Source: Liopterus haemorrhoidalis
Taxonomy: Eukaryota > Arthropoda > Insecta > Coleoptera > Dytiscidae
Length of the DNA stretch: 64,000 nucleotides
Assembly (NCBI GenBank): GCA_963971575.1
Contig: OZ020617.1
Location: forward strand, 17,259,403 to 17,323,402
Reading direction: 5' to 3'
The translations under genes were made by a program, and so were the position numbers. This document shows, in pieces, positions 1-64,000 of the stretch. Under the pieces are notes generated by a model. It did no database searches. It saw nothing but the letters and a program-made list of their open reading frames with translations, and had not been told where the DNA came from. The stretch's first letter is position 1. Every line of letters starts with the position of its first letter.

Positions 1-430
1 ATTACCTTAGTGTGGAACTTGCTCGACATCTCAGACTTCTTTCTCTAGACCTAACTTCATCCAATTCAAATTGAATTCACTCTTCGCCCATTATTAAAAA
101 CTAGACAAATAATGAGTATTATTAGGAATTATTTATTCACTAACTTTTTAAGATGAGAAAACGATTCATTTTCACTCAGTGTATTACCTTTATAATGTTA
201 AAACTAAAAATGATTTGAGACGTTAAATTTAAAATATTTTTATTAAAATAAAATTTCCATTAGTTATATAATATAAAAATACGCACACGAAAAAAAACGG
301 ACACGGATTAATACGCACACAGAAAAAAGCGCACACGGAAAAATACACACGGAAAAAAGTTACACTATATCTCAAATCAATTTGAAATACATCGTGAGAA
401 ACTATTACACAGTAAAATTTAATTGTTTGT
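1..430. other. AT-rich DNA with a degenerate short tandem repeat
   Basis: No gene is visible. Around 284-360 a loose tandem array of a motif close to ACGCACACGGAAAAA is repeated about five times with drift. The rest is unstructured AT-rich sequence. Confidence 0.5.
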
Positions 431-720
431 CCGCTTTTATATACGCGTTCACTTTTGTAAAGTCAAACCATATCTGGTTATTTTAGTTACTTTTATAGTG
501 TAGTACTGACTTTTAAATGTAAATTTGTAATTTCAAAATATTCCTTATGCTGTAAAACCTACTTCAGATTTGTTGGTTATGATCATTATAACTATGATAT
601 CATTTATCTTTATGACATATGTCAAATGGGATGACATTTTAAGTGAAATTTTTTACCCTGTTTTAATACCAACATGACATACAATGTCAAAGGTGCAAAC
701 TATTGATTGTATTATCTGTC
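431..720 (+). repeat. Degenerate copy of MITE family A
   Basis: The stretch matches, with many differences, the complete element at 27532-27833: the same order of GTTCACTTTTGTAA, a GGTTATTTTxGTTACTTTTATxGTGT block, CTGTAAAACC, ATGACATATxTCAAATGG and CCAACATGACATAC. The TIRs are eroded. A short block at 961-1025 (TTTACACCACAACAGTCACC) matches the separate repeat at 29.2-29.8 kb. Confidence 0.65.
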
Positions 721-1341
721 TCATTTTGTAATACGAAAGTAAGAGCGTATATTTAAAATATCGTCTTAGGGTGGTAATTCTGAAGTGGCACCTTTCAAAA
801 TATTTGACATGTCCATCACAATTTTGGCATGTCAATCGCAATTTTGTCATGCCAGTTTGTTATCTGACATACATAGTTTTTGAGTGAATATAACTTGGAT
901 ATAATAAAACTTAACCAAATATTTAAAAGCCAGATGTACAAGTTCACATGTTTCCATTTAAGTCTATTTACACCACAACAGTCACCAAAGTAACCATATC
1001 TAGTTTCGTATTACAAAATGAGACAAAATGAGAGATTATATCAATTTGTAATTTTTGCCAATATATTTTAAATTTTGTTTTGTTTGGTTTTTAAGTTACC
1101 TGTACGAAATTTGGCCAATTTGACCAATTTGATATTCTCTGCGTAGTAACACTAGAGCCAAATACACTATTAATGTTTCGCGCGGTCTGCGATGCTTTAG
1201 TTCCACGTAAAAACCCATCCTTCATAATAGTGCGAATTTCCGATCGTTCCATTTTCAACAAAATTAATTTTAAAAAAAGTTTTTGATATTTTTTAGTGCA
1301 TAATGATTTCTTTAAACAGGCGAGATGTGTAACTTTCCAAC

Positions 1342-1363
1342 AAAAAAAAAAAAAAAAAAAAAA
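1342..1363 (+). repeat. Poly-A run of 22
   Basis: An uninterrupted run of 22 A. It could be the tail of an old retroposed sequence or simple slippage. No element with target-site duplications is recognisable around it. Confidence 0.7.
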
Positions 1364-1479
1364 CAGAACGGTAAAATATTAAGCCAATGTCAAGTAATAA
1401 GCTGTTCAAGTTGACAATATTATTAACTACAAATTTCATCCTTGACGACCTGATATATAACATCCTTCAACCAATCTGC

Positions 1480-1950
1480 TACCCTTTTCACACTAGATCT
1501 TTAAGATCGGATGTTTAAGTGAATGGATCTTTAACCGCTAATGTGAAACCGTACGGCCTCGTCTAAACACGACCGATGTTTAAGACAGAGATCTGCGTCT
1601 TAAACTTCGCCCGCATTGCCAACTTAATTCCCATTATAAAAAAATACTCCTTGAATTTGTGCTTCTCTTCTTTTATCTATGTTCAGCTGTTATCATTTTA
1701 TATATCGAGGTTATGAGAAGATTATTTGCGTTATTATTTAAATAAATATAAAAAATAAACTTCTCCTAACCTCGATATACAAAATAATGACAGAATAAAT
1801 TCAAACGATATGAAATTATGTTGGCAATACATACTAGCTTTACATGGAGATTTCTTCTTCAAATTAAACATCAAGTGTGAAAGCAAACCGATATTAAACA
1901 TCGATGAAGTTTAAGTTCAATCGTCTTAAAGATCTAGTGTGAAAAGGGTA
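1480..1950. mobile_element. Non-autonomous DNA transposon with about 27-bp TIRs
   Basis: The ends are inverted copies beginning TACCCTTTTCACACTAGATC, continuing for about 27 bases with one difference. TGC lies directly outside both ends and could be a 3-bp target duplication. An internal inverted repeat (about 1690-1730 against 1755-1800, core TATCGAGGTTA) could fold. There is no coding capacity. The superfamily is not clear from ends or TSD. Confidence 0.75.
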
Positions 1951-3574
1951 TGCGTTAATGATTCAACTATTAATATTTTTAAAAACAATGAAAATATTTT
2001 ATTAAGTTATTAATAAATATTAAACAGAATCAGGCACATTTTTCTTATAACTGAATGTGAGAATCCTTAATTGAAATAAATTACAGTCTTACAAAACGAT
2101 AGTATAGCGTTGACTGACTGAACGAAATGAATTGAAACTAGCTAGGTATTGCAGCGGAAGGTTGTTCTTTTAGATTCTATTATTAGGTGACAATCTGTGG
2201 CGGCATTCACTGCACTAATTAATCTTCTTCTTCTTTGGGCACTGTCTGTCGAGTTGACTTTTGGCCCCACTCACATAAATCCTCCATCTTGATCAGTTCA
2301 TTGTCAGATCTTTCCATATGTCCTGTATACTAATACTTGTTAGATCTTCGGTAAGCTGACCTTTACTAAGTGATCACTACTCGTAAATTTTAAAAGAAAT
2401 GCAAAATATATTCGCGAACCATTTTTAATTGTTGAAAATCACTGTCCGAAATTTTTAGTAATATCTGAATATGTTCAGAAAACATAGTCATTGCTTTTTT
2501 TTAGGTCTTACCAGTCACATTAAGTAATAAAAGTCTAATATAATGGTGCCATCTATTGGTATAATAAGTTCTCTCTAAGTTTAATAAAAATTAAATTAAT
2601 ATTTGAGATGAACTCATCCAAGATTTTGTAATATGAAAAAAATTAGATATAGATATTGTTTTTAGGTTAACAAATTAACAAGATAATATTTCTTATAAGG
2701 TCGATTTTTGTCCATCTTTACAGTAATGTTTTTATAATCAAATGTATATTTTAATTTCTTTTCATTATGAATGTTCACGAGAATCCTAGTGAAGGGGAAT
2801 TAAAATACAGAAGGTAATTTGGTTTTGGAGGATTAGAAAATAGACAAAATGTATATAATCATGTATTTAGTACTTTAATGTTAAATGTAGGATCAAACAC
2901 TAAAATTTTATACGTAATTTGTCGAAAATATTTTTATTGTCAGCAACTTTTCATGTTAATCAAAAATTAATTATCCTGAATTAACAAAACAATGTAATTT
3001 AAAGTTAATGCTGCAAATATAATGAGTAAAATTGTATAATGTGTATAAGAAATTAACTGGTGCTATATGTAGATGTAAGTCTTCGACATAATGTTAAATA
3101 TAAAATCCAATGAAATGTTTAGTTCAGATCTAGGGGTATATTTACCCTAAAAAAACAAGTGTGGCTACTAGGGTAATCAGTACATATAACCAGTATGGTA
3201 CACGACCGCCTTGTTCATTAAGCTGCGTTAATAGCTCTAAAATTAGTTAGACTATACACTGTGCGTTGTGGATAAATTTAATAGACAATTTTAATGTTTA
3301 AGGACAGCGTGCACAGCTAAGAATGTTGTGACATCTATGTTTCTTCAAACCAACTACGAAAGAAATAAATGCATTTATGTGACTTTTCACGAACCCCTCA
3401 TCAGCAAGATGGTTATTTCTTACTATATTTTAATAACAAAATTATAACCGCAACTACGGCAACTCTTTCGTTTCATAGTTTTCGAAATTTGTGCGACAGT
3501 ATTTTTTAGGTTATGTAAAGCGAGATAGCTAATGTGTGTGTATACAGGATCAATTATTTAACGAGCAACATACC
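1951..3574. other. Long AT-rich stretch, no gene seen
   Basis: Apart from the LINE 3' fragment near 2.2-2.36 kb, nothing coding or structured is convincing here. No reading frame in either strand shows a recognisable domain. Confidence 0.5.
2222..2362 (-). pseudogene. LINE 3'-end fragment
   Basis: On the minus strand the text resembles the copy at 12519-12703, whose conceptual translation has the GRPxxRWxDQ...WR..V.EAK pattern typical of the C-terminus of RTE/R1-like LINE polyproteins. The fragment ends in GAAGAAGAAG, the likely LINE tail. It is a heavily truncated 3' piece. A third copy lies at 59328-59400. Confidence 0.6.
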
Positions 3575-4149
3575 TACAGTACCTAGACAAAATATTATAA
3601 TCACTTATGATGTTTTAAAAAATCATTGTTTTACATAAAATCAACAAAATAGTAATACACCAATTTTATTTTTATTTTGTATTTTATTATTTCAAATTAT
3701 TTTAGTACATTTATAAAATGTTTTTTAATATTTTGTGTTGCCCCCCTTTGCTTTTATTATTGCCGCAATTCTTGGAGGCATAATCTCAATACATGCCCTA
3801 ATACAATTTTCAATTTCTGGAGAGCCATGCCATACTTTTTTAATATTATCTATTCACTTGTTTATTAGTATTATTTAAATCGTAAACAAGTCTTTTCAGG
3901 AGGTTCCAAACATTTTCGATAGGATTGACATCCGGCGAGTTACCTGTCCAGGACAAAATCGGTACTTTTTGTTCTTGCAAATCAGTCTCAGAATAAAAAT
4001 ACAGAGTTCTAGTTGTTTAAAATAGCTTATCTTTTAATAAATACACGATATGTTAAAGAAATAAATAAAGTAGCATATGATTATATGTCGGCATTTTTAA
4101 TAAACAGTTGTTTTTGTAAGTGGTTATAATATTTTGTCTAGGTACTGTA
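3575..4149 (-). mobile_element. Tc1-like deletion derivative
   Basis: Both ends carry inverted copies of TACAGTACCTAGACAAAATA, extending to about 30 bases, and the outermost TA fits the TA target of Tc1/mariner elements. At 575 bp the element is far shorter than an autonomous Tc1 (about 1.6 kb) and keeps only the 3' end of a transposase on the minus strand. Confidence 0.85.
3725..3985 (-). pseudogene. Tc1-like transposase C-terminal fragment
   Basis: The minus strand encodes the last part of a Tc1-family DDE transposase. The SPDVNPIENVW segment holds the second catalytic aspartate and the third catalytic position (E) seen in Tc1-like enzymes. It is followed by a C-terminal tail with IKKVWHGSPEIENC and MPPRIAAIIKAKGG before a stop. 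One frameshift lies near 3848. The N-terminal DNA-binding domain and first catalytic aspartate are missing, so this is a dead remnant inside the element defined by the TACAGTACC ends. Confidence 0.8.
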
Positions 4150-4675
4150 CATGTTTCACATATAATGTTAATGAAGTGAGTTATTTCATTTGCAACATAG
4201 CAAATTATGAAATTATGAACTCATATCCATGGCAACAGATATGCAGTACTGTTTAGATAATAATTATTTGACATTTGACAAGTTCCTAGACGGCTAAAAA
4301 ATAGTAGTAGTAAATTAGAAACAATAAATTAATTTTTATTAGTTTGGTTATATTAACATACAAAAAAAAATTATCACAACAATTTTTTTTATTGGTGCTT
4401 TATACGCTTAATAATTTATTACAATAATTTTTCAAAAATTTCACCGTTCCTAGCAAGACAATATCCTAACCTAATTTTCTCTAAAACTAAATCCCCCAAT
4501 ATATCAGTTATAAAACAGAAGTTTTTCTTCCGTAGTGTACATTATAAATTTAATTAATTTGACAGCTAGTATAATAATATTTTGTCTTTTCTATGAATAC
4601 GATAAGCATTTGTTTTATGGCTATGTTGCTTTTGAAATAACTCACTTATTTTACATTGAATGTGAAATCTGCATG
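4150..4675. mobile_element. Inverted-repeat element abutting the Tc1 derivative
   Basis: Imperfect inverted repeats of about 50 bases bound the segment. The left begins CATGTTTCACATATAATG and the right is its diverged inverse ending in TGTGAAATCTGCATG; both contain GAAATAACTCACTT in one orientation or the other. It begins one base after the Tc1-like element ends. No coding sequence is seen. Confidence 0.6.
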
Positions 4676-4749
4676 TTGCACAGTAAATAATTCACACTGT
4701 ATGTCTCATTAAAACAACGCATTAACTACAAAGTTTGGAAAACTATCTA

Positions 4750-5015
4750 CAATCGACAAAGCATAGTGCATTAAATTTAGATCTGTGAGCTCTCGCTTAC
4801 ATTACCATATGACTAACTTGTATAGTCTATTAATTGTAGAGCTCTGAACGCAGTTTTAGTTTGTAAAACTAATAGACAACGCATAGTCTATTAAATTTGA
4901 AGCTCTGAACGGTCGCTTGCATTACCATATGAGAAACTTGTTAGTAACAGTCAACAGTGCACAAGTCATAGCGTATATTATATTAATTCTAGAACTGTAA
5001 ACGCAGCTTAAGACA
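4750..5015 (+). repeat. Two-copy tandem repeat, period about 120 bp
   Basis: Two diverged units each contain GACAAxGCATAGTxxATTAAATTT, a CTCTGxxxG motif, CATTACCATATGA and AAACTTG, then a TATTAATT..TAGA segment. No function is suggested. Confidence 0.6.
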
Positions 5016-5225
5016 CTTTAGGCACAGGGCCTACAATAACAGGATTAACAAAAGTACAATTGGGAAAAAACCAAATTACATTTACACAAGTATAAATAGA
5101 AATTATTAAAAATATAAATGGATTTTTCGCCATATGACATTAAAAGCTGGATTTAACGAACATTTTACAGTCAGTAAAGTGTTACTTCTTGAGCATTGGA
5201 AATTTCTATAGAAATAACAAATTGG

Positions 5226-5958
5226 CAGTGATGGGCGCGTAAGTTAAATGATGTAAGTTACCATATTGTTGACGTGTAAACAATTGATGTAAATTAAACA
5301 CAAAAAGTCTTGTAAACAACGTAAGCAATGTAAACAATGATTGAGACATGCGCACTTATTTTGAATTATAGAACCCCATTATCAATACATTTTTATAAAT
5401 AATAAAATTTTAATGAAACAATTTTAAAAGAAAAATTAAGTATATAAAATTAGAACAAGCCAATATACATATTAATAAAAATTGAATATGCATAATTATA
5501 TAGGTGTTACAAGTTAGTAAATATGAATATGAAAAACAAAAAACTTTTTTCTTTAAAAAAATCAGTCTAAATTTTTTAGTAACAAAAAGATTCATTGAAA
5601 ATTTGGCATAATGTCCTATATTTTCTTTAATTAAAACAAAACTTAGTTTTTCTTAGCTATTTCTTCGGTTTCTTCCCACCATTTTTTTAATAAATTTATT
5701 GTTTGATCAATCCCGTTCAAGCATGGAAATTTTCTCAAATAAAATTTGTCCTGGCTAATTGCCACAGCAGCAAAGGCTATTAAATTAAAAAAAATCTACT
5801 TGTTCATTAACTCTTTATTATTGGTATTAAATAACTAAAACTAACCTCATTATTTGGCTGTTTACATAGTTTACATTGTTGACAAGTTTACCAATTATTT
5901 ACATAAATTTACACGTAAACGTAAGCAATTAGAGTTTACGTGTAAACGCCCATCACTG
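5226..5958 (-). mobile_element. hAT-like element with perfect TSD
   Basis: The ends are CAGTGATGGGCG and CGCCCATCACTG, a perfect 12-bp TIR starting CA as in hAT elements. The 8-bp target duplication CAAATTGG is perfect on both sides (5218-5225 and 5959-5966). Subterminal sequence holds repeated GTAAAC/GTTTAC motifs, possible transposase-binding sites. At 733 bp it cannot encode a full transposase. Confidence 0.9.
5643..5785 (-). pseudogene. Possible transposase tail, unidentified
   Basis: A 47-codon open segment on the minus strand ends at a stop and reads as ordinary protein (FAAVAISQDKFYLRKFPCL and KKWWEETEEIAKKN). It lies inside the hAT-like element, so it could be the C-terminal tail of that element's lost transposase or a second ORF. 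I do not recognise the family. There is no start codon in this fragment. Confidence 0.35.
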
Positions 5959-6036
5959 CAAATTGGAAAAATACAAATGACATTTATTAGATAAATAGGG
6001 TTTCAATTTTTAAATTATCAAATCTAACATCTAAAA

Positions 6037-6237
6037 CAGAGCCGGACAAAGGTATTTCACGCCCGAGGCAAAGTATCAGTCTTGTGCCCCCATCCTTAAA
6101 CTAAATAAAAAAGGAAGACGGATCGCAGTGATGACAAAAAAAAATGGATGCGTGATTTTTGTGCCTTAACTCTTTCTTGCGGCCTTACCAACTCTGTGCC
6201 CGAGTGCCTCGCTCGCCATACCCTAGATCCGACCCTG
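6037..6237. mobile_element. Short hAT-type MITE
   Basis: The ends CAGAGCCGGAC and ATCCGACCCTG are imperfect inverses. Flanking octamers ATCTAAAA and CTCTAAAA differ at one position, as expected for an old hAT target duplication. The interior contains gene-like text (GAGGCAAAG, TGCCTCGCTCGCC) shared with the element at 10401-10849. Confidence 0.7.
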
Positions 6238-6842
6238 CTCTAAAATCCCACTCACAGGTTCACATTGAGCGAGTGGAAAAATGTCAAACTATCAGAAGGC
6301 GATTTTTCTAAACATGGAGGGTTCAAAAGCCGAATAGTGTAAGTAAAATTTTCCCTGAAAATGACTTATGTAATTCAAGAACCTTTTTCTTGTTAAAACT
6401 TTCAGTTGACAAAGCAATCTTGTACTTAAGTTTATTTGTATGTTATCTATCAATAAAAATATTCTTCTGTATCTTTACAAACATTGGTATTTTTTTACTT
6501 TAAGACTTAATTATCTCATTTTCAATGTTTATTGACTTACACTAATTGGCTTCTAAACCCTCCATATATCAAGTCCGCTGTATCTTGAGCATAATGTACC
6601 TTAAGCTGTTTTAAAACAGCTTTTATGTTTCTGACCTTCTCTGCCATCTAGCGGCCTCTATGTCATATATCGACGACGCGCGTGCAATACCTCCTATCTA
6701 ACATTTTTTGATAAATCTGAATAAATAACATAAAAATCTATCTAGTGGCAAGATATCTTAAGCCAAAAAATATTTTAAATGCTTTATATTTAATACTTTC
6801 ATAGTTCCCATAAAATGGGGCTAGTTTCTGTTTTGTGTATGG

Positions 6843-6960
6843 TAGGGTGAACATTCGTCCCGCATTTTGCGGGACAGTCCTTCAGGAATTTTGATTCAAT
6901 GTCCCGCCGCATTACATGTCCCGCAAAATGTCCTGCATTTTTAATTCTTAACTTACCTTA
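6843..6960 (+). repeat. Probable hAT terminal fragment with hairpin
   Basis: The block begins TAGGGTGAACATTCGTCCCG and includes a perfect stem GTCCCGCA/TGCGGGAC around a short loop. A related reversed end (GGACTGTCC...TTAGCAACCCTA) lies at 63774-63822. I see no matching second end nearby. Confidence 0.4.
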
Positions 6961-7702
6961 CATCTATTTAGCTGTCAGTGCTCTACTTTTTCTATATTTA
7001 AATTTTTTTCCATAGTTTAATATTGTTCTAATTTTTGAATTTGATATTAAAATGTTTATATTTACTTTAAATATGAGGTGCCCCCCCGCCTAGAAGGAAT
7101 AAAATAAAAATAAAAACAAACAAAACACACTAGAAAATTTTATAATAGAGTTGAGGACTTTTTTTTAGGTCGTCACTTGTATTTTAGAATAACTTGATCA
7201 TAACTTGAAATTTAGTGTGAACCTTATTCATAATTTAAATAACTTTGTCTTCCTCCCACCCCAATAAAAATTCCTGGGTGCGCCACTGGTATCTATATTG
7301 TTAAACAGTAGTATGTTCTTTTTTTTTCGCTTGCAATTAAGTTACCTGATGTAATAAATGGTATTTTAGTGTTAAAAGTAAGTATTTTTATATTTTAACA
7401 TATTCTTTTATCGTGTTTTCTATGTAGATATTGTTTATCATCTGCAATAACCATCACATGACTGAAGAATATTTCTACATTATTTTCTACTCCAGATATA
7501 ACCTGTTCAGTTTTTCACCATTCTAACGATTTTACGCACCCTGTTGTTCTCGGAACAACACGTACCTGGAATTCAGTTCCTACAATCTAAAATCTGTGAT
7601 GGGATTCAGTTTGCTCAACAACCGGTTGATAGGGGTATTTGATTAAAAACACAACATTTTCACAAAATTCAAAATAGTATAATTATTTAAATTAAACATT
7701 AA

Positions 7703-7961
7703 GGCCCGGTTTTTCCACCTTCAGATAAAGTTCCAGGTAACTATCTGACAGATAAGGTTATTTGTAACTTCATCTGCTGAGTAAATGGCATCCCTTCTTT
7801 CTATACAAATGTATCTATCGGATAGTTATCTAACGTATAATGAGACTGACGTATTGGATTCACTGACTGGTATTGACATTTATTCAGCATATGAAGTTAC
7901 AAATAACCTTATCTGTCAGATAGTTACCTGGAACTTTATCTGAAGGTGGAAAGACCGGGCC
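7703..7961. mobile_element. Harbinger-like MITE with 72-bp TIRs
   Basis: Nearly perfect inverted repeats of about 72 bp begin GGCCCGGTTTTTCCACCTTC and end CCGGGCC. The trinucleotide TAA is duplicated directly outside, matching the TWA preference of PIF/Harbinger elements. The 259-bp element has only about 115 bp between its arms and no coding capacity, and as RNA or single-stranded DNA would fold into a long hairpin. Confidence 0.85.
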
Positions 7962-7973
7962 TAAGATATGTAA

Positions 7974-8530
7974 TTATTTTAAATATTGCCAAATAACCAT
8001 CTGGTTTTCAGTCACTTCTACTTCCGTTTTTGTTTTTACACGAGGATCATCCGAACTGTGGTTGCTTCTTAACCAATTTAGCATTATCGGTACTGGATCC
8101 CAATCTATTAAAGGCAAACCATTCAAATTAATAACCATTATATTACTTATATTTGAAACGCTCAGTCTGTTTCGTTTTTTTGTGCATAAATTATTCATAA
8201 GACTAAAGCCTCTTTCAGCTTCTGCTGAACTGACGGTTATGGTGTTCAAAATATTTTTTGCGTTCTGAATACTTTTGGGAATATCACATTTATCTGTATT
8301 TCTTAAGAAATTTTCAAGAAATTCTCTGTAGTCATTGATGTTTATTTCATAATTAAAAATTTCAGAAAATTGTAAAAGTTGATCTTCTGCTTCTTTCCAC
8401 GGAACTATAATATTTTCGATGTTGCAATAATTAGGCTCCAGATATTTGATAAAAAATAGACGATTTCAGTTTCGAATTTTGTCACTGCCTGTTGCTAAGG
8501 AAGTTCTCGAATTCATTAATCTCAAATTTA
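7974..8530 (-). pseudogene. hAT transposase C-terminal remnant (KIAA1586-like)
   Basis: The reading frame on the minus strand carries the hAT dimerisation signature SSAEAERGFSLMNNLCTKKR followed by NRLSVSNISNIMVI, resembling the hAT transposases related to vertebrate KIAA1586. It is open upstream of the TTG-initiated segment: FFIKYLEPNYCN and KEAEDQLLQFSEIFNYEI continue in frame, then a stop interrupts at about 8457, beyond which SRTSLATGSDKIRN is still recognisable. The zinc finger and the first part of the catalytic fold are missing. It belongs to the element with TCTAAAAT duplications. Confidence 0.8.
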
Positions 8531-8745
8531 GATTTTCGATTATGATTACGCGCATAATCTATTTATAGATGTAGAACCAGTCTTGCCGGACATTATCAGT
8601 ATTGTTCTTTCAGTATCGGCGAGATATACTTTTGTCAAAACGTCATTCCCTGTATCTAAAGTATTTTAACAAGCGGTTCGCCGAACTAAAAATTCCTTAA
8701 CAAACGGTTCGAGCGAACCGGGTGAATCCCATCACTGTCTAAAAT

Positions 8746-9400
8746 GGTTGTATATGTAAACTACTCTAAAACTTCTGTTTTCGACCTTGGTTTCTTAGAA
8801 ATTATTTAATAAAAATTAGTTCGTTATTTCATAAAAATATTACTTTTATGTAAAACAATTACACATAATTTATTATAAGTTGTTTGACCTTTCTTCTCTG
8901 TTATAAATAATAGGAGTATATTCTTATTATTTAAACTAATTAAAATTAATGAATATTTCAAGGTACAAGAGGGTATGTTCCAAGATTCACGACCATTTGT
9001 ACCATGGACCACTTTTCAAGGGTTTAGAAAATAATTTTAAAAAGTAATAAAATAAAAAGCACAGGTTGATGGTAGAGAAAACAAAGTTTATTTTATAACA
9101 CTATTACATTTTAAATATAAATATCTACAATATGATGATTTAGACAATGTAAAAAGCATTCCAACATAAAACAGTCTCCCTACATATATTCAGTTTTACT
9201 AAACATTCGGTGTTAGGCGTATAGTCCCTTCGTAAAATACTCAGCGCCCCTTGGAAATCTACATTCTTCAAACGAACAAACAGAAAGATATATGTATCTA
9301 TATTTCTACCTACGTTCTAAAATATAGTAAAGAAAGATGTTGTAAATAAGACACCTTGAATGTTGAAATTAAAAATTATTTATTAAAATCATATTCTCAT
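8746..9400. other. AT-rich, no gene recognised
   Basis: No domain or terminal repeat is recognisable between the two hAT elements. The predicted short frames are unremarkable. Confidence 0.45.
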
Positions 9401-9953
9401 CTAATGAGAAGGATGAACCTGGTGCGCTGCTATCAATGTATCAATCCTCGGCTCTATTTTTGTCAGCAGTATTCTTAAATCACCGCGATTAGCTATTTGC
9501 AGTCGGTTTCTTTTTTTTTTTTTTGTTAATAAATTTGTGACCGCACTGAACCCACGTTCCACTAAATATGACGAAGAAAATGCAATTAACAACTTTTGTA
9601 TTATAGCCCATAACCCAGGATAAGCTGTGGAAATATTTTGCAGCCAGAACTGTTGGTAGCCGTTTTTGAATTTAAATTTCAATTCGTAATTTGTTGTTAC
9701 TTCCATCAGTTCTTCTTGTAATTTTAGAGTGTTTGCCCTTGAAAAAGGATCCAAAACCCAATCGGGTATGTTCATTTTAAAAATATCTTCAAATCGTTGG
9801 TTGAAGTCGGAATGGAGAGCATCCAAATGATGACAATAGGTAAGCAAGTCTTCATAATTTTCAATGCCTCCCAAATGCACCCGAGGCTACTATCGCCCCC
9901 TGGATCGTTCAGCGCCCCACATGGAGCGGTATCGCCCACTTTGAGAATCACTA
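9401..9953 (-). pseudogene. hAT transposase C-terminal half fused to element 5' end
   Basis: The minus strand encodes about 155 residues of a hAT transposase of the SCAND3/ZBED/FAM200-like group, including the dimerisation region SSSYLVERGFSAVTNLLTKK, NRLQIANRGDLRILL, and the terminal HPSH also seen in the hAT at 32-33.9 kb. Immediately upstream (9881-9953) lies that family's typical end (TAGTGATTCTCAAAGTGGGC on the minus strand), so the 5' two thirds of the gene is deleted and the end is joined to the C-terminal coding part. No second TIR was found to the left, so the copy also appears truncated there. Confidence 0.8.
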
Positions 9954-10400
9954 ATCTGTGACCTGTATACTTCGGGTAGGCACTGGTATATTATTTACAC
10001 ATTCAGCACATTAATTAACCTGAATATAGGCCGATTGTGTAAGCCGGTACGCGCTAAAAATAAAGCAATTGTCACGTTGCCGCAATTTATCATAACTTCC
10101 TGAAGTAATATTGCCAATTTTGTATTACACGTAGAGTGGTTAACAAACGTTGAAAAAAAATATCTTTTTAAATGTTTTGCTATAAAATCTCTGAAGCAGT
10201 TGGAACAGATTTTTTCTAAATTCACACCTTCAGTACTGAAAAAAAAATCAGTCTTCGGTATTCAGTTGTCGTAAATTCCGTATTTTCTGTGTGTAGAGAG
10301 TACTGGATTTTTATTTATTTTATATTATTATTATAGCTTTTCATTGTTGGTAGTGTGCATATACACACCACAATATTGTAGTATTTGGATGTATTTTAAC
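9954..10400. other. AT-rich, no gene recognised
   Basis: A 76-codon minus-strand frame exists at 9995-10225 but has no recognisable family and ordinary AT-rich composition. I see no structural feature. Confidence 0.4.
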
Positions 10401-10849
10401 CAGGGCCGGCGCGAGGTTCGTTGGCACCCCTAGGCAAGATATAATTCATCTAAACATAATTCCATTTAGGTATAAGAAAAATATTAAAATAGAATTTTTA
10501 CATGCTACACATAAATACATAAAAGTTGTAATTCATGGCCTTCCAGCGCTCCCATCCTGTGGCGCTCCTAGGTGGTCGCCTAGACTCGCCTAATGGTAAA
10601 TCCGGCCCTGCTCTAGGCAGACCTATCGCTACGCTGTCCGAATCCGGATCGGTTTTTTTAATTTTGACGTTTCAAGAATTCAAGCTACATTGTTAATAAA
10701 AAGTCGTAAAAAAGAAACAAGTTATTAATTGTTGAAGTTTTTCCTTTATTTTTTTTCTTATTGATTATTATTTTTCATCAATTTGGTGCCCTTTTCCACT
10801 GATCACCTGAGGCAAGTGCTTCGCTCGCCTCACCCTTGATCCGACTCTT
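10401..10849. mobile_element. hAT-type non-autonomous element, possibly composite
   Basis: It begins CAGGGCCGGCGCG and ends GATCCGACTCTT, flanked by ATTTTAAC and ATTTCAAC (one mismatch), consistent with an old 8-bp hAT target. A second end-like motif, ATCCGGCCCTG, lies inside at about 10602-10612, so two related elements may be nested or recombined. Shared interior text (GAGGCAAGTGCTTCGCTCGCC) links it to the MITE at 6037-6237. Confidence 0.6.
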
Positions 10850-10960
10850 ATTTCAACATTCAATTTTTATGATAATGTTATAAAAAAAATGACAGGCAAA
10901 TAAAATTAAAATACAAATAATTATTTTGGCTATTTTATAATTATTATTTTTTCATATATA

Positions 10961-11322
10961 TACAGTGCGATCATAAATTCTTAACCGTTATGCAATACTT
11001 GACAGAAACATTTTGTTATAAAATGTATTTCCAAGGACATGCACACAGACGTAAATTCTATTTTTATTACGATTTGATTATTAAACGAACACTATTTTTC
11101 TCTATACGCCAATGAGTTGATAACAGATATTGTTAGTTAGCAGTATAAGTTAGCAACACATATTTTTGTTGTTCCTCGGGTAAGATCGGCCAAACGAAGT
11201 AATCTGATTGGTTCTTTGTTAAATTGGGATTTTCAGCTGTGAATTAGAATATAGCTTTAATATTTTTAAACTCATTGTTTACTGTTATGTAACGGTCAAG
11301 AAATTATGATCGCTCGGTATAT
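10961..11322 (+). mobile_element. MITE family C, Tc1/mariner-type ends
   Basis: Ends TACAGTGCGATCATAAATTC and its imperfect inverse (AAATTATGATCGCTCGGTATA) bound a 362-bp element with TA at the edges. The interior matches the inverted copy at 21004-21315: CAATACTTGACAGAAACATTT, TCCAAGGACATG and GAAGTAATCTGATTGGTTC are shared. No coding capacity. Confidence 0.8.
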
Positions 11323-11529
11323 AATTTAGTAAATAATTTATAATTTTCTTGCTGTTGACAAAGATGTCACTTTTCTATACATATATAATTATACAGTAAA
11401 TATTATTTCTCAAAGACCTACACACCTTTGTACAATGAAAACAATCTGCTACGCTACTACGATGGGGTATTATTATTATATTATTACTTTTATTATCTCG
11501 AAAATAATATAACCAAAATAAATTTACCA

Positions 11530-11908
11530 TCGAGAATCAGAAAATAATGGAGGTGAGAAAGTTTTGCTACTTGGGTAGCATTATAAGCAAAAATGGTGGG
11601 ACACTAACCAACATTCTCCAGAGATTCTGTAAGGCTCGACATGCCTTCTACCAACTTAATAATTTATGAAACAATAACCAGCTGTTCATCAATTCGAAAT
11701 TACGAATTTTCGACACCAGTATGTAGTCGGTACTTCTGTATGACTGCGAATCCTGAAAAGTTACTAACCAAAACTCGTCTAAAATTCAAATTTTCGTCAA
11801 TCGATGCTTGAGACACATATTACGTGTCAAATTATATGACATTTTAACCAACAGCGAGCTATGGTGCAAAACAAACCATACAGAGATCAAACTCAAAATA
11901 TGGAAACG
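11530..11908 (+). pseudogene. LINE reverse-transcriptase C-terminal region, first part
   Basis: The plus strand reads as the region downstream of the reverse-transcriptase core of a LINE: VRKFCYLGSIISKNGGT, LQRFCKARHAFYQLNNL, LRIFDTSM, NRCLRHILRVK and NSELWCKT follow in the usual order, with several stops. The same frame type resumes at 13837 (CALRQEEDD, IPQGSRLVGRPSMIWRRTV) after a second LINE inserted here. The copy is old and inactive. Confidence 0.8.
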
Positions 11909-12518
11909 TAAATTTATTTATTATTTATTTACCAAAAATTCCATTTCAATACAAATAGAAGAAAGTTATTACTATGTTTAACTTAAAAGTATCAATATAA
12001 AATACATATAATTTAATTGTGAAAAGGATTAACACCACAGATACTAAGTATGTGTGTGGTTTCAGTTAAAATTGAATAATTTAATTTATTTTTGAAAATT
12101 GAAGGATGCGGTTTTAGGGGCTGAAATTATTTTGTATTTTTAAAATTATTCTCTATTATAATTAGGTACTTCATCCTGTGTAAGGTTTTTTATCCATATT
12201 TAAGTGTATTTTGTAATTTTATTATCAGCAAATGTTGTAATTATCAGCAAATGTAATTTTATTATCAGCAAATGTTGTAATTGAAATATTCTTATCAGTT
12301 ATAAATTTTTGGAAGTTATTATATAGTTTAGGAACATAATATGTACATGAAATTTCGCTGTCCTACAGTCTTATTTGCTTTATAGGGCAATGCTTTTCCA
12401 GCATTTTTAGTTTTATGTTCATGCGTTGTAAATTGTATGGGGCAGTGGTTCCCAACCTTTTTTACTTGCGGAGCCCTTTTTAGAATCAATTTCTATGGCA
12501 GAGCCCCTAGACCTACCC

Positions 12519-12703
12519 TTCTTCTTCTTCTTTGGACACTATCAGTCAGGTTGACTTTTGGCCTCACTCACATAAGCCCTCCATCTTGATCTATTCATTG
12601 TCAGGCCTTTCCAGGTACCCTGAATACCAATACTTGTTAGATCTTCGGTTAGCTGATCTCTCCATCTCTTGAGAGGTCTTCCCACTGGTCGACAAGTGTT
12701 CAA
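12519..12703 (-). pseudogene. LINE 3'-end fragment (RTE/R1-like)
   Basis: The minus strand translates as VGRPLKRWRDQLTEDLTSIG...GLTMNRSRWRAYVSEAK before a stop and a GAAGAAGAAG tail, the usual pattern at the C-terminus of RTE/R1-like LINE proteins. It is a 3' remnant, related to the fragments at 2.2 and 59.3 kb. Confidence 0.6.
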
Positions 12704-12815
12704 CCTTGTTAGAAAATATTAGGCCAAGTTATTCCTACTCTGCTGCTAGAATGTATTTTATACAAGTACTTTATGATGGCGGTCGGTCCTGTGGTCGCAA
12801 CAGCTGATTTTTTAC
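12704..12815. repeat. 105-bp dispersed repeat
   Basis: This block recurs in inverse orientation at 62157-62258 with only about ten differences (core TATTTTATACAAGTACTTTxTGATxGCGGTCGG). It is not bounded by obvious TIRs. It may be part of a LINE 3' region or a short independent element. Confidence 0.7.
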
Positions 12816-12839
12816 ATATAATTTTAATTATTTTCTTTT

Positions 12840-13826
12840 TTCTAATCTTTGCATTTAACTGCTTGCAGCACTCCGCCAGGCAATTAATCCATATGAAAGT
12901 AAAGATTGTACTAAAGCAAAATAAAAATTGCACAACAATTTTATAGGCAGATATTGTCTTCATTTTTTAAAAATATAAAAGGACTTTCTAAGTCTGTTGT
13001 TAATGTTTTTTATATGTATGCTCCAATTCATTTTACTATCAATTAACACCCCAAGATACTTCACAAAATCTGTTTTTTTTCAAAAAACTTGGCAAGTGCA
13101 ACCAGAGTAAATACAGTTAACATCATGTATTATTAGCTTTGAAAAATTTGGTTGTGTTCTGACAATAGTAGAGAAGGCTAGAAAATATAATTTTGAATAA
13201 TTTAGACTTAATATTATTATCCAACCAACATATTATCTCTGAAAGATCTGCTTCAGTCTTGCGCTTAACTTCTTCCCATTTATTGGATTGTATTAATAAG
13301 GCTTTATCATCAGCATATGATATAAAGCCGTGTAAATTACTTAATTGTAACAAGTCGTTTATATACACTAGAAATAACAAAGGCCCAAGCACAGTACCCT
13401 GTGGTACACCGCACTTAACAATCAATGACTCACTAGTGTAATCATCTATCTTTACTTTTTGCGTTTTATTTTCTAGATAGTTTTGAATTATTATCAAACC
13501 AATAACTCTTATACCATATTTTTCCAGTTTTCTGAGTAATATTGAATGATTTACCGTATCAAATGCCTTAGCTAAATCCAAAAATACTGCAACAGATGGC
13601 TTAGAGATATCTAAACATATTCCGCAAGGACTTCTAAGGCATCATCCGTACTTTTATTTCTCTGAAAACCATATTGATTGTTTGCCAAAATTTTATTAGT
13701 TTCTAGAAAAGATGTTAAACGCTTTTTTATTAGTTTCTCTAATACTTTAACTAACCATGAGCTTATAGTAATTGGTATATAATTAGTTATTAGATTTTTA
13801 CTACCTCCTTTATAGATAGGGTGCAC
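12840..13826 (-). pseudogene. LINE reverse transcriptase, frameshifted
   Basis: Reading right to left on the minus strand: fingers HPIYKGGSKNLITNY and NNQYGFQRNKSTDDALEVL; palm MDLAKAFDTVNH (first catalytic aspartate) and GVPQGTVLGPLLFLVYINDL; catalytic ISYADD; then thumb-like VKYLGVLIDSKMNWSIHI and LLSYGLIAWRSAASS. The motif set is that of Jockey/CR1-type non-LTR retrotransposons. At least two frameshifts separate the blocks and stops occur in the thumb, so it is inactive. Confidence 0.85.
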
Positions 13827-13836
13827 TAAATGGTGC

Positions 13837-14052
13837 TGCCTGGACTGCGCTCTACGCCAAGAAGAGGATGATATTTCCGGAATCGCACTAGAATGGATCC
13901 CACAAGGCAGTAGGCTTGTCGGCAGACCATCCATGATCTGGAGACGTACGGTTGCCAAGCAGTCCCAAGATTCCGAAAACACTTGGAGTGAGCACGTAAT
14001 CGAGTTAGATGGCAACAATTTATTGAGGCCCTATGCTGAAGTTAGGAGTTAG
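13837..14052 (+). pseudogene. LINE C-terminus, second part
   Basis: The plus strand continues the LINE begun at 11530: CLDCALRQEEDDISGIALEW followed by IPQGSRLVGRPSMIWRRTVA and SENTWSEHVIEL. The GRPxxxWRRTV and W.E pattern is typical of LINE C-termini. The frame is open over this piece, suggesting that the 1.9 kb interruption was inserted cleanly. Confidence 0.75.
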
Positions 14053-14884
14053 AGGAACTAATATATGTTATTTTTCACAGAATTGAACGGAATTGTGGTC
14101 GTAGGAAATATTATGTACACAATTCCTGAACAAAATGTATTTTGCCTGCGGCTTGTGATGATAAACTTCCAGCTCACATAAAAATATGACTTTTTACGCC
14201 CATTTTAATAAGCGCAGTGAGACACATCACATTATAAAGGCCTTCTTGGATACAGGCTGGCTATCATTGTGTCTTATTTGCTAATATTTGTGTCCTGTTT
14301 AGTCCTCCCTTGTTTAAGAATATAGTAGTTTATTTGCCAGTCTTGTTTTGAAACGTAGATCTGAACTGAATCGAGCAAGTAGATCAAGATTTAAGAGTCA
14401 TTTGTGGTTACCAAATTTCTGGAAATTTGTAAGATTTTATGATATATGTCGAATCTGTTACGCTAGTTCTTAGATTATAGTCTTTTGTTTTACGGTTAAC
14501 TGTATTATATTATAGTGTAATATCTACTTTTAATTTGTTAACAAATTTTAATCAGTGTGAAAATAAATAATACAAAACATTTTTTTTATTCTTTCACCTT
14601 AATGTTTAGTCTTTTTTTTATTGATTTTCAGGATACCTTCACTCATGTGTTTCTCTTTATGTACGCTAGAAAATGTGACCAAAAATTAATAATAATAATA
14701 ATAGAAATAATAATATATTTTCCAAAAAACAAATACCTATACTGACATTAAAAAGAGAACACCTAGTAATAATTAGTTTATTTCAATAATTTTTGTTATA
14801 CATGTTTGTTCTGGCAAGGTAAGTAAACGAACAAAATTTGAAGAGAATCGGACAGTTAGAACCCGAGAAATATTAATAATAGTT
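14053..14884. other. AT-rich, no gene recognised
   Basis: Part may be 3' sequence of the LINE ending at 14052. A (TAA)n stretch near 14683-14711 could mark a retroelement tail. No recognisable domain is present. Confidence 0.4.
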
Positions 14885-15060
14885 TGAGTCTCCATGGTGC
14901 ACTATGCACTTATTAACACGTCTCTGGGCATACTCCTAATTAGGTGATCGATATCCCAGGCTACCTGTACCTCATGACAAAGTGCCACTAGAGTCTGTGG
15001 GGAATGGGGTAAATTTAGTAATCTTCTACCCATAATGTCCCATATGTATGGTCAGTATTA
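14885..15060 (-). pseudogene. Tc1-like transposase C-terminal fragment
   Basis: The minus strand reads MGRRLLNLPHSPQTLVALCH, EVQVAWDIDHLIRSMPRDVL, then a stop. This is the pattern of the C-terminal helices of Tc1-like transposases (IWD.MGRR, PPQT...L...EW..I....LI.SMPRR). The catalytic domain is missing and no matching TIRs were identified. Confidence 0.65.
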
Positions 15061-16366
15061 CGTCCATTTTTTAGTGTACACAGAAAGGCACCTACAATTT
15101 ATAGCCGGTTGCAAACGGCTAAGCAGAACCTGTAATCTGTATAAATATTTTTACACAAATTATTCGACATAAGCAGGAATTGAACTCACGTCCGTGCCCT
15201 TGCTTAACGGACAAATAGCAGATACAAACGATTTAACGTTTGCAGCTGCAGACTTACTAATGACACTTTGTAGATCCCAAATATAACACTTCACTCAACA
15301 AGTCTCCGGTGACATATATATGGCAACAATGTTGACAGACCAATATGATTTCTGGATAGTATCAACCTTCAAACGATACATGTGAAAATTTCATGACATT
15401 CTGACAATTATTTTAGAGGTTACAGTGGATTAAGTGACACCAGTTTTGTAATTTGGCCTCACATATAACAAAAATATTGAGAAAAAAACATATTGCGTAA
15501 AAAATATACACAAAAATTGATGTGAAGTGTGCATTTTCACACATTTCAGGGTTTCGCAGGTATTTAGTAAGTGAATGATGATTATTTGGGATGCCAAATA
15601 ATGATAATAAACAAATTAAAGTTTTTTTTTTTTTGTTAATTTTAATTCGAATGCCTAATACTATTGTTAAGATAAAATGTTTGTTAAAATAATTGGTTGT
15701 TTAATATTTTTTTTTCTTTCTGGTGGTCGTAGAGAAAGTAGGGTCTGTAAAGCCGGGTTGGAAGAGAAAATTCGATGCTCGTGGTTCCTCACGCTCGGAA
15801 TGTTCTACTTGCATAGAATTTTCACATTCCAACCTTGTTACAGAATATACTATTCTGAGCTTGGTTTTTGAGGAAAAAAAAACAAGTAGCCCTTCGGAAT
15901 ATTTAAATTCCGTCGTTGTATATTATTTTTTTGTATGAAAAATGGCCCTCGACCCAAATGAGATTGATACCTGCTGTAAGATATTGATGTAGAGATGTTT
16001 CAAAATGTAAAGAGCCACTGTTCTGACGTCATCATGCGCAACCTTGACAATACATTGGCGTGGCAATTATGCATTGTAAAATTATAAGGCGTATTGAGAC
16101 ACTATTTATTTTATAGAAAAAATACATTTTACCTTCATGAAAAGTCGTATATGACTTAAATAATTTCAACATAAATTATTTACTTTATATTTAATGTATA
16201 TATATTTATAATATTAAATTAATATTATTAATTAATATAATACTTACTGTATAATTTTCTTAGGACGTTTATGAGAAAAATCCTGCGTTAATTGAAAATT
16301 GTAGAACAAAATTTAAAAAACCTGCTTTAATTTATTAAAACAATCCAAATAATATTACAAATAATA
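15061..16366. other. Mixed repeats, no gene recognised
   Basis: A block at 15526-15600 containing GTGTGCATTTTCACAC and CAGGGTTTCGCAGGTAT is shared with repeats at 29.2, 29.4 and 39.3 kb. Overlapping frames at 15677-15938 are open for 60-70 codons but match no family I know. A tRNA-like B-box (GAGTTCAATTCC, minus strand near 15180) lacks a convincing A box. Confidence 0.45.
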
Positions 16367-16660
16367 TACAGTCTGTTTCAAACGCTTAGGCGGAACTAGA
16401 TTTTGCAATTTAGTTACTTTCATCGCTTAAATCGGGCTTTTCGGCCGTTTTGTTTAAGCTTTGTAGATCATACTTACAATAAATATTTTTTGGTTAAGGT
16501 TAATATCATTTTAAAATGTCATTTTCTTTATATTTTGATTTTTTGTGTCATTCTTAATACAAATTTCCCATTTTTTTTTTCTGTCATTAAAATACATAAA
16601 ATAAATAATTTAATTTTGATTCTTCATCAGATTCTGATTTGAAGTCTAATACGTTGGCTA
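16367..16660 (+). mobile_element. MITE family B copy, right end eroded
   Basis: It starts TACAGTCTGTTTCAAACGC and follows the complete copies at 27921 and 59573 closely through GGCGGAACTAGATTTTGCAA, TTTTGTTTAAGCTTTGTA and TTAATACAAATTTCCC. The right inverted end is missing. Confidence 0.8.
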
Positions 16661-17169
16661 TAATTTCACGATCCTGGCCTAGCTAAAACAATAAGTAACT
16701 ATAATGTAACAAAAAACGAAAAAATTAGATTGTGGTTATATAACCTAACTTTTTAATCTAACTTTTATTTATTATAGAAACTATATTTACCTTAAAGATT
16801 AATCAATTAGTAAACAGTAATAACTTTTCTTAAAAGCTATTTCTAATACAACAGCTAGAAACTTCTGAATTATAAGAAATTATCACACACTAACAAATGT
16901 CATACAACAGCGTTAGACGTACGTCCATGATGCGTCTATCGTCTATGAAACAGAATATCACTTAAATACACCCCTCCAATATGCAGTTGGACTCGTCTGG
17001 ACGAATTTTGGTTTACTGCGCAAGGCAATAGACTGGCTCTTTACATTTTGAATTCACTCTAAATATAAAAAAAAAAAAAAATGATAATTTCATATTTTAA
17101 TGATAACAAAAATATGATTGTAAAGCCACATATCAAGAGATTTCATTTGGTAACCCTCAAAATTTTACA

Positions 17170-17199
17170 AACATATATATATATATATATATACACACA
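17170..17199 (+). repeat. AT/AC dinucleotide repeat
   Basis: A (TA)n run passing into (CA)n directly precedes the left mariner end. A matching (TA)n run follows the right end, as expected if the mariner inserted into a TA-rich microsatellite. Confidence 0.8.
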
Positions 17200-18482
17200 C
17201 CAGGTCTACAAGTATGAAATGCGGATTTTTTTTTAAATAAAACACATTAAACTCAAAAGAACAGTAAAAGTTTATTTATTCAAAGTATACTCCATTAGAA
17301 GTTATACATTTTTCCCATCTTTCAGGCAATTTGTGAATACCTCGCCAGTAGAACTCTTCCCCTTTCCCCGCAAACCATTCATCTAGCCATTCTTTCACAT
17401 TTTCATATGAACAAAAGTGCTGCTCGGCAAGTGCGTGACCCATCGATGCGAACAAGTGGTAATCTGAAGGCCAAGTCTGGTGAGTAAGCGGCATGGGGTA
17501 GCACTTCCCACTTGAGTGCCTCCAATGTGTTGCAAACTGCTTTTGCCTTATGTGATGGAGCGTTATCGTGAAGAAAGATTACCTTGTGCTGTCTTCTTTC
17601 GTATTCTGGTCGTTTTATGAGCAGCGAATGGTTCAATTCGATCAGTTGTTGTTGGTAGCGTTGGGTATTAACTGTTTCACCAGGTTTTAACAATTCATAA
17701 TAGACCACACCCTTTTGGTCTCACCAAGTACAGAGCATTGTCTTTTTGCCAAAGCGATTCGGTCTTGAAGTTGATGTGGATGGTGAGCCTGGGTTCACCC
17801 ATGATTTTTTGCGTTTGGGATTATCAAAATAAATCCATTTTTCATCGCCAGTAATGATACGATGCAAAAAAGACTTTTTTTTGTATCGTGCAAGCAAAAT
17901 TTCACGATTTCAAGTGTTTTTGCGTTTTTCCATCTGCCTCTCATTCAATGCATGTAGAACCCATCTGCCGACTTTCTGGATCTTACCCATCTCTCGTAGG
18001 CGATTGGAAACAGCTTGTTGACTAACGCCTAACTGCTCTGCTAGTTGTTTTGTGATTGACTATCGTCTTCCTGTAGCAATGTTTCCAATTTTGTATCTTC
18101 ATATTTTTTTGGAGGTTTTCCATGTTCTTTGTCTGTAAGATCAAAGTCACCACTTTTGAAACGCCGAAACCATCTTTCACACGTATCTTGCGATGGAGCA
18201 TATTCACCATAAACTTCTCGAAGCAGTCGGTATGATTCAGCAGCAGTTTTTTTAAATGAAAACAAAACAGTAGTACTGTCCGCGAATGCTCTTTATTTGG
18301 CACAAAATTTGACATTTTTAACACGGTAAAACAAAACTATATGATCACTTTTCAAATTATAACCTATACGCATTTGACACTTAATGATAACTTAACAAAA
18401 CGCCGTATGTGTTGAAACTTTGAACTACACACTCTGCGCGGCAAGTTTGAAAAAAATCCGCATTTCATACTTGTAGACGTGG
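17200..18482 (-). mobile_element. Mos1-like mariner, near full length
   Basis: Ends CCAGGTCTACAAGTATGAAA (left) and the inverse (right, ending TTGTAGACGTGG) form TIRs of about 30 bp very like those of mauritiana-subfamily mariners; the right end is followed by TA. The length, 1283 bp, is almost exactly that of Mos1 (about 1.29 kb). A transposase pseudogene fills the minus strand between the TIRs. Confidence 0.92.
17276..18315 (-). pseudogene. Mariner (mauritiana subfamily) transposase, disabled
   Basis: The protein begins MSNFVPNKEHSRTVLLFCF and keeps the full mariner order: helix-turn-helix region (AAESYRLLREVYGEYAPS, TCERWFRRFKSGDFD), linker (KQLAEQLGVSQQAVSNR), first catalytic D in TGDEKWI, second D in FLHDNAPSH, third D in APSDYHLF-like text split by a frameshift, and the C-terminal IHKLPERWEKCITSNG. 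Family length is about 345 residues, matching the span. Breaks: a frameshift near 18252, another near 18058, an in-frame TGA after KRKNT, a TGA where the conserved second Trp of the WW motif should be, and a frameshift near 17450. It cannot make a working enzyme unless repaired in trans. Resemblance to Mos1 is from family knowledge. Confidence 0.93.
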
Positions 18483-18617
18483 TATATATATATATACAAG
18501 AATACTGAACATTATTATATGTTCAATAAATGTGTACATATTTAAACTCAATTTTATTTTTAATATGTACAAGATTGATATAGAAATAAAAATTTAGAAT
18601 ATGTACATTTAAGCGTT
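18483..18617. other. Short AT-rich spacer
   Basis: A (TA)n run at its start is the mariner target; nothing else is seen. Confidence 0.4.
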
Positions 18618-18905
18618 TGTTTTGGCGTCGTTAAGAGCTGGCGCCCTGGGTCTGGGCCCCTGTCGCCCCTGCCTTTCACCGCCGCTGGTGATGACGTCTG
18701 CTCATCTCGCCAACTGTGCCGTGGTTGAGTGCCCCTTTCTGAAGCCGAATTGTTCGGGTGCTATTAAGTTGTTATTAGTGAGGTGTTTATTTACTCTTTT
18801 TAAGTATATTTTTTCTGCCACTTTACTAACAGTACTTGACTGATAGGTCTGTAGCTCGACGGTAAATCAGAAGGTTTATTGGATTTCTTAATTGGTACTA
18901 GGTTA
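18618..18905 (-). pseudogene. LINE reverse-transcriptase fingers fragment, GC-rich
   Basis: The minus strand encodes LVPIKKSNKPSDLPSSYRPI and, after frame changes, EQFGFRKGHSTTAQLAR: the N-terminal RT motifs of Jockey-like LINEs. Sequence beyond (ADVITSGGERQG) degrades into a GC-rich stretch of about 120 bp unlike its neighbours. The upstream side is cut by the (TAA)n tail of another LINE at 18906. Confidence 0.75.
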
Positions 18906-19640
18906 GTTAATAATAATAATAATAATAATAATAAATTTATTCAACCAATAACACATTACAGAAATGTTGTGGTTTAGTCAAGATGACATGTATAATATAA
19001 ATTGTAACCACATGAGTTAAACAATACAAATAAATTTAGCAAATAGTACAGTTATAGTATATCTCAGAAATAGCGATAGTAATAAATCTTTTTGTCAGGC
19101 AGTTACCAGTGGCGGGCACATTTTAAACACGTTTAAATTGGTTTTGTGTATTTCTATATTACTATTTGTCATTTTATTAAACGCACGCCTGTGACCATAT
19201 TTATCATATCATTAAACGCATGCCTGTGACCATATTTTTCTTCAAAATTTTAGGGTAAAATTTTTATGATCTATTGTGTTTAACCCTAGTTCGTATTCCC
19301 TTATAAGATGTGCGGCACACTCGGTTGTTTCTTAACAATATTTCGTTTCGAACTATTCATATTTTGTGTGCCGCTTATGTGTGAAAAAACAATAACTTTT
19401 TACAAATAATAAATTTTATTACTATCGCTCTTTCTGACATAGACTATAGGAGATTACATAATTTAATATTAGCCCTTATGGTGTAAATATTCCTGTATGC
19501 TATAAAAACAGTTGGATTGTTAAAAATGTCTAAATTTTAATTTAAATGCTCTACTGGACGTTATAGACTTAAATGCAAATGGTACACAGTTAAATAATGT
19601 TAAATCCATCTAGTGAGGACTTTTACTGTACAGTCCAGAG

Positions 19641-20380
19641 CTATAAGAGGGACATACAATTGAGTGTTTGATAAGAATGAAAATCAGAATTGGTAGCGAA
19701 AAGGTACGGATTATTTTTAACAAACATTAAAGCTTCTAATATATAAACAGATGGAAGAGTTAATATAGACAAAACAAAAAAAAGGGATCTGCAAGATGCT
19801 CTAAAGGGGGCACCAGCTATTATGCGAATAGCACGTTTTTGAAGTACAAAAACCTTTGACGATTCAGAACTTCCCCAACACAAAATGCCGTATCTCATTG
19901 TTGCGTGAAAAGTTCCAAAGTAAGCAGTTCTAAGTATATCAGAAGAAACCATATTTTTAAGTTTTTTTAATATAAAACAAGATTTGCTAAGTTTAGGTAG
20001 CATATATCTAACGTGATTATGTCGACTCAGATTATCATTTATCATTATACCTAAAAATTTTGTTGACTGGGAACACTGAATACCTTTTTGTCCTTGTAAG
20101 TGGATATATGGGCTGGTAATAGGTGCATTTTTGTGTCCATGAAAGTGCAGAGCAAGACTTTTTTTTGTATTTAAAATGAGTTTATTTTCGTAGCACCATT
20201 GACTGATTGATTCCAAGTTACTTTTACCATCGAAAGCTAGTGAAGTTGCATCTGCATTATGAAGCAAGTGTAAAGTATCATCCGCATATAGACAAATAGC
20301 ATTATTTGGAAATAATGTAGGCAAATCATTTATATATAAGAGAAATAAAACTGGTTTACTAGGTTCGATAACTTCCAGGT
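19641..20380 (-). pseudogene. LINE reverse transcriptase, C-terminal part
   Basis: The frame reads PSKPVLFLLYINDLPTL, catalytic ICLYADDTLHLL, SISQWCYENKLILNTKKS, STKFLGIMINDNLSRHNHV, LKKLKNMVSSDILRTAYFGT and MRYGILCWGSSE: palm motif C through thumb and the connection region of Jockey/CR1-like LINE RTs. It is open for about 240 codons without a stop. The preceding motifs (FLD..AFD and GVPQGS) are absent because of a deletion at about 20365-20380. Confidence 0.88.
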
Positions 20381-20572
20381 TGGCGGGAAATAGAACATTG
20401 CCATTGTATGGTTTATAATTTTTGCTAATAATATTAATGTTTTGAGCGGTAATTGTTTTAATAAACGAGATGAGGTCCCATCTGGGCCTGGAGCTTTTTT
20501 ATTTTTTAGACTTTTAATAACGGACTTGAGTTCCCTCGGTGTTGTAATATATTTGACTTTAATCATAAACAA
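20381..20572 (-). pseudogene. LINE reverse transcriptase, N-terminal part
   Basis: Encodes TTPRELKSVIKSLKNKKAPG, PDGTSSRLLKQLPL and AMFYFPPTWKLSNL: the KAPGPDG and YFP..WK motifs at the beginning of LINE reverse transcriptases. The frame changes directly after WKLSNL and the C-terminal part follows, so roughly 110-140 residues of RT core are missing. Confidence 0.85.
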
Positions 20573-20575
20573 ATA

Positions 20576-21003
20576 GACTCTGCTCTATTGCACTAATCAA
20601 GCATTAGATACATTAAAACCCTGCTGTACGGAAGGAGGTAAGTTTAGTTTTTAAACGGCATCCAGAATTAAGAATATTATTATTTATTTATCTTATAATA
20701 ATGGACACTGCAAACATTTGTCCTTTTGGTGCTCATAGGCATACAAACATTATTCATTCATACATAAATTTTCATACCTATTTTAAATACTTGCGCAGAT
20801 GTATACCTAGATTTACAAAATCATATTATATCTACATTACATACGAGATTAAAATATATTTATACAAATGTAATGGTTGGTTTCTACAAAACAGAAATAA
20901 GAAATAAAAATAAAACTTAAGAAGTAAAAAAATGGCTACTCTATACATTGGTTTACGTAGAAATAAAATATAGACACGAGAAAAGTTGGTAACATTCAAC
21001 TAC
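20576..21003. other. AT-rich, no gene recognised
   Basis: A 68-codon plus-strand frame at 20701-20907 shows no family features. No repeats with clear ends were found. Confidence 0.4.
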
Positions 21004-21315
21004 TACAGTAAGATCATTAATTCCTGAGCGTTACATAATTGTAAACAATGGGTTTCAAAATATCAAAACTGTATTCAAATTCACAGCTGAAAATTCCAAT
21101 TTAACAAAGAACCAATCAGATTACTTCGTTGATCCGAACTCACCCGAGGAAAAACGAATCTGGTAGAGAAAAACAGTGTTTCTTTAATCATTAATTCGTA
21201 TAAGGTAAAAAAAATAGAATGTACGCCTATGTGTACATGTCCTTGGAAATAAGTTTGATAACTAAATGTTTCTGTCAAGTATTGCATAACGTTCAGGAAT
21301 TAATGTTCGCAATGT
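21004..21315 (-). mobile_element. MITE family C, second copy
   Basis: It is the inverse of the element at 10961-11322, starting TACAGTAAGATCATTAATTC and ending ATTAATGTTCGCAATGTA. Shared interior motifs in inverse order include GAACCAATCAGATTACTTCG and AAATGTTTCTGTCAAGTATT. Confidence 0.75.
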
Positions 21316-21655
21316 ACTGTTGTATATTGTGTCAAAACTGTTAACCTCAAAATTCTAACAAAGTTTACATAAATAGTATTAATTTATATTTTAAACATAT
21401 AAAATTGTATCATTGATTAGTTTTCTGATGCAAGCTATATTTAAATTTAATATCTGCGGGCATGTATTATATTTAGTTTTATTTTATCTATACTGTTTTT
21501 ATCACTGGAAATAAGTTATGTTTGCAACCCTTTAGACTCAGCCATACCAACTATGCGCTACTTTCTTCATCTAGGAACTGTAGTCGAGTCTATACCTGCA
21601 TATGAAGGATAATATTTACAGTTTATGTGATAAAAATTAATATTTACTTTTCCAG

Positions 21656-21791
21656 CAATGGTGCTACAGCATGTGGGCTGTTCGTTGGAACGTCCTTTAT
21701 AGTGGAGAAGATGAAACTTGAACCACTGTGTGATGCTTATTTGGCAATCAGAGTCATCAGAAGAAATAGAAAACAGTTTATTTCTGAAAAG
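21656..21791 (+). CDS. Receptor-type protein tyrosine phosphatase, penultimate exon
   Basis: A 136-bp exon bounded by a good acceptor (TTTACTTTTCCAG) and donor (AAG|GTAAAC). It is open in one frame for 45 codons and starts with the last base of a split codon. It reads NGATACGLFVGTSFIVEKMK, then LCDAYLAIRVIRRNRKQFIS: the stretch after the signature loop of a receptor phosphatase domain, where most animal proteins read HCS(D)GAxxxG...EK.K....D.F..V...R..RP..V. Given the expected Cys-Ser before NGATA, the position of the catalytic arginine (C-x5-R) is alanine, so this is probably the inactive D2 pseudophosphatase domain that sits in the cytoplasm. The next exon fits in phase. The exact paralogue is not determined. 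The Cys itself would be in an upstream exon I did not find. Confidence 0.75.
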
Positions 21792-22174
21792 GTAAACTTA
21801 GTGTGATTTATGTAAACCGAATAACACTAAATAATTCTAATGACTTGAATGTGATCGTCTTATCACCCAATGTTATACAAATGTAAAGTAGGAGTCACAC
21901 TCATTCTCCTCTATTAAGATTAGCGTCAAGAATTCACTAAAATTTATAACATATATAATTTGTTACAATAACTAATAATAATTAATAATACGTACCCAAC
22001 GTCAGAGTGGGCAAATTCGCCGTTTCTAGGCTTCCGGCAATAGATATGAAAGCCCCGTGGTCGTTGTGGCCTTTCGACTGGTCCTATTATTCCTGTACAA
22101 ACATACATTTTAAGTCTTAGTAATAAGAGGCAAAAAAAAAAAAACTTCCGCCAATCGTATAATGTGGGACTTCA

Positions 22175-22240
22175 CCAACAGACCGCGTATAAGCGTCCTG
22201 AACTATGCGGACGATATTTATTTACATTCGCAAAACTGCC
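22175..22240 (+). pseudogene. LINE reverse-transcriptase YADD fragment
   Basis: The plus strand reads FTNRPRISVLNYADDIYLHS, the RT catalytic motif with short flanks. It stands alone and lies upstream of endonuclease text, the reverse of normal order, so it is a rearranged or separate LINE piece. Confidence 0.55.
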
Positions 22241-22409
22241 AGGATCCATTGATATTAATTAAAAATTATACAGGCTACCCAGGGGAAGTCGTGACATCAT
22301 GAAAGATTTAAGATCCAAATCCGTCAGGGAAAATAAAACTTGCCAAATCAATTAACAAAATTGAGAACCAAATGAGAAAAGTAACTCAAAATCCAATACA
22401 CACCATATA

Positions 22410-22999
22410 CAGTTATGGTCTAATTATTAAGCAGTTGAATTGTAATGGATTCTTCAAAGAAGTCCAAATAGTAGTACAACAGCAACCAGCTATTATATAT
22501 TTACAGGAAACAAATGTAAAAACCACAATAAAAGCTTGTTAAGAGGATACGGTATAAACAGAAAGGATCGAACAAATGGCGTCGTCGCAATTTAAAGTGA
22601 ATATCGGCAAAAGTATTCACTACCCCGAAAGAATCACTACACAGACTGATCTACAGATAATAACGATAAAAAAATTTCATGCTAGACCCAGTAACAATTT
22701 GTTGAAGTATATTTACCGGGGGAAATAACAAAATTCCAGTATTAGAAATAGAATCCATAATTCAATAACTAGCGAGACTCTACATAATATGCGGTGATTT
22801 CAATGAACATTATGTTATTTGAGGTCAATATATACAAACAGTAGCGGGGGGGGGGGGTAGAAAAACTTTTCGAAGACCTTACAATAATCAACGACCCGAC
22901 ACATTTCAGTGTAGCAAATGGTACATTTTCAAATATTGATCTGATAATTAGTTATCCAACAGTGAGTGCAAAGTTAATGTGAGATACGTTACTTCATTT
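22410..22999 (+). pseudogene. I-type LINE endonuclease, first part
   Basis: Encodes an apurinic-like endonuclease of a LINE: QLNCNGFFKEVQIVVQQQPA, IIYLQETNVKT (catalytic E), GYGINRKDRTNGVVAI, then CGDFNEHYVI*GQ (catalytic D and N) and LTIINDPTHFSVANGTFSNI with DLIIS. Several frameshifts, stops and a G10 run at 22849 break it. The frame is interrupted at 22999 by a hAT element and resumes at 24452 with GSDHHP, the final catalytic motif. W/GDFN text and motif order fit I/LOA-type LINEs. Confidence 0.82.
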
Positions 23000-23094
23000 C
23001 AGTGGAGCAGCCAAGGAGGGGGGGGGGGGGGACGGGCCTCGGTCATCCTTAGGGCTAGCAGAATTATTATGAAGTATTATGCTAATATACAATA

Positions 23095-23540
23095 CTAGCA
23101 GATTATCCGCGTAGCTCGGGGAGTTGAAGATAAAATTTGTTAACCGCAACAGTAATTTAATTTAAAATTACGTTGTAAACAATATTGACATTTTTTTCCC
23201 GTATAAATACACATTTTGCTTTGGCGAAAATCGCAATAAAAAAATCGGTCTTTGGTTTTGTTTTATAGATAAATGTGAATATTCACACATATTGGCCGAT
23301 GTGCGATGTCCACGACCTTATCGAGGCAAACCGCAGCCATTACAGCATTACGTTTTCATGTGCTTTATGTGTCATGTGAATGCTTGCGGAATTAAATATA
23401 AACGCAAAATTAGGTAAAAAAAAATCTGTTTACACCAGGGCAAGCCAGACAGGGTACATTTTTCATGTTAAAAGGTAAAAATTGCAAATGTAATGCTCGA
23501 GGTTAATTACTCACCGATTTTTACTCGTTGTCAATAAGTA
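23095..23540 (-). mobile_element. Helitron remnant with 3' end inside the hAT
   Basis: On the minus strand a 3' Helitron terminus is visible: a GC-rich stem (CCGAGCTACGCGG) followed after a few bases by CTAG, with T outside. The 5' boundary is uncertain and put just before recognisable transposase text. Confidence 0.5.
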
Positions 23541-23559
23541 TCTAATAGGACAAGGATAG

Positions 23560-24360
23560 GATAGAGCTCCAGTTAATACTGGTGAAGTAGAAGGAGTTCA
23601 GGCTTACGTTAGACAAAGATACCCTGCTGATATTTACATTGCGTAGCTCATTCCCTAAATCTAGCACTATCTAAGTCTTCGACAATACGTGATGTCAGTA
23701 ATTGTTTTGGAACAGTTGAAAAAATGTATGCTTTTTTTGAAACACCTTAATGAAATGCAGTATTGTCCGAAAAAACTGATGAATTCGCTCCTGGAACAAA
23801 ACACCAAAAACTTAAACAATTGTGCCCAACACGATGGGTGGAACGACACTATTTGATCATCGTTATGGTACAACTATTAGAATCAGTCTTTCATGCAGTG
23901 GAAGAAATTGCTGCCTGGTGAGAAAATACGACATCTACTTTAGCAGATATTTTAATGTCCGGAATACAGAAACCAAATTTCCTGATCTCGTTATTATCAA
24001 TAGAAAAAGTATTTGGCTATACATTGCCAATAATGTAAATATTTGTAATCCGAAAATGGGTATAAGTATGGCCATAAGTATGGATATAAGTATGGCCATT
24101 CAACAAGTAAAAATATTCAATCGGTGCTTAGCAATATTCGTTTTAATTCAGACAATGAATTAAAAATCATTAATGAAAAAGCAAAAAATATCATTAATAA
24201 CATTTTTAATTATAAATCAAATATTACCCAACCAAGAATAACATACTTGGACTATATTAACTCAGAATTGAATATAAGATTTATTTAACATAAACAAATT
24301 TTGAAATCATTTCAGTGCCTAATTCCGACTGAAAAGAGTCCATGAGTCCAATTATAATAT
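23560..24360 (+). pseudogene. hAT transposase remnant (ZMYM1/DUF4371-like)
   Basis: Reading in changing frames: EGVQAYVRQRYPADIYI, CVAHSLNLALSKSSTIRDVS, NCFGTVEKMYAFFETP, KLKQLCPTRWVERHYLIIVM, LLESVFHAVEEIAAW, LADILMSGIQKPNFL, and near the C-terminus ITQPRITYLDYINSELNIRF. This order (CVAHSLNL, F.ETP..R...L, CPTRW, ...R.F) is that of the hAT-derived proteins called zinc finger MYM-type protein 1-like. At least four frameshifts or stops, so inactive. Confidence 0.82.
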
Positions 24361-24451
24361 AATAAATAATAAATGTCTACATATTAGTTTATTTGTATTT
24401 TTGATTCGGCCCTCTCCAAGACAAAATCCTAGCTGCGCCACTACCTCATTT

Positions 24452-24530
24452 TTATGGAAGTGACCATCACCCCTCAACAATAAAGAGCACAGTGAATAAA
24501 TACAACAATGATGGAAACACAATTGTAAAC
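24452..24530 (+). pseudogene. I-type LINE endonuclease, second part
   Basis: After the hAT the plus strand reads YGSDHHPSTIKSTVNKYNND, completing the endonuclease with its SDH catalytic motif. It continues the frame left at LLHF before the insertion. Confidence 0.8.
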
Positions 24531-24916
24531 TTTTGAAATTTCTCCCTTATTAGACACTTAACAGAACAAAATTATGAAAAGAATTGTTTATAATAATACA
24601 AATATTTTTTGTTCTATGCACTTTTTCGATTAGATGAATATTTGGAGAGTTACGGGGGTCATTCTAAAACTAAAATCTTGAAATATCTCACTTATTATTT
24701 AATTTATATCAAAAATGTATGTGAAAAATATGTTTAGAATGAGGAAACATTTCTTACTGTTCAATTAAATTAAGAAAATTATTTAGGTGGACATGGGTAG
24801 TGTAACCTATAAATCTGAAATATCTCATCTACGTAGTAGCAAAAATTAATATAATAAAAGTAGTTAAAATAAATAAAAAAAAGGTTCTTCTTTGTTCAAT
24901 GCAGTTTTTAGTAAGC

Positions 24917-25863
24917 TACAGTCTGTATAATAAGACGTCCTTGTTGATTTTTGGCGAACTATAAAAGAGAAAAGGGAAAACTTAAAATAATTAAAAAATT
25001 TACCGTAAATATTATTACGCTATTACCTAATAATTGGTCCAATCTCCATTATTATAAATTATTGGTTGGCATCTTTTCGGTACACTTTCTACCAGCTTTT
25101 CAGCATACTTCGACAGTGATCTCCATATCTGCCGTATTTGACGAGTTAGCTGATCCAAATTTTGAACGTTTTTTGTTCAAAGCTTATATTTCATGTACCC
25201 CCTTATGTAAAAACTATATTCATTACAGAAAACCATATCACTCCAATCGCAGTCTAAATTTTCCTGGGCCCAAGCGAGTCGTTTTTCGTAATTTTTCACC
25301 AATAACAATGGTTTTCGTTTGATGCTCCTGAATTTAATACCATTTTCAATTCAACGACTTCTCAGGGTCATTAGACTTAACTTAATTTTCTTTTTTAACA
25401 AAATTGCCTGATATTTACGTAAAGATAACATAAGATTATTTTTAAAAACGTTAAAAATCACTTTATCTTTTTTTTAGTAGTCACTTGTTTTAATCCACCG
25501 TTAGGTAAATCGTCAACATTTTTATTAATTTTATAACGTTTCACCCAATACTTCACAAAGTTTACTGACTTGTGCATATATTTTGCTGCACTTGAAAAGG
25601 ACATTTTTGGCCTTTTTGGGCCGGTACGTAAAAATACCGCTTCAAAACGTTTTGCATAAATAACACCCATTATTATACAACCGCACTACTGAAAGATAAA
25701 ACACTAATTAATCCATTTTTACTATCGGGCATATTAGGTCTTGATGTTCTTGTCATTTTCTTCATGTTCTCTTCATGTTCTTGTCATGTTTGAACATGTT
25801 TATTATTTGTGCACATGCGTGATCCTGAGTCATAAGCATGTATGTCTTATTATACAGACTGTA
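24917..25863 (-). mobile_element. Tc1-like element inserted in a Helitron remnant
   Basis: TIRs start TACAGTCTGTATAATAAGAC on both ends with TA at the boundaries. The 947-bp interior holds a decayed transposase on the minus strand. Helitron repeat text continues on both sides, giving the order of insertion. Confidence 0.88.
24990..25670 (-). pseudogene. Tc1-like transposase, decayed
   Basis: The N-terminal part (25670 downwards) is open for 70 codons: MGVIYAKRFEAVFLRTGPKR, SFSSAAKYMHKSVNFVKYWV and KINKNVDDLPNGGLKQVT, a helix-turn-helix DNA-binding domain with the GR-like hinge. Further on, EKRLAWAQENLDCDWSDMVF with NEYSF (D changed to N at the expected first DE site of F.DES.F) and, near the end, KLVESVPKRCQPII are recognisable. 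The second catalytic segment is deleted. Inactive. Confidence 0.75.
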
Positions 25864-26231
25864 TATTTGAGGAGCGCTATCTTCGAACTTGAAATATCTC
25901 ACTTATTATTCACTTAATAACAAAATTGCTTATAAGAAAATTTGTTTGGAATGAGGAATCGTTTGTTTTCTGTTCAAGATTGTTTTTAATAAGATGTATA
26001 TTTAGAGGGCTAAGAGGAGCTCTACCTATAAACAAGGTGTATCACTTATTATTTACGTAACATCAAGGAAATATATAAAAGTGTGGTTTTGAACAAAGAA
26101 ACGCATATTTTTTGTTCTACTTGGAATTGAAATCTTACTTATTATTTATGTTATAGCAAAACTGTACATAACAAAAACCGTACGGGTACGTCAGCTAGTG
26201 GTCTATTAAAATTATTTGTTTTTGGTTTCAG

Positions 26232-26321
26232 ATTCAGCTGGAGTTCCTCTACAAATGCGCTGTTAAATTTGTCAACATGTTTGACAACTATGCTAATTTT
26301 CAAACACCCGCCAAAGTATAA
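26232..26321 (+). CDS. Receptor-type protein tyrosine phosphatase, terminal exon
   Basis: After a good acceptor (TTTGGTTTCAG) the exon encodes IQLEFLYKCAVKFVNMFDNY, then ANFQTPAKV and TAA. The pattern QYEFLYKA...Y...F..YANF is the standard C-terminal end of receptor phosphatase second domains. Phase 0 joins it to the exon ending at 21791. It shows no stop, frameshift or compositional oddity, so the gene appears intact here. A poly(A) signal is not assigned; many AATAAA-like sites occur downstream. Confidence 0.75.
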   Translation: MQLEFLYKCAVKFVNMFDNYANFQTPAKV

Positions 26322-26393
26322 TTTATATATATATATATATATATAAGTACAATATCATAATAATAAGTGTATGAATAGATATAGGTATATAAC

Positions 26394-26727
26394 CAGGGGC
26401 GGATCGACCTATTGGGCGATCGGGCATCGCCCGATGGGCCGGTGACTTTTTGGGCCGATGTTCACTCAAATACCTATGCTCAATTCTATGATATTATTTT
26501 AGAAATAATTCATATTTTTGATTATTTTAGAGACTGTATTTTTATTTTCGATATTAATAATTAAAAATATAAATTAAATAAGTTTATTTAAATATACTTT
26601 GCTCTTTATTTATTCCCGAGGACTCGAGCGTTTTAAAACATTCCCTATAAATGGTCAACAAGTCCAGTGAGCCCGGGCTGAATCATCCAAATGGCCCGGG
26701 CCGATTCAATCCCTCGATCCGCCCCTG
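26394..26727. mobile_element. hAT-type MITE with perfect TSD
   Basis: TIRs CAGGGGCGGATCGA and TCGATCCGCCCCTG are perfect over 14 bp and the octamer TATATAAC is repeated exactly outside. The interior includes GGGCGATCGGGCATCGCCCGAT, a strong local palindrome. It lies just downstream of the phosphatase stop, possibly in its 3' untranslated region. Confidence 0.92.
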
Positions 26728-26735
26728 TATATAAC

Positions 26736-27529
26736 CCATAAGTATCAGAATTGAGTGACTTATAATAATCGTTTATTTAATTGTGCATTAATAATAAATT
26801 GAATTTTGAACGCAATACTGAATCTTTTCTTGTCAGGGGGTATAAGTTCCGCTGGGGCTCCAGGCGGTTGAACATTATACGGAACAATAAAAAGAAAACA
26901 AAATCGTGCCGTGTTTTAATTTCCTGTGTACACAGGGTGTAACTGAAATGCTTGTAACTTCAATGGCATATTCTACGGAACAAAACAATAAAAAAGTTCT
27001 TTAAGGGTACATTCGAGTTGTACAGGGTAGAGCGAGCGCTGAGCGAACAGTTAATGGTGACGTCATGAACAAAGCACTAACGGAGCGCAGCAACTCGAAC
27101 ACGGAGCGAGCGTTGTTGTGACGTAATGTTTATAAAATCTAACCCTACAATTTTAGGCGGCATTTTTACTGTCAGATTAGTTCACGTCAGTCATGAATCA
27201 AAATTATATACCTCGGTTTTTCGTTGATTTTTTTCAATGATGAAGAAATAAAATTAATTAAAAAATTAAATAATAATTAATGAATTAATTTAATGAATTT
27301 TTTCCATTTTAATTTTATGCACGGTGTAATTTAATAATTCTTTTGCTGTTAACAGAATGTCAAAAATACACAAAAAGGCCGTACTCTGTAGCCATAGACG
27401 AATAACAATATTATTTAACATAGGGTCGAGAGTTCCAGTTCCTAATAAACTCCCTAATAGTTATTAGACACATAATATATTTATGAAGCTAATAAATTTA
27501 TTGGTGATTTCCAAGTTACAAAATCCTTC
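26736..27529. other. No gene recognised
   Basis: Mixed AT-rich DNA; 27025-27125 is locally richer in GC with repeated GGAGCG/GAGCGAGCG motifs. No domain or element boundary was found. Confidence 0.4.
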
Positions 27530-27531
27530 TA

Positions 27532-27833
27532 TAAGCTGTTCACTTTTGTAAGAACACACTAGATCTGGTTATTTTGGTTACTTTTATGGTGTGTTACTGA
27601 CTTTAAATGTCAGTAAAAATATTCCTTACGCTGTAAAACCGACTATAGGTTGATAAGGTTATGATTATATTATTATAATTAAGATATCATTTTTCATTAT
27701 GACATATATCAAATGGATCGACATTTTAAAAAAGTGACATTTTTTAATACCAACATGACATACAGCTTCAAAGGTGCAAACTATTGAAAACAAAATTCCC
27801 TCTTAGTTTGTTCTTACAAAAGTGAACAGCTTA
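27532..27833 (+). mobile_element. MITE family A, complete copy
   Basis: Perfect TIRs of about 25 bp (TAAGCTGTTCACTTTTGTAA...) with TA duplicated outside (27530-27531, 27834-27835), as for Tc1/mariner MITEs. The 302-bp element has no coding capacity. Other copies lie at 431-720, 45078-45300 and an end fragment at 60128-60158. Confidence 0.92.
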
Positions 27834-27920
27834 TATAATCCGTCTCAATTTGTAATATTATCTGTCTCATTTTGTAATACGGAATAACAGTGAAAGTTCA
27901 TTTTTAGGGTTTTGTAGGTA

Positions 27921-28325
27921 CAGTCTGTTCCAAACGGTTAAGCGGAACTAGATTTTGCAATCTAGTTACTTTCATCGTTTAAATCGTGCTTTTCGGTCGT
28001 TTTGTTTAAGCTTTGTAAATCATACTTATAATAAACATTTTTTTGGTTAAGGTTAATATAATTTTAAAATGTCGTTTTCTTTATATTTTGATATTTTGTG
28101 CATTCTTAATACAAATATCCCATTTAGTTATTTTTTTGTCAATAAAATTTGGAAAAAAAAAAATTAATTTTGACATGTCATTCGTTTCTACGGTTTCATT
28201 GTTGGAATTTTAAATTTTGACATTCCAACGTGAAAAATAAAATAACCCAAGCGAGGTCCCTTCTCGTGACAACCTAAAAGAACAAAAATCCCATTCAGTT
28301 CCGCTTAACCGTTTGGAACAGACTG
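27921..28325 (+). mobile_element. MITE family B, complete copy inside repeat R1
   Basis: Perfect TIRs of about 29 bp (CAGTCTGTTCCAAACGGTTA...) and duplicated TA on each side. Repeat R1 copy 2 contains the uninterrupted target with a single TA, so this is a genuine insertion. The 405-bp interior has no ORF of note. Confidence 0.95.
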
Positions 28326-28356
28326 TATGACCAAAAAACCCTTATACCGTCATTTT

Positions 28357-28388
<32 letters not shown>

Positions 28389-28862
28389 GTAAAAATTGTA
28401 GCCAAACGGCTAAACCTAAAGAGTTGAAATTTGGCATGCTTATACAACTCTTTGACCCGCACATAGGAAAAATACTAAAACATCTAATAAACATATCCCT
28501 CTAAAAATATAAACAAATATGTGCTCATCGAAAAAAAAAATATTTTTTTTAAATTCTGAGTAGGGTATCAAATGAAAGCCCTTAGTACGTGGATTAAAGA
28601 TCAAAATTTTATTTTTGCAAAATAAATTATTTTGATGCGATTTTTGCCAAAATTGTGCAAAAAATGTTTTGGCCCACACCCTGTAGCCCAGATGGTTTAA
28701 ACTAAAAATCTGAAAAAATTCTAAGTAATGTACATTGGTGTGAACCGGAATAGTACAACAGGAATTTTTGATCAGATTATGTTTTCGGAAAGTAACGCAT
28801 TTTTTGTGGTTTTTGGTTCACAAAGTACAAAAGTTATACCAATGTAAGACACTCACATGCAA

Positions 28863-28937
28863 AGCGTGCGATGGCGTAATGGGTTAGAGCACTGCTAAAA
28901 TTAGCTGGAAAACGAAGGGTTTCGAGTTCGAGTACGG
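28863..28937 (+). other. tRNA-like segment in repeat R1
   Basis: An A-box-like ATGGCGTAATGGGTTAGAGC and a B-box-like GGTTTCGAGTTCGAG are spaced as in a tRNA. The anticodon arm is degenerate and the acceptor ends do not pair well. It is more likely an internal RNA polymerase III promoter of a SINE-like unit than a working tRNA. Confidence 0.6.
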
Positions 28938-29176
28938 GTGAATTTTATTTTTTCGGTTTTTTTTTGCATTTTTATTATGTTCAAATTATTTTGTCAAAAT
29001 TCTAGTTATATTTTGACAAATGTTGTATTTAATTTTTAAGAGCGTAAATTTAATAACCAGTCTTATTATATGATTAACAGACGATAAATTATTTTAAAAA
29101 TATCGTTCATTTTGCCGTGATTAGTACAAAGTAAAATTTGTCCTACACACTTAGCATACCGCCTTCACTTATTATA

Positions 29177-29635
29177 TACCTGCGAAACCCTGAAATGTGT
29201 GAAAATTCACACTTCACATCAATTTTTTATGTTGTATATTGACAATACATTTATAATATTATCATAGTATTGGTTCACATGGATACGCCGAAGTCTGTTT
29301 ACACCACAACAGTGACCAGAGTAACCAGATTTAGTTTCGTATTACAAATTGAGACAGATTATATTAGGCATTCGAATTAAAATTCATAAAAAAATATTTT
29401 GACATAAAATTTGTTTTGGCATCCCAAATAATCATCGTTCAGTTACTACCTGCAAAACCCAGAAATGTGTGAAAATTCACACTTGACATCAATTTTTTAT
29501 GTTGTATATTGACAATACATTTATAATATTGTCATAGTATTGGTTCACACGGATACGCCAAAGTCTGTTTACACCACAACAGTCACCAAAGTAACCAGAT
29601 CTAGTTTCGTATTACAAATTGAGACGGATTATACG
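29177..29635 (+). repeat. Two direct copies of a 187-bp unit
   Basis: Units at 29177-29363 and 29447-29633 share TACCTGC, AAATGTGTGAAAATTCACAC, TTGTATATTGACAATACAT, GTATTGGTTCACA and the GTCTGTTTACACCACAACAG block. Between them is an AT-rich spacer that includes TTTGGCATCCCAAATAATCATC, also seen near 15585. Confidence 0.85.
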
Positions 29636-29748
29636 AAACTAGATCTGGTTACTTTGGTGACTGTTGTGGTATAAACAGACTTTGGCGTATCTGTGTGAAC
29701 CAATACTATAATATTATAAATGTGTTGTCAATATACAACATAAAAAAT
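29493..29748. repeat. Long near-perfect inverted repeat
   Basis: Arms of about 118 bp (29493-29611 and 29631-29748) are inverse complements with only a few differences, separated by about 19 bp. The right arm is a third, inverted copy of the neighbouring direct repeat unit. A transcript would form a long hairpin. Confidence 0.9.
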
Positions 29749-29749
29749 G

Positions 29750-32169
29750 AACTTTACCTGTTAGTTACGTATTACAAAATGAGACAGATAATAATAGTTT
29801 ATTAGCAACATAATTTTTTGTTTCTGCATTGGTATTTCTTATGAAGTTAGTAATACGGTGCAAGAGGAATAGAGCTATACGTAAATTTGTAGAGCTAAAG
29901 TGAGATGAAATTTTGACATTTAATATTTTGACATTAAATAGTTTGACTTTACATTCAATGACATTATGTATATTTTTTGTGTTACTGTTAAAATGACAAT
30001 TAAACGACGTTCAACAAATTTTACCACAGAAAAAGAGGACAATATAGATAGAAGAGGAGTTAATAAAAATAACATTTTTTAATACAAAAGTGAAAAGAAG
30101 ACAGCCATATTTTGCATTATTTTACATTCTTTAAACAATATGAATTAAACTTATCAGCAATTTTCAGACACACATCTTAAGTATTCTGCCAATAATTGCG
30201 TCTGTCTTCTTATTTTCTATCATTTTTATATAAATAGTAATGCTTAAAGTATTGTTTGTGTTGGGGCGGCGAGTGGTATGGCCCGTGTGGCCAAATGGTG
30301 CGCCCGTACCGGCTAGATGTTCGGCCGGCCAACTCGAAGGACCAGTGCCCCTTTGGATGGTCGCCGGGCACAGAGCGAATGGACTGTTGATGGAGGATCG
30401 ATGCTGGTGGATGATCTTGGTACACCGCAGCAAATACCACGAAGCTCAGCTGCAAACAACTCTGCAGATGAGGTCTGCCTGGCAATAAAACCACGTAGAG
30501 ACGTGGCTGTTGTAAAATGTTTGAAAAGAATAAGTATTAGATGCTGCTGGGAGACTTAAAGCTAATACTTATCTTTGTTAATGTCTAGAAGAGCGAAGTT
30601 CAGAAACGATGCTGAAATCATAAGTAAATGTAGAAACATACAAATGTAGATGCAGAGACCCAAAAATGTGATATATATTTATTTATTGCCAGAACAAGAC
30701 TCTAAGATGATTATTTACAATATTTTATTACAAAAAAGTGACAAGAGTAACAACAAAACAAAATTGCATGGCTATCTTAAAAAACAATATATAATAATTA
30801 TTATTAAGGTAGCCATGTAGTAAGTTGAAAACGCGTTGTCCAAACGAAATAGCGTTGTCCAAACAGTTTGTAATGTATTGTATTCGTAATTTAAAGAAAT
30901 ACATATGTAAAAATAAGAGATAATGTTTATTTAAAAATATATATTTATATATTGTGCTTTATATATCACATTTACAATAAATGCCAAAAATATTCTAAAG
31001 ACGGTTGTCTATAATTTATAAATTCATCCAAACAGATCGTAGATTTCGTCAAAATTCAACTAAAATTTATATAAAACACTAAAATCACCATTATAGAAAA
31101 AATTAGCCTGTAAGTTATAAGATAAATAAGCCTATTTATTAGCAACCTAATAACTATTTCGGGGTGGAACTCTCGGAAAAAAATTATGTTGCTAATAAAT
31201 TTTTTGGACAGTTTGTTAGCAACTGGAACTCTCGGCCCATAGTCTTTGAAAATTGTGCCAAAACACACGTGTTAGTTTTTGCTCCTGATTTATATCATTT
31301 TTTGGTGAAAAAGTGTTATTTAAATTTTTATATTAGTGTTGATAATATTTTATTAAATTTTCGCTAAATTTTGTTGTTCAGATTGTCCGAAAATAGTTCT
31401 CCACGGGCAAGTTATTTAAAAAAAAACTATATTTAAATTTAATTAAATTATGAATAAAGTATTTATTCTGCATGAACTTGTATAATACAGCTTTGAGTAC
31501 GTCATTTCATCAATCGTCTTTTTAGTCTCCTTTGTGCATGCAGCCAACATTACATCAGTGCTACGCTCACTGTCAGACATTCAAGACCTACAAGGTTTAG
31601 ACTGGCAGGTAACCTGTTTACCATTGGAGTGCTGCTGTGTGCATAAATTACAGTATTTATAAATACATAGTAGGGTTGTACATCGAAGACAAAACATCGA
31701 TGCATCGGAAACATCGATGTTTTATTAATATTAAAAAAGCTATTTAATAGACCATATTAGTAACTACGTCACAAAATGAGATTCAGTGCTGCCGTCTCGC
31801 GGTTGGATTCCTTTTATTTGAATTTAACATGTTGTTTTTTTGTTAAATTGTATTTTGGAAATAAAAATTAAGTTTTCAAAGTAAGAGAGTGCTTCACATC
31901 AAAACTACAAGTCAATATTTATTTATTAAAATTCTTATTTTGTACATTATAATTTAATATGTCATTATTTTTGCAGAACAATATTATTTTGTAGGTTAAT
32001 TTTGAAAAATTTACGTTAATAATCGTTATTATGGCAAGTAACATAGCAATAAGTGTGTGTACCATATCTAAATGGTTTAAAGGAATAATATGTTGTTTTT
32101 AATTTTCCATTATTGTTCTTCATATTCATCTGTCAAAAAACGAAAAAATTTGCAATTAATAATGTAGAT
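29750..32169. other. Mostly unassigned AT-rich DNA
   Basis: No known domain was found. Items within are the GC-rich island at 30240-30560, a duplicated GGAACTCTCGG motif at 31164-31245 and a cluster of ATCGATG palindromes at 31680-31730. Confidence 0.45.
30240..30560. other. GC-rich island of unknown origin
   Basis: This stretch is clearly richer in GC than its surroundings and open for 80-94 codons in overlapping frames on both strands. None of the translations matches a family I recognise. It ends with an imperfect hairpin (AAGTATTAG...CTAATACTT). It could be a retroelement piece, an exon or a SINE body. Confidence 0.5.
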
Positions 32170-33908
32170 CATAGGTTCTCAAACTGGGGTACGCGTACCC
32201 CTGGGGGTACGCGAAGCATCTATTGGGGGTACGTGAGATCATTCACATAAACATACATTCATAAAGCCATAGTTTAAGAATAGCACGTTGTGGAAAAGCT
32301 CATACAATCGGTGAAGAACTGTTGTTACCTGCTGCTAAAGATATGGTTACTTGTATGTTTGATGAATCGATGGCTAACAAATTAGATACAATACCGATAT
32401 CTAATGACACCGTACGCCGCCGAATTGAAAGCATGGCATCAAATATTAAGGAAAATTTGATTGTTGAGCTTAAAAAAAGCAATTTTTTCGCTATCCAAAT
32501 AGATGAGAGCACAGACATTACTAACTACGCTCAATTGATGGTTTACGTGCGGTATATATCTGAAAGTCGTATTAATGAAGATTATTTATTTTGTGAACCC
32601 TTGGCAACCCGTACAACTGCTGCTGAAATTTTCCAAAAGTTAAATCATTTTTTTATAGAGAATGAACTGGACTGGAAAAAATGTGTTGGTTTTTGTTCAG
32701 ATTGTGCTCGGGCTATGGTTGGAAAATATGGAGGTGTGGCAATGAAAGTAAGAGCCGTAACAGAAAATTGTGCGTTCACTCATTGCAGTATTCATAGAGA
32801 AGCTTTAGCAGCTAAGGGTATGCCAGATGCACTAAAAATGTTCTTCAAGATGCCATCAAAGTAGTAAATTATATAAAATCACGAGCTGTAAACTCTCGTT
32901 TGTTTACAAAACTATGTGCTGAGATGGGTAGTGAACATATACAGTTGCTCCTTCATACAGAAATCAGATGGCTCTCTCGTGGAAAAATGTTAAGTAGATT
33001 ATTCGAGCTATATTCTGAAGTACAGCTATTTTTAACGGAAACTAATTTTGAATTGCGTGATAATCTACTTGACGAGTCGTGGATAATGACACTGGCTTAT
33101 TTATCAGACATTTTTAATCGTCTTAATAACTTGAATTTGTCATTGCAAGGTAGTGGAATTAGTCGATTTTCGGTTAATGATAAAGTTAACGCATTGATAA
33201 AAAAATTAAAAATGATGGAGGAATGTGTGTCTGATAAAAATCTGCAGTCGTTTCCAAATTTGGAAAATTTCGTGTCGGAACATGAAACAAAAATTGACAA
33301 TAATCTTATTAAAAATATTAAAATTCATTGTAAAATGCTCGCAGAATCTTTTGAAAAATATTTTCAAGAAGACTTTTCCGAAATGCTATGGATAAGGAAT
33401 GCATTCGCTATTGAAAAGTATCCATCAAATCTCAATAATAATAATAAAGAGTCATTGATTGAAATATCGTGCGATGGAGATTTAAAAATGAAGTTTAATG
33501 AATTGAAACTTGAAGAGTTCTGGCTCATGGCTAAAAGTGAATATCCAGAATTAGCCAAACAAGCATTATTGTTTTTAATACCTTTTTCAACAACTTATCT
33601 CTGTGAATGTGGGTTTTCCTCCATGGTGATTTTAAAAAACAAATATCGAAATAAATTAAATATCGATCCTAATATGCGGTTAAAATTGAGTAATCGAGAG
33701 CCCGATATTGAATCACTTATTTCAAGCATGCAGCTTCATCCTTCCCACTAAAGTTGGTAAGTGTATTTTCATGTATGTTTTTTTCAGTCAAGTCTGCTTT
33801 GTTTAACAATTTTCAAATTGTTCCGATTTTTTTTACCTTTTTGGGGGTACGCGCCTGTTCTGGAATTGACATAAAGGGTACTCAAAAAAAAAAGTTTGAG
33901 AACCTATG
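32170..33908 (+). mobile_element. hAT element with intact ends and TSD
   Basis: TIRs CATAGGTTCTCAAACT and AGTTTGAGAACCTATG are perfect over 16 bp; ATGTAGAT is duplicated exactly at 32162-32169 and 33909-33916. Subterminal GGGGGTACG motifs are repeated near both ends (four on the left, one on the right). At 1739 bp it keeps most of a transposase but lacks the 5' coding part. Confidence 0.96.
32265..33751 (+). pseudogene. hAT transposase (ZBED5/FAM200-like), lacking BED finger
   Basis: The frame is open from 32265: LRIARCGKAHTIGEELLLPA, then FFAIQIDESTDITNYAQLMV (first catalytic D), GFCSDCARAMVGKYGGVA (second D), HCSIHREALAAKGMPDAL, HTEIRWLSRGKMLSRLFELY and the hAT dimerisation segment LIPFSTTYLCECGFSSMV with NKYRNKLNIDPNMRLKLSN, ending LHPSH. 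One frameshift of a base near 32836 (an A run) divides two otherwise open halves. No start codon or N-terminal BED zinc finger precedes it, so DNA recognition is lost. Apart from this and the frameshift it looks young. Confidence 0.93.
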
Positions 33909-34070
33909 ATGTAGATGTAATTGTTACAATTCGGAGCAAAACAATACACCAATATGCATTCTAAAACAAAATATTAATGATTACTTAGTGTTAATTAAAT
34001 AAATACTAAAGATATTCCGATTTTCATATTATTTAAAAACGTAACCTATAAATATATCTTCGAATCCTTA

Positions 34071-36776
34071 TCTATATATATAAAAGGCAGTGTCCTGACT
34101 GACTGACTGACTGACTGACTGACTGACTCACTCATCACCGCCCAGCCCGAACCCCTGGGCCTAAGAACTTGAAATTCGGAGAGTATATTCCCTTCATGAC
34201 GTAAGCACCCACTAAGAAGGGATTTTTCGAAATTCCACTCCTAAGGGATGAAAAGGGGTGAAATATGATTTCACGAATTCCTTAATTTCTCTTAGGGCCG
34301 ATGGGATATCGATTTAGTTTTTGCTTACAAGTAATACCCATACAAATACCGAAAAACCAATTTCGGGATTTTGCTCTAATCAACCCCTAAAGGGGTGAAC
34401 CTTCAATCGGGGTGGATTATACATCCCGTTGTATTTCCTGTATTCGTTTAGTTGCAAGATTACTTTTTGGCACATAGGTGTCTTTTTAAAATATCTCGAA
34501 ATGGTATTGACAGTTTTATGAAATTTCACCCCTAAAGAGTGAAAAGGGGTGAATTGTGATTTTAAGGATTCTTTAATATCTCTTAGGACCAATAAGATAT
34601 CGACTTGCTTTTTGCTTACAAAGATTACCCATACAAATACCGAATCACCAATTTCAGGATTTTGTCCTAATCAACCCCTAAAGGGGTGGATCTACAATCG
34701 GGGTGAATTATACATCCCGTCGTAATTCCTGTGTTCGTTTAGTTGCAACATTACTTTTTGGCACATAGGTGTCTTTTTAAAATATCTCGAAATGGGTTTG
34801 ACAGTTTTTTAAAATTCCATCTCTAAGGGTTGAAAAGGGGTGAATTGTGATTTCAAGGATGCCTTAATATCTTTTAGGATCAATAAGATATCGACTTACT
34901 GTTTGTTTTCAAAGATTATCCATACAATTACCGAAAAACTTATTTCAGGAATTTGTCCTAATCAACCCCTAAAGTGGTGGTTCTACAATCGGGGTGAGTT
35001 ATACATTCCGTCGTATTTCCTGTGTTCGTTTAGTTGCAACATTACTTTTTAGCACATAGGAGTATTTTTAAAATATCCCGAAAAGGTTTTGTTAGTTTTT
35101 TTAAATTTCACCCCTATAGGGTGAAAAGGGATGTATTGTGATTTCAAGGATTCCTTAATATTTCTTAGGACCAATAAGATATCGACTTGCTTTTTGCTTA
35201 CGAAGATTACCCATACAAATACCGAAAAACTTATTTCAGGATTTGGTCCTAATCAACCCCTAAAGGGATGGATCTACAATCGGGGTGGATTATACATCCC
35301 GTTGTATTTCCTGTGTTCGTTTAGTTGCAACATTAATTTTTGGCACATAGGTGTTTTTTTAAAATATCTCGAAACAGTTTTTTTAAATTTTCAAGTGATT
35401 ATGATTGATAGTGATTTCAAGGATTCCTTAATATCTCTTATGACCAATAAGATATCGACTTGCTTTTTGCTTACAAAGATTACCAATACAAATACGGAAA
35501 AATATATTACAGCATTTTGTCCTAATCAACTCCTAAAGGGTGAATCTACAATTGGGGTGAATTATACATCCCGTCGTATTCCCTGTGTTTGTTGATTTAT
35601 AAGGTTTCTTTTTGGCACATAGGCGTATTTTTAAAATATCTCGATATGGTTTTGACAATTTTTTTAAAATTTAACCCCTAAAGGGTGAAAAGGGATAAAA
35701 TGTGATTTCAAGGATTGTTTAACATTTTTTAGGACCAATAAGATATTGACTTGGTTTTTGCTTGCAAAAACTACCCATGCAAATACCGAAAAACCAAATT
35801 TTTGATTTTGTCCTAATCAACCCCTTAAGGGGAGGATCTACAATCGGGATGAATTATACACCCCGTCGTATTTCCTGTGTTCGTTTAGTTGCAACATTAC
35901 TTTTTGGCACATAGGTGTTTTTTTTTTTTTTATTTTCACCCCTTAAGGTTGAAAAGGGGTGAAATGTGATTTCAGGAATACCTTATGTCTTTTAGGACCA
36001 ATAAGATATCGACTTGGTTTCTGCTTATAAAGATTACCCATACAAATGCCGAAAAATGTATTTCAGGAATTTTGTATTCAATTGAACATCCCTTGGACAT
36101 AGATAAATAAAATTCGTGAAGTATACTCCCTCCATGACGTAAGCAGCCACTAAGACGGGATTTTTCGAAATTCCACCCCTAAGAAGTGAAAAGGGGTGAA
36201 ATGTGATTTCAAAGATTCCTCAATACCGCTTAGGACCAATAAGATATCGTCTTGGATTTTGCTTACAAAGATTACCCATACGAAAAACTTATTTCAGGAT
36301 GTTGGCCGAATCAACCCCTATAGGGGTCTACAGTCGGGGTGAATTATAGAGCCCTTTGTATATCCAGCGGTTGTTGAGTTATAACATTCCATTTTGGCAT
36401 ATATGTGTTTTGACAGTTTTCTTTCACTCCTAAAGGGTAAATTAGTATTTTTTTGTTAGAAATAAAAAATTACGGGAGTACATTTTTAAAATAAAAATAT
36501 ATAAAAATAAAATAAAAATAAAAAATTATAGGAGAGTACATTTTTCAGTATGACGTAAGAACCCACTAAGAAAGTATTTTTTCAAGTTCGACCCCTATCT
36601 GGTGAAAAGGAGTAAAATGTTTTTTCACGGATTCCTCAATATCTCTTAGGACAGATGAAATATCCACTAGATTTTTTGTTACAAAGATTACCCATACACA
36701 AGTTTAAAAACAAACTGCGGATTTTATGCCAATGAGACCATCAATATACCGTAGCGAAGCACTGGTTTTCAGCTAG
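34071..36776 (+). mobile_element. Helitron A, non-autonomous
   Basis: Begins TCTATATATATAAAAGGCAG after an A and ends with stem CCGTAGCGAAGCAC(T)GG then TTTTCAG and CTAG before T: the TC...hairpin...CTAG, A|T-target structure of Helitrons. A (CTGA)n run follows the 5' end. The interior is about eight tandem units of 265-292 bp. No Rep or helicase coding sequence exists. Confidence 0.92.
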
Positions 36777-36780
36777 TTTA

Positions 36781-38485
36781 TCTATATATATAAAAGCAAG
36801 TGTCCTGACTGACTGACTCATCACCGCCCAGCCAGGAGAGCATATTCCCTCCACAACGTAAGCACCCACTAAGAAGGGATTTTTCGAAATTCAACCCCTA
36901 AGGGGCGAAAAGGGGTGAAATGTGATTTCACGGATTCTTTAATATCTCTTCGGGTCGATGGGATATCGACTTAGTTTTTGCTTACAAAGATTACTCATAC
37001 AAATGCCGAAAAACCTATTTCAGGATTTTGTCCTAATCAACTCCTAAAGGGGTGAATCTACAATTGGGGTGAATTTTACATCCCGTCGTATTTCCTGTGT
37101 TTGTTGAGTTATAAGGTTTCTTTTTGGCACATAGGTGTCTTTTTATAATACCTCGAAATAATTTTGACAGTTTTTTAAAATTTCACCTTTAAAGGGGTAA
37201 ATGGGTATTTTTTTATTCGATAGAACGTTTTTTAGACATAGATACATGAAATTCGCAAAGTATATTCTTCCCATGACGTAAGCACCTACTAATAAGAGAT
37301 TTTTCGAAGTTGACCTCGAAGGGTCTAAAAAGGGGGTCAAATATGATTTCAGGGATTCCTCAATATCTCTTAGGACCAATCAGATATCGATTTGGTTTTA
37401 ACTTACAATGGTTATCTAAACAAATGTTTAAATAACATAGGAATTCAGAATTTTGTCTTAATTAACCTCTAAATTGAACCCTTCGTATTTCCAGTTTCTT
37501 AGTTCCAATCTTTGTTGAGTTATAACACTCATTTTTGATAGAACATCTCTTGGACATAGAGACATGAAATTCGGTAATTATATTCCGTCCATGATGTAAG
37601 CACCCTCTAAGAAGGGGTTTTATGAAATTCCAGCCCTAAGGGGTGAAAAGGGATGCAATTTGATTTCAGGGATTCCTCAATATCTCTTAGGACTAATGAG
37701 ATATAGACTTGATTTTTGCTTAAAAAGGTTACCCATACATTTTTTTTTATTCAGGATTTTTCCCTAATCAACCCCTAAACGGGTGAATCTACATTCGGGT
37801 TGAATTATAGAAACCTTTGTATTTCCTGAGTTATAACATTTCATTTTGGTGCATAAGTTTCTATTCAAAATATTTAGAAAGCGTTTTTACAGTTTTTTTA
37901 ATTTCATTCCTAACGGGGTAAATTGGTATTTTTATCCGATAGAACGTCCCTTGACATACAGACATTCGGGAAATATATACCCTCCATGACGTAAGCACCC
38001 ACTAATATGGAATTTTTCAAAATTCGGTCCCTAAGGGGGTGAAATTGGCTAAAATGTGATTTCACGGATTCCTCAATATCTCTTAGGACCATTGAGATAT
38101 CGACTTGGTTTTTAATTACAAAGGTTAACCATAAAAATATAAAGTTATGTCAAAATTATACCCTAATCAACCCCTAGAGAAGAATTATAAAACTCTTCGC
38201 ATTTTCTTCGTTTGTTGAGTTATAATATTCCTTTTAACATATATATGTCTTTCTAAAATGTTTAAAAAGTTTTACAGTTTTTTTATACTCAGTAGTTCGA
38301 GCCCTATATTGTGTAAAAGAGTATAATGTTTTTTCATGGTTTCCTCAATATCTCTTAGGACAGATGAGATATCGACTAGGTTTTTGCTTACAAAGGTTAC
38401 CCATACACATGTTTCAAAACAAACTGAGGATTTTACACTAATGCGTCCGTCACTATACCGTAGCGAAGCACGGGTACCCAGCTAG
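36781..38485 (+). mobile_element. Helitron B, head to tail with A
   Basis: Starts TCTATATATATAAAAGCAAG and ends CCGTAGCGAAGCACGG, GTACCCAG, CTAG followed by T. Only TTTA separates it from Helitron A. Internal units (about five) are more diverged and shorter than in A, with TTCGGGAAATATATACCCTCC and CATGACGTAAGCACCCACTA blocks recurring. Confidence 0.92.
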
Positions 38486-38955
38486 TATATTTATAAAATC
38501 ATTATTCTATAATATAAAGTGTCTGGACTGTATAGGGGAGATGTGGGGACGGTGGCACAATTGGTACAGTGGAACATTTGAAATATCTTTGAAATATAGA
38601 ATATTATCATGTCTGTTTGGGTATATATAGGCCCCTCTGATACTAAGAAATTATACTATCCACATTTTGAGTCTATAAATTTAAGTCCCGCCATCTATGA
38701 TGAAAATGTTGATTTGAGGTAGGCAAACTAAAGTTTTTCGTAACGAGAAAATTTTTATTAGAACGAGACACAACTAAATTAGTAAGAAATTTTGTATTAC
38801 ATGTTGTAAATTGGTCATTTGTCTACAGTGTAAAGCAATTACTAATGTTCTAAACTATATCATTTATTATATTTGATAAAATGTTCGTGAAAATAGGGTT
38901 AGGTTAACAGTGGCACACGTGTTATGTGGGTACAGTGGTACAGTGAGCCACTACT

Positions 38956-38975
38956 GTACCCACGTACGTGGGTAC
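38956..38975. repeat. Perfect 20-bp palindrome
   Basis: GTACCCACGTACGTGGGTAC is its own inverse complement. It lies in the subterminal region of the pogo-like element among GTACAGTGG repeats and could be a dimeric protein-binding site, perhaps for the transposase. Confidence 0.9.
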
Positions 38976-38994
38976 GACTTAGAAGAATAATTCC

Positions 38995-39290
38995 AAGCTG
39001 CTCAAAATAAAAAAGATCAGAAAATTAAAAGATATTCTTGTAAGTTCAGACACATCTGATACTGATGTCAATATTGATGAGAATTCAAACTCAGATGATA
39101 ATGTTGACTCTGAATGTGATACAGATTCGACAGACTACGTAAACAAGGATATTAAAGTAAGGCAATATGCCTTAACATTTGAAGGATACGGAAAGAATAA
39201 AATGAAGAGCCACTCTATAGGGGAAATCATAGAAATAACGACTGACGATATTGTTGTAACATATCTCCGGCTGACTCTACTCTTTAATTT
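38995..39290 (+). pseudogene. Transposase C-terminal tail, acidic
   Basis: One plus-strand frame reads KIKKIRKLKDILVSSDTSDT, then NSDDNVDSECDTDSTDYVNK and DIKVRQYALTFEGYGKNKMK with IGEIIEITTDDIVVTYLR. A basic patch followed by an acidic serine/aspartate stretch and a short folded end resembles the tails of pogo-like/CENP-B-type transposases. No catalytic residues remain. Identity is inferred mainly from position inside the TIRs. Confidence 0.5.
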
Positions 39291-39615
39291 TATTAAAACA
39301 TATGAAAATTACACATTTAAAAAAAATTGATGTGAAGTGTGAATATTCACACATTTCAGGGTTTCGCAGGTATATAATAAGTGAAGGCGGTATGCTGAGT
39401 GTGTAGGACAAATTTTACTTTATAGTAATCACGGCAAAATGAACGATATTTTTAAAATAATTTATCGTCTGTTAATCATATAATAAGACTGGTTATTAAA
39501 TTTACGCTCTTAAAAATTAAATACAACATTTGTCAAAATATAACTAGAATTTTGACAAAATAATTTCAACATAATAAACATGCAAAAAAAAAAACAGAAA
39601 AAATAAAACTCACTC

Positions 39616-39703
39616 CGTCCGTACTCGAACTCGAAACCCTTCGTTTTCCAGAGAATTTTAGCATCCGACACCAGCGCGCTAACCCGTTGCGCCATCGGAC
39701 GCT
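39616..39703 (-). other. tRNA-like segment in repeat R1, copy 2
   Basis: Minus strand: GATGGCGCAACGGGTTAGCGC (A box) and GGTTTCGAGTTCGAG (B box) with an intervening arm of about 40 bases. It is better preserved than in copy 1 but does not fold to a normal acceptor stem. Probably a polymerase III promoter relic. Confidence 0.6.
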
Positions 39704-40180
39704 TTGTAAATGAGTGTCTTACATTGGTATAACTTTTATACTTTGTGAACCGAAAACCACAAAAAATGCGTTATTTGCCGAAAACATAATCTGATCAAAA
39801 ATTCCTGTTGTACTATTTCGGTTCACACCAATATACATTACTTGGAATTTTTTTAGATTTTTAGTTTAAACCATCTGGGCTACAGGGTGTGGGACAAAAA
39901 TTTTTTTGCACAATTTTGGCAAAAATCGCATCAAAATAATTTATTTTGCAAAAATAAAAATTTGATCGTTAATCCACGTACTAAGGGCTTTCATTTGATA
40001 CCCTACTCAGAATTAAAAAAAAATATTTTTGTTTTCGATGAGCACATATTTGTTTATATTTTTAGGGGGGTATGTTTTTTAGATGTTTTAGTATTTTTCC
40101 TATGTGCGGGTCAAAGAGTTGTATAAGCATGCCAAATTTCAACTCTCTAGGTTTAGCCGTTTGGCTACAATTTTAACCGA

Positions 40181-40230
<50 letters not shown>
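40181..40230 (+). repeat. (GACA)n microsatellite
   Basis: About twelve perfect ACAG units. The same position in R1 copy 1 has a shorter GTCT array (28355-28385), so the array length differs between copies. Confidence 0.95.
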
Positions 40231-41201
40231 GACAAAATGACGGTATAAGGGTTTTTTGGTCATACCTACAAAACCCTAAAAATCAGAGCTGATAAAAGTT
40301 TAACCATCTCCTGCTCCGTCTGGTAGCACAAAACACCGTTTAGACGTTTTGATTTTTACAGTAAATTTAATGAAATATAATTAATATTAAAATAAAAACT
40401 ATCAAAACTTACTGCTTCCAAGGAACTTACCAAAGTTTATTTTTTTATATTAATAATAAATTTACATTTATATATTTATATACGTTATTTAATTACTTAG
40501 TAGTTTGTTCCAAAAAATTAGATTTTTTTTTTTTTAATATTATAAATTTTTCAGTACATTGAATTGAAGTTTCAATCAAAATTATTGATACATATACAGA
40601 TTCTTTAAATACCTATTATATTTACTGTTCCACTGTATCCCTAATGCTGTTTCACTGTACCCTCACGTATAGGTACAGTGGCACAATTGCAGAGGTCAAC
40701 AAAAATATTAATTATAAATGGCACGTGATAAGGACATTAATTTTTAAAAGGTTATTTAAACAACGACATTATAAGTATTAAGTGGCGAAAAGATTTATTA
40801 AAAAATTCAAAATTAAAGATGTTATGTACAGAAAACCAAAATGTGTGCCACCGTCCCCACATCTCCCCTATATTAGTATATATTTATCAAAAATACATAT
40901 TTTTTGCTCCAAAATTGAAAATATTTATAAAATTAAGGTAACAAAAGTAATGTCCCATGTATTTTAAACTTCAAAAGGACTCAGCTCTCAGATGGCAGCA
41001 CATGTATGTGACGACACACTAATATGGTCTATTATATTATATAGGTTTTATTTAATAATGTAAAGATAAAATACGAAAAAAGTAACACATAATACACAAA
41101 AAGCATTTATTAGATTTTGAAATAGAAATATTCCTTTTTAATAGTAATTAATTTCAAATAAATATTATTATACCCAATATAATAATCCTAATTTGTACCT
41201 A

Positions 41202-41383
41202 CAGTCTATTCCAGACGATTAGGCGGAACTAACCGCAATTTTCATTTTTGTAATTTGTCATTAGATTTTTTTTATATATTGAAGTTGACTTTTCCTGAAC
41301 AAAATGATCAAAAGCTTCAATGAATCGGTAAAAGTAACTAGAATTGAAAATCTAGTTCCGCCTAAACCAAAGGAACAGACCTT
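41202..41383 (+). mobile_element. Shortened MITE B variant
   Basis: Begins CAGTCTATTCCAGACGATTA and ends TAGTTCCGCCTAAACCAAAG then GAACAGAC, an imperfect inverse. The interior is shorter than in the 400-bp family members and has its own text (CCTGAACAAAATGATCAAAA). Confidence 0.75.
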
Positions 41384-41512
41384 ACTATTTTTACATTTCT
41401 AAAATGAAATATTGGATTTTATTACAATACTAATATAATAATCTTAATGTTAATTTTATATTATTTAACATAAAAATACACAATTGTTTTTATACTTTTT
41501 TAAGTTGAAAAG

Positions 41513-41630
41513 TCTGTTCTTTTGGTTTAGGCGGAACTAGATTTTCAATTCTAGTTACTTTTACCGATTAATTGAAGCTTTTGATCATTTTGTTCAGGAA
41601 AAGCCAACTTCAATTTTTTTTTAGTCAATT
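41513..41630 (-). mobile_element. Second shortened MITE B variant, inverted and partial
   Basis: GTCTGTTCTTTTGGTTTAGG and the following 100 bases are the inverse of 41270-41383 (shared TTTTGATCATTTTGTTCAGG). The other end is lost. Together with its neighbour it forms an inverted pair with a spacer of about 130 bp. Confidence 0.7.
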
Positions 41631-42061
41631 AGTTTAGTTAATTTCTTTATACAGTCACTGTACACAGAACAGAACAGAAATGCCATCTCTGTGTCAAAAT
41701 TTTGTTCATCGTAACTAACGCTAACTAGAGATCCACCACGTACTAAATTGAATGAAACCGCGAAATTTGAATGTACTTATATTTATTATTCCAGAAAAAT
41801 TACAATTGATAAAACATGAATACATTTTCATTTTACATAAAATTTTAATACAATTCGAAATTGTAATAAAATTTTATATAAAACGAAAATATACCCATGT
41901 TTAATATTAAAAAGCGGTTATAGAGAAACACATAATATAACTTTGAGCTTTTTATTGTCACTCGTACATATATAATAATAATAATAATAATCTAACATAC
42001 CTAATCATATAATAGGTACATAAATAGCATAGTTCAGATGTCGGCAACCTTTATAAGGAAA

Positions 42062-42451
42062 AAAAGTATTTGCCAATATTTGCAATAAATCGAACATTTC
42101 AAATATCAAACATCACCAACAAAAGTAAAATATACTATACATATAAGTCTGATTTCAGCTGATGGGCCAATATTTGCAACAAATTTAATAAACATATTAT
42201 TGATATCGAACATTTCAAATATTGAATATCAAATATCGAACATAACAAAAAAAAGTCAAATATACGATACATATACATAAGTCTGATTTCAGCTGATGAG
42301 CCAATTTTTCCTAATTAATATGTTATTGATATCAAATATTTCAAATATCGAATATCAAATATCGAACATATCAAAAAAAAGTAAAATATACAATTCATAT
42401 AAGTTTGATTTCAGCTGATGGGCCAATATTTCCTAATTAATATATTATTGA
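42062..42451 (+). repeat. Tandem array, period about 120-135 bp
   Basis: Three and a half units, each with CTGATTTCAGCTGATGxGCC, AATATTTxC, TATTATTGATATC and several near-palindromic AAATATCGAATATCAAATAT blocks. Confidence 0.85.
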
Positions 42452-43085
42452 TCACTTAAAATTCTTTGCACCACAGAACATTAAACACGCCACGTGCAAG
42501 TCACATTCACAATAACTGCCATATTTAAATAGATAAGATTTAAAATTCCAGTTTGTAGAGTATTCAGTGGTGGTGGGTGGCGAGGGGGTGTCCAACACCA
42601 CTGCCTCCCGGTGGAAATTGTGTGCTACACTCATCAGATAACCGCCACATGGTTTTAGCGGGGTTCGAAATTTTGGTATACCGATGACACAGGCGTGGTG
42701 TGCCATATATGCCACATACACAGTAATGGATCCTGCAGTATCTCAAGTAATGGACTGCATTTTCTCTTGTAATATAATGTAGAATCATAATGTTCCATGT
42801 ATGGCACAAAGCCTAAATTATTATTTTAATTATTATTTTTTCATAAAAATAAGAATTAATATTTTAAATATATGTTTTTAATTAATTTTTCTATCAATAA
42901 GAAACAATTCCTAATGCTCATGAATTATTTCAGCCAAAAATAAAAATTCATGCAGTAAAGGGTTAAAGTTGAACCATGTCAGTTTCCTCTAAGTAAATTA
43001 GATAAGTTGCACCCTACATTAGAAATAAGTTTTTCTCTTAACCATTTTAAATATTTACACAACGCTTAAACTCATCTTATAACTT
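42452..43085. other. No gene recognised
   Basis: A relatively GC-rich block (42560-42720) has open minus-strand frames of 81 and 89 codons without recognisable domains. The remainder is AT-rich. Confidence 0.4.
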
Positions 43086-43764
43086 TCAACAGTGTGACTA
43101 CGAATCGCTCGTTTACAAATTATCTGCTGTCAGATTGGATGAATTATTTAGACTAAAAAATGTAAACGGATGTGTCGATAACTTTTATTAAATTTTATAT
43201 AATCTTTTAAATTCATACTGCCCCGTGAAAACTAAATTAAATTGCAAATATCCCAAATGGTTCTCAGCAAATCTTATAAAAATGGTGAAAGAGAAAAACA
43301 AGTTTCACAGGAAATGGAAATGCTATGGTCATTCGCAAAGTTATCAGTCTTTTTCATTATTAGGCACTAGAGTTAAAATTCGCATGCAACATGATTTTAA
43401 AAATTAAATACATTTTATTGAATCGAAAATAAAATCCGATATAAAACAATTTTGGAATTATACTAATACTTTGAAAAGGAACAATAGCATACCTAAGGTT
43501 ATGTACAATGGCATATCTGAAGCTTCAGATGGAACTGACATATGCAACCTTTTTGCTGATCATTTTGAATCTGTATACGTTGACTCCAATAGTATTCCTT
43601 CAACCGTCTTGCATCAGGATCTCGTCAATCTAGGTTCACTAAGTCTTAGCGAAGACGACATTCTAAACGCACTAATTAAAGTAGATGTAAAAAAGAGTAG
43701 TGGTCCTAATAAAATTCAACCAGTATTTGTAAGAAACTGTGGAAACCTGTTATTGGTTCAGTGA
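43086..43764 (+). pseudogene. LINE linker between endonuclease and RT
   Basis: Plus-strand frames read NFQQCDYESLVYKLS, DELFRLKNVNGCVDNFY, NSYCPVKTKLNCKYPKWFSA, MVKEKNKFHRKWKCYG, then FWNYTNTLKRNNSIPKVMYN, ICNLFADHFESVYVD and SLSEDDILNALIKVDVKKSS with GPNKIQP. This is the region leading into the reverse transcriptase (K..GPD motif) of Jockey/CR1 LINEs. Two stops break it and the RT proper is absent. Confidence 0.8.
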
Positions 43765-44159
43765 ACTGTTGGCTTCCCTCAAAAAACCAAATAAAAAAAA
43801 ATAAATAAAAAATTGTTTAAGGCTATTATTTTTATTTATAATTTAATTTTAAACTTTTGTTTCTTTCCCTCCGTTCCCCCACTTTTTCCCGTCGTACCCC
43901 ATATGCTCGATCTTAAAACCCCGAACACATAGGGCGCACTCTAAATACTTGCTCAATCGCAAAACGAATGCAATTGAGTGTACTCCGAGCGTCATATCGA
44001 ACACGTTTGAGTGTACAGAACGTGCTCGGAACGCTCGGAGTGTCAAATTGAATGTACCCATTGTCCGGAAATAGTTTCTTAAAAAATTGTGACAATTTTA
44101 AATTTAAACTTAAAAAAAACATGATTCATACTAAAACAGAGTAGAACCATCATTAGAAT
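43765..44159. other. No gene recognised
   Basis: Overlapping frames on the minus strand are not recognisable. CTCGGAGTG/CACTCCGAG-like motifs recur around 43980-44045. Confidence 0.4.
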
Positions 44160-44310
44160 TTATTTAAAAGAGCATTCCTCACATAGACGCTGATGGATTG
44201 TTGTAGAAGTACCTTTAGCTGCACATCTTCGCTTAGGATAAGTTTCAGCATAAAGACGACGTGCTAAATTACTGTTTCCATTTGCTCGTCCATACGTATA
44301 GTATTTTTTT
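44160..44310 (-). pseudogene. DUF4817-like helix-turn-helix fragment
   Basis: The minus strand reads YTYGRANGNSNLARRLYAET, YPKRRCAAKGTSTTIHQRLC, EECSFK and stops. The order Y..G..NGN...A.RLYAE.YP.RR.P...T....+RL.E is that of the DUF4817 DNA-binding domain common in insect transposon proteins. Fifty residues survive; no partner domain is seen. Confidence 0.6.
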
Positions 44311-44320
44311 ATAGAAGTAT

Positions 44321-44355
44321 AATTTTAAAGAAGATGAATAATCTTCTTTAAAATT
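44321..44355. repeat. Perfect 15-bp hairpin, 5-nt loop
   Basis: AATTTTAAAGAAGAT and its exact inverse flank GAATA. It lies just upstream, on the minus strand, of the DUF4817-like fragment. No T tract suggests a terminator function. Confidence 0.85.
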
Positions 44356-44700
44356 TACTCTACAACTAGCTTATTTCAACTAAATTATGTTGTTTAATAA
44401 ATCAAACAATGAAGGTATACGAAGTATAGCACCTGTGATAAACTTAGTTTAAATAAGAACCGTATTACCTAAAAAGAAGGGTTAGTGGGGAGCCTCCTTA
44501 TATACTTGCGAGCTTTATATAACAATTGACTAACGTTTAGGTAATCTTTAATAACGTTTAGGTAACCTTTGTAATCATTAAAATTGGAAATTATTTTTTA
44601 TTTTTTTTAATTATATTGTTTTTTTGGCCATTAGTCTATATAACCATATTAGCCAGCTAAATACAAACTTATACATTATATACAAATATACAAATTTATA
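44356..44700. other. AT-rich, nothing recognised
   Basis: No domain, repeat end or exon is visible in this stretch. Confidence 0.4.
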
Positions 44701-45068
44701 CAGTCTGTTCCAAATGGTTAAGCGGAACTAAATGGGAATTTAGTTCTTTTAGGTTGTCACGAGAAGGGACCTTGCTTGGGTTATTTCATTTTTCACGTTG
44801 GGATGTCAAAATTTAAAATTCCAACAATGAAACCATGGAAACGAATGACATATGTCAAAATTAAATATTTTTTTTAGATATTTTAATGACAAAAAAAATA
44901 AATAAATGGGAAATTTGTATTAAGAATGACACAAAAAATCAAAATATAAAGAAAATGACATTTTAAAATGATATTAACCTTAACCAAAACGGCCGAAAGG
45001 CACGATTTAAACGATGAATGTAACTAGATTGCAAAATCTAGTTCCGCTTAACCGTTTGGAACAGACTG
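44701..45068 (-). mobile_element. MITE family B copy
   Basis: Ends CAGTCTGTTCCAAATGGTTA and AACCGTTTGGAACAGACTG are inverse. TA precedes it; CA follows, a mutated TSD. The interior is in the opposite orientation to 27921-28325. Confidence 0.9.
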
Positions 45069-45077
45069 CACATTATA

Positions 45078-45300
45078 TAAGCTGTTCACTTTTGTAAGAA
45101 GACACTATGAATGGATATTTTGGTTACTTTTATAGTGTGTTACTGACTTTAAATGTCAATTAAAAATATTCCTTACGCTGTAAAACCGACTTTAGGTTGA
45201 TAAGGTTATGATCATTATAATTAAGATATCATTTTTCATTATGACATATGGATCGACATTTTGAAAAAGTGACATTTTTTAATATCAACATGTGCAACAT
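45078..45300 (+). mobile_element. MITE family A, right end lost
   Basis: Begins TAAGCTGTTCACTTTTGTAA and follows the complete copy at 27532 to about ATATCAACATG, where the match ends at a LINE fragment. Confidence 0.8.
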
Positions 45301-45309
45301 GTGTATATA

Positions 45310-45525
45310 ATAATCCATTTTTATAATTTTTATTAATTTTGTTATGTAATTTCTGTATGTTTTATATTGCGTTTTTAAATTTTCATTATGCGCATGCGTT
45401 AATAATTTATGTTTTATTTTGTCTCTTTTACGGATTGATTTAAGTAGACCAACGGTCATCCATGGTTTAAGTTTTTCAAGTTTTTTTTGTATTCTAATTT
45501 TCTTTGTAGATAAATTTATATAAGA
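45310..45525 (-). pseudogene. LINE linker, continuation of the LINE at 57.3-59.2 kb
   Basis: The minus strand reads YINLSTKKIRIQKKLEKLKP, WMTVGLLKSIRKRDKIKHKL and NLKTQYKTYRNYITKLIKI: the segment after the endonuclease of Jockey/CR1-like LINEs (KPW.T..L..SI..RD.....). It starts exactly at the 3' end of Helitron C and is in frame with the endonuclease interrupted at 57339. Confidence 0.82.
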
Positions 45526-48500
45526 CTAGCTGAAAACCCGTGCTTCGCTACGGTATATTGATGGTCTCATTGGCATAAAATCCGCAGTTTGTTTTTAAAC
45601 TTGTGTATGGGTAACCTTTGTAACAAAAAATCTAGTCGATATCTCATCTGTCCTAAGAAATATTGAGGAACCCGTGAAAAAACATTTTACTCCTTTTCAC
45701 CAGATAGGGGTCGAACTTGAAAAAATCCTTTCTTAGTGGGTTCTTACGTCATACTGAAAAATGTACTCTCCGAATTTTTTATTTTTAACAAAAAAATACT
45801 AATTTACCCTTTAGGAGTGAAAGAAAACTGTCAAACTGTGAAAACATATATGCCAAAATGGAATGTTATAACCAGGGCTTCGAACCGTTATTTTTTTCGT
45901 TTCAGTTTTCGTTCCGGTTCAATTAAAAAAATATATATCGGTTCGGTTCCGGTTTTCGTTCCGGCAAAAATAACGGTTTTTTTCGGTTTTCGGTTTTTGG
46001 TTCAGTTTCGGTTCGAAGCCCTGGTTATAACTCAACAACCGCTAGAAATACAAAGGGTTCTATAATTCACCCCGAATGTAGATTCACCCCTTTAGGGATT
46101 GATTAAGATAAAATCCTGAAATACATTTTTCGGCATTTGTATGGGTAATCTTTATAAGCAAAAACCAAATTTATATCTTATTGATCCTAGAAGATATTAA
46201 GGCGTCCTTGAAATCACAATTCCCTCTTTTCACCCTTTAGGGGTGATATTTGTTAAAGGTAAAAAACTGTTAAAACCATTTCGAGACATTTTAAAAAGAC
46301 ACAGGAAATACGACGCGATGTATAATCTACCCCGTTTCTAGAATCACCCCTTTAGGGGTTGATTAGGATGTAATCCTAAAATAAGTTTTTCGGCATTTGT
46401 ATGGATAATTTTTGTAAGCAAACACCAAGTCGATATCTTACTGGTCCTAAAAGAATTAAGGAATTACTGAAATCACATTTCACCCCTTTTCACCGTTAAG
46501 GGGTGAAATTAAAAAAAAAATGTCAAAATCATTTCGAGATATTAAAAAAAAAAAAAAACCCCTATGTGCCAAAAAGTAATGTTGCAACTAAACGAACACA
46601 GGAAATGCGATGGGATGTATAATTCACCCCGATTGCAGATCCACCCCTTAAGGGGTCGATTAGGACAAAATCAAAAAAATGATTTTTCGGCATTTGGAAG
46701 GGTAGTTTTTGTAAGCAAAAACCAAGTCGATGTCTTATTGGTGTTAAAAAATATTAAACAATCCTTGAAATCACATTTCACCCCTTTTCGCCCTTTAGGG
46801 GTTAAATTTAAAAAAGTTGTCAAAACCATTTCGAGATATTTTAAAAAGACGCCTATGTGCCAAAAATAAACCTTATATCTCAATAAACACAGGGAATACA
46901 ACGGGATGTATAATTCACCCCGATTGTAGATCCATCCTTTAGGGGTTGATTAGGACAAAATCCTGAAATCTATTTTTCGGTATTTGTATGGGTAATCTTT
47001 GTAATCAAAAAGCAAGTCAATATCTTATTGGCCCTAAGAGATTTAAGGAAACCTTGAAATCACAATTCACCCCTTTTCACCCTTTAGGGATGAAATTTTA
47101 AAAAACTGTCAAAACCTTTTCGAGATATTTTAAAAAGACACCTATGTGCTAAAAAGTAATGTTGCAACTAAACGAACACAGGAAATACAACGGAATATAT
47201 AACTCACCCCGATTGTAGATCCATCCCTTTAGGGGTTAATTAGGACAAATTCCTGAAATAAGTTTTTCGGTAATTGTATGGATAAACTTTGCAATCAAAC
47301 AGTAAGTCCATATCTTATTAGTCCTAAGAGATATTAAGGAATCCTTGAAATCACAATTCACCCCAGGGGTGAAATTTTAAAAAACTGTCAAACCCGTTTC
47401 GAGATATTTTAAAAAGACACCTATGTGCCAAAAAGTAATGCTGCAACTAATGAACATAGGAAATACGACGGGGTGTATAATTCACCCTGATTCTAGATCC
47501 ACCCCTTTAGGGGTTGATTAGGACAAAAACCTGAAATATGTTTTTCGGTATTTGTATAGGCAATCTTTGTAAGCAAAAAGCAAGTCGATATCTTATTGGT
47601 TCTAAAAGATATTAAGGAATACTTCAAATCATAATTCACCCCTTTTCACCCTATAGGGGTGAAATTTTAAAACACTACCAAAACCTTTTCGAGATATTTT
47701 AAAAAGACTCCTATGTGCTAAAAAGTAATATTGCAACTAAACGAACACAGGAAATACGACGGAACGTATAACTCACCCCGATTGTAGATCCACCCCTTTA
47801 GGGGTTGATTAGGACAAATTCCTGAAATAAGTTTTTCGGTAATTGTATGGATAATCTTTGCAAGCAAACAGTAAATCGATATCTTATTGATCCTAAGAGA
47901 TATTAAGGAATCCTTCAAATCACAATTCACCCCTTTTCAACCCTTAGGGGTGGAATTTTAAAAAGTAATGTTGCAACTAAACGAACACAGGAAATGCGAC
48001 GGGATGTATAATTCATCCCGATTGTAGATCCACCCCTTAAGGGGTTGATTAGGACAAAATCCAAAAATTGGTTTTTCGGTATTTGCATGGGTAGTTTTTG
48101 TAAGCAAAAACCAAGTCGATGTCTTATTGGTGTTTAAAAATATTAAACAATCCTTGAAATCACATTTCACCCCTTTTCGCCCTTTAGGGGTTAAATTTAA
48201 AAAAGTTGTCAAAACCATTTCCAGATATTTTAAAAAGACGCCTATGTGCCAAAAAGAAACCTTATATCTCAATAAACACAGGGAATACGACGGGATGTAT
48301 AATTCACCCCGATTGTAGATCCATCCTTTAGGGGTTGATTAGGACAAAATCCTGAAATATATTTTTTGTAAGCAAACACCAAGTCGATATCTTATTGGTC
48401 CTAAAAGAATTAAGGAATTACTGAAATCACATTTCACCCCTTTTCACCCTTAAGGGGTGAAATTAAAAAAAAATGTCAAAATCATTTCGAGATATTAAAA

Positions 48501-51500
48501 AAAAATATATGTGCCAAAAAGTAATGTTACAACTAAACGAACACAGGAAATGCGACGGGATATATAATTCATCCCGATTGTAGATCCACCCCTTAAGGGG
48601 TTGATTAGGACTAAATCCAAAAATTGGTTTTTCAGTATTTGCATGGGTAGTTTTTGTAAGCAAAAACCAAGTAGATATCTTATTGATCCTACAAAATGTT
48701 AAACAATCCTTGAAATCACATTTTACCCCTTTTTACCCTTTAGGGGTTAAATTTAAAAAAATTGTTAAATCATTTCGAGATATTTTAAAAATACGTCTAT
48801 GTGCCAAAAAGAAACCTTATAACTCAACAAACACAGGGAATACGACGGGATGTATAATTCACCCCAATTGTAGATCCATCCTTTAGGGGTTGATTAGGAC
48901 AAAATTCTGAAATATATTTTTCGGTATTCGTATGGGTAATCTTTGTAATCAAAAAGCAAGTCAATATCTTATTGGCCCTAAGAGATTTAAGGAAACTTTG
49001 AAATCACAATTCACCCCTTTTCACCCTTTAGGGATGAAATTTGAAAAAACTATCAAAAACTTTTCGAGATATTTTAAAAAGACACCTATGTGCTAAAAAG
49101 TAATGTTGCAGCTAAACGAACACAGGAAATACAACGGAATATATAACTCACCCCGATTGTAGATCCACCTCTTTAGGGGTTGATGAGGACAAAATCCTGA
49201 AATAAGTTTTTCAGTATTTGTATGTGTAAGTAATATTTGTAAGCAAAAAGCAAGTCGATATCGTGTTGGTCCTAAGAGATATTAAGGAATCCTTGAAATC
49301 ACAATTCACCCCTATTCACCCTTTAGGGGTGAAATTTTAAAAAAACTGTCAATACTATTTCGAGATATTTTAAACAGACATCTATGTGCCAAAAATTAAT
49401 GTTGCAACTAAACGAACAGAGGAAATACGACGGGATGTATAATTCACCTTGATTGTAGATCCATCCCTTTAGGGGTTGATTAGGACCAAATCCTGAAATA
49501 AGTTTTTCGGTATTTGTATGGGTAATCTTCTTAAGCAAAAAGCAAGTCGATGTCTTATTGGTCCTAAGAGATATTAAGTAATCCTTGAAATCACAATTCA
49601 TCCCTTTTCATCCTTTAGGGGGTAATTTAAAAAAAATGTCAAAACTATTTCGAGATATTTTAAAAAGATACCTATGTGCCAAAAAGTAATGTTGCAACTA
49701 AACGAACACAGGAAATACGGCGGGATGTATAATTCACCCCGATTGCAGATCCCCAAAAAACAAAATCGATGTCTTATTGGTGTTAAAAAATATTAAACAA
49801 TCCTTGAAATCACATTTCACCCCTTTTCGCCCTTTAGGGGTTAAATTTAAAAAAGTTGTCAAAACCATTTCGAGATATTTTAAAAAAACGCCTATGTGCC
49901 AAAAAGAAACCTTACATCTCAATAAACACAGGGAATACGACGGGATGTATAATTCACCCCGATTGTAGATCCATCCTTTAGGGGTTGATTAGGACAAAAT
50001 TCTGAAATATATTTTTCGGTATTCGTATGGGTAATCTTTGTAATCAAAAAGCAAGTCAATATCTTATTGGCCCTAAGAGATTTAAGGAAACTTTGAAATC
50101 ACAATTCACCCCTTTTCACCCTTTAGGGATGAAATTTGAAAAAACTATCAAAAACTTTTCGAGATATTTTAAAAAGACACCTATGTGCTAAAAAGTAATG
50201 TTGCAGCTAAACGAACACAGGAAATACAACGGAATATATAACTCACCCCGATTGTAGATCCACCTCTTTAGGGGTTGATTAGGACAAATTCCTGAAATAA
50301 GTTTTTCGGTAATTGTATGGATAAACTTTGCAAGCAAGCAGTAAGTCCATATCTTATTGGTCTTAAGAGATATTAAGGAATCCTTGAAATCACAATTCAC
50401 CCCTATTCAACCCTTAGGGGTGAAATTTTAAAAAACTGTCAAACCCGTTTCGAGATATTTTAAAAAGACACATATGTGCCAAAATGTAATGCTGCAACTA
50501 ATGAACACAGGAAATACGACGGGATGTATAATTCACCCTGATTGTAGATCCACCCCTTTAGGGGTTGATTAGGACAAAAACCTGAAATATGTATTTCGGT
50601 ATTTGTATAGGTAATCTTTGTAAGCAAAAAGCAAGTCGATATCTTATTGGTTCTAAGAGATATTAAGGAATACTTGAAATCATTATTCACTCCTTTTCAC
50701 CCTATAGGGATGAAATTTTAAAACACTACCAAAACCTTGTCGAGATATTTTAAAAAGACTCCTATGTGCTAAAAAGTAATATTGCAACTAAACGAACACA
50801 GGAAATACGACGGAATGTATAACTCACCCCGATTGTAGATCCACCCCTTTAGGGGTTGATTAGGACAAATTCCTGAAGTAAGTTTTTCGGTAATTGTATG
50901 GATAATCTTTGCAAGCAAACAGTAAATCGATATCTTATTGATCCTAAGAGATATTAAGGAATCCTTCAAATCACAATTCACCCCTTTTCAACCCTTAGGG
51001 GTGGAATTTTAAAAAACTGTCAAACCTATTTCGAAATATTTTAAAAAGACACCTATGTGCCAAAAAGTAATGTTGCAACGAAACGAACACATGAATTACG
51101 ACCGGATGTATAATTCACCCCGATTGTAGATCCACCCCTTTAGGGGTTGATTGGGACAAAATCCTGATATTGGTGATTCGGTATTTGTATGGGTAATCTT
51201 TGTAAGCAAAAAGCAAGTCGATATCTTATTGGTCGTAAGAGATATTAAATAATCCTTAAAATCACAATTCACTCCTTTTCACCCTTTAGGGGTGAAATTT
51301 TAAAAAACTGTCAATACCATTTCGAGATATTTTAAAAAGACACCTATGTGCCAAAAAGTAATTTTGCAACTAAACGAACACAGGAAATACCGCGGGATGT
51401 ATAATCCACCCCGATTGTAGGTTCACCCCTTTAGGGGTTGATTAGGGCAAAATCCCGAAATTGGTTTTTCGGCATTTGTATGGGTAATACTTGTAAGCAA

Positions 51501-51730
51501 AAACTAAGTCGATATCCCATCGGCCCTAAGAGATATTAAGTAATTCGTGAAATCACATTTCACCCCTTTTCATCCCTTAGGAGTGGAATTTCGAAAAATC
51601 CCTTCTTAGTGGGTGCTTACGTCATGAAGGGAATATACTGTCCGAATTTCAAGTTTCTAGGCCCAGGGGTTTGGGCTGGGCGGTGATGAGTGAGTCAGTC
51701 AGTCAGGACACTGCCTTTTATATATATAGA
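45526..51730 (-). mobile_element. Helitron C with about 21 tandem units
   Basis: On the minus strand it begins TCTATATATATAAAAGGCAG (right end, 51730) and finishes with stem CCGTAGCGAAGCACGG, GTTTTCAG and CTAG (left end, 45526). The interior is a tandem array of about 21 units, mostly 285-295 bp, several truncated. Open frames of 60-100 codons recur with the unit and are not genes. No Rep/helicase. The left third contains a hAT MITE. Confidence 0.93.
45873..46023. mobile_element. 151-bp hAT-type MITE inside Helitron C
   Basis: Perfect 15-bp TIRs (CAGGGCTTCGAACCG / CGGTTCGAAGCCCTG) and an exact 8-bp duplication GTTATAAC. The interior is low-complexity TTCGGTTTTCGG text. The equivalent site in Helitron D (about 52064-52071) is uninterrupted. 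Confidence 0.96.
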
Positions 51731-54700
51731 CTAGCTGAAAACCCGTGCTTCGCTACGGTATATTGATGGTCTCATTGGCATAAAATCCGCAGTTTGTTTT
51801 TAAACTTGTGTATGGGTAACCTTTGTAACAAAAAATCTAGTCGATATGTCATCTGTCCTAAGAGATATTGAGGAATCCGGGAAAAAACATTTTACTTCTT
51901 TTCACCAGATAGGGGTCGAACTTGAAAAAATCCTTTCTTAGTGGGTTCTTACGTTATACTGAAAAATGTACTCTCCGATTTTTTTATTTCTAACAAAAAA
52001 ATACTAATTTACCCTTTAGGAGTGAAAGAAAACTGTCAAAACTCATATATGCCAAAATGGAATGTTATAACTCAACAACCGCTGGAAATACAAAGGGTTC
52101 TATAATTCACCCCTTTAGGGGTTGATTAAGATAAAATCCTGAAATTCATTTTTCGGCATTTGTATGGGTAATTTTTATAAGCAAAAACCAAGTCTATATC
52201 TTATTGATCCTAGAAGATATTAAGGCGTCCTTGAAATCACAATTCTCTCTTTTCACCTTTTAGGGGTGATATTTGTAAAAGGTAAAAAACTGTTAAAACC
52301 ATTTCGAGACATTTTAAAAAGACACCTATGTGCCAAAAAGAAACGTTATAACTCAACAAACACAGGAAATACGACGCGATGTATAATCTACCCCGTTTGT
52401 AGAATCACCCCTTTAGGGGTTGATTAGGACGAAATCCTGAAATAAGTTTTTCGGCATTTGTATGGATAATTTTTGTAAGCAAACACCAAGTCGATATCTT
52501 ATTGGTCCTAAAAGAATTAAGGAATTACTGAAATCACATTTCACCCCTTTTCACCCTTAAGGGGTGAAATTAAAAAAATGTCAAAATCATTTCGAGATAT
52601 TAAAAAAAAACACCTATATATTAAGGAATCCTTGAAATCACAATTCATCCCTTTTCACCCTTTAGGGGGTAATTTTAAAAAAATGTCAAAACTATTTCGA
52701 GATATTTTAAAAAGATACCTATGTGCCAAAAAGTAATGTTGCAACTAAACGAACACAGGAAATACGACGGGATGTATAATTCATCCCGATTGTTGATCCA
52801 CCCCTTAAGGGGTTGATTAGGACAAAATCCAAAAATAGGTTTTTCGGTACTTGCATGGGTAGTTTTTGTAAGCATAAACCAAGTCGATATCTTATTGGTG
52901 TTAAAAAATATTAAACAATCCTTGAAATCACGTGGACATCCTAGCAAAAAGTGTAAACAAAAAGCAAGTCGATAACTTATTGGTCCTAAGAGATATTAAG
53001 GAATCCTTGAAATCACAATTCACCTTTTTCATCCGTTAGGGGTGAAATTTAATAAAAACTGTCAATACTTATTCGAGATATTTTAAAAATACATCTATGT
53101 GCCAAAAATTAATGTTGCAACTAAACGAAGAGAGGAAATACGACGGGATGTATAATTCACCTTGATTGTAGATCCATCCCTTTAGGGGTTGATTAGGACC
53201 AAATCCTGAAATAAGTTTTTCGGTATTTGTATGGGTAATCTTCGTAAGGAAAAAGCAAGTCGATATCTTATTGGTCCTAAGAGATATTAGGAATCCTTGA
53301 CATCACAATTCTTCCCTTTTCACCCTTTAGGGGGTAAATTTTAAAAAAATGTCAAAACCATTTCGAGATATTTTAAAAAGATACCTATGTGCCAAAAAGT
53401 AATGTTGCAACTAAACGAACACAGGAATTACGACGGGATGTATAATTCACCCCGATTGTAGATCCACCCCTTTAGGGGTTGATTAGGACAAAATCCTGAA
53501 ATTGATGATTCGGTATTTGTATGGATAATCTTTGCAAGCAAACAGTAGGTCCATATCTTATTGGTCCTAAGAGATATTAAGGAATCCATGAAATCACAAT
53601 TCACCCCTTTTCAACCCTTAGGGGTTAAATTTTAAAAAAATGTCAAACCCATTTCGAGATATTTTAAAAAGACACCTATGCGTCAAAAAGTAATGCTGCA
53701 ACTAATGAACACAGGAAATGCGACGGGATGTATAATTCATCCCGGTTGTAGATCCACCCCTTAAGGGGTTGATTAGGACAAAATCCAAAAATTGGTTTTT
53801 CGGTATTTGCATGTGTAGTTTTTGTAAGCAAAAACCAAGTAGATATCTTATTGGTCCTAAAAAATGTTAAACAATTCTTGAAATCACATTTTACCCCTTT
53901 TTACCCTTTAGGGGTTAAATTTATAAAAATTGTTAAAACCATTTTGAGATATTTTAAAAATACGCCCATGTGCCAAAAAGAAACCTTATAACTCAACAAA
54001 CACAGGGAATACGACGGGATGTATAATTCACCCCAATTGTAGATCCACCGTTTAGGGGTTGATTAGGACAAAAATCCTGAAATATATTTTTCCGTATTTG
54101 TATGGCTAATCTTTGTAAGCAAAAAGCAAGTCGATATCTTATTGGTCCTAAGAGATATTAAGGAATCCTTGAAATCACATTTCACCTCTTTTCGCCCTTT
54201 AGGGGTTAAATTTTAAAAAGTTGTCAAAACCATTTCGAGATATTTTAAAAAGACGCCTATATGCCAAAAAGACACCTTATATCTCAATAAACACAGGGAA
54301 TACGACGGGATGTATAATTCACCCCGATTGTAGATCCATCCTTTAGGGGTTGATTAGGACAAAATCCTGAAATATATTTTTCGGTATTTGTATGGGTAAT
54401 CTTTGTAATCAAAAAGCAAGTCAATATCTTATTGGCCCTAAGAGATTTAAGGAAACCTTGAAATCACAATTCACCCCTTTTCACCCTTTAGGGATGAAAT
54501 TTTAAAAAACTATCAAAACCTTTTCGAGATATTTTAAAAAGACACCTATGTGCTAAAAAGTAATGTTGCAACTAAACGAACACAGGAAATACAACGGAAT
54601 ATATAACTCACCCTGATTGTAGATCCCCCCCCTTTAGGGGTTGATTAGGACAAATTCCTGAAATAAGTTTTTCGGTAATTGTATGGATAATCTTTGCAAG

Positions 54701-56387
54701 CAAACAGTAAATCGATATCTTATTGATCCTAAGAGATATTAAGGAATCCTTGAAGTCACAATTCACCCCTTTTCAACCCTTAGGGGTGGAATTTTAAAAA
54801 ACTGTCAAACCCTTTTCGAGATATTTTAAAAAGACACCTATGTGCCAAAAAGTAATGTTGCAACGAAACGAACACAGGAATTACGACGGGATGTACAATT
54901 CACCCCGATTGTAGATCCACCCCTTTAGGGGTTGATTAGTGCAAAATCCTGAAATTGGTGATTTGGTATTTGTATGGGTAATCTTTGTAAGCAAAAAGCA
55001 AGTCGATATCTTATTGATCCTAAGAGATATTAAAGAATCCTTAAAATAACAATTCACCCCTTTTCACCCTTTAGGGGTGAAATTTTAAAAAACTGTCAAT
55101 ACCATTTCGAGATATTTTAAAAAGACACCTATGTGCCAAAAAGTAATGCTGCAACTAATGAACACAGGAAATACGACGGGATGTATAATTCACCCTGATT
55201 GTAGATTCACCTCTTTAGGGGTTGATTAGGACAAAAACCTGAAATATGTTTTTCGGTATTTGTATAGGTAATATTTGTAAGCAAAATGCAAGTCGATATC
55301 TTATTGGTTCTAAGAGATATTAAGGAATACTTGAAATCATAATTCACCCCTTTTCACCCTATAGGGGTGAAATTTTAAAACACTACCAAAACCTTTTCGA
55401 GATATTTTAAAAAGACTCCTATGTGCTAAAAAGTAATATTGCAACTAAACGAACACAGGAAATACGACGGAATATATAACTCACCCCGATTGTAGATCCA
55501 CCCCTTTAGGGGTTGATTAGGACAAATTCCTGAAATAAGTTTTTCGGTAATTGTATGGATAATCTTTGCAAGCAAACAGTAAATCGATATCTTATTGATC
55601 CTAAGAGATATTAAGGAATCCTTTAAATCACAATTCACCCCTTTTCAACCCTTAGGGGTAAAATTTTAAAAAACTGTCAAACCCATTTCTAGATATTTTA
55701 AAAAGACACCTATGTGCCAAAAAGTAATGTTGCAACGAAACGAACACAGGAATTACGACGGGATGTATAATTCACCAAGATTGTAGATCCACCCCTTTAG
55801 GGGTTGATTAGGACAAAATCCTGAAATTGGTGATTCGGTATTTGTATGGGTAATCTTTGTAAGCAAACAGCAAGTCGATATCTTATTGATCCTAAGAGAT
55901 ATTAAAGAATCCTTAAAATAACAATTCACCCCTTTTCACCCTTTAGGGGTGAAATTTCAAAAAACTGTCAATACCATTTCGAGATATTATAAAAAGAAAC
56001 CTATGTGCCAAAAAGTAATCTTTCAACTAAACGAACACAGGAAATACAACGGGATGTATAATCCACCCCGATTGTAGGTTCACCCCTTTAGGGGTTGATT
56101 AGGGCAAAATCCCGAAATTGGTTTTTCGGCATTTGTATGGGTAATACTTGTAAGCAAAAATTTAGTCGATATCCCATCGGCCCTAAGAGATATTAAGTAA
56201 TTCGTGAAATCACATTTCACCCCTTTTCATCCCTTAGGAGTGGAATTTCGAAAAATCCCTTCTTATTGGGTGCTTACGTCATGAAGGGAATATACTCTCC
56301 GAATTTCAAATTTATAGGCTCAGGGGTTCGGGCTGGGCGGTGATGAGTGAGTCAGTCAGTCAGGACACTGCCTTTTATATATATAGA
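51731..56387 (-). mobile_element. Helitron D with about 16 tandem units
   Basis: Same ends as Helitron C: minus strand from TCTATATATATAAAAGGCAG at 56387 to CTAG at 51731. It abuts C with no spacer; the T required outside its CTAG is the first base of C. The final 700 bases at its right end and the 500 bases at its left end are nearly identical to those of C. Lacks coding sequence. Confidence 0.93.
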
Positions 56388-57338
56388 TAGATAATAAACA
56401 TACATCCGTTCGCAACAGTTGTTTAGGTTAGACTGACTGTAAACTAAATGCAACCTCAGGCTTCGGGTTATAACAATTACGCACGAAAATGCACGATGTC
56501 CGAAGCTGCACTAAAGCCATCCAACTAAATAATTCTCAAAACTATGTTAATGCCCAAATATAAATAAAAACAAAATTCATGAATATCGTTTCTAATGCGA
56601 TTTTTTTTATCGTTATACAGACGGCATTTTCTACCTGTAAACCAAATTTCCACACTCATCAAATTTGCATAAAAACTCAGTACCATATGTGGGTTACAAT
56701 TTCCGAATATTTTCTATTTTATAGATACAGAAAATAGATGTTTTTAAACAAAAATAGAAGAATGAGCAAGTAGCCCACACTGAAAAAATATGGCTATCAA
56801 TCGCATTTAAATCAATATTCGTAAAAAAAAGATAGAAAAAAAAGTAATTATAATAAAAATAAGTTAAGAAAACTCCGTTAAAAATAATTATCCAGAAAAC
56901 AGATATTCAGCTTATGTCTCGCTCTACATACACGAACCATAAGTTTTGCTAAATAACAATAACAATTTATTATCAGCTGTAACCAAACACCGGTTTTATT
57001 TTCTACAATGTTTACGTCCTGATAAAGGTTATTCTCGGGCCGAACACTTCCGATATTTAGCGAACACTCAAGATGTTCATACAGTTAGACAGTCAACTAT
57101 TGAATGAAAATTCCTATCCGGTCACTGCATATGTGATAGATATACCAATGGTCGAATGTAATTAAAAACAAAATTATTAATTTCTCGTTTCTGATGGGAC
57201 TTTTTTGAGATTTTCGATTTTTCTAGTTATGATGAAGCCATTTGCTACCTGTATGCAAAATTTCAACTCGGTAGCGTATCTGGAAGTGGGTTAGAATTTC
57301 CGGACATAGCCACAAATATCCATTTTTATATATAAAGA
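56388..57338 (-). mobile_element. Helitron E, 5' segment of a different family
   Basis: On the minus strand it starts TCTTTATATATAAAAATGGA directly after an A in the LINE frame. The interior has two diverged copies of a unit with ATTTxCTACCTGTAxxCxAA, GTGGGTTxxAATTTCCG and TATTTTTATAT-like text. No CTAG or 3' hairpin precedes Helitron D, so its own 3' end is missing. It contributes the last dozen codons of the frame ending at 57291. Confidence 0.75.
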
Positions 57339-58250
57339 TTTTAAAATAGTATTGAAATTATTGTTCGCTACTTCAGCGTCAGGATTTTGTAAGACTGTAT
57401 CCCATTTTTCTTCACGCAAGTAATTGTTTAGTTTTTCATAGTCAATACAGTTTTTCTGGATGACAGGCTTTTTATTTTTGTTTTCGTTTAAGTTTATGTC
57501 TAATAGTACAGGATAATGGTCCGTTATGTCTGGTTTCAATATATATGGAATAATTACTTTCGATTTTAAGGACATTTTTACAAAAATATGGTCTATACAT
57601 GAGCTAGATGTAGGAGTAACTCTAGTTGGTTTGTTTATATATGAACAATATCCGTTGCTTTCCAATATATTTAAATAAGACTGAGTTATTATATTATCTG
57701 TATCTAATATGTTAATATTAATATCTCCAATAAGCATATTTATATTATTAGTTTCACCCTTTAATATAGTAGCTAGATCATCTAAAAATAATTGGACGTT
57801 AGTTGATGGGAGTCTATATACCGCAGTTATATTAAATGTTATGTTTTTAATTACGAAACTAATTTTTGAAAATGTATTTTCGGAAATAAATATATTTTTT
57901 ACGTTACATTCAATTTTATCTCTTACATATATAATTAATCCATCGTTTTGGTTAAAATTCGCGTGGTTATAAAATAGATTATAATTATTTATATTTATAT
58001 TGTCTACATTTTTTACCCTAAAAGTTTCCGATAGAATAATTACATCACAAGACTGGAGTTTAAAAGTTTCTAATAGTAACAGTAATTCATCATAATTTGC
58101 CTCAACACTTCTTATGTTCATATGTAGTATTTTCAATGTAGTATTTTTATTTACCGAAAAATCCACTAAATTTGAAAAATTATCACAATATTGTGTGTCA
58201 ATACTTACAATCTCGTCACTCAATAGGTCCATGCTGCAGGAGAGTTTCAC
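57339..58250 (-). pseudogene. LINE endonuclease (ORF2 start), interrupted by Helitrons
   Basis: About 305 codons are open. Motifs: KILHMNIRSVEANYDELLLL (N), VIILSETFRVKNVD (E), DGLIIYVRDKIECNV, FNITAVYRLPS (Y), NMLIGDININIL (D/N), SYLNILESNGYCSYINKPTR with SCIDHIF (D), and DITDHYPVLL (DH). This is the apurinic-like endonuclease of Jockey/CR1-like LINEs. The frame runs into Helitron sequence at 57338 and stops at 57291. The upstream limit M at 58250 is plausible; ORF1 lies further upstream on the same strand. No stop in the endonuclease, so the copy was young when interrupted. Confidence 0.9.
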
Positions 58251-58476
58251 TGATGGTATTTAAACGAAATACTACCAAATGTATATTAGTGTAATTTTTT
58301 ATGTGTATTTAATGATGAGTAACTTCTCTATTTGCAGTAAATTAAATTATTACCTGAAAACAGTGTGCAGTGTGTATCAATAAATTAGTAAAATAATTTT
58401 GTACAAAGAGTATTAATTGTAAGTTCAAAATATAATTAGAAAAAAGATATATTAATTTCTAGTAGTGTTAATCAGG

Positions 58477-58660
58477 TAAAATGTAGACATGATTTAAATC
58501 ATGGATAGGTTAATCCAAAACATGAATCTAAAATAAATGCATGTTTAATTCAAAATATTTTAGTGAAAAAAAAAAAAAATAAATAAATAAAAATCAAATG
58601 AGAGAGAGAAAGAAAATTGTTAACTATTTTTCAAAATGATTAAAACATGTCTACATTTTA
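58477..58660. mobile_element. Small palindromic element between LINE ORFs
   Basis: TAAAATGTAGACATG and CATGTCTACATTTTA are exact inverses 184 bp apart, with a further internal inverse (GATTTAAATC). TA edges suggest a mariner-type MITE. It lies in the unusually long gap between ORF1 and ORF2. Confidence 0.6.
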
Positions 58661-58820
58661 AAATATTAATTACAATAAAATATCTTATATTATATTTAAA
58701 TTTAAATTTGCAAAATACAGTAATGTGAAGATATGACAGTAAGACAAATAGCAAGTTGAGATTGGCAAGTTTAGTTTAGAATTTAGAGCCGAGTTCAATA
58801 ACATTTTAAGCAAGCAGTTA

Positions 58821-59205
58821 TTACAGGTCATTTATACTTCTGATTTTAACGTTTTTGTTATCTAACTTATGATATATATTACCATCCCGCGACCATGCAT
58901 TTTTGATGCCATATTTCTTAATGGCCTTATTTAGTAGTTCTAAGTTAAAGAAAGTTAAATCCTCACGAATCACTATCCCTGTTCCCTTCAACTTGCTTTT
59001 AGCCCGAAATACAGCGGCGCGATCTTTGTAGTTTGTAAATTTGACTATAATAGATCTGGTTTTGTTTGGCAAATATCGTCCCACACGGTGAACTCTGTCA
59101 ATGGAGTATGTAGACAATGGCACTTGGAGTTGATTTGCAATTACACTAGTTACCACTTTCTCGGTGTCTTCTTCATATAAAAAGAGAGATTTGGCTAAAA
59201 TAGTT
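58821..59205 (-). pseudogene. LINE ORF1 C-terminal domain
   Basis: The minus strand is open from about 59205: LAKSLFLYEEDTEKVV, TSVIANQLQVPLSTYSIDRV, HRVGRYLPNKTRSIIVKFTN, YKDRAAVFRAKSKLKGTGIV, IREDLTFFNLELLNKAIKKY, then a stop at 58821. The HR.G....KTR.IIV.F..Y..R......+..LKGT.I.I.EDLT series is the RRM-plus-C-terminal domain of L1-like ORF1 proteins also used by insect LINEs; it binds RNA and acts as a chaperone. The N-terminal coiled coil is missing, so this copy is 5'-truncated. Confidence 0.78.
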
Positions 59206-59327
59206 TAAATAAAGCAATAAAACAAACAATATATCTTCAGAGCTAAAATTTATTATTTAAATATTTATTGTAAATAAAAATTAAAAATATATGTATATAT
59301 GAGGGTGTAAAAATTATATCAATAACT

Positions 59328-59400
59328 TCTTCTTTGGGCACTATCAGCTGGGCAGTCTTTTGGCCTCACATTAGTCCTCTATCTTGGTATGTTAATTGTC
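59328..59400 (-). pseudogene. LINE 3'-end scrap
   Basis: Shares CTTCTTCTTTGGGCACTATC and TTTTGGCCTCAC with the fragments at 2.2 and 12.5 kb. Too short to translate usefully. Confidence 0.55.
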
Positions 59401-59572
59401 AAGTGTCAAAAAATATTTATATGTCAGATAACTTCAAAAATATATAACTGCGTAAAAACAAATTACATGGAGAATTTTCTCCATAAAATCTACGCCAAGA
59501 ATATAAATAAAAGTCTAAATATGTAAATAATAATAAAATATACCAAAAAAATAAAATAATATAAATAATATA

Positions 59573-59971
59573 CAGTCTGTTCCAAACGGTTAGGCGGAAC
59601 TAGATTTTGCAATCTAGTTACTTTCATCGTTTAAATCGTGCTTTTCGACCGTTTTGTTTAAGCTTTGTAAATCATACTTACAATAAACATTTTTTGGTTA
59701 AGGTTAATATCATTTTAAAATGTCATTTTCTTTATATTTTGATTTTTTGTGTCATTCTTAATACAAATTTCCCATTTATTTATTTTTTTGTCAATAAAAT
59801 AAGTAAAAAAAATTATTAAATTTTGACATATGTCATTCGTTTCCATGTTGGAATTTTAAATTTTGACATTCCAACATGAAAAATGAAATAACCCAAGTAA
59901 GGTCCCTTCTCGTGACAACCTAAAAGAATGAAATTCCCATTTAGTGCCGCCTAACCGTTTGGAACAGACTG
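59573..59971 (+). mobile_element. MITE family B, complete copy
   Basis: TIRs CAGTCTGTTCCAAACGGTTA and the inverse, with TA duplicated at 59571-59572 and 59972-59973. Very similar to 27921-28325 throughout; GGCGG replaces AGCGG near the left end and its inverse at the right end matches, as if both ends changed together. Confidence 0.93.
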
Positions 59972-60127
59972 TATATTTACAATGTACGAAACTGAACATC
60001 TGTCAAATTGGACTGAAAACAATATTTTAACATTGTAATAGGGATGACGTTCTAAGCCAATCCGAAGCAAGGACAAACAGCTCTTATCTACTTACACACA
60101 TTTTTCTACTTTGAAATAGACCATAGT

Positions 60128-60158
60128 TTGTTCTTACAAAAATGAACTGCTTATACAG
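60128..60158 (+). repeat. MITE family A right-end fragment
   Basis: TTTGTTCTTACAAAAATGAA and CTGCTTATA match the right TIR of the element at 27532 with two changes. The rest is missing. Confidence 0.65.
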
Positions 60159-60779
60159 AAAAATAAACATAAAAAACACTGCACTGTAAATCCATCCACC
60201 CTTCACTCGAACACTCCATCCACTCAATCATAAATTTTTTGTGATCTATTGTAAAAACCATTATAATTGTAGCTTATATGAATTTTCAATGGAACATATG
60301 ACAACAACAGTGACGACAGTTAATTAATTGACAGTTAAAGTATGCAGTACACATTATTTTATTTTTCCACAGCCAACCCTTATGTAATTTCTATTTGAAT
60401 ACATAGTATAAATGAAAGTCACGGTTGCCTGATTAATTTTGAATATAATATTTATATAGTTCATTGGTACTTACTCTATACATCCTTCAAACTCAAGGTC
60501 TCCCACATTATTTGTTCATAATCCACGAGCGGTTTTAGCATATGAATCTCTCTGGAGTCCGCTGACTGGTTGCAATGATTTTTAGGAGGATTTTTAAGGG
60601 TTGTTGAATTAAACCCAACATTGTAACTAACCTACTATAATTACGATACGGGTTTAATATTTACATAATTACACACTAAAATTACAATTATGATGACAAC
60701 AGCTAATCCAAGTGAGACACACATTCACCAACACTTAAACCTATGAAAGATATTTTAACACACGTTCACTACTTGTCCA
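60159..60779. other. AT-rich, no gene recognised
   Basis: No domain is visible. A TTAGGAGG-like motif near 60593 resembles the right end of the following mariner but I could not confirm it as its left TIR. Confidence 0.4.
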
Positions 60780-61754
60780 CTGTGTATTTCTCTACACTAC
60801 GTTGATTTGAAAAAAAAGTGCAGCTGAAGCTCATCAATTGCTTGTGAAAACTTACGGCGAATGTACTCACAGTACGTAGAGATTGTGCTAACAGTATGTA
60901 GAGATTGGTTTCAACAATCCAAAAGTGGTTTGACGTTCACGACACAACGGCCAAGCCAATTGGAAAGTTCGAAGATGAACAATTGCTCTATTGGAAGATA
61001 CCCCTTCTCAAACCCGCTTCAAAGAATTGGCACAACAGCTCTAAGTCGATAAATCAATCATTTTACAACGTTCACCAGCCATGGGAAAGATTCAGAAAGA
61101 AGGGAGATGGCTGTCACATGAATTGATAGAAAAGGTCATTGCTACTCGTTTAAACATGTTGATATATTTGCCTGAAAGGCATAAAAAAAGAATTTCTTGT
61201 GATGTATCGTGACCAGTGGTGAAAAATTGAACTATTTCGAAAACCCGAAACACAATAAACCATGGGTTGATCCTGGTCAATTATCAACGTCGGCACCAAA
61301 GCGAAACATCCAAGGTCACATAGCAATGATCTCAATTTGGTGGGATATGAAGAGTGTCGTGTTTTATGAGCTGTGAAAACCAAAGGAAACCAATCACCGC
61401 CGAATATTATTGACAACAATTCGAGCGCTTGAATGATAATTTCACTGCAATTTAATGATAATGCTCGGCACTATGTTGCTATAGCTGTAGAACAAACACT
61501 GATGGAGCTAGAATGGAAGGTTTTCCCACACCCAGCGTATTCTCCGGACCTACCCTCAAGCGTTTGCCATCTGTTCTGATCGATGCAACACGCTTATCCA
61601 TACATAAGATACATATTTACATAACTTCGAAATAAAATCGAAAATTTGGTTGCTGAACTGATGGTGACTCAAAACACAGGCCATTCTTTCGTCACGGAAT
61701 TCAACGTCTGCCAGAAAAGTGGAATAAAGTCATAACTTCCGAAAGCAAATATTA
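60780..61754 (+). pseudogene. Second mariner transposase, heavily decayed
   Basis: Plus strand, in several frames: KKSAAEAHQLLVKTYGECT, WFQQSKSGLTF, KFEDEQLLYWKIPL, MGKIQKEGRWLSHELIEKVI, NYFENPKHNKPWVDPGQLST, APKRNIQGHIAMISIWWDMK, NDNARHYVAIAVEQTLMELE, WKVFPHPAYSPDLPSSVCHL and WNKVITSESKY. The order is that of an irritans/cecropia-type mariner, a different subfamily from the Mos1-like copy at 17.2 kb. The expected third catalytic Asp (SDYHLF) is replaced (SSVCHLF), and stops and frameshifts are numerous. A right terminal sequence GCAACCTCCTAATA ends near 61834. Confidence 0.85.
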
Positions 61755-61888
61755 ACGTATTCACGCATTTTGTTATTGAAATAAATACTTAAAAAACACA
61801 ATAAAACAGCGACTTTCAATGCAACCTCCTAATATATTTATTAAATTTTCATTTCACTGGGGGTAAATAAAGGCACATACACCCAGTG

Positions 61889-61904
61889 CCCCCCCCCCCC
61901 CCCA
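61889..61904 (+). repeat. Poly-C run
   Basis: About 15 C in a row. Together with G runs near 22849 and 23018 (inside a LINE and a hAT) it is unusual in AT-rich surroundings; sequencing length error is possible. Confidence 0.8.
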
Positions 61905-62156
61905 GTACTCTACTGTATGCATATTTACATTTGCGTTCGAACTTATGGAATATTTTTATTAGATTATTTAAAATACCGTGAGTTTATTTTATCATAGAAC
62001 ATGGAGGTTTCATTTCTATAACAACCGTTGATTGACATTAATATCAAATGCGTTTATTTTAAAATAGAACATACTGCATTATACTGCTTACTCGATTATA
62101 GAAATATATAAACACAAAACATTTTTTATGATATAAATAGGAATAAAAAATTAAAA

Positions 62157-62258
62157 ATCAGCTGTGGCCACCACAGGACCGACCGCTATCACAAAGTACT
62201 TGTATAAAATACATTCTAACAGCAGAGTAGAAATAACTTGGCCTAATATTTTCTCACA
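62157..62258. repeat. 105-bp dispersed repeat, inverse copy
   Basis: Inverse of 12704-12815: CACAGGACCGACCGCTATCA, AAGTACTTGTATAAAATACA and GGCCTAATATTTTCT are shared. Confidence 0.75.
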
Positions 62259-62492
62259 GAGATATTATTTATCATGACAATGGAAACGTTACATATAAGT
62301 ATAAAAAAAAAGATACCTAGAAAAAAATTGTTTTATCAAAAAATGTCTCAAATAAAAGTTGTTAGTTATTGCTTTTATAGAATATTTTTCTGTTAAATAT
62401 TCGCAAAAATCTTAAAATCGACACGAGTAAACTCCCATTTCTAGTTAAGTTTCATAAAAATCCTTTTAGCCAAATTTGCTCTGCACGTGTAC

Positions 62493-62494
62493 AT

Positions 62495-62526
<32 letters not shown>

Positions 62527-62536
62527 AGACAGACCG
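62493..62536 (+). repeat. (GACA)/(GACG) microsatellite
   Basis: Imperfect tetranucleotide array TAGACAGACAGACGGACGGA and onward. Confidence 0.85.
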
Positions 62537-62754
62537 ACAGACGAACATACATCATGCTAAAAATAGTCAAAACGTTATGTAGGGACCTCAATTCGTGGAG
62601 ATCCATCGAAATCTCAAAATGTCATAATCGGTATGATCACAGTAACTGCCTTATATATGTTGGCGGGCGGTAAAAAAATATATAGTAAACATAAAATTTT
62701 AAATTTGGAAAAAAACATAAAATAAAAATAGTTTACAATAAATTTTCATATATT

Positions 62755-63235
62755 CCTCCATTAACTGCCAAACAATGTCCCAAACGGTCGTTAAAATTTT
62801 GCATAACATTAATTAATTACATCCATCCTGTGGGATTTATTTTCTATTCTAGCTTTTAGTTCTTCAATAGTTAAATTTTGGCCATTAAAAATTTTGGCTT
62901 TCATACATCCCCAATAAAAAAATCAGGCGCCCTAGCGGGCCATTTTATTTCGCCGACACGTCCAATCCATCATCGATGAAATGTATAATTTAAAAATGTA
63001 TTAATTATTCTAGCTTTATGCGCTGGGGCACCGTCGTGTTGAAATCACACTTCACCTGGAATATTTAGTGTATTTAATTCAGGTATTGCTTTATTTTCTA
63101 ACCAATCCAGATATTTTTGCGTTGTAAAGTTTCCGTTTATAAAAAAAGGACCAATGATATGCCTTCCTACCAAACCTGCCCAAACGTTCACCTTTTCTGG
63201 ACATTGTGTTCTGGTAGTATTATATAAATGAAGAT
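62755..63235 (-). pseudogene. Tc1/mariner-superfamily transposase remnant
   Basis: The minus strand reads TQCPEKVNVWAGLVGRHIIG, PFFINGNFTTQKYLDWLENK, FQHDGAPAHKARIINTFLNY (second catalytic D), WIGRVGEIKWPARAPDFF, then KAKIFNGQNLTIEELKARIE and MQNFNDRLGHCLAVNGG. The order fits the DDE transposase group whose core reads HDGAPAH...WPPRSPDL.P.DFFLWG. Stops (before FQHDG and within HR*WIG), a short deletion at the third catalytic site (APD-FF) and a frameshift after it show inactivity. Confidence 0.75.
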
Positions 63236-63445
63236 TTTTGAAGCACTAGAAGAATGATAAGAAATGTTTCGGTAAATAAATCAGCAACTTGTCTTAGTCT
63301 AAATGTACATTAAAGTGGTACATTTCTATTGTACCACTTCACTAATTGTACTTGTTCCCGAGTGCTATACATTTCAAAACTTTTTACTTTCAAGCAAATG
63401 TAATTTAAAACTGATACTAAGCATAGCTAACTAGTGACAAGTTGA

Positions 63446-63599
63446 TTTTTTTTTTTCATTTTTCGTTTACGGCCTTTGCAGCAATTAGTCAGGACAATTC
63501 TAATTTTTCTTATTGAAAATTCCATACCTGAATGGGATTTGAAGCCGAGACCTTAGCAGCGAAGGGCATGTGTGTTACCACTACGCTACGCTGGTCGGG
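63446..63599 (-). mobile_element. tRNA-derived SINE
   Basis: Minus strand from 63599: CAGCGTAGCGTAGTGGTAAC holds an A box (TAGCGTAGTGG), followed by B box GGCTTCAAATCCC at tRNA spacing, a non-tRNA body (GCAAAGGCCGTAAACGAAAA) and an A-rich tail (AAAAAAAAAAATC). The 154-bp structure of tRNA head, body and tail is typical of a SINE. It is not a functional tRNA because the acceptor and anticodon arms do not fit. Confidence 0.8.
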
Positions 63600-64000
63600 A
63601 AAGTTGACAATTTCTGTTCTAATTTAAAATAAACATATATTACATTGCTGCCAATCAACGGTTGTTATAGTAATGTAACCTTTATGCTCTATGATAAAAT
63701 AAACTCAATAAACTAAACGGCATATATATTGTGAGAGAATAGTTTGTGTAGAATAAAGAATATTCTAGCAAAAGGGACAGGGACTGTCCTCCGAAATGGA
63801 TGACGGTTAGCAACCCTAATAATAAGTATTAATTTTCTGTAGTTATTTATTTTAGGACTGAAATCAAGTCATCGTTTATAACGTAATGGTTTATTACAAG
63901 AAATGCATTATACAACAATAACAAAAATATTTTTTATACATGGCACACAACTGAATCCTATGAGTATATGTAGAAATACATCACAAAATAAATAAAATTT
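63600..64000. other. AT-rich, hAT-like end at 63774-63822
   Basis: GGGACTGTCCTCCGAAATGG then GGTTAGCAACCCTA resembles in reverse the TAGGGTGAACATTCGTCCCG end at 6843. No partner end or coding sequence is visible before the window stops. Confidence 0.4.

Follow-up and report, generated by a model that had tools for sequence, protein, structure and literature searches.

The block of 11,813 bp that interrupts a LINE open reading frame in the window (the whole stretch of 64,000 nucleotides analysed here, C6:17259403-17323402 of a 1.02-Gb assembly, which the genome-wide pattern searches cover) is probably a stack of Helitrons, in which a composite of two segments, E and C, would have entered the LINE and a third, D, would have landed later at the boundary between them, the transfer of such composites stopping at the CTAG of the body that follows E. 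More tentatively, E may be a promiscuous front module that persists without a terminator by exchanging bodies, with new Helitrons landing behind it, and the window may hold one of these exchanges half completed. The features concerned, which include a second example of stacking within the window (F and G), are the following:

57339..58259, minus strand: LINE ORF2 endonuclease frame, 5' part (open frame, Pfam Exo_endo_phos, empty-site paralogs)
56388..57338, minus strand: E, Helitron front module, 951 bp, 5' end TCTTTATATATAAAAATGG, ending in ..GTTTATTATCTA, with no CTRR at its 3' edge
51731..56387, minus strand: D, D-type Helitron, 4,657 bp, both ends complete (TCTATATATATAAAAGG .. hairpin .. 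CTAG)
51731..51758, minus strand: 3' terminator of D, hairpin CCGTAGCGAAGCACGG plus CTAG
45526..51730, minus strand: C, D-type Helitron, 6,205 bp, both ends complete, abutting D head to tail (CTAG|TCTATATA)
45526..45553, minus strand: 3' terminator of C, hairpin plus CTAG, followed by the T of the LINE
46299..56255, minus strand: arrays of a tandem unit of ~291 bp that make up most of C and D
45300..45525, minus strand: second part of LINE ORF2, 226 bp, interrupted further on by another repeat (open frame, paralog matches)
34071-36776, plus strand: F, Helitron, 4 bases in front of G
36781-38485, plus strand: G, Helitron, behind F

The LINE frame, in which an Exo_endo_phos domain is recognised (Pfam, E=1.4e-8), reaches ACTATTTTAAAA at 57339 on the minus strand and continues in frame from TCTTATATAAATTT at 45525. 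Joined, the two parts give a protein of 380 residues with 79 homologs in a protein search; the alignment spans the join in 53 of them, and among the 26 homologs shown the gaps at the join amount to a few residues only. The original prediction had placed the block exactly inside one LINE ORF, with the frame kept on joining and an A|T target, and all of this is confirmed at 45526-57338. It had also called for a search for an empty LINE copy spanning the junction, and such a site does exist, since a 38-base pattern taken from both flanks matches two uninterrupted LINE copies in the genome, exactly at C6:19545142 and with one mismatch at C13:10570612. The matches of the empty-site copies to the two window flanks meet exactly at the junction (97.5% and 97.8% for L038, 96.2% and 93.7% for L039).

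All three segments carry the 5' TC terminus of Helitrons (E TCTTTATATATAAAA; D and C TCTATATATATAAAA), and the 5' motif TCTWTATATATAAAA occurs five times in the window, always exactly, against an expectation of 0.25 in shuffled sequences with one mismatch allowed. D and C, members of one Helitron family, have the canonical 3' end as well, a CTAG with a hairpin 12 nt before the end, and are presumably non-autonomous, because neither contains an open frame of at least 150 aa. The block sits between A and T of the LINE without a target duplication, as is canonical for Helitrons. Elsewhere in the genome, CTAG is followed by T in 10/10 copies with a detected 3' end (in L018 and L023 this is the T of a further TCTATATA), an A directly precedes TCTTT in 16 of 20 E loci, with an extra TCT or TCTT in the other four, and an A stands before the 5' end in five D-lineage copies with ordinary flanks.

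A search with a 29-base pattern from the 5' end of E, allowing two mismatches, gives 495 genome places. We fetched 20 of them (the samples in this work come mostly from contig C1), of which 13 carry the E module, L025 with an internal gap, and seven represent a sister subfamily, E'. The flanks directly before E differ among these 20 loci, and together with the 495 places this led us to drop a reading of E as a non-Helitron insert with a target-site duplication (TCTT repeated), which the resemblance between TCTTATAT of the LINE and TCTTTATATA of E had prompted; as the 20 loci were picked by the E 5' motif, its presence in them is no independent evidence. In the E' subfamily, a hairpin of the same type followed by CTAG and T lies 5.2–5.6 kb beyond the 5' end in four of the seven loci, and no 3' end was seen within the 6 kb fetched for the other three. 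The two outer ends of the block had been assigned to different families; E' pairs an E-type 5' end with a CCGTAGCGAAGCACGGG..CTAG 3' end, and with both ends carried by 4/7 E' loci they seem to form a pair of ends in this genome and not to stem from unrelated families.

In this 5'-end sample, 11/13 E copies end at one common point, where a TCTA linker and a D-type 5' end follow; in L016 the linker contains ~1.3 kb of unrelated inserted DNA before the body is reached, and L020 has no body behind E. With L016 counted, there are thus 12 E-body loci: six (L017, L018, L022, L023, L024, and L025) end in the CTAG of the body followed by T, and six (L010, L012, L016, L019, L027, and L028) have an E'-type 5' end after 0.8–1.1 kb of body, their 3' end lying beyond the sequence reached. 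A second sample was drawn with the 3'-terminal 20-mer of E, adjoining the linker, which occurs exactly at 132 genome places. The first 30 were taken, some of them already present in the former sample (e.g., L064 is L023 and also the locus A described below, L056 is L022, L041 is L016, and L050 is L020). A D-type body stands directly behind E in 28 of the 30 (21 of the GGCAG type and seven of the GCAAG type) and is reached in the 29th (L041) through a 1.3-kb unrelated insertion in the linker; L050 has unrelated DNA behind E, and its E has lost the last TCTA, as if truncated. The claim that E has no 3' end of its own therefore stands, as no CTRR or comparable hairpin was found at its 3' edge and 29/30 E 3' ends lead into a D-type body. 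The accompanying argument, that after sequential insertion the remainder of E should be present on the other side, does not hold, since E copies at other loci stop at this very point too and a D-type element follows them (11/13 and 29/30). Moreover, L017, L018, and L024 share E (0.1–0.4% apart) and the body 5' end (0.2–0.4% apart) almost exactly while lying at different sites, so E-body units do multiply. E-body copies are thus mobile units with an outer and a buried 5' terminus and a single 3' terminus, that is, composites with multiple 5' termini.

A comparison of E with its bodies was made on 24 copies with full-length E, namely 20 of the 30 E-end loci plus the window, locus B (see below), L027, and L028; the ten E-end loci left out comprise two with no body within reach, three with E shorter than 900 bp, and five whose 3-kb locus does not include the E 5' end. 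E divergence among these copies has a mean of 0.80% and a maximum of 1.60%, and the first 620 bp of the body reach a mean of 6.23% and a maximum of 11.80%, the body being more diverged than E in 260/276 pairs. The bodies fall into 12 lineages at a cut of 1.5%, or eight at 2.5%. The pattern is similar when the body is represented by its initial 125 bases, which lie outside the tandem units (mean 5.31%, more diverged than E in 239/276 pairs), and in one pair, L043 and L064, the E modules are identical (0/940) and the bodies differ at 51/612 sites. Between body lineages (240 pairs), E differs by 0.80% and the body by 7.03%; within them (36 pairs) the values are 0.75% and 0.87%. Since lineages are defined by body similarity, only the equality within lineages is informative about rates, and it indicates that bodies do not simply evolve faster. 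Distances in E and in the body are weakly correlated (Mantel r 0.26, with 5 of 2000 permutations as high). A plain joining followed by amplification does not fit these data: it predicts a clearer closeness among E copies with a shared body than 0.75% against 0.80%, and a stronger correlation between E and body. Our reading is that, over a short period, E was joined repeatedly to different bodies at one point and some of the resulting units then multiplied. At the E-body junction lies a variable TCTA microsatellite, which grades into the body 5' ends, and certain linkers are found repeatedly with a single body lineage (L054/L057, L027/L042, and L044/L059).

The last 341 bases of D have at least 40 scored matches in the genome, six of them identical among the matches listed, the window included, and the copy at C1:75252257-75256914 is 99.5% identical to D over all 4,657 bp (22 mismatches and 2 gaps), with plain DNA and no E in front. 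The diagnostic 26-mer of D occurs exactly at nine genome places, a search that misses D relatives with a changed motif, and the 8/8 places outside the window are without E in front, five with ordinary flanks and three abutting the 3' end of another Helitron. Conversely, this 26-mer was found in 0/28 sampled E-attached bodies, and it is absent from locus B too. Judged from these sequences, the E-less copies and the motif-free bodies behind E argue that D is a stand-alone Helitron lineage, whose junction with E is known only from the window locus.

The possibility that D and C are one rolling-circle concatemer was ruled out mainly by the match of D to its stand-alone copy, as D and C differ from each other more than D does from that copy. 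In the 5' end, D and C differ at 21/560 sites, D and F at 24/540, and C and F at 22/540, so that these three are about equally far apart and a comparison with F alone would not settle the question. The last 262 bases differ at 8/262 sites between D and C, 8/260 between C and F, and 15/262 between D and F; in the first 2 kb, D and C are nearer to each other, at 92.2% identity, than to F, at 87.8 and 87.4%.

Helitrons landing directly on other Helitrons are a frequent arrangement in this genome. Exact abutting junctions of the form CTAG|TCTATATATATAAAAG occur at 190 genome places, against none for the reversed control, and CTAG directly before the 5' end of E at three. We estimate that fewer than one such junction would arise if 10,000 copies landed at random on about 1e8 AT sites; the exact 5' 32-mer of the GGCAG type, at 1,261 places, gives a lower bound for the size of the family. 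Some share of the 190 junctions are local duplicates, because D copies recur at intervals of 4,464 bases in an array on contig C16. Landings on 5' edges are common. When seven D-type tandem junctions were compared, no two loci had both members in common, and in three of the seven the downstream member was common (0.2–1.2%) and the upstream members were different, a combination which, at the level of sequence, indicates that the upstream members arrived separately.

Two further loci with a body exactly abutting behind an E-body unit appeared among 100 listed E starts, when these were compared with 53 of 100 listed junction places, those on contigs C1-C3 that could pair with them. At C1:133066728 (locus A), the lineage of the downstream body was met in the sample as a downstream tandem member only, never behind E, a pattern that would suit the arrival of an E-body composite on a body already in place rather than of a body behind E. 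At C1:171044535 (locus B), both bodies share a lineage motif, and this fits local duplication.

The history that we favour for the window would begin with the E-C composite inserting as one element between A and T of the LINE. A stand-alone D would then have entered the A|T at the boundary of E with the buried 5' end of C, producing the layout E-D|C; that D was the later arrival, at the A|T between E and C, is probable. As E is without a terminator of its own, a rolling-circle transfer starting at its 5' end would run into whatever body follows and stop at the CTAG of that body, and each new body landing in the slot behind E could in this way become its next partner. The window would then be an intermediate of body exchange. 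No E joined to a close relative of C (<1%) was seen among the sampled E-attached bodies, the nearest being 2.1–3.3% away; by distance, L052, L056, and L058 are the nearest to D, C, and F alike among the copies compared.

The alternative that fares best, although we hold it to be unlikely, regards E as a short Helitron in its own right, the last of the three to arrive, which settled before a D-C pair already present and would generally land almost only on D-type 5' edges. A young and uniform E beside diverse neighbours is what landings before resident bodies would leave, E copies with a common body are hardly closer to each other than to the rest, and there is one E locus (L050/L020) without a body behind. 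However, the E of this exceptional locus is without its last TCTA, as would follow from truncation, no terminator can be recognised in E, and a body follows 29/30 E ends even though the genome offers far more A|T sites in other places. Furthermore, the E-body units shared by L017, L018, and L024 at different sites, together with the linkers that recur with one body lineage, indicate that E travels with its bodies.

It is quite improbable that E and D were already joined at another site and came together, as one composite, to the 5' edge of a C that was in place before them. E-body units do move, and locus A looks like a case of this kind, but E is present at none of the eight other D-lineage places and the D motif in 0/28 of the sampled E-attached bodies. 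We give similarly little weight to an exchange of partners by recombination or template switching within the shared (TCTA)n / TCTATATATA junction tract, in place of new landings. The variable TCTA microsatellite merging with the body 5' ends would offer a place for it, yet this process alone predicts neither the abutting E-D|C layout nor the 190 stacked junctions. Finally, the transfer of E, D, and C in one rolling-circle run after E had lost its terminator, as originally predicted, is very unlikely, for even with a terminator-less E and with read-through of an intact Helraiser terminator, estimated at about 11.7% of events (PMC4778049), the run would have had to ignore the intact 3' hairpin and CTAG of D, a lineage that moves without E at 8/8 other places, and no two of the seven tandem junctions share both members. 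What survives of that composite reading is an E without a 3' end, joined to a D-type body at other loci too, six of them closed by the CTAG of the body; the joint movement of E, D, and C does not. A dramatic run-through is thus replaced in the window by stacking plus a composite.

Nested and multi-terminus Helitrons have already been published, and the comparisons made here are with the excerpts of those papers available to us (see also PMC6544945 for background). The closest likeness is to the FoHeli composites of Fusarium oxysporum, which have an outer 5' end, a buried 5' end, and one 3' end, as the E-body composites do, and for which self-insertion, nicking at the outer 5' end, and a stop at the first 3' end have been proposed; one FoHeli case has a Helitron inserted 2 bp upstream of the partial 5' terminal sequence of another (PMC5148889). 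The repeated 5' pieces there are typically <200 bp, whereas the front module here has 951 bp and, among 24 copies, is joined at one fixed point to 12 body lineages (1.5% cut). In maize, a nested origin has been proposed for Helitrons with extra termini (PMC3288121), similar to what we describe in that mobile elements with extra termini arise from nested Helitrons. Those extra termini are internal 3' ends, of which 99/100 sampled are without an intact CTAG (PMC3288121), while ours are 5' ends and the bodies keep their CTAG in the six composites where it was reached. The silkworm families BmHel-6, -9, and -10 likewise combine segments of different families into new ones (PMC3789558), a merging described at the consensus level and, in the part of that paper considered, with no partner exchange behind a constant front module. 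Head-to-tail junctions and insertion beside another Helitron are reported from bats and plants (PMC4778049, PMC5876387), where the read-through of Helraiser/Helibat takes up flanking DNA, in contrast to the use of a second Helitron's terminator here. A constant 5' module with repeatedly exchanged bodies was not found in the literature searched, which comprised papers, partly as excerpts, outside subscription, and the terminal motif had 0 matches in paper texts; it is the recurrent body exchange that looks new.

Helitron families are often defined by their ends, and here one 5' end is common to 12 body lineages (1.5% cut) among 24 copies, so that ends and bodies have separate histories and a classification based on ends would be misleading. 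The data also suggest a way in which a terminator-less element could go on multiplying, and they make the model of nested insertion followed by a stop at the first 3' end testable with about 130 natural copies in one genome. If E is indeed promiscuous, a single 5' module spreads with many bodies, each of which supplies the next 3' end.

As for the host element, a search of viral contigs with the LINE protein gave no relatives, and neither did sequence patterns in viral contigs or a pattern in genome contigs; the named relatives of the LINE protein are mostly from insects, e.g., Cacopsylla and Callosobruchus.

Among the genome loci fetched by the ends of E, the 951-bp Helitron front module that has no 3' end of its own, we found a larger composite recurring at six (L010, L012, L016, L019, L027, and L028). 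It runs from E through a GCAAG-type body of ~0.8–1.1 kb into a 5' end of the type of E', the sister subfamily of E (about 93%), and on into more sequence, as read to a point short of the 3' end. With these three modules in series, each repeated arrangement holds several buried 5' ends. One E copy, fetched twice (L050 and L020), is followed directly by unrelated DNA with T as its first base, and is either truncated or a rare body-less E. Relatives of D, the middle Helitron segment, also form an array whose sampled ends are identical, as expected from either a rolling-circle concatemer or a recent local duplication.

C1:75002782: E copy, stopping at GTTTATTA, last TCTA missing
G000:C16:37820597-37834000: tandem array of D-lineage Helitrons, period 4,464 bp

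The window carries a second head-to-tail pair, F and G (34071-38485, plus strand), of the same D-type Helitron family, separated by TTTA alone; the 3' hairpin of F has a single altered base (GCACTGG). Alignments of C, the last Helitron segment, with D and with F break at an insert which, from its sequence, looks like a small TIR element. The LINE break near 45300 is the site of two adjoining repeats, the first with four window copies of ~88–95% mutual likeness.

34071-36776, plus: F, upstream member
36781-38485, plus: G, downstream member
45865-46031: 167-bp insert in C, perfect 23-bp inverted ends
44697-45071: repeat with inverted ends (TTCCGCTTAACCGTTTGGAACAGACTG); further copies near 59562-59975, 27918-28328, and 16361-16619
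45073-45292: neighbouring repeat

Other transposon fragments were also present, including probable hAT-type transposase remnants. These comprise overlapping frames that match DUF4371 at a level short of the curated cut-off, and a match to Dimer_Tnp_hAT.

32265-33751, plus, and 7974-8465, minus: probable hAT-type remnants
13123-13641 and 19641-20498, both minus: RVT_1 reverse transcriptase fragments of other LINEs
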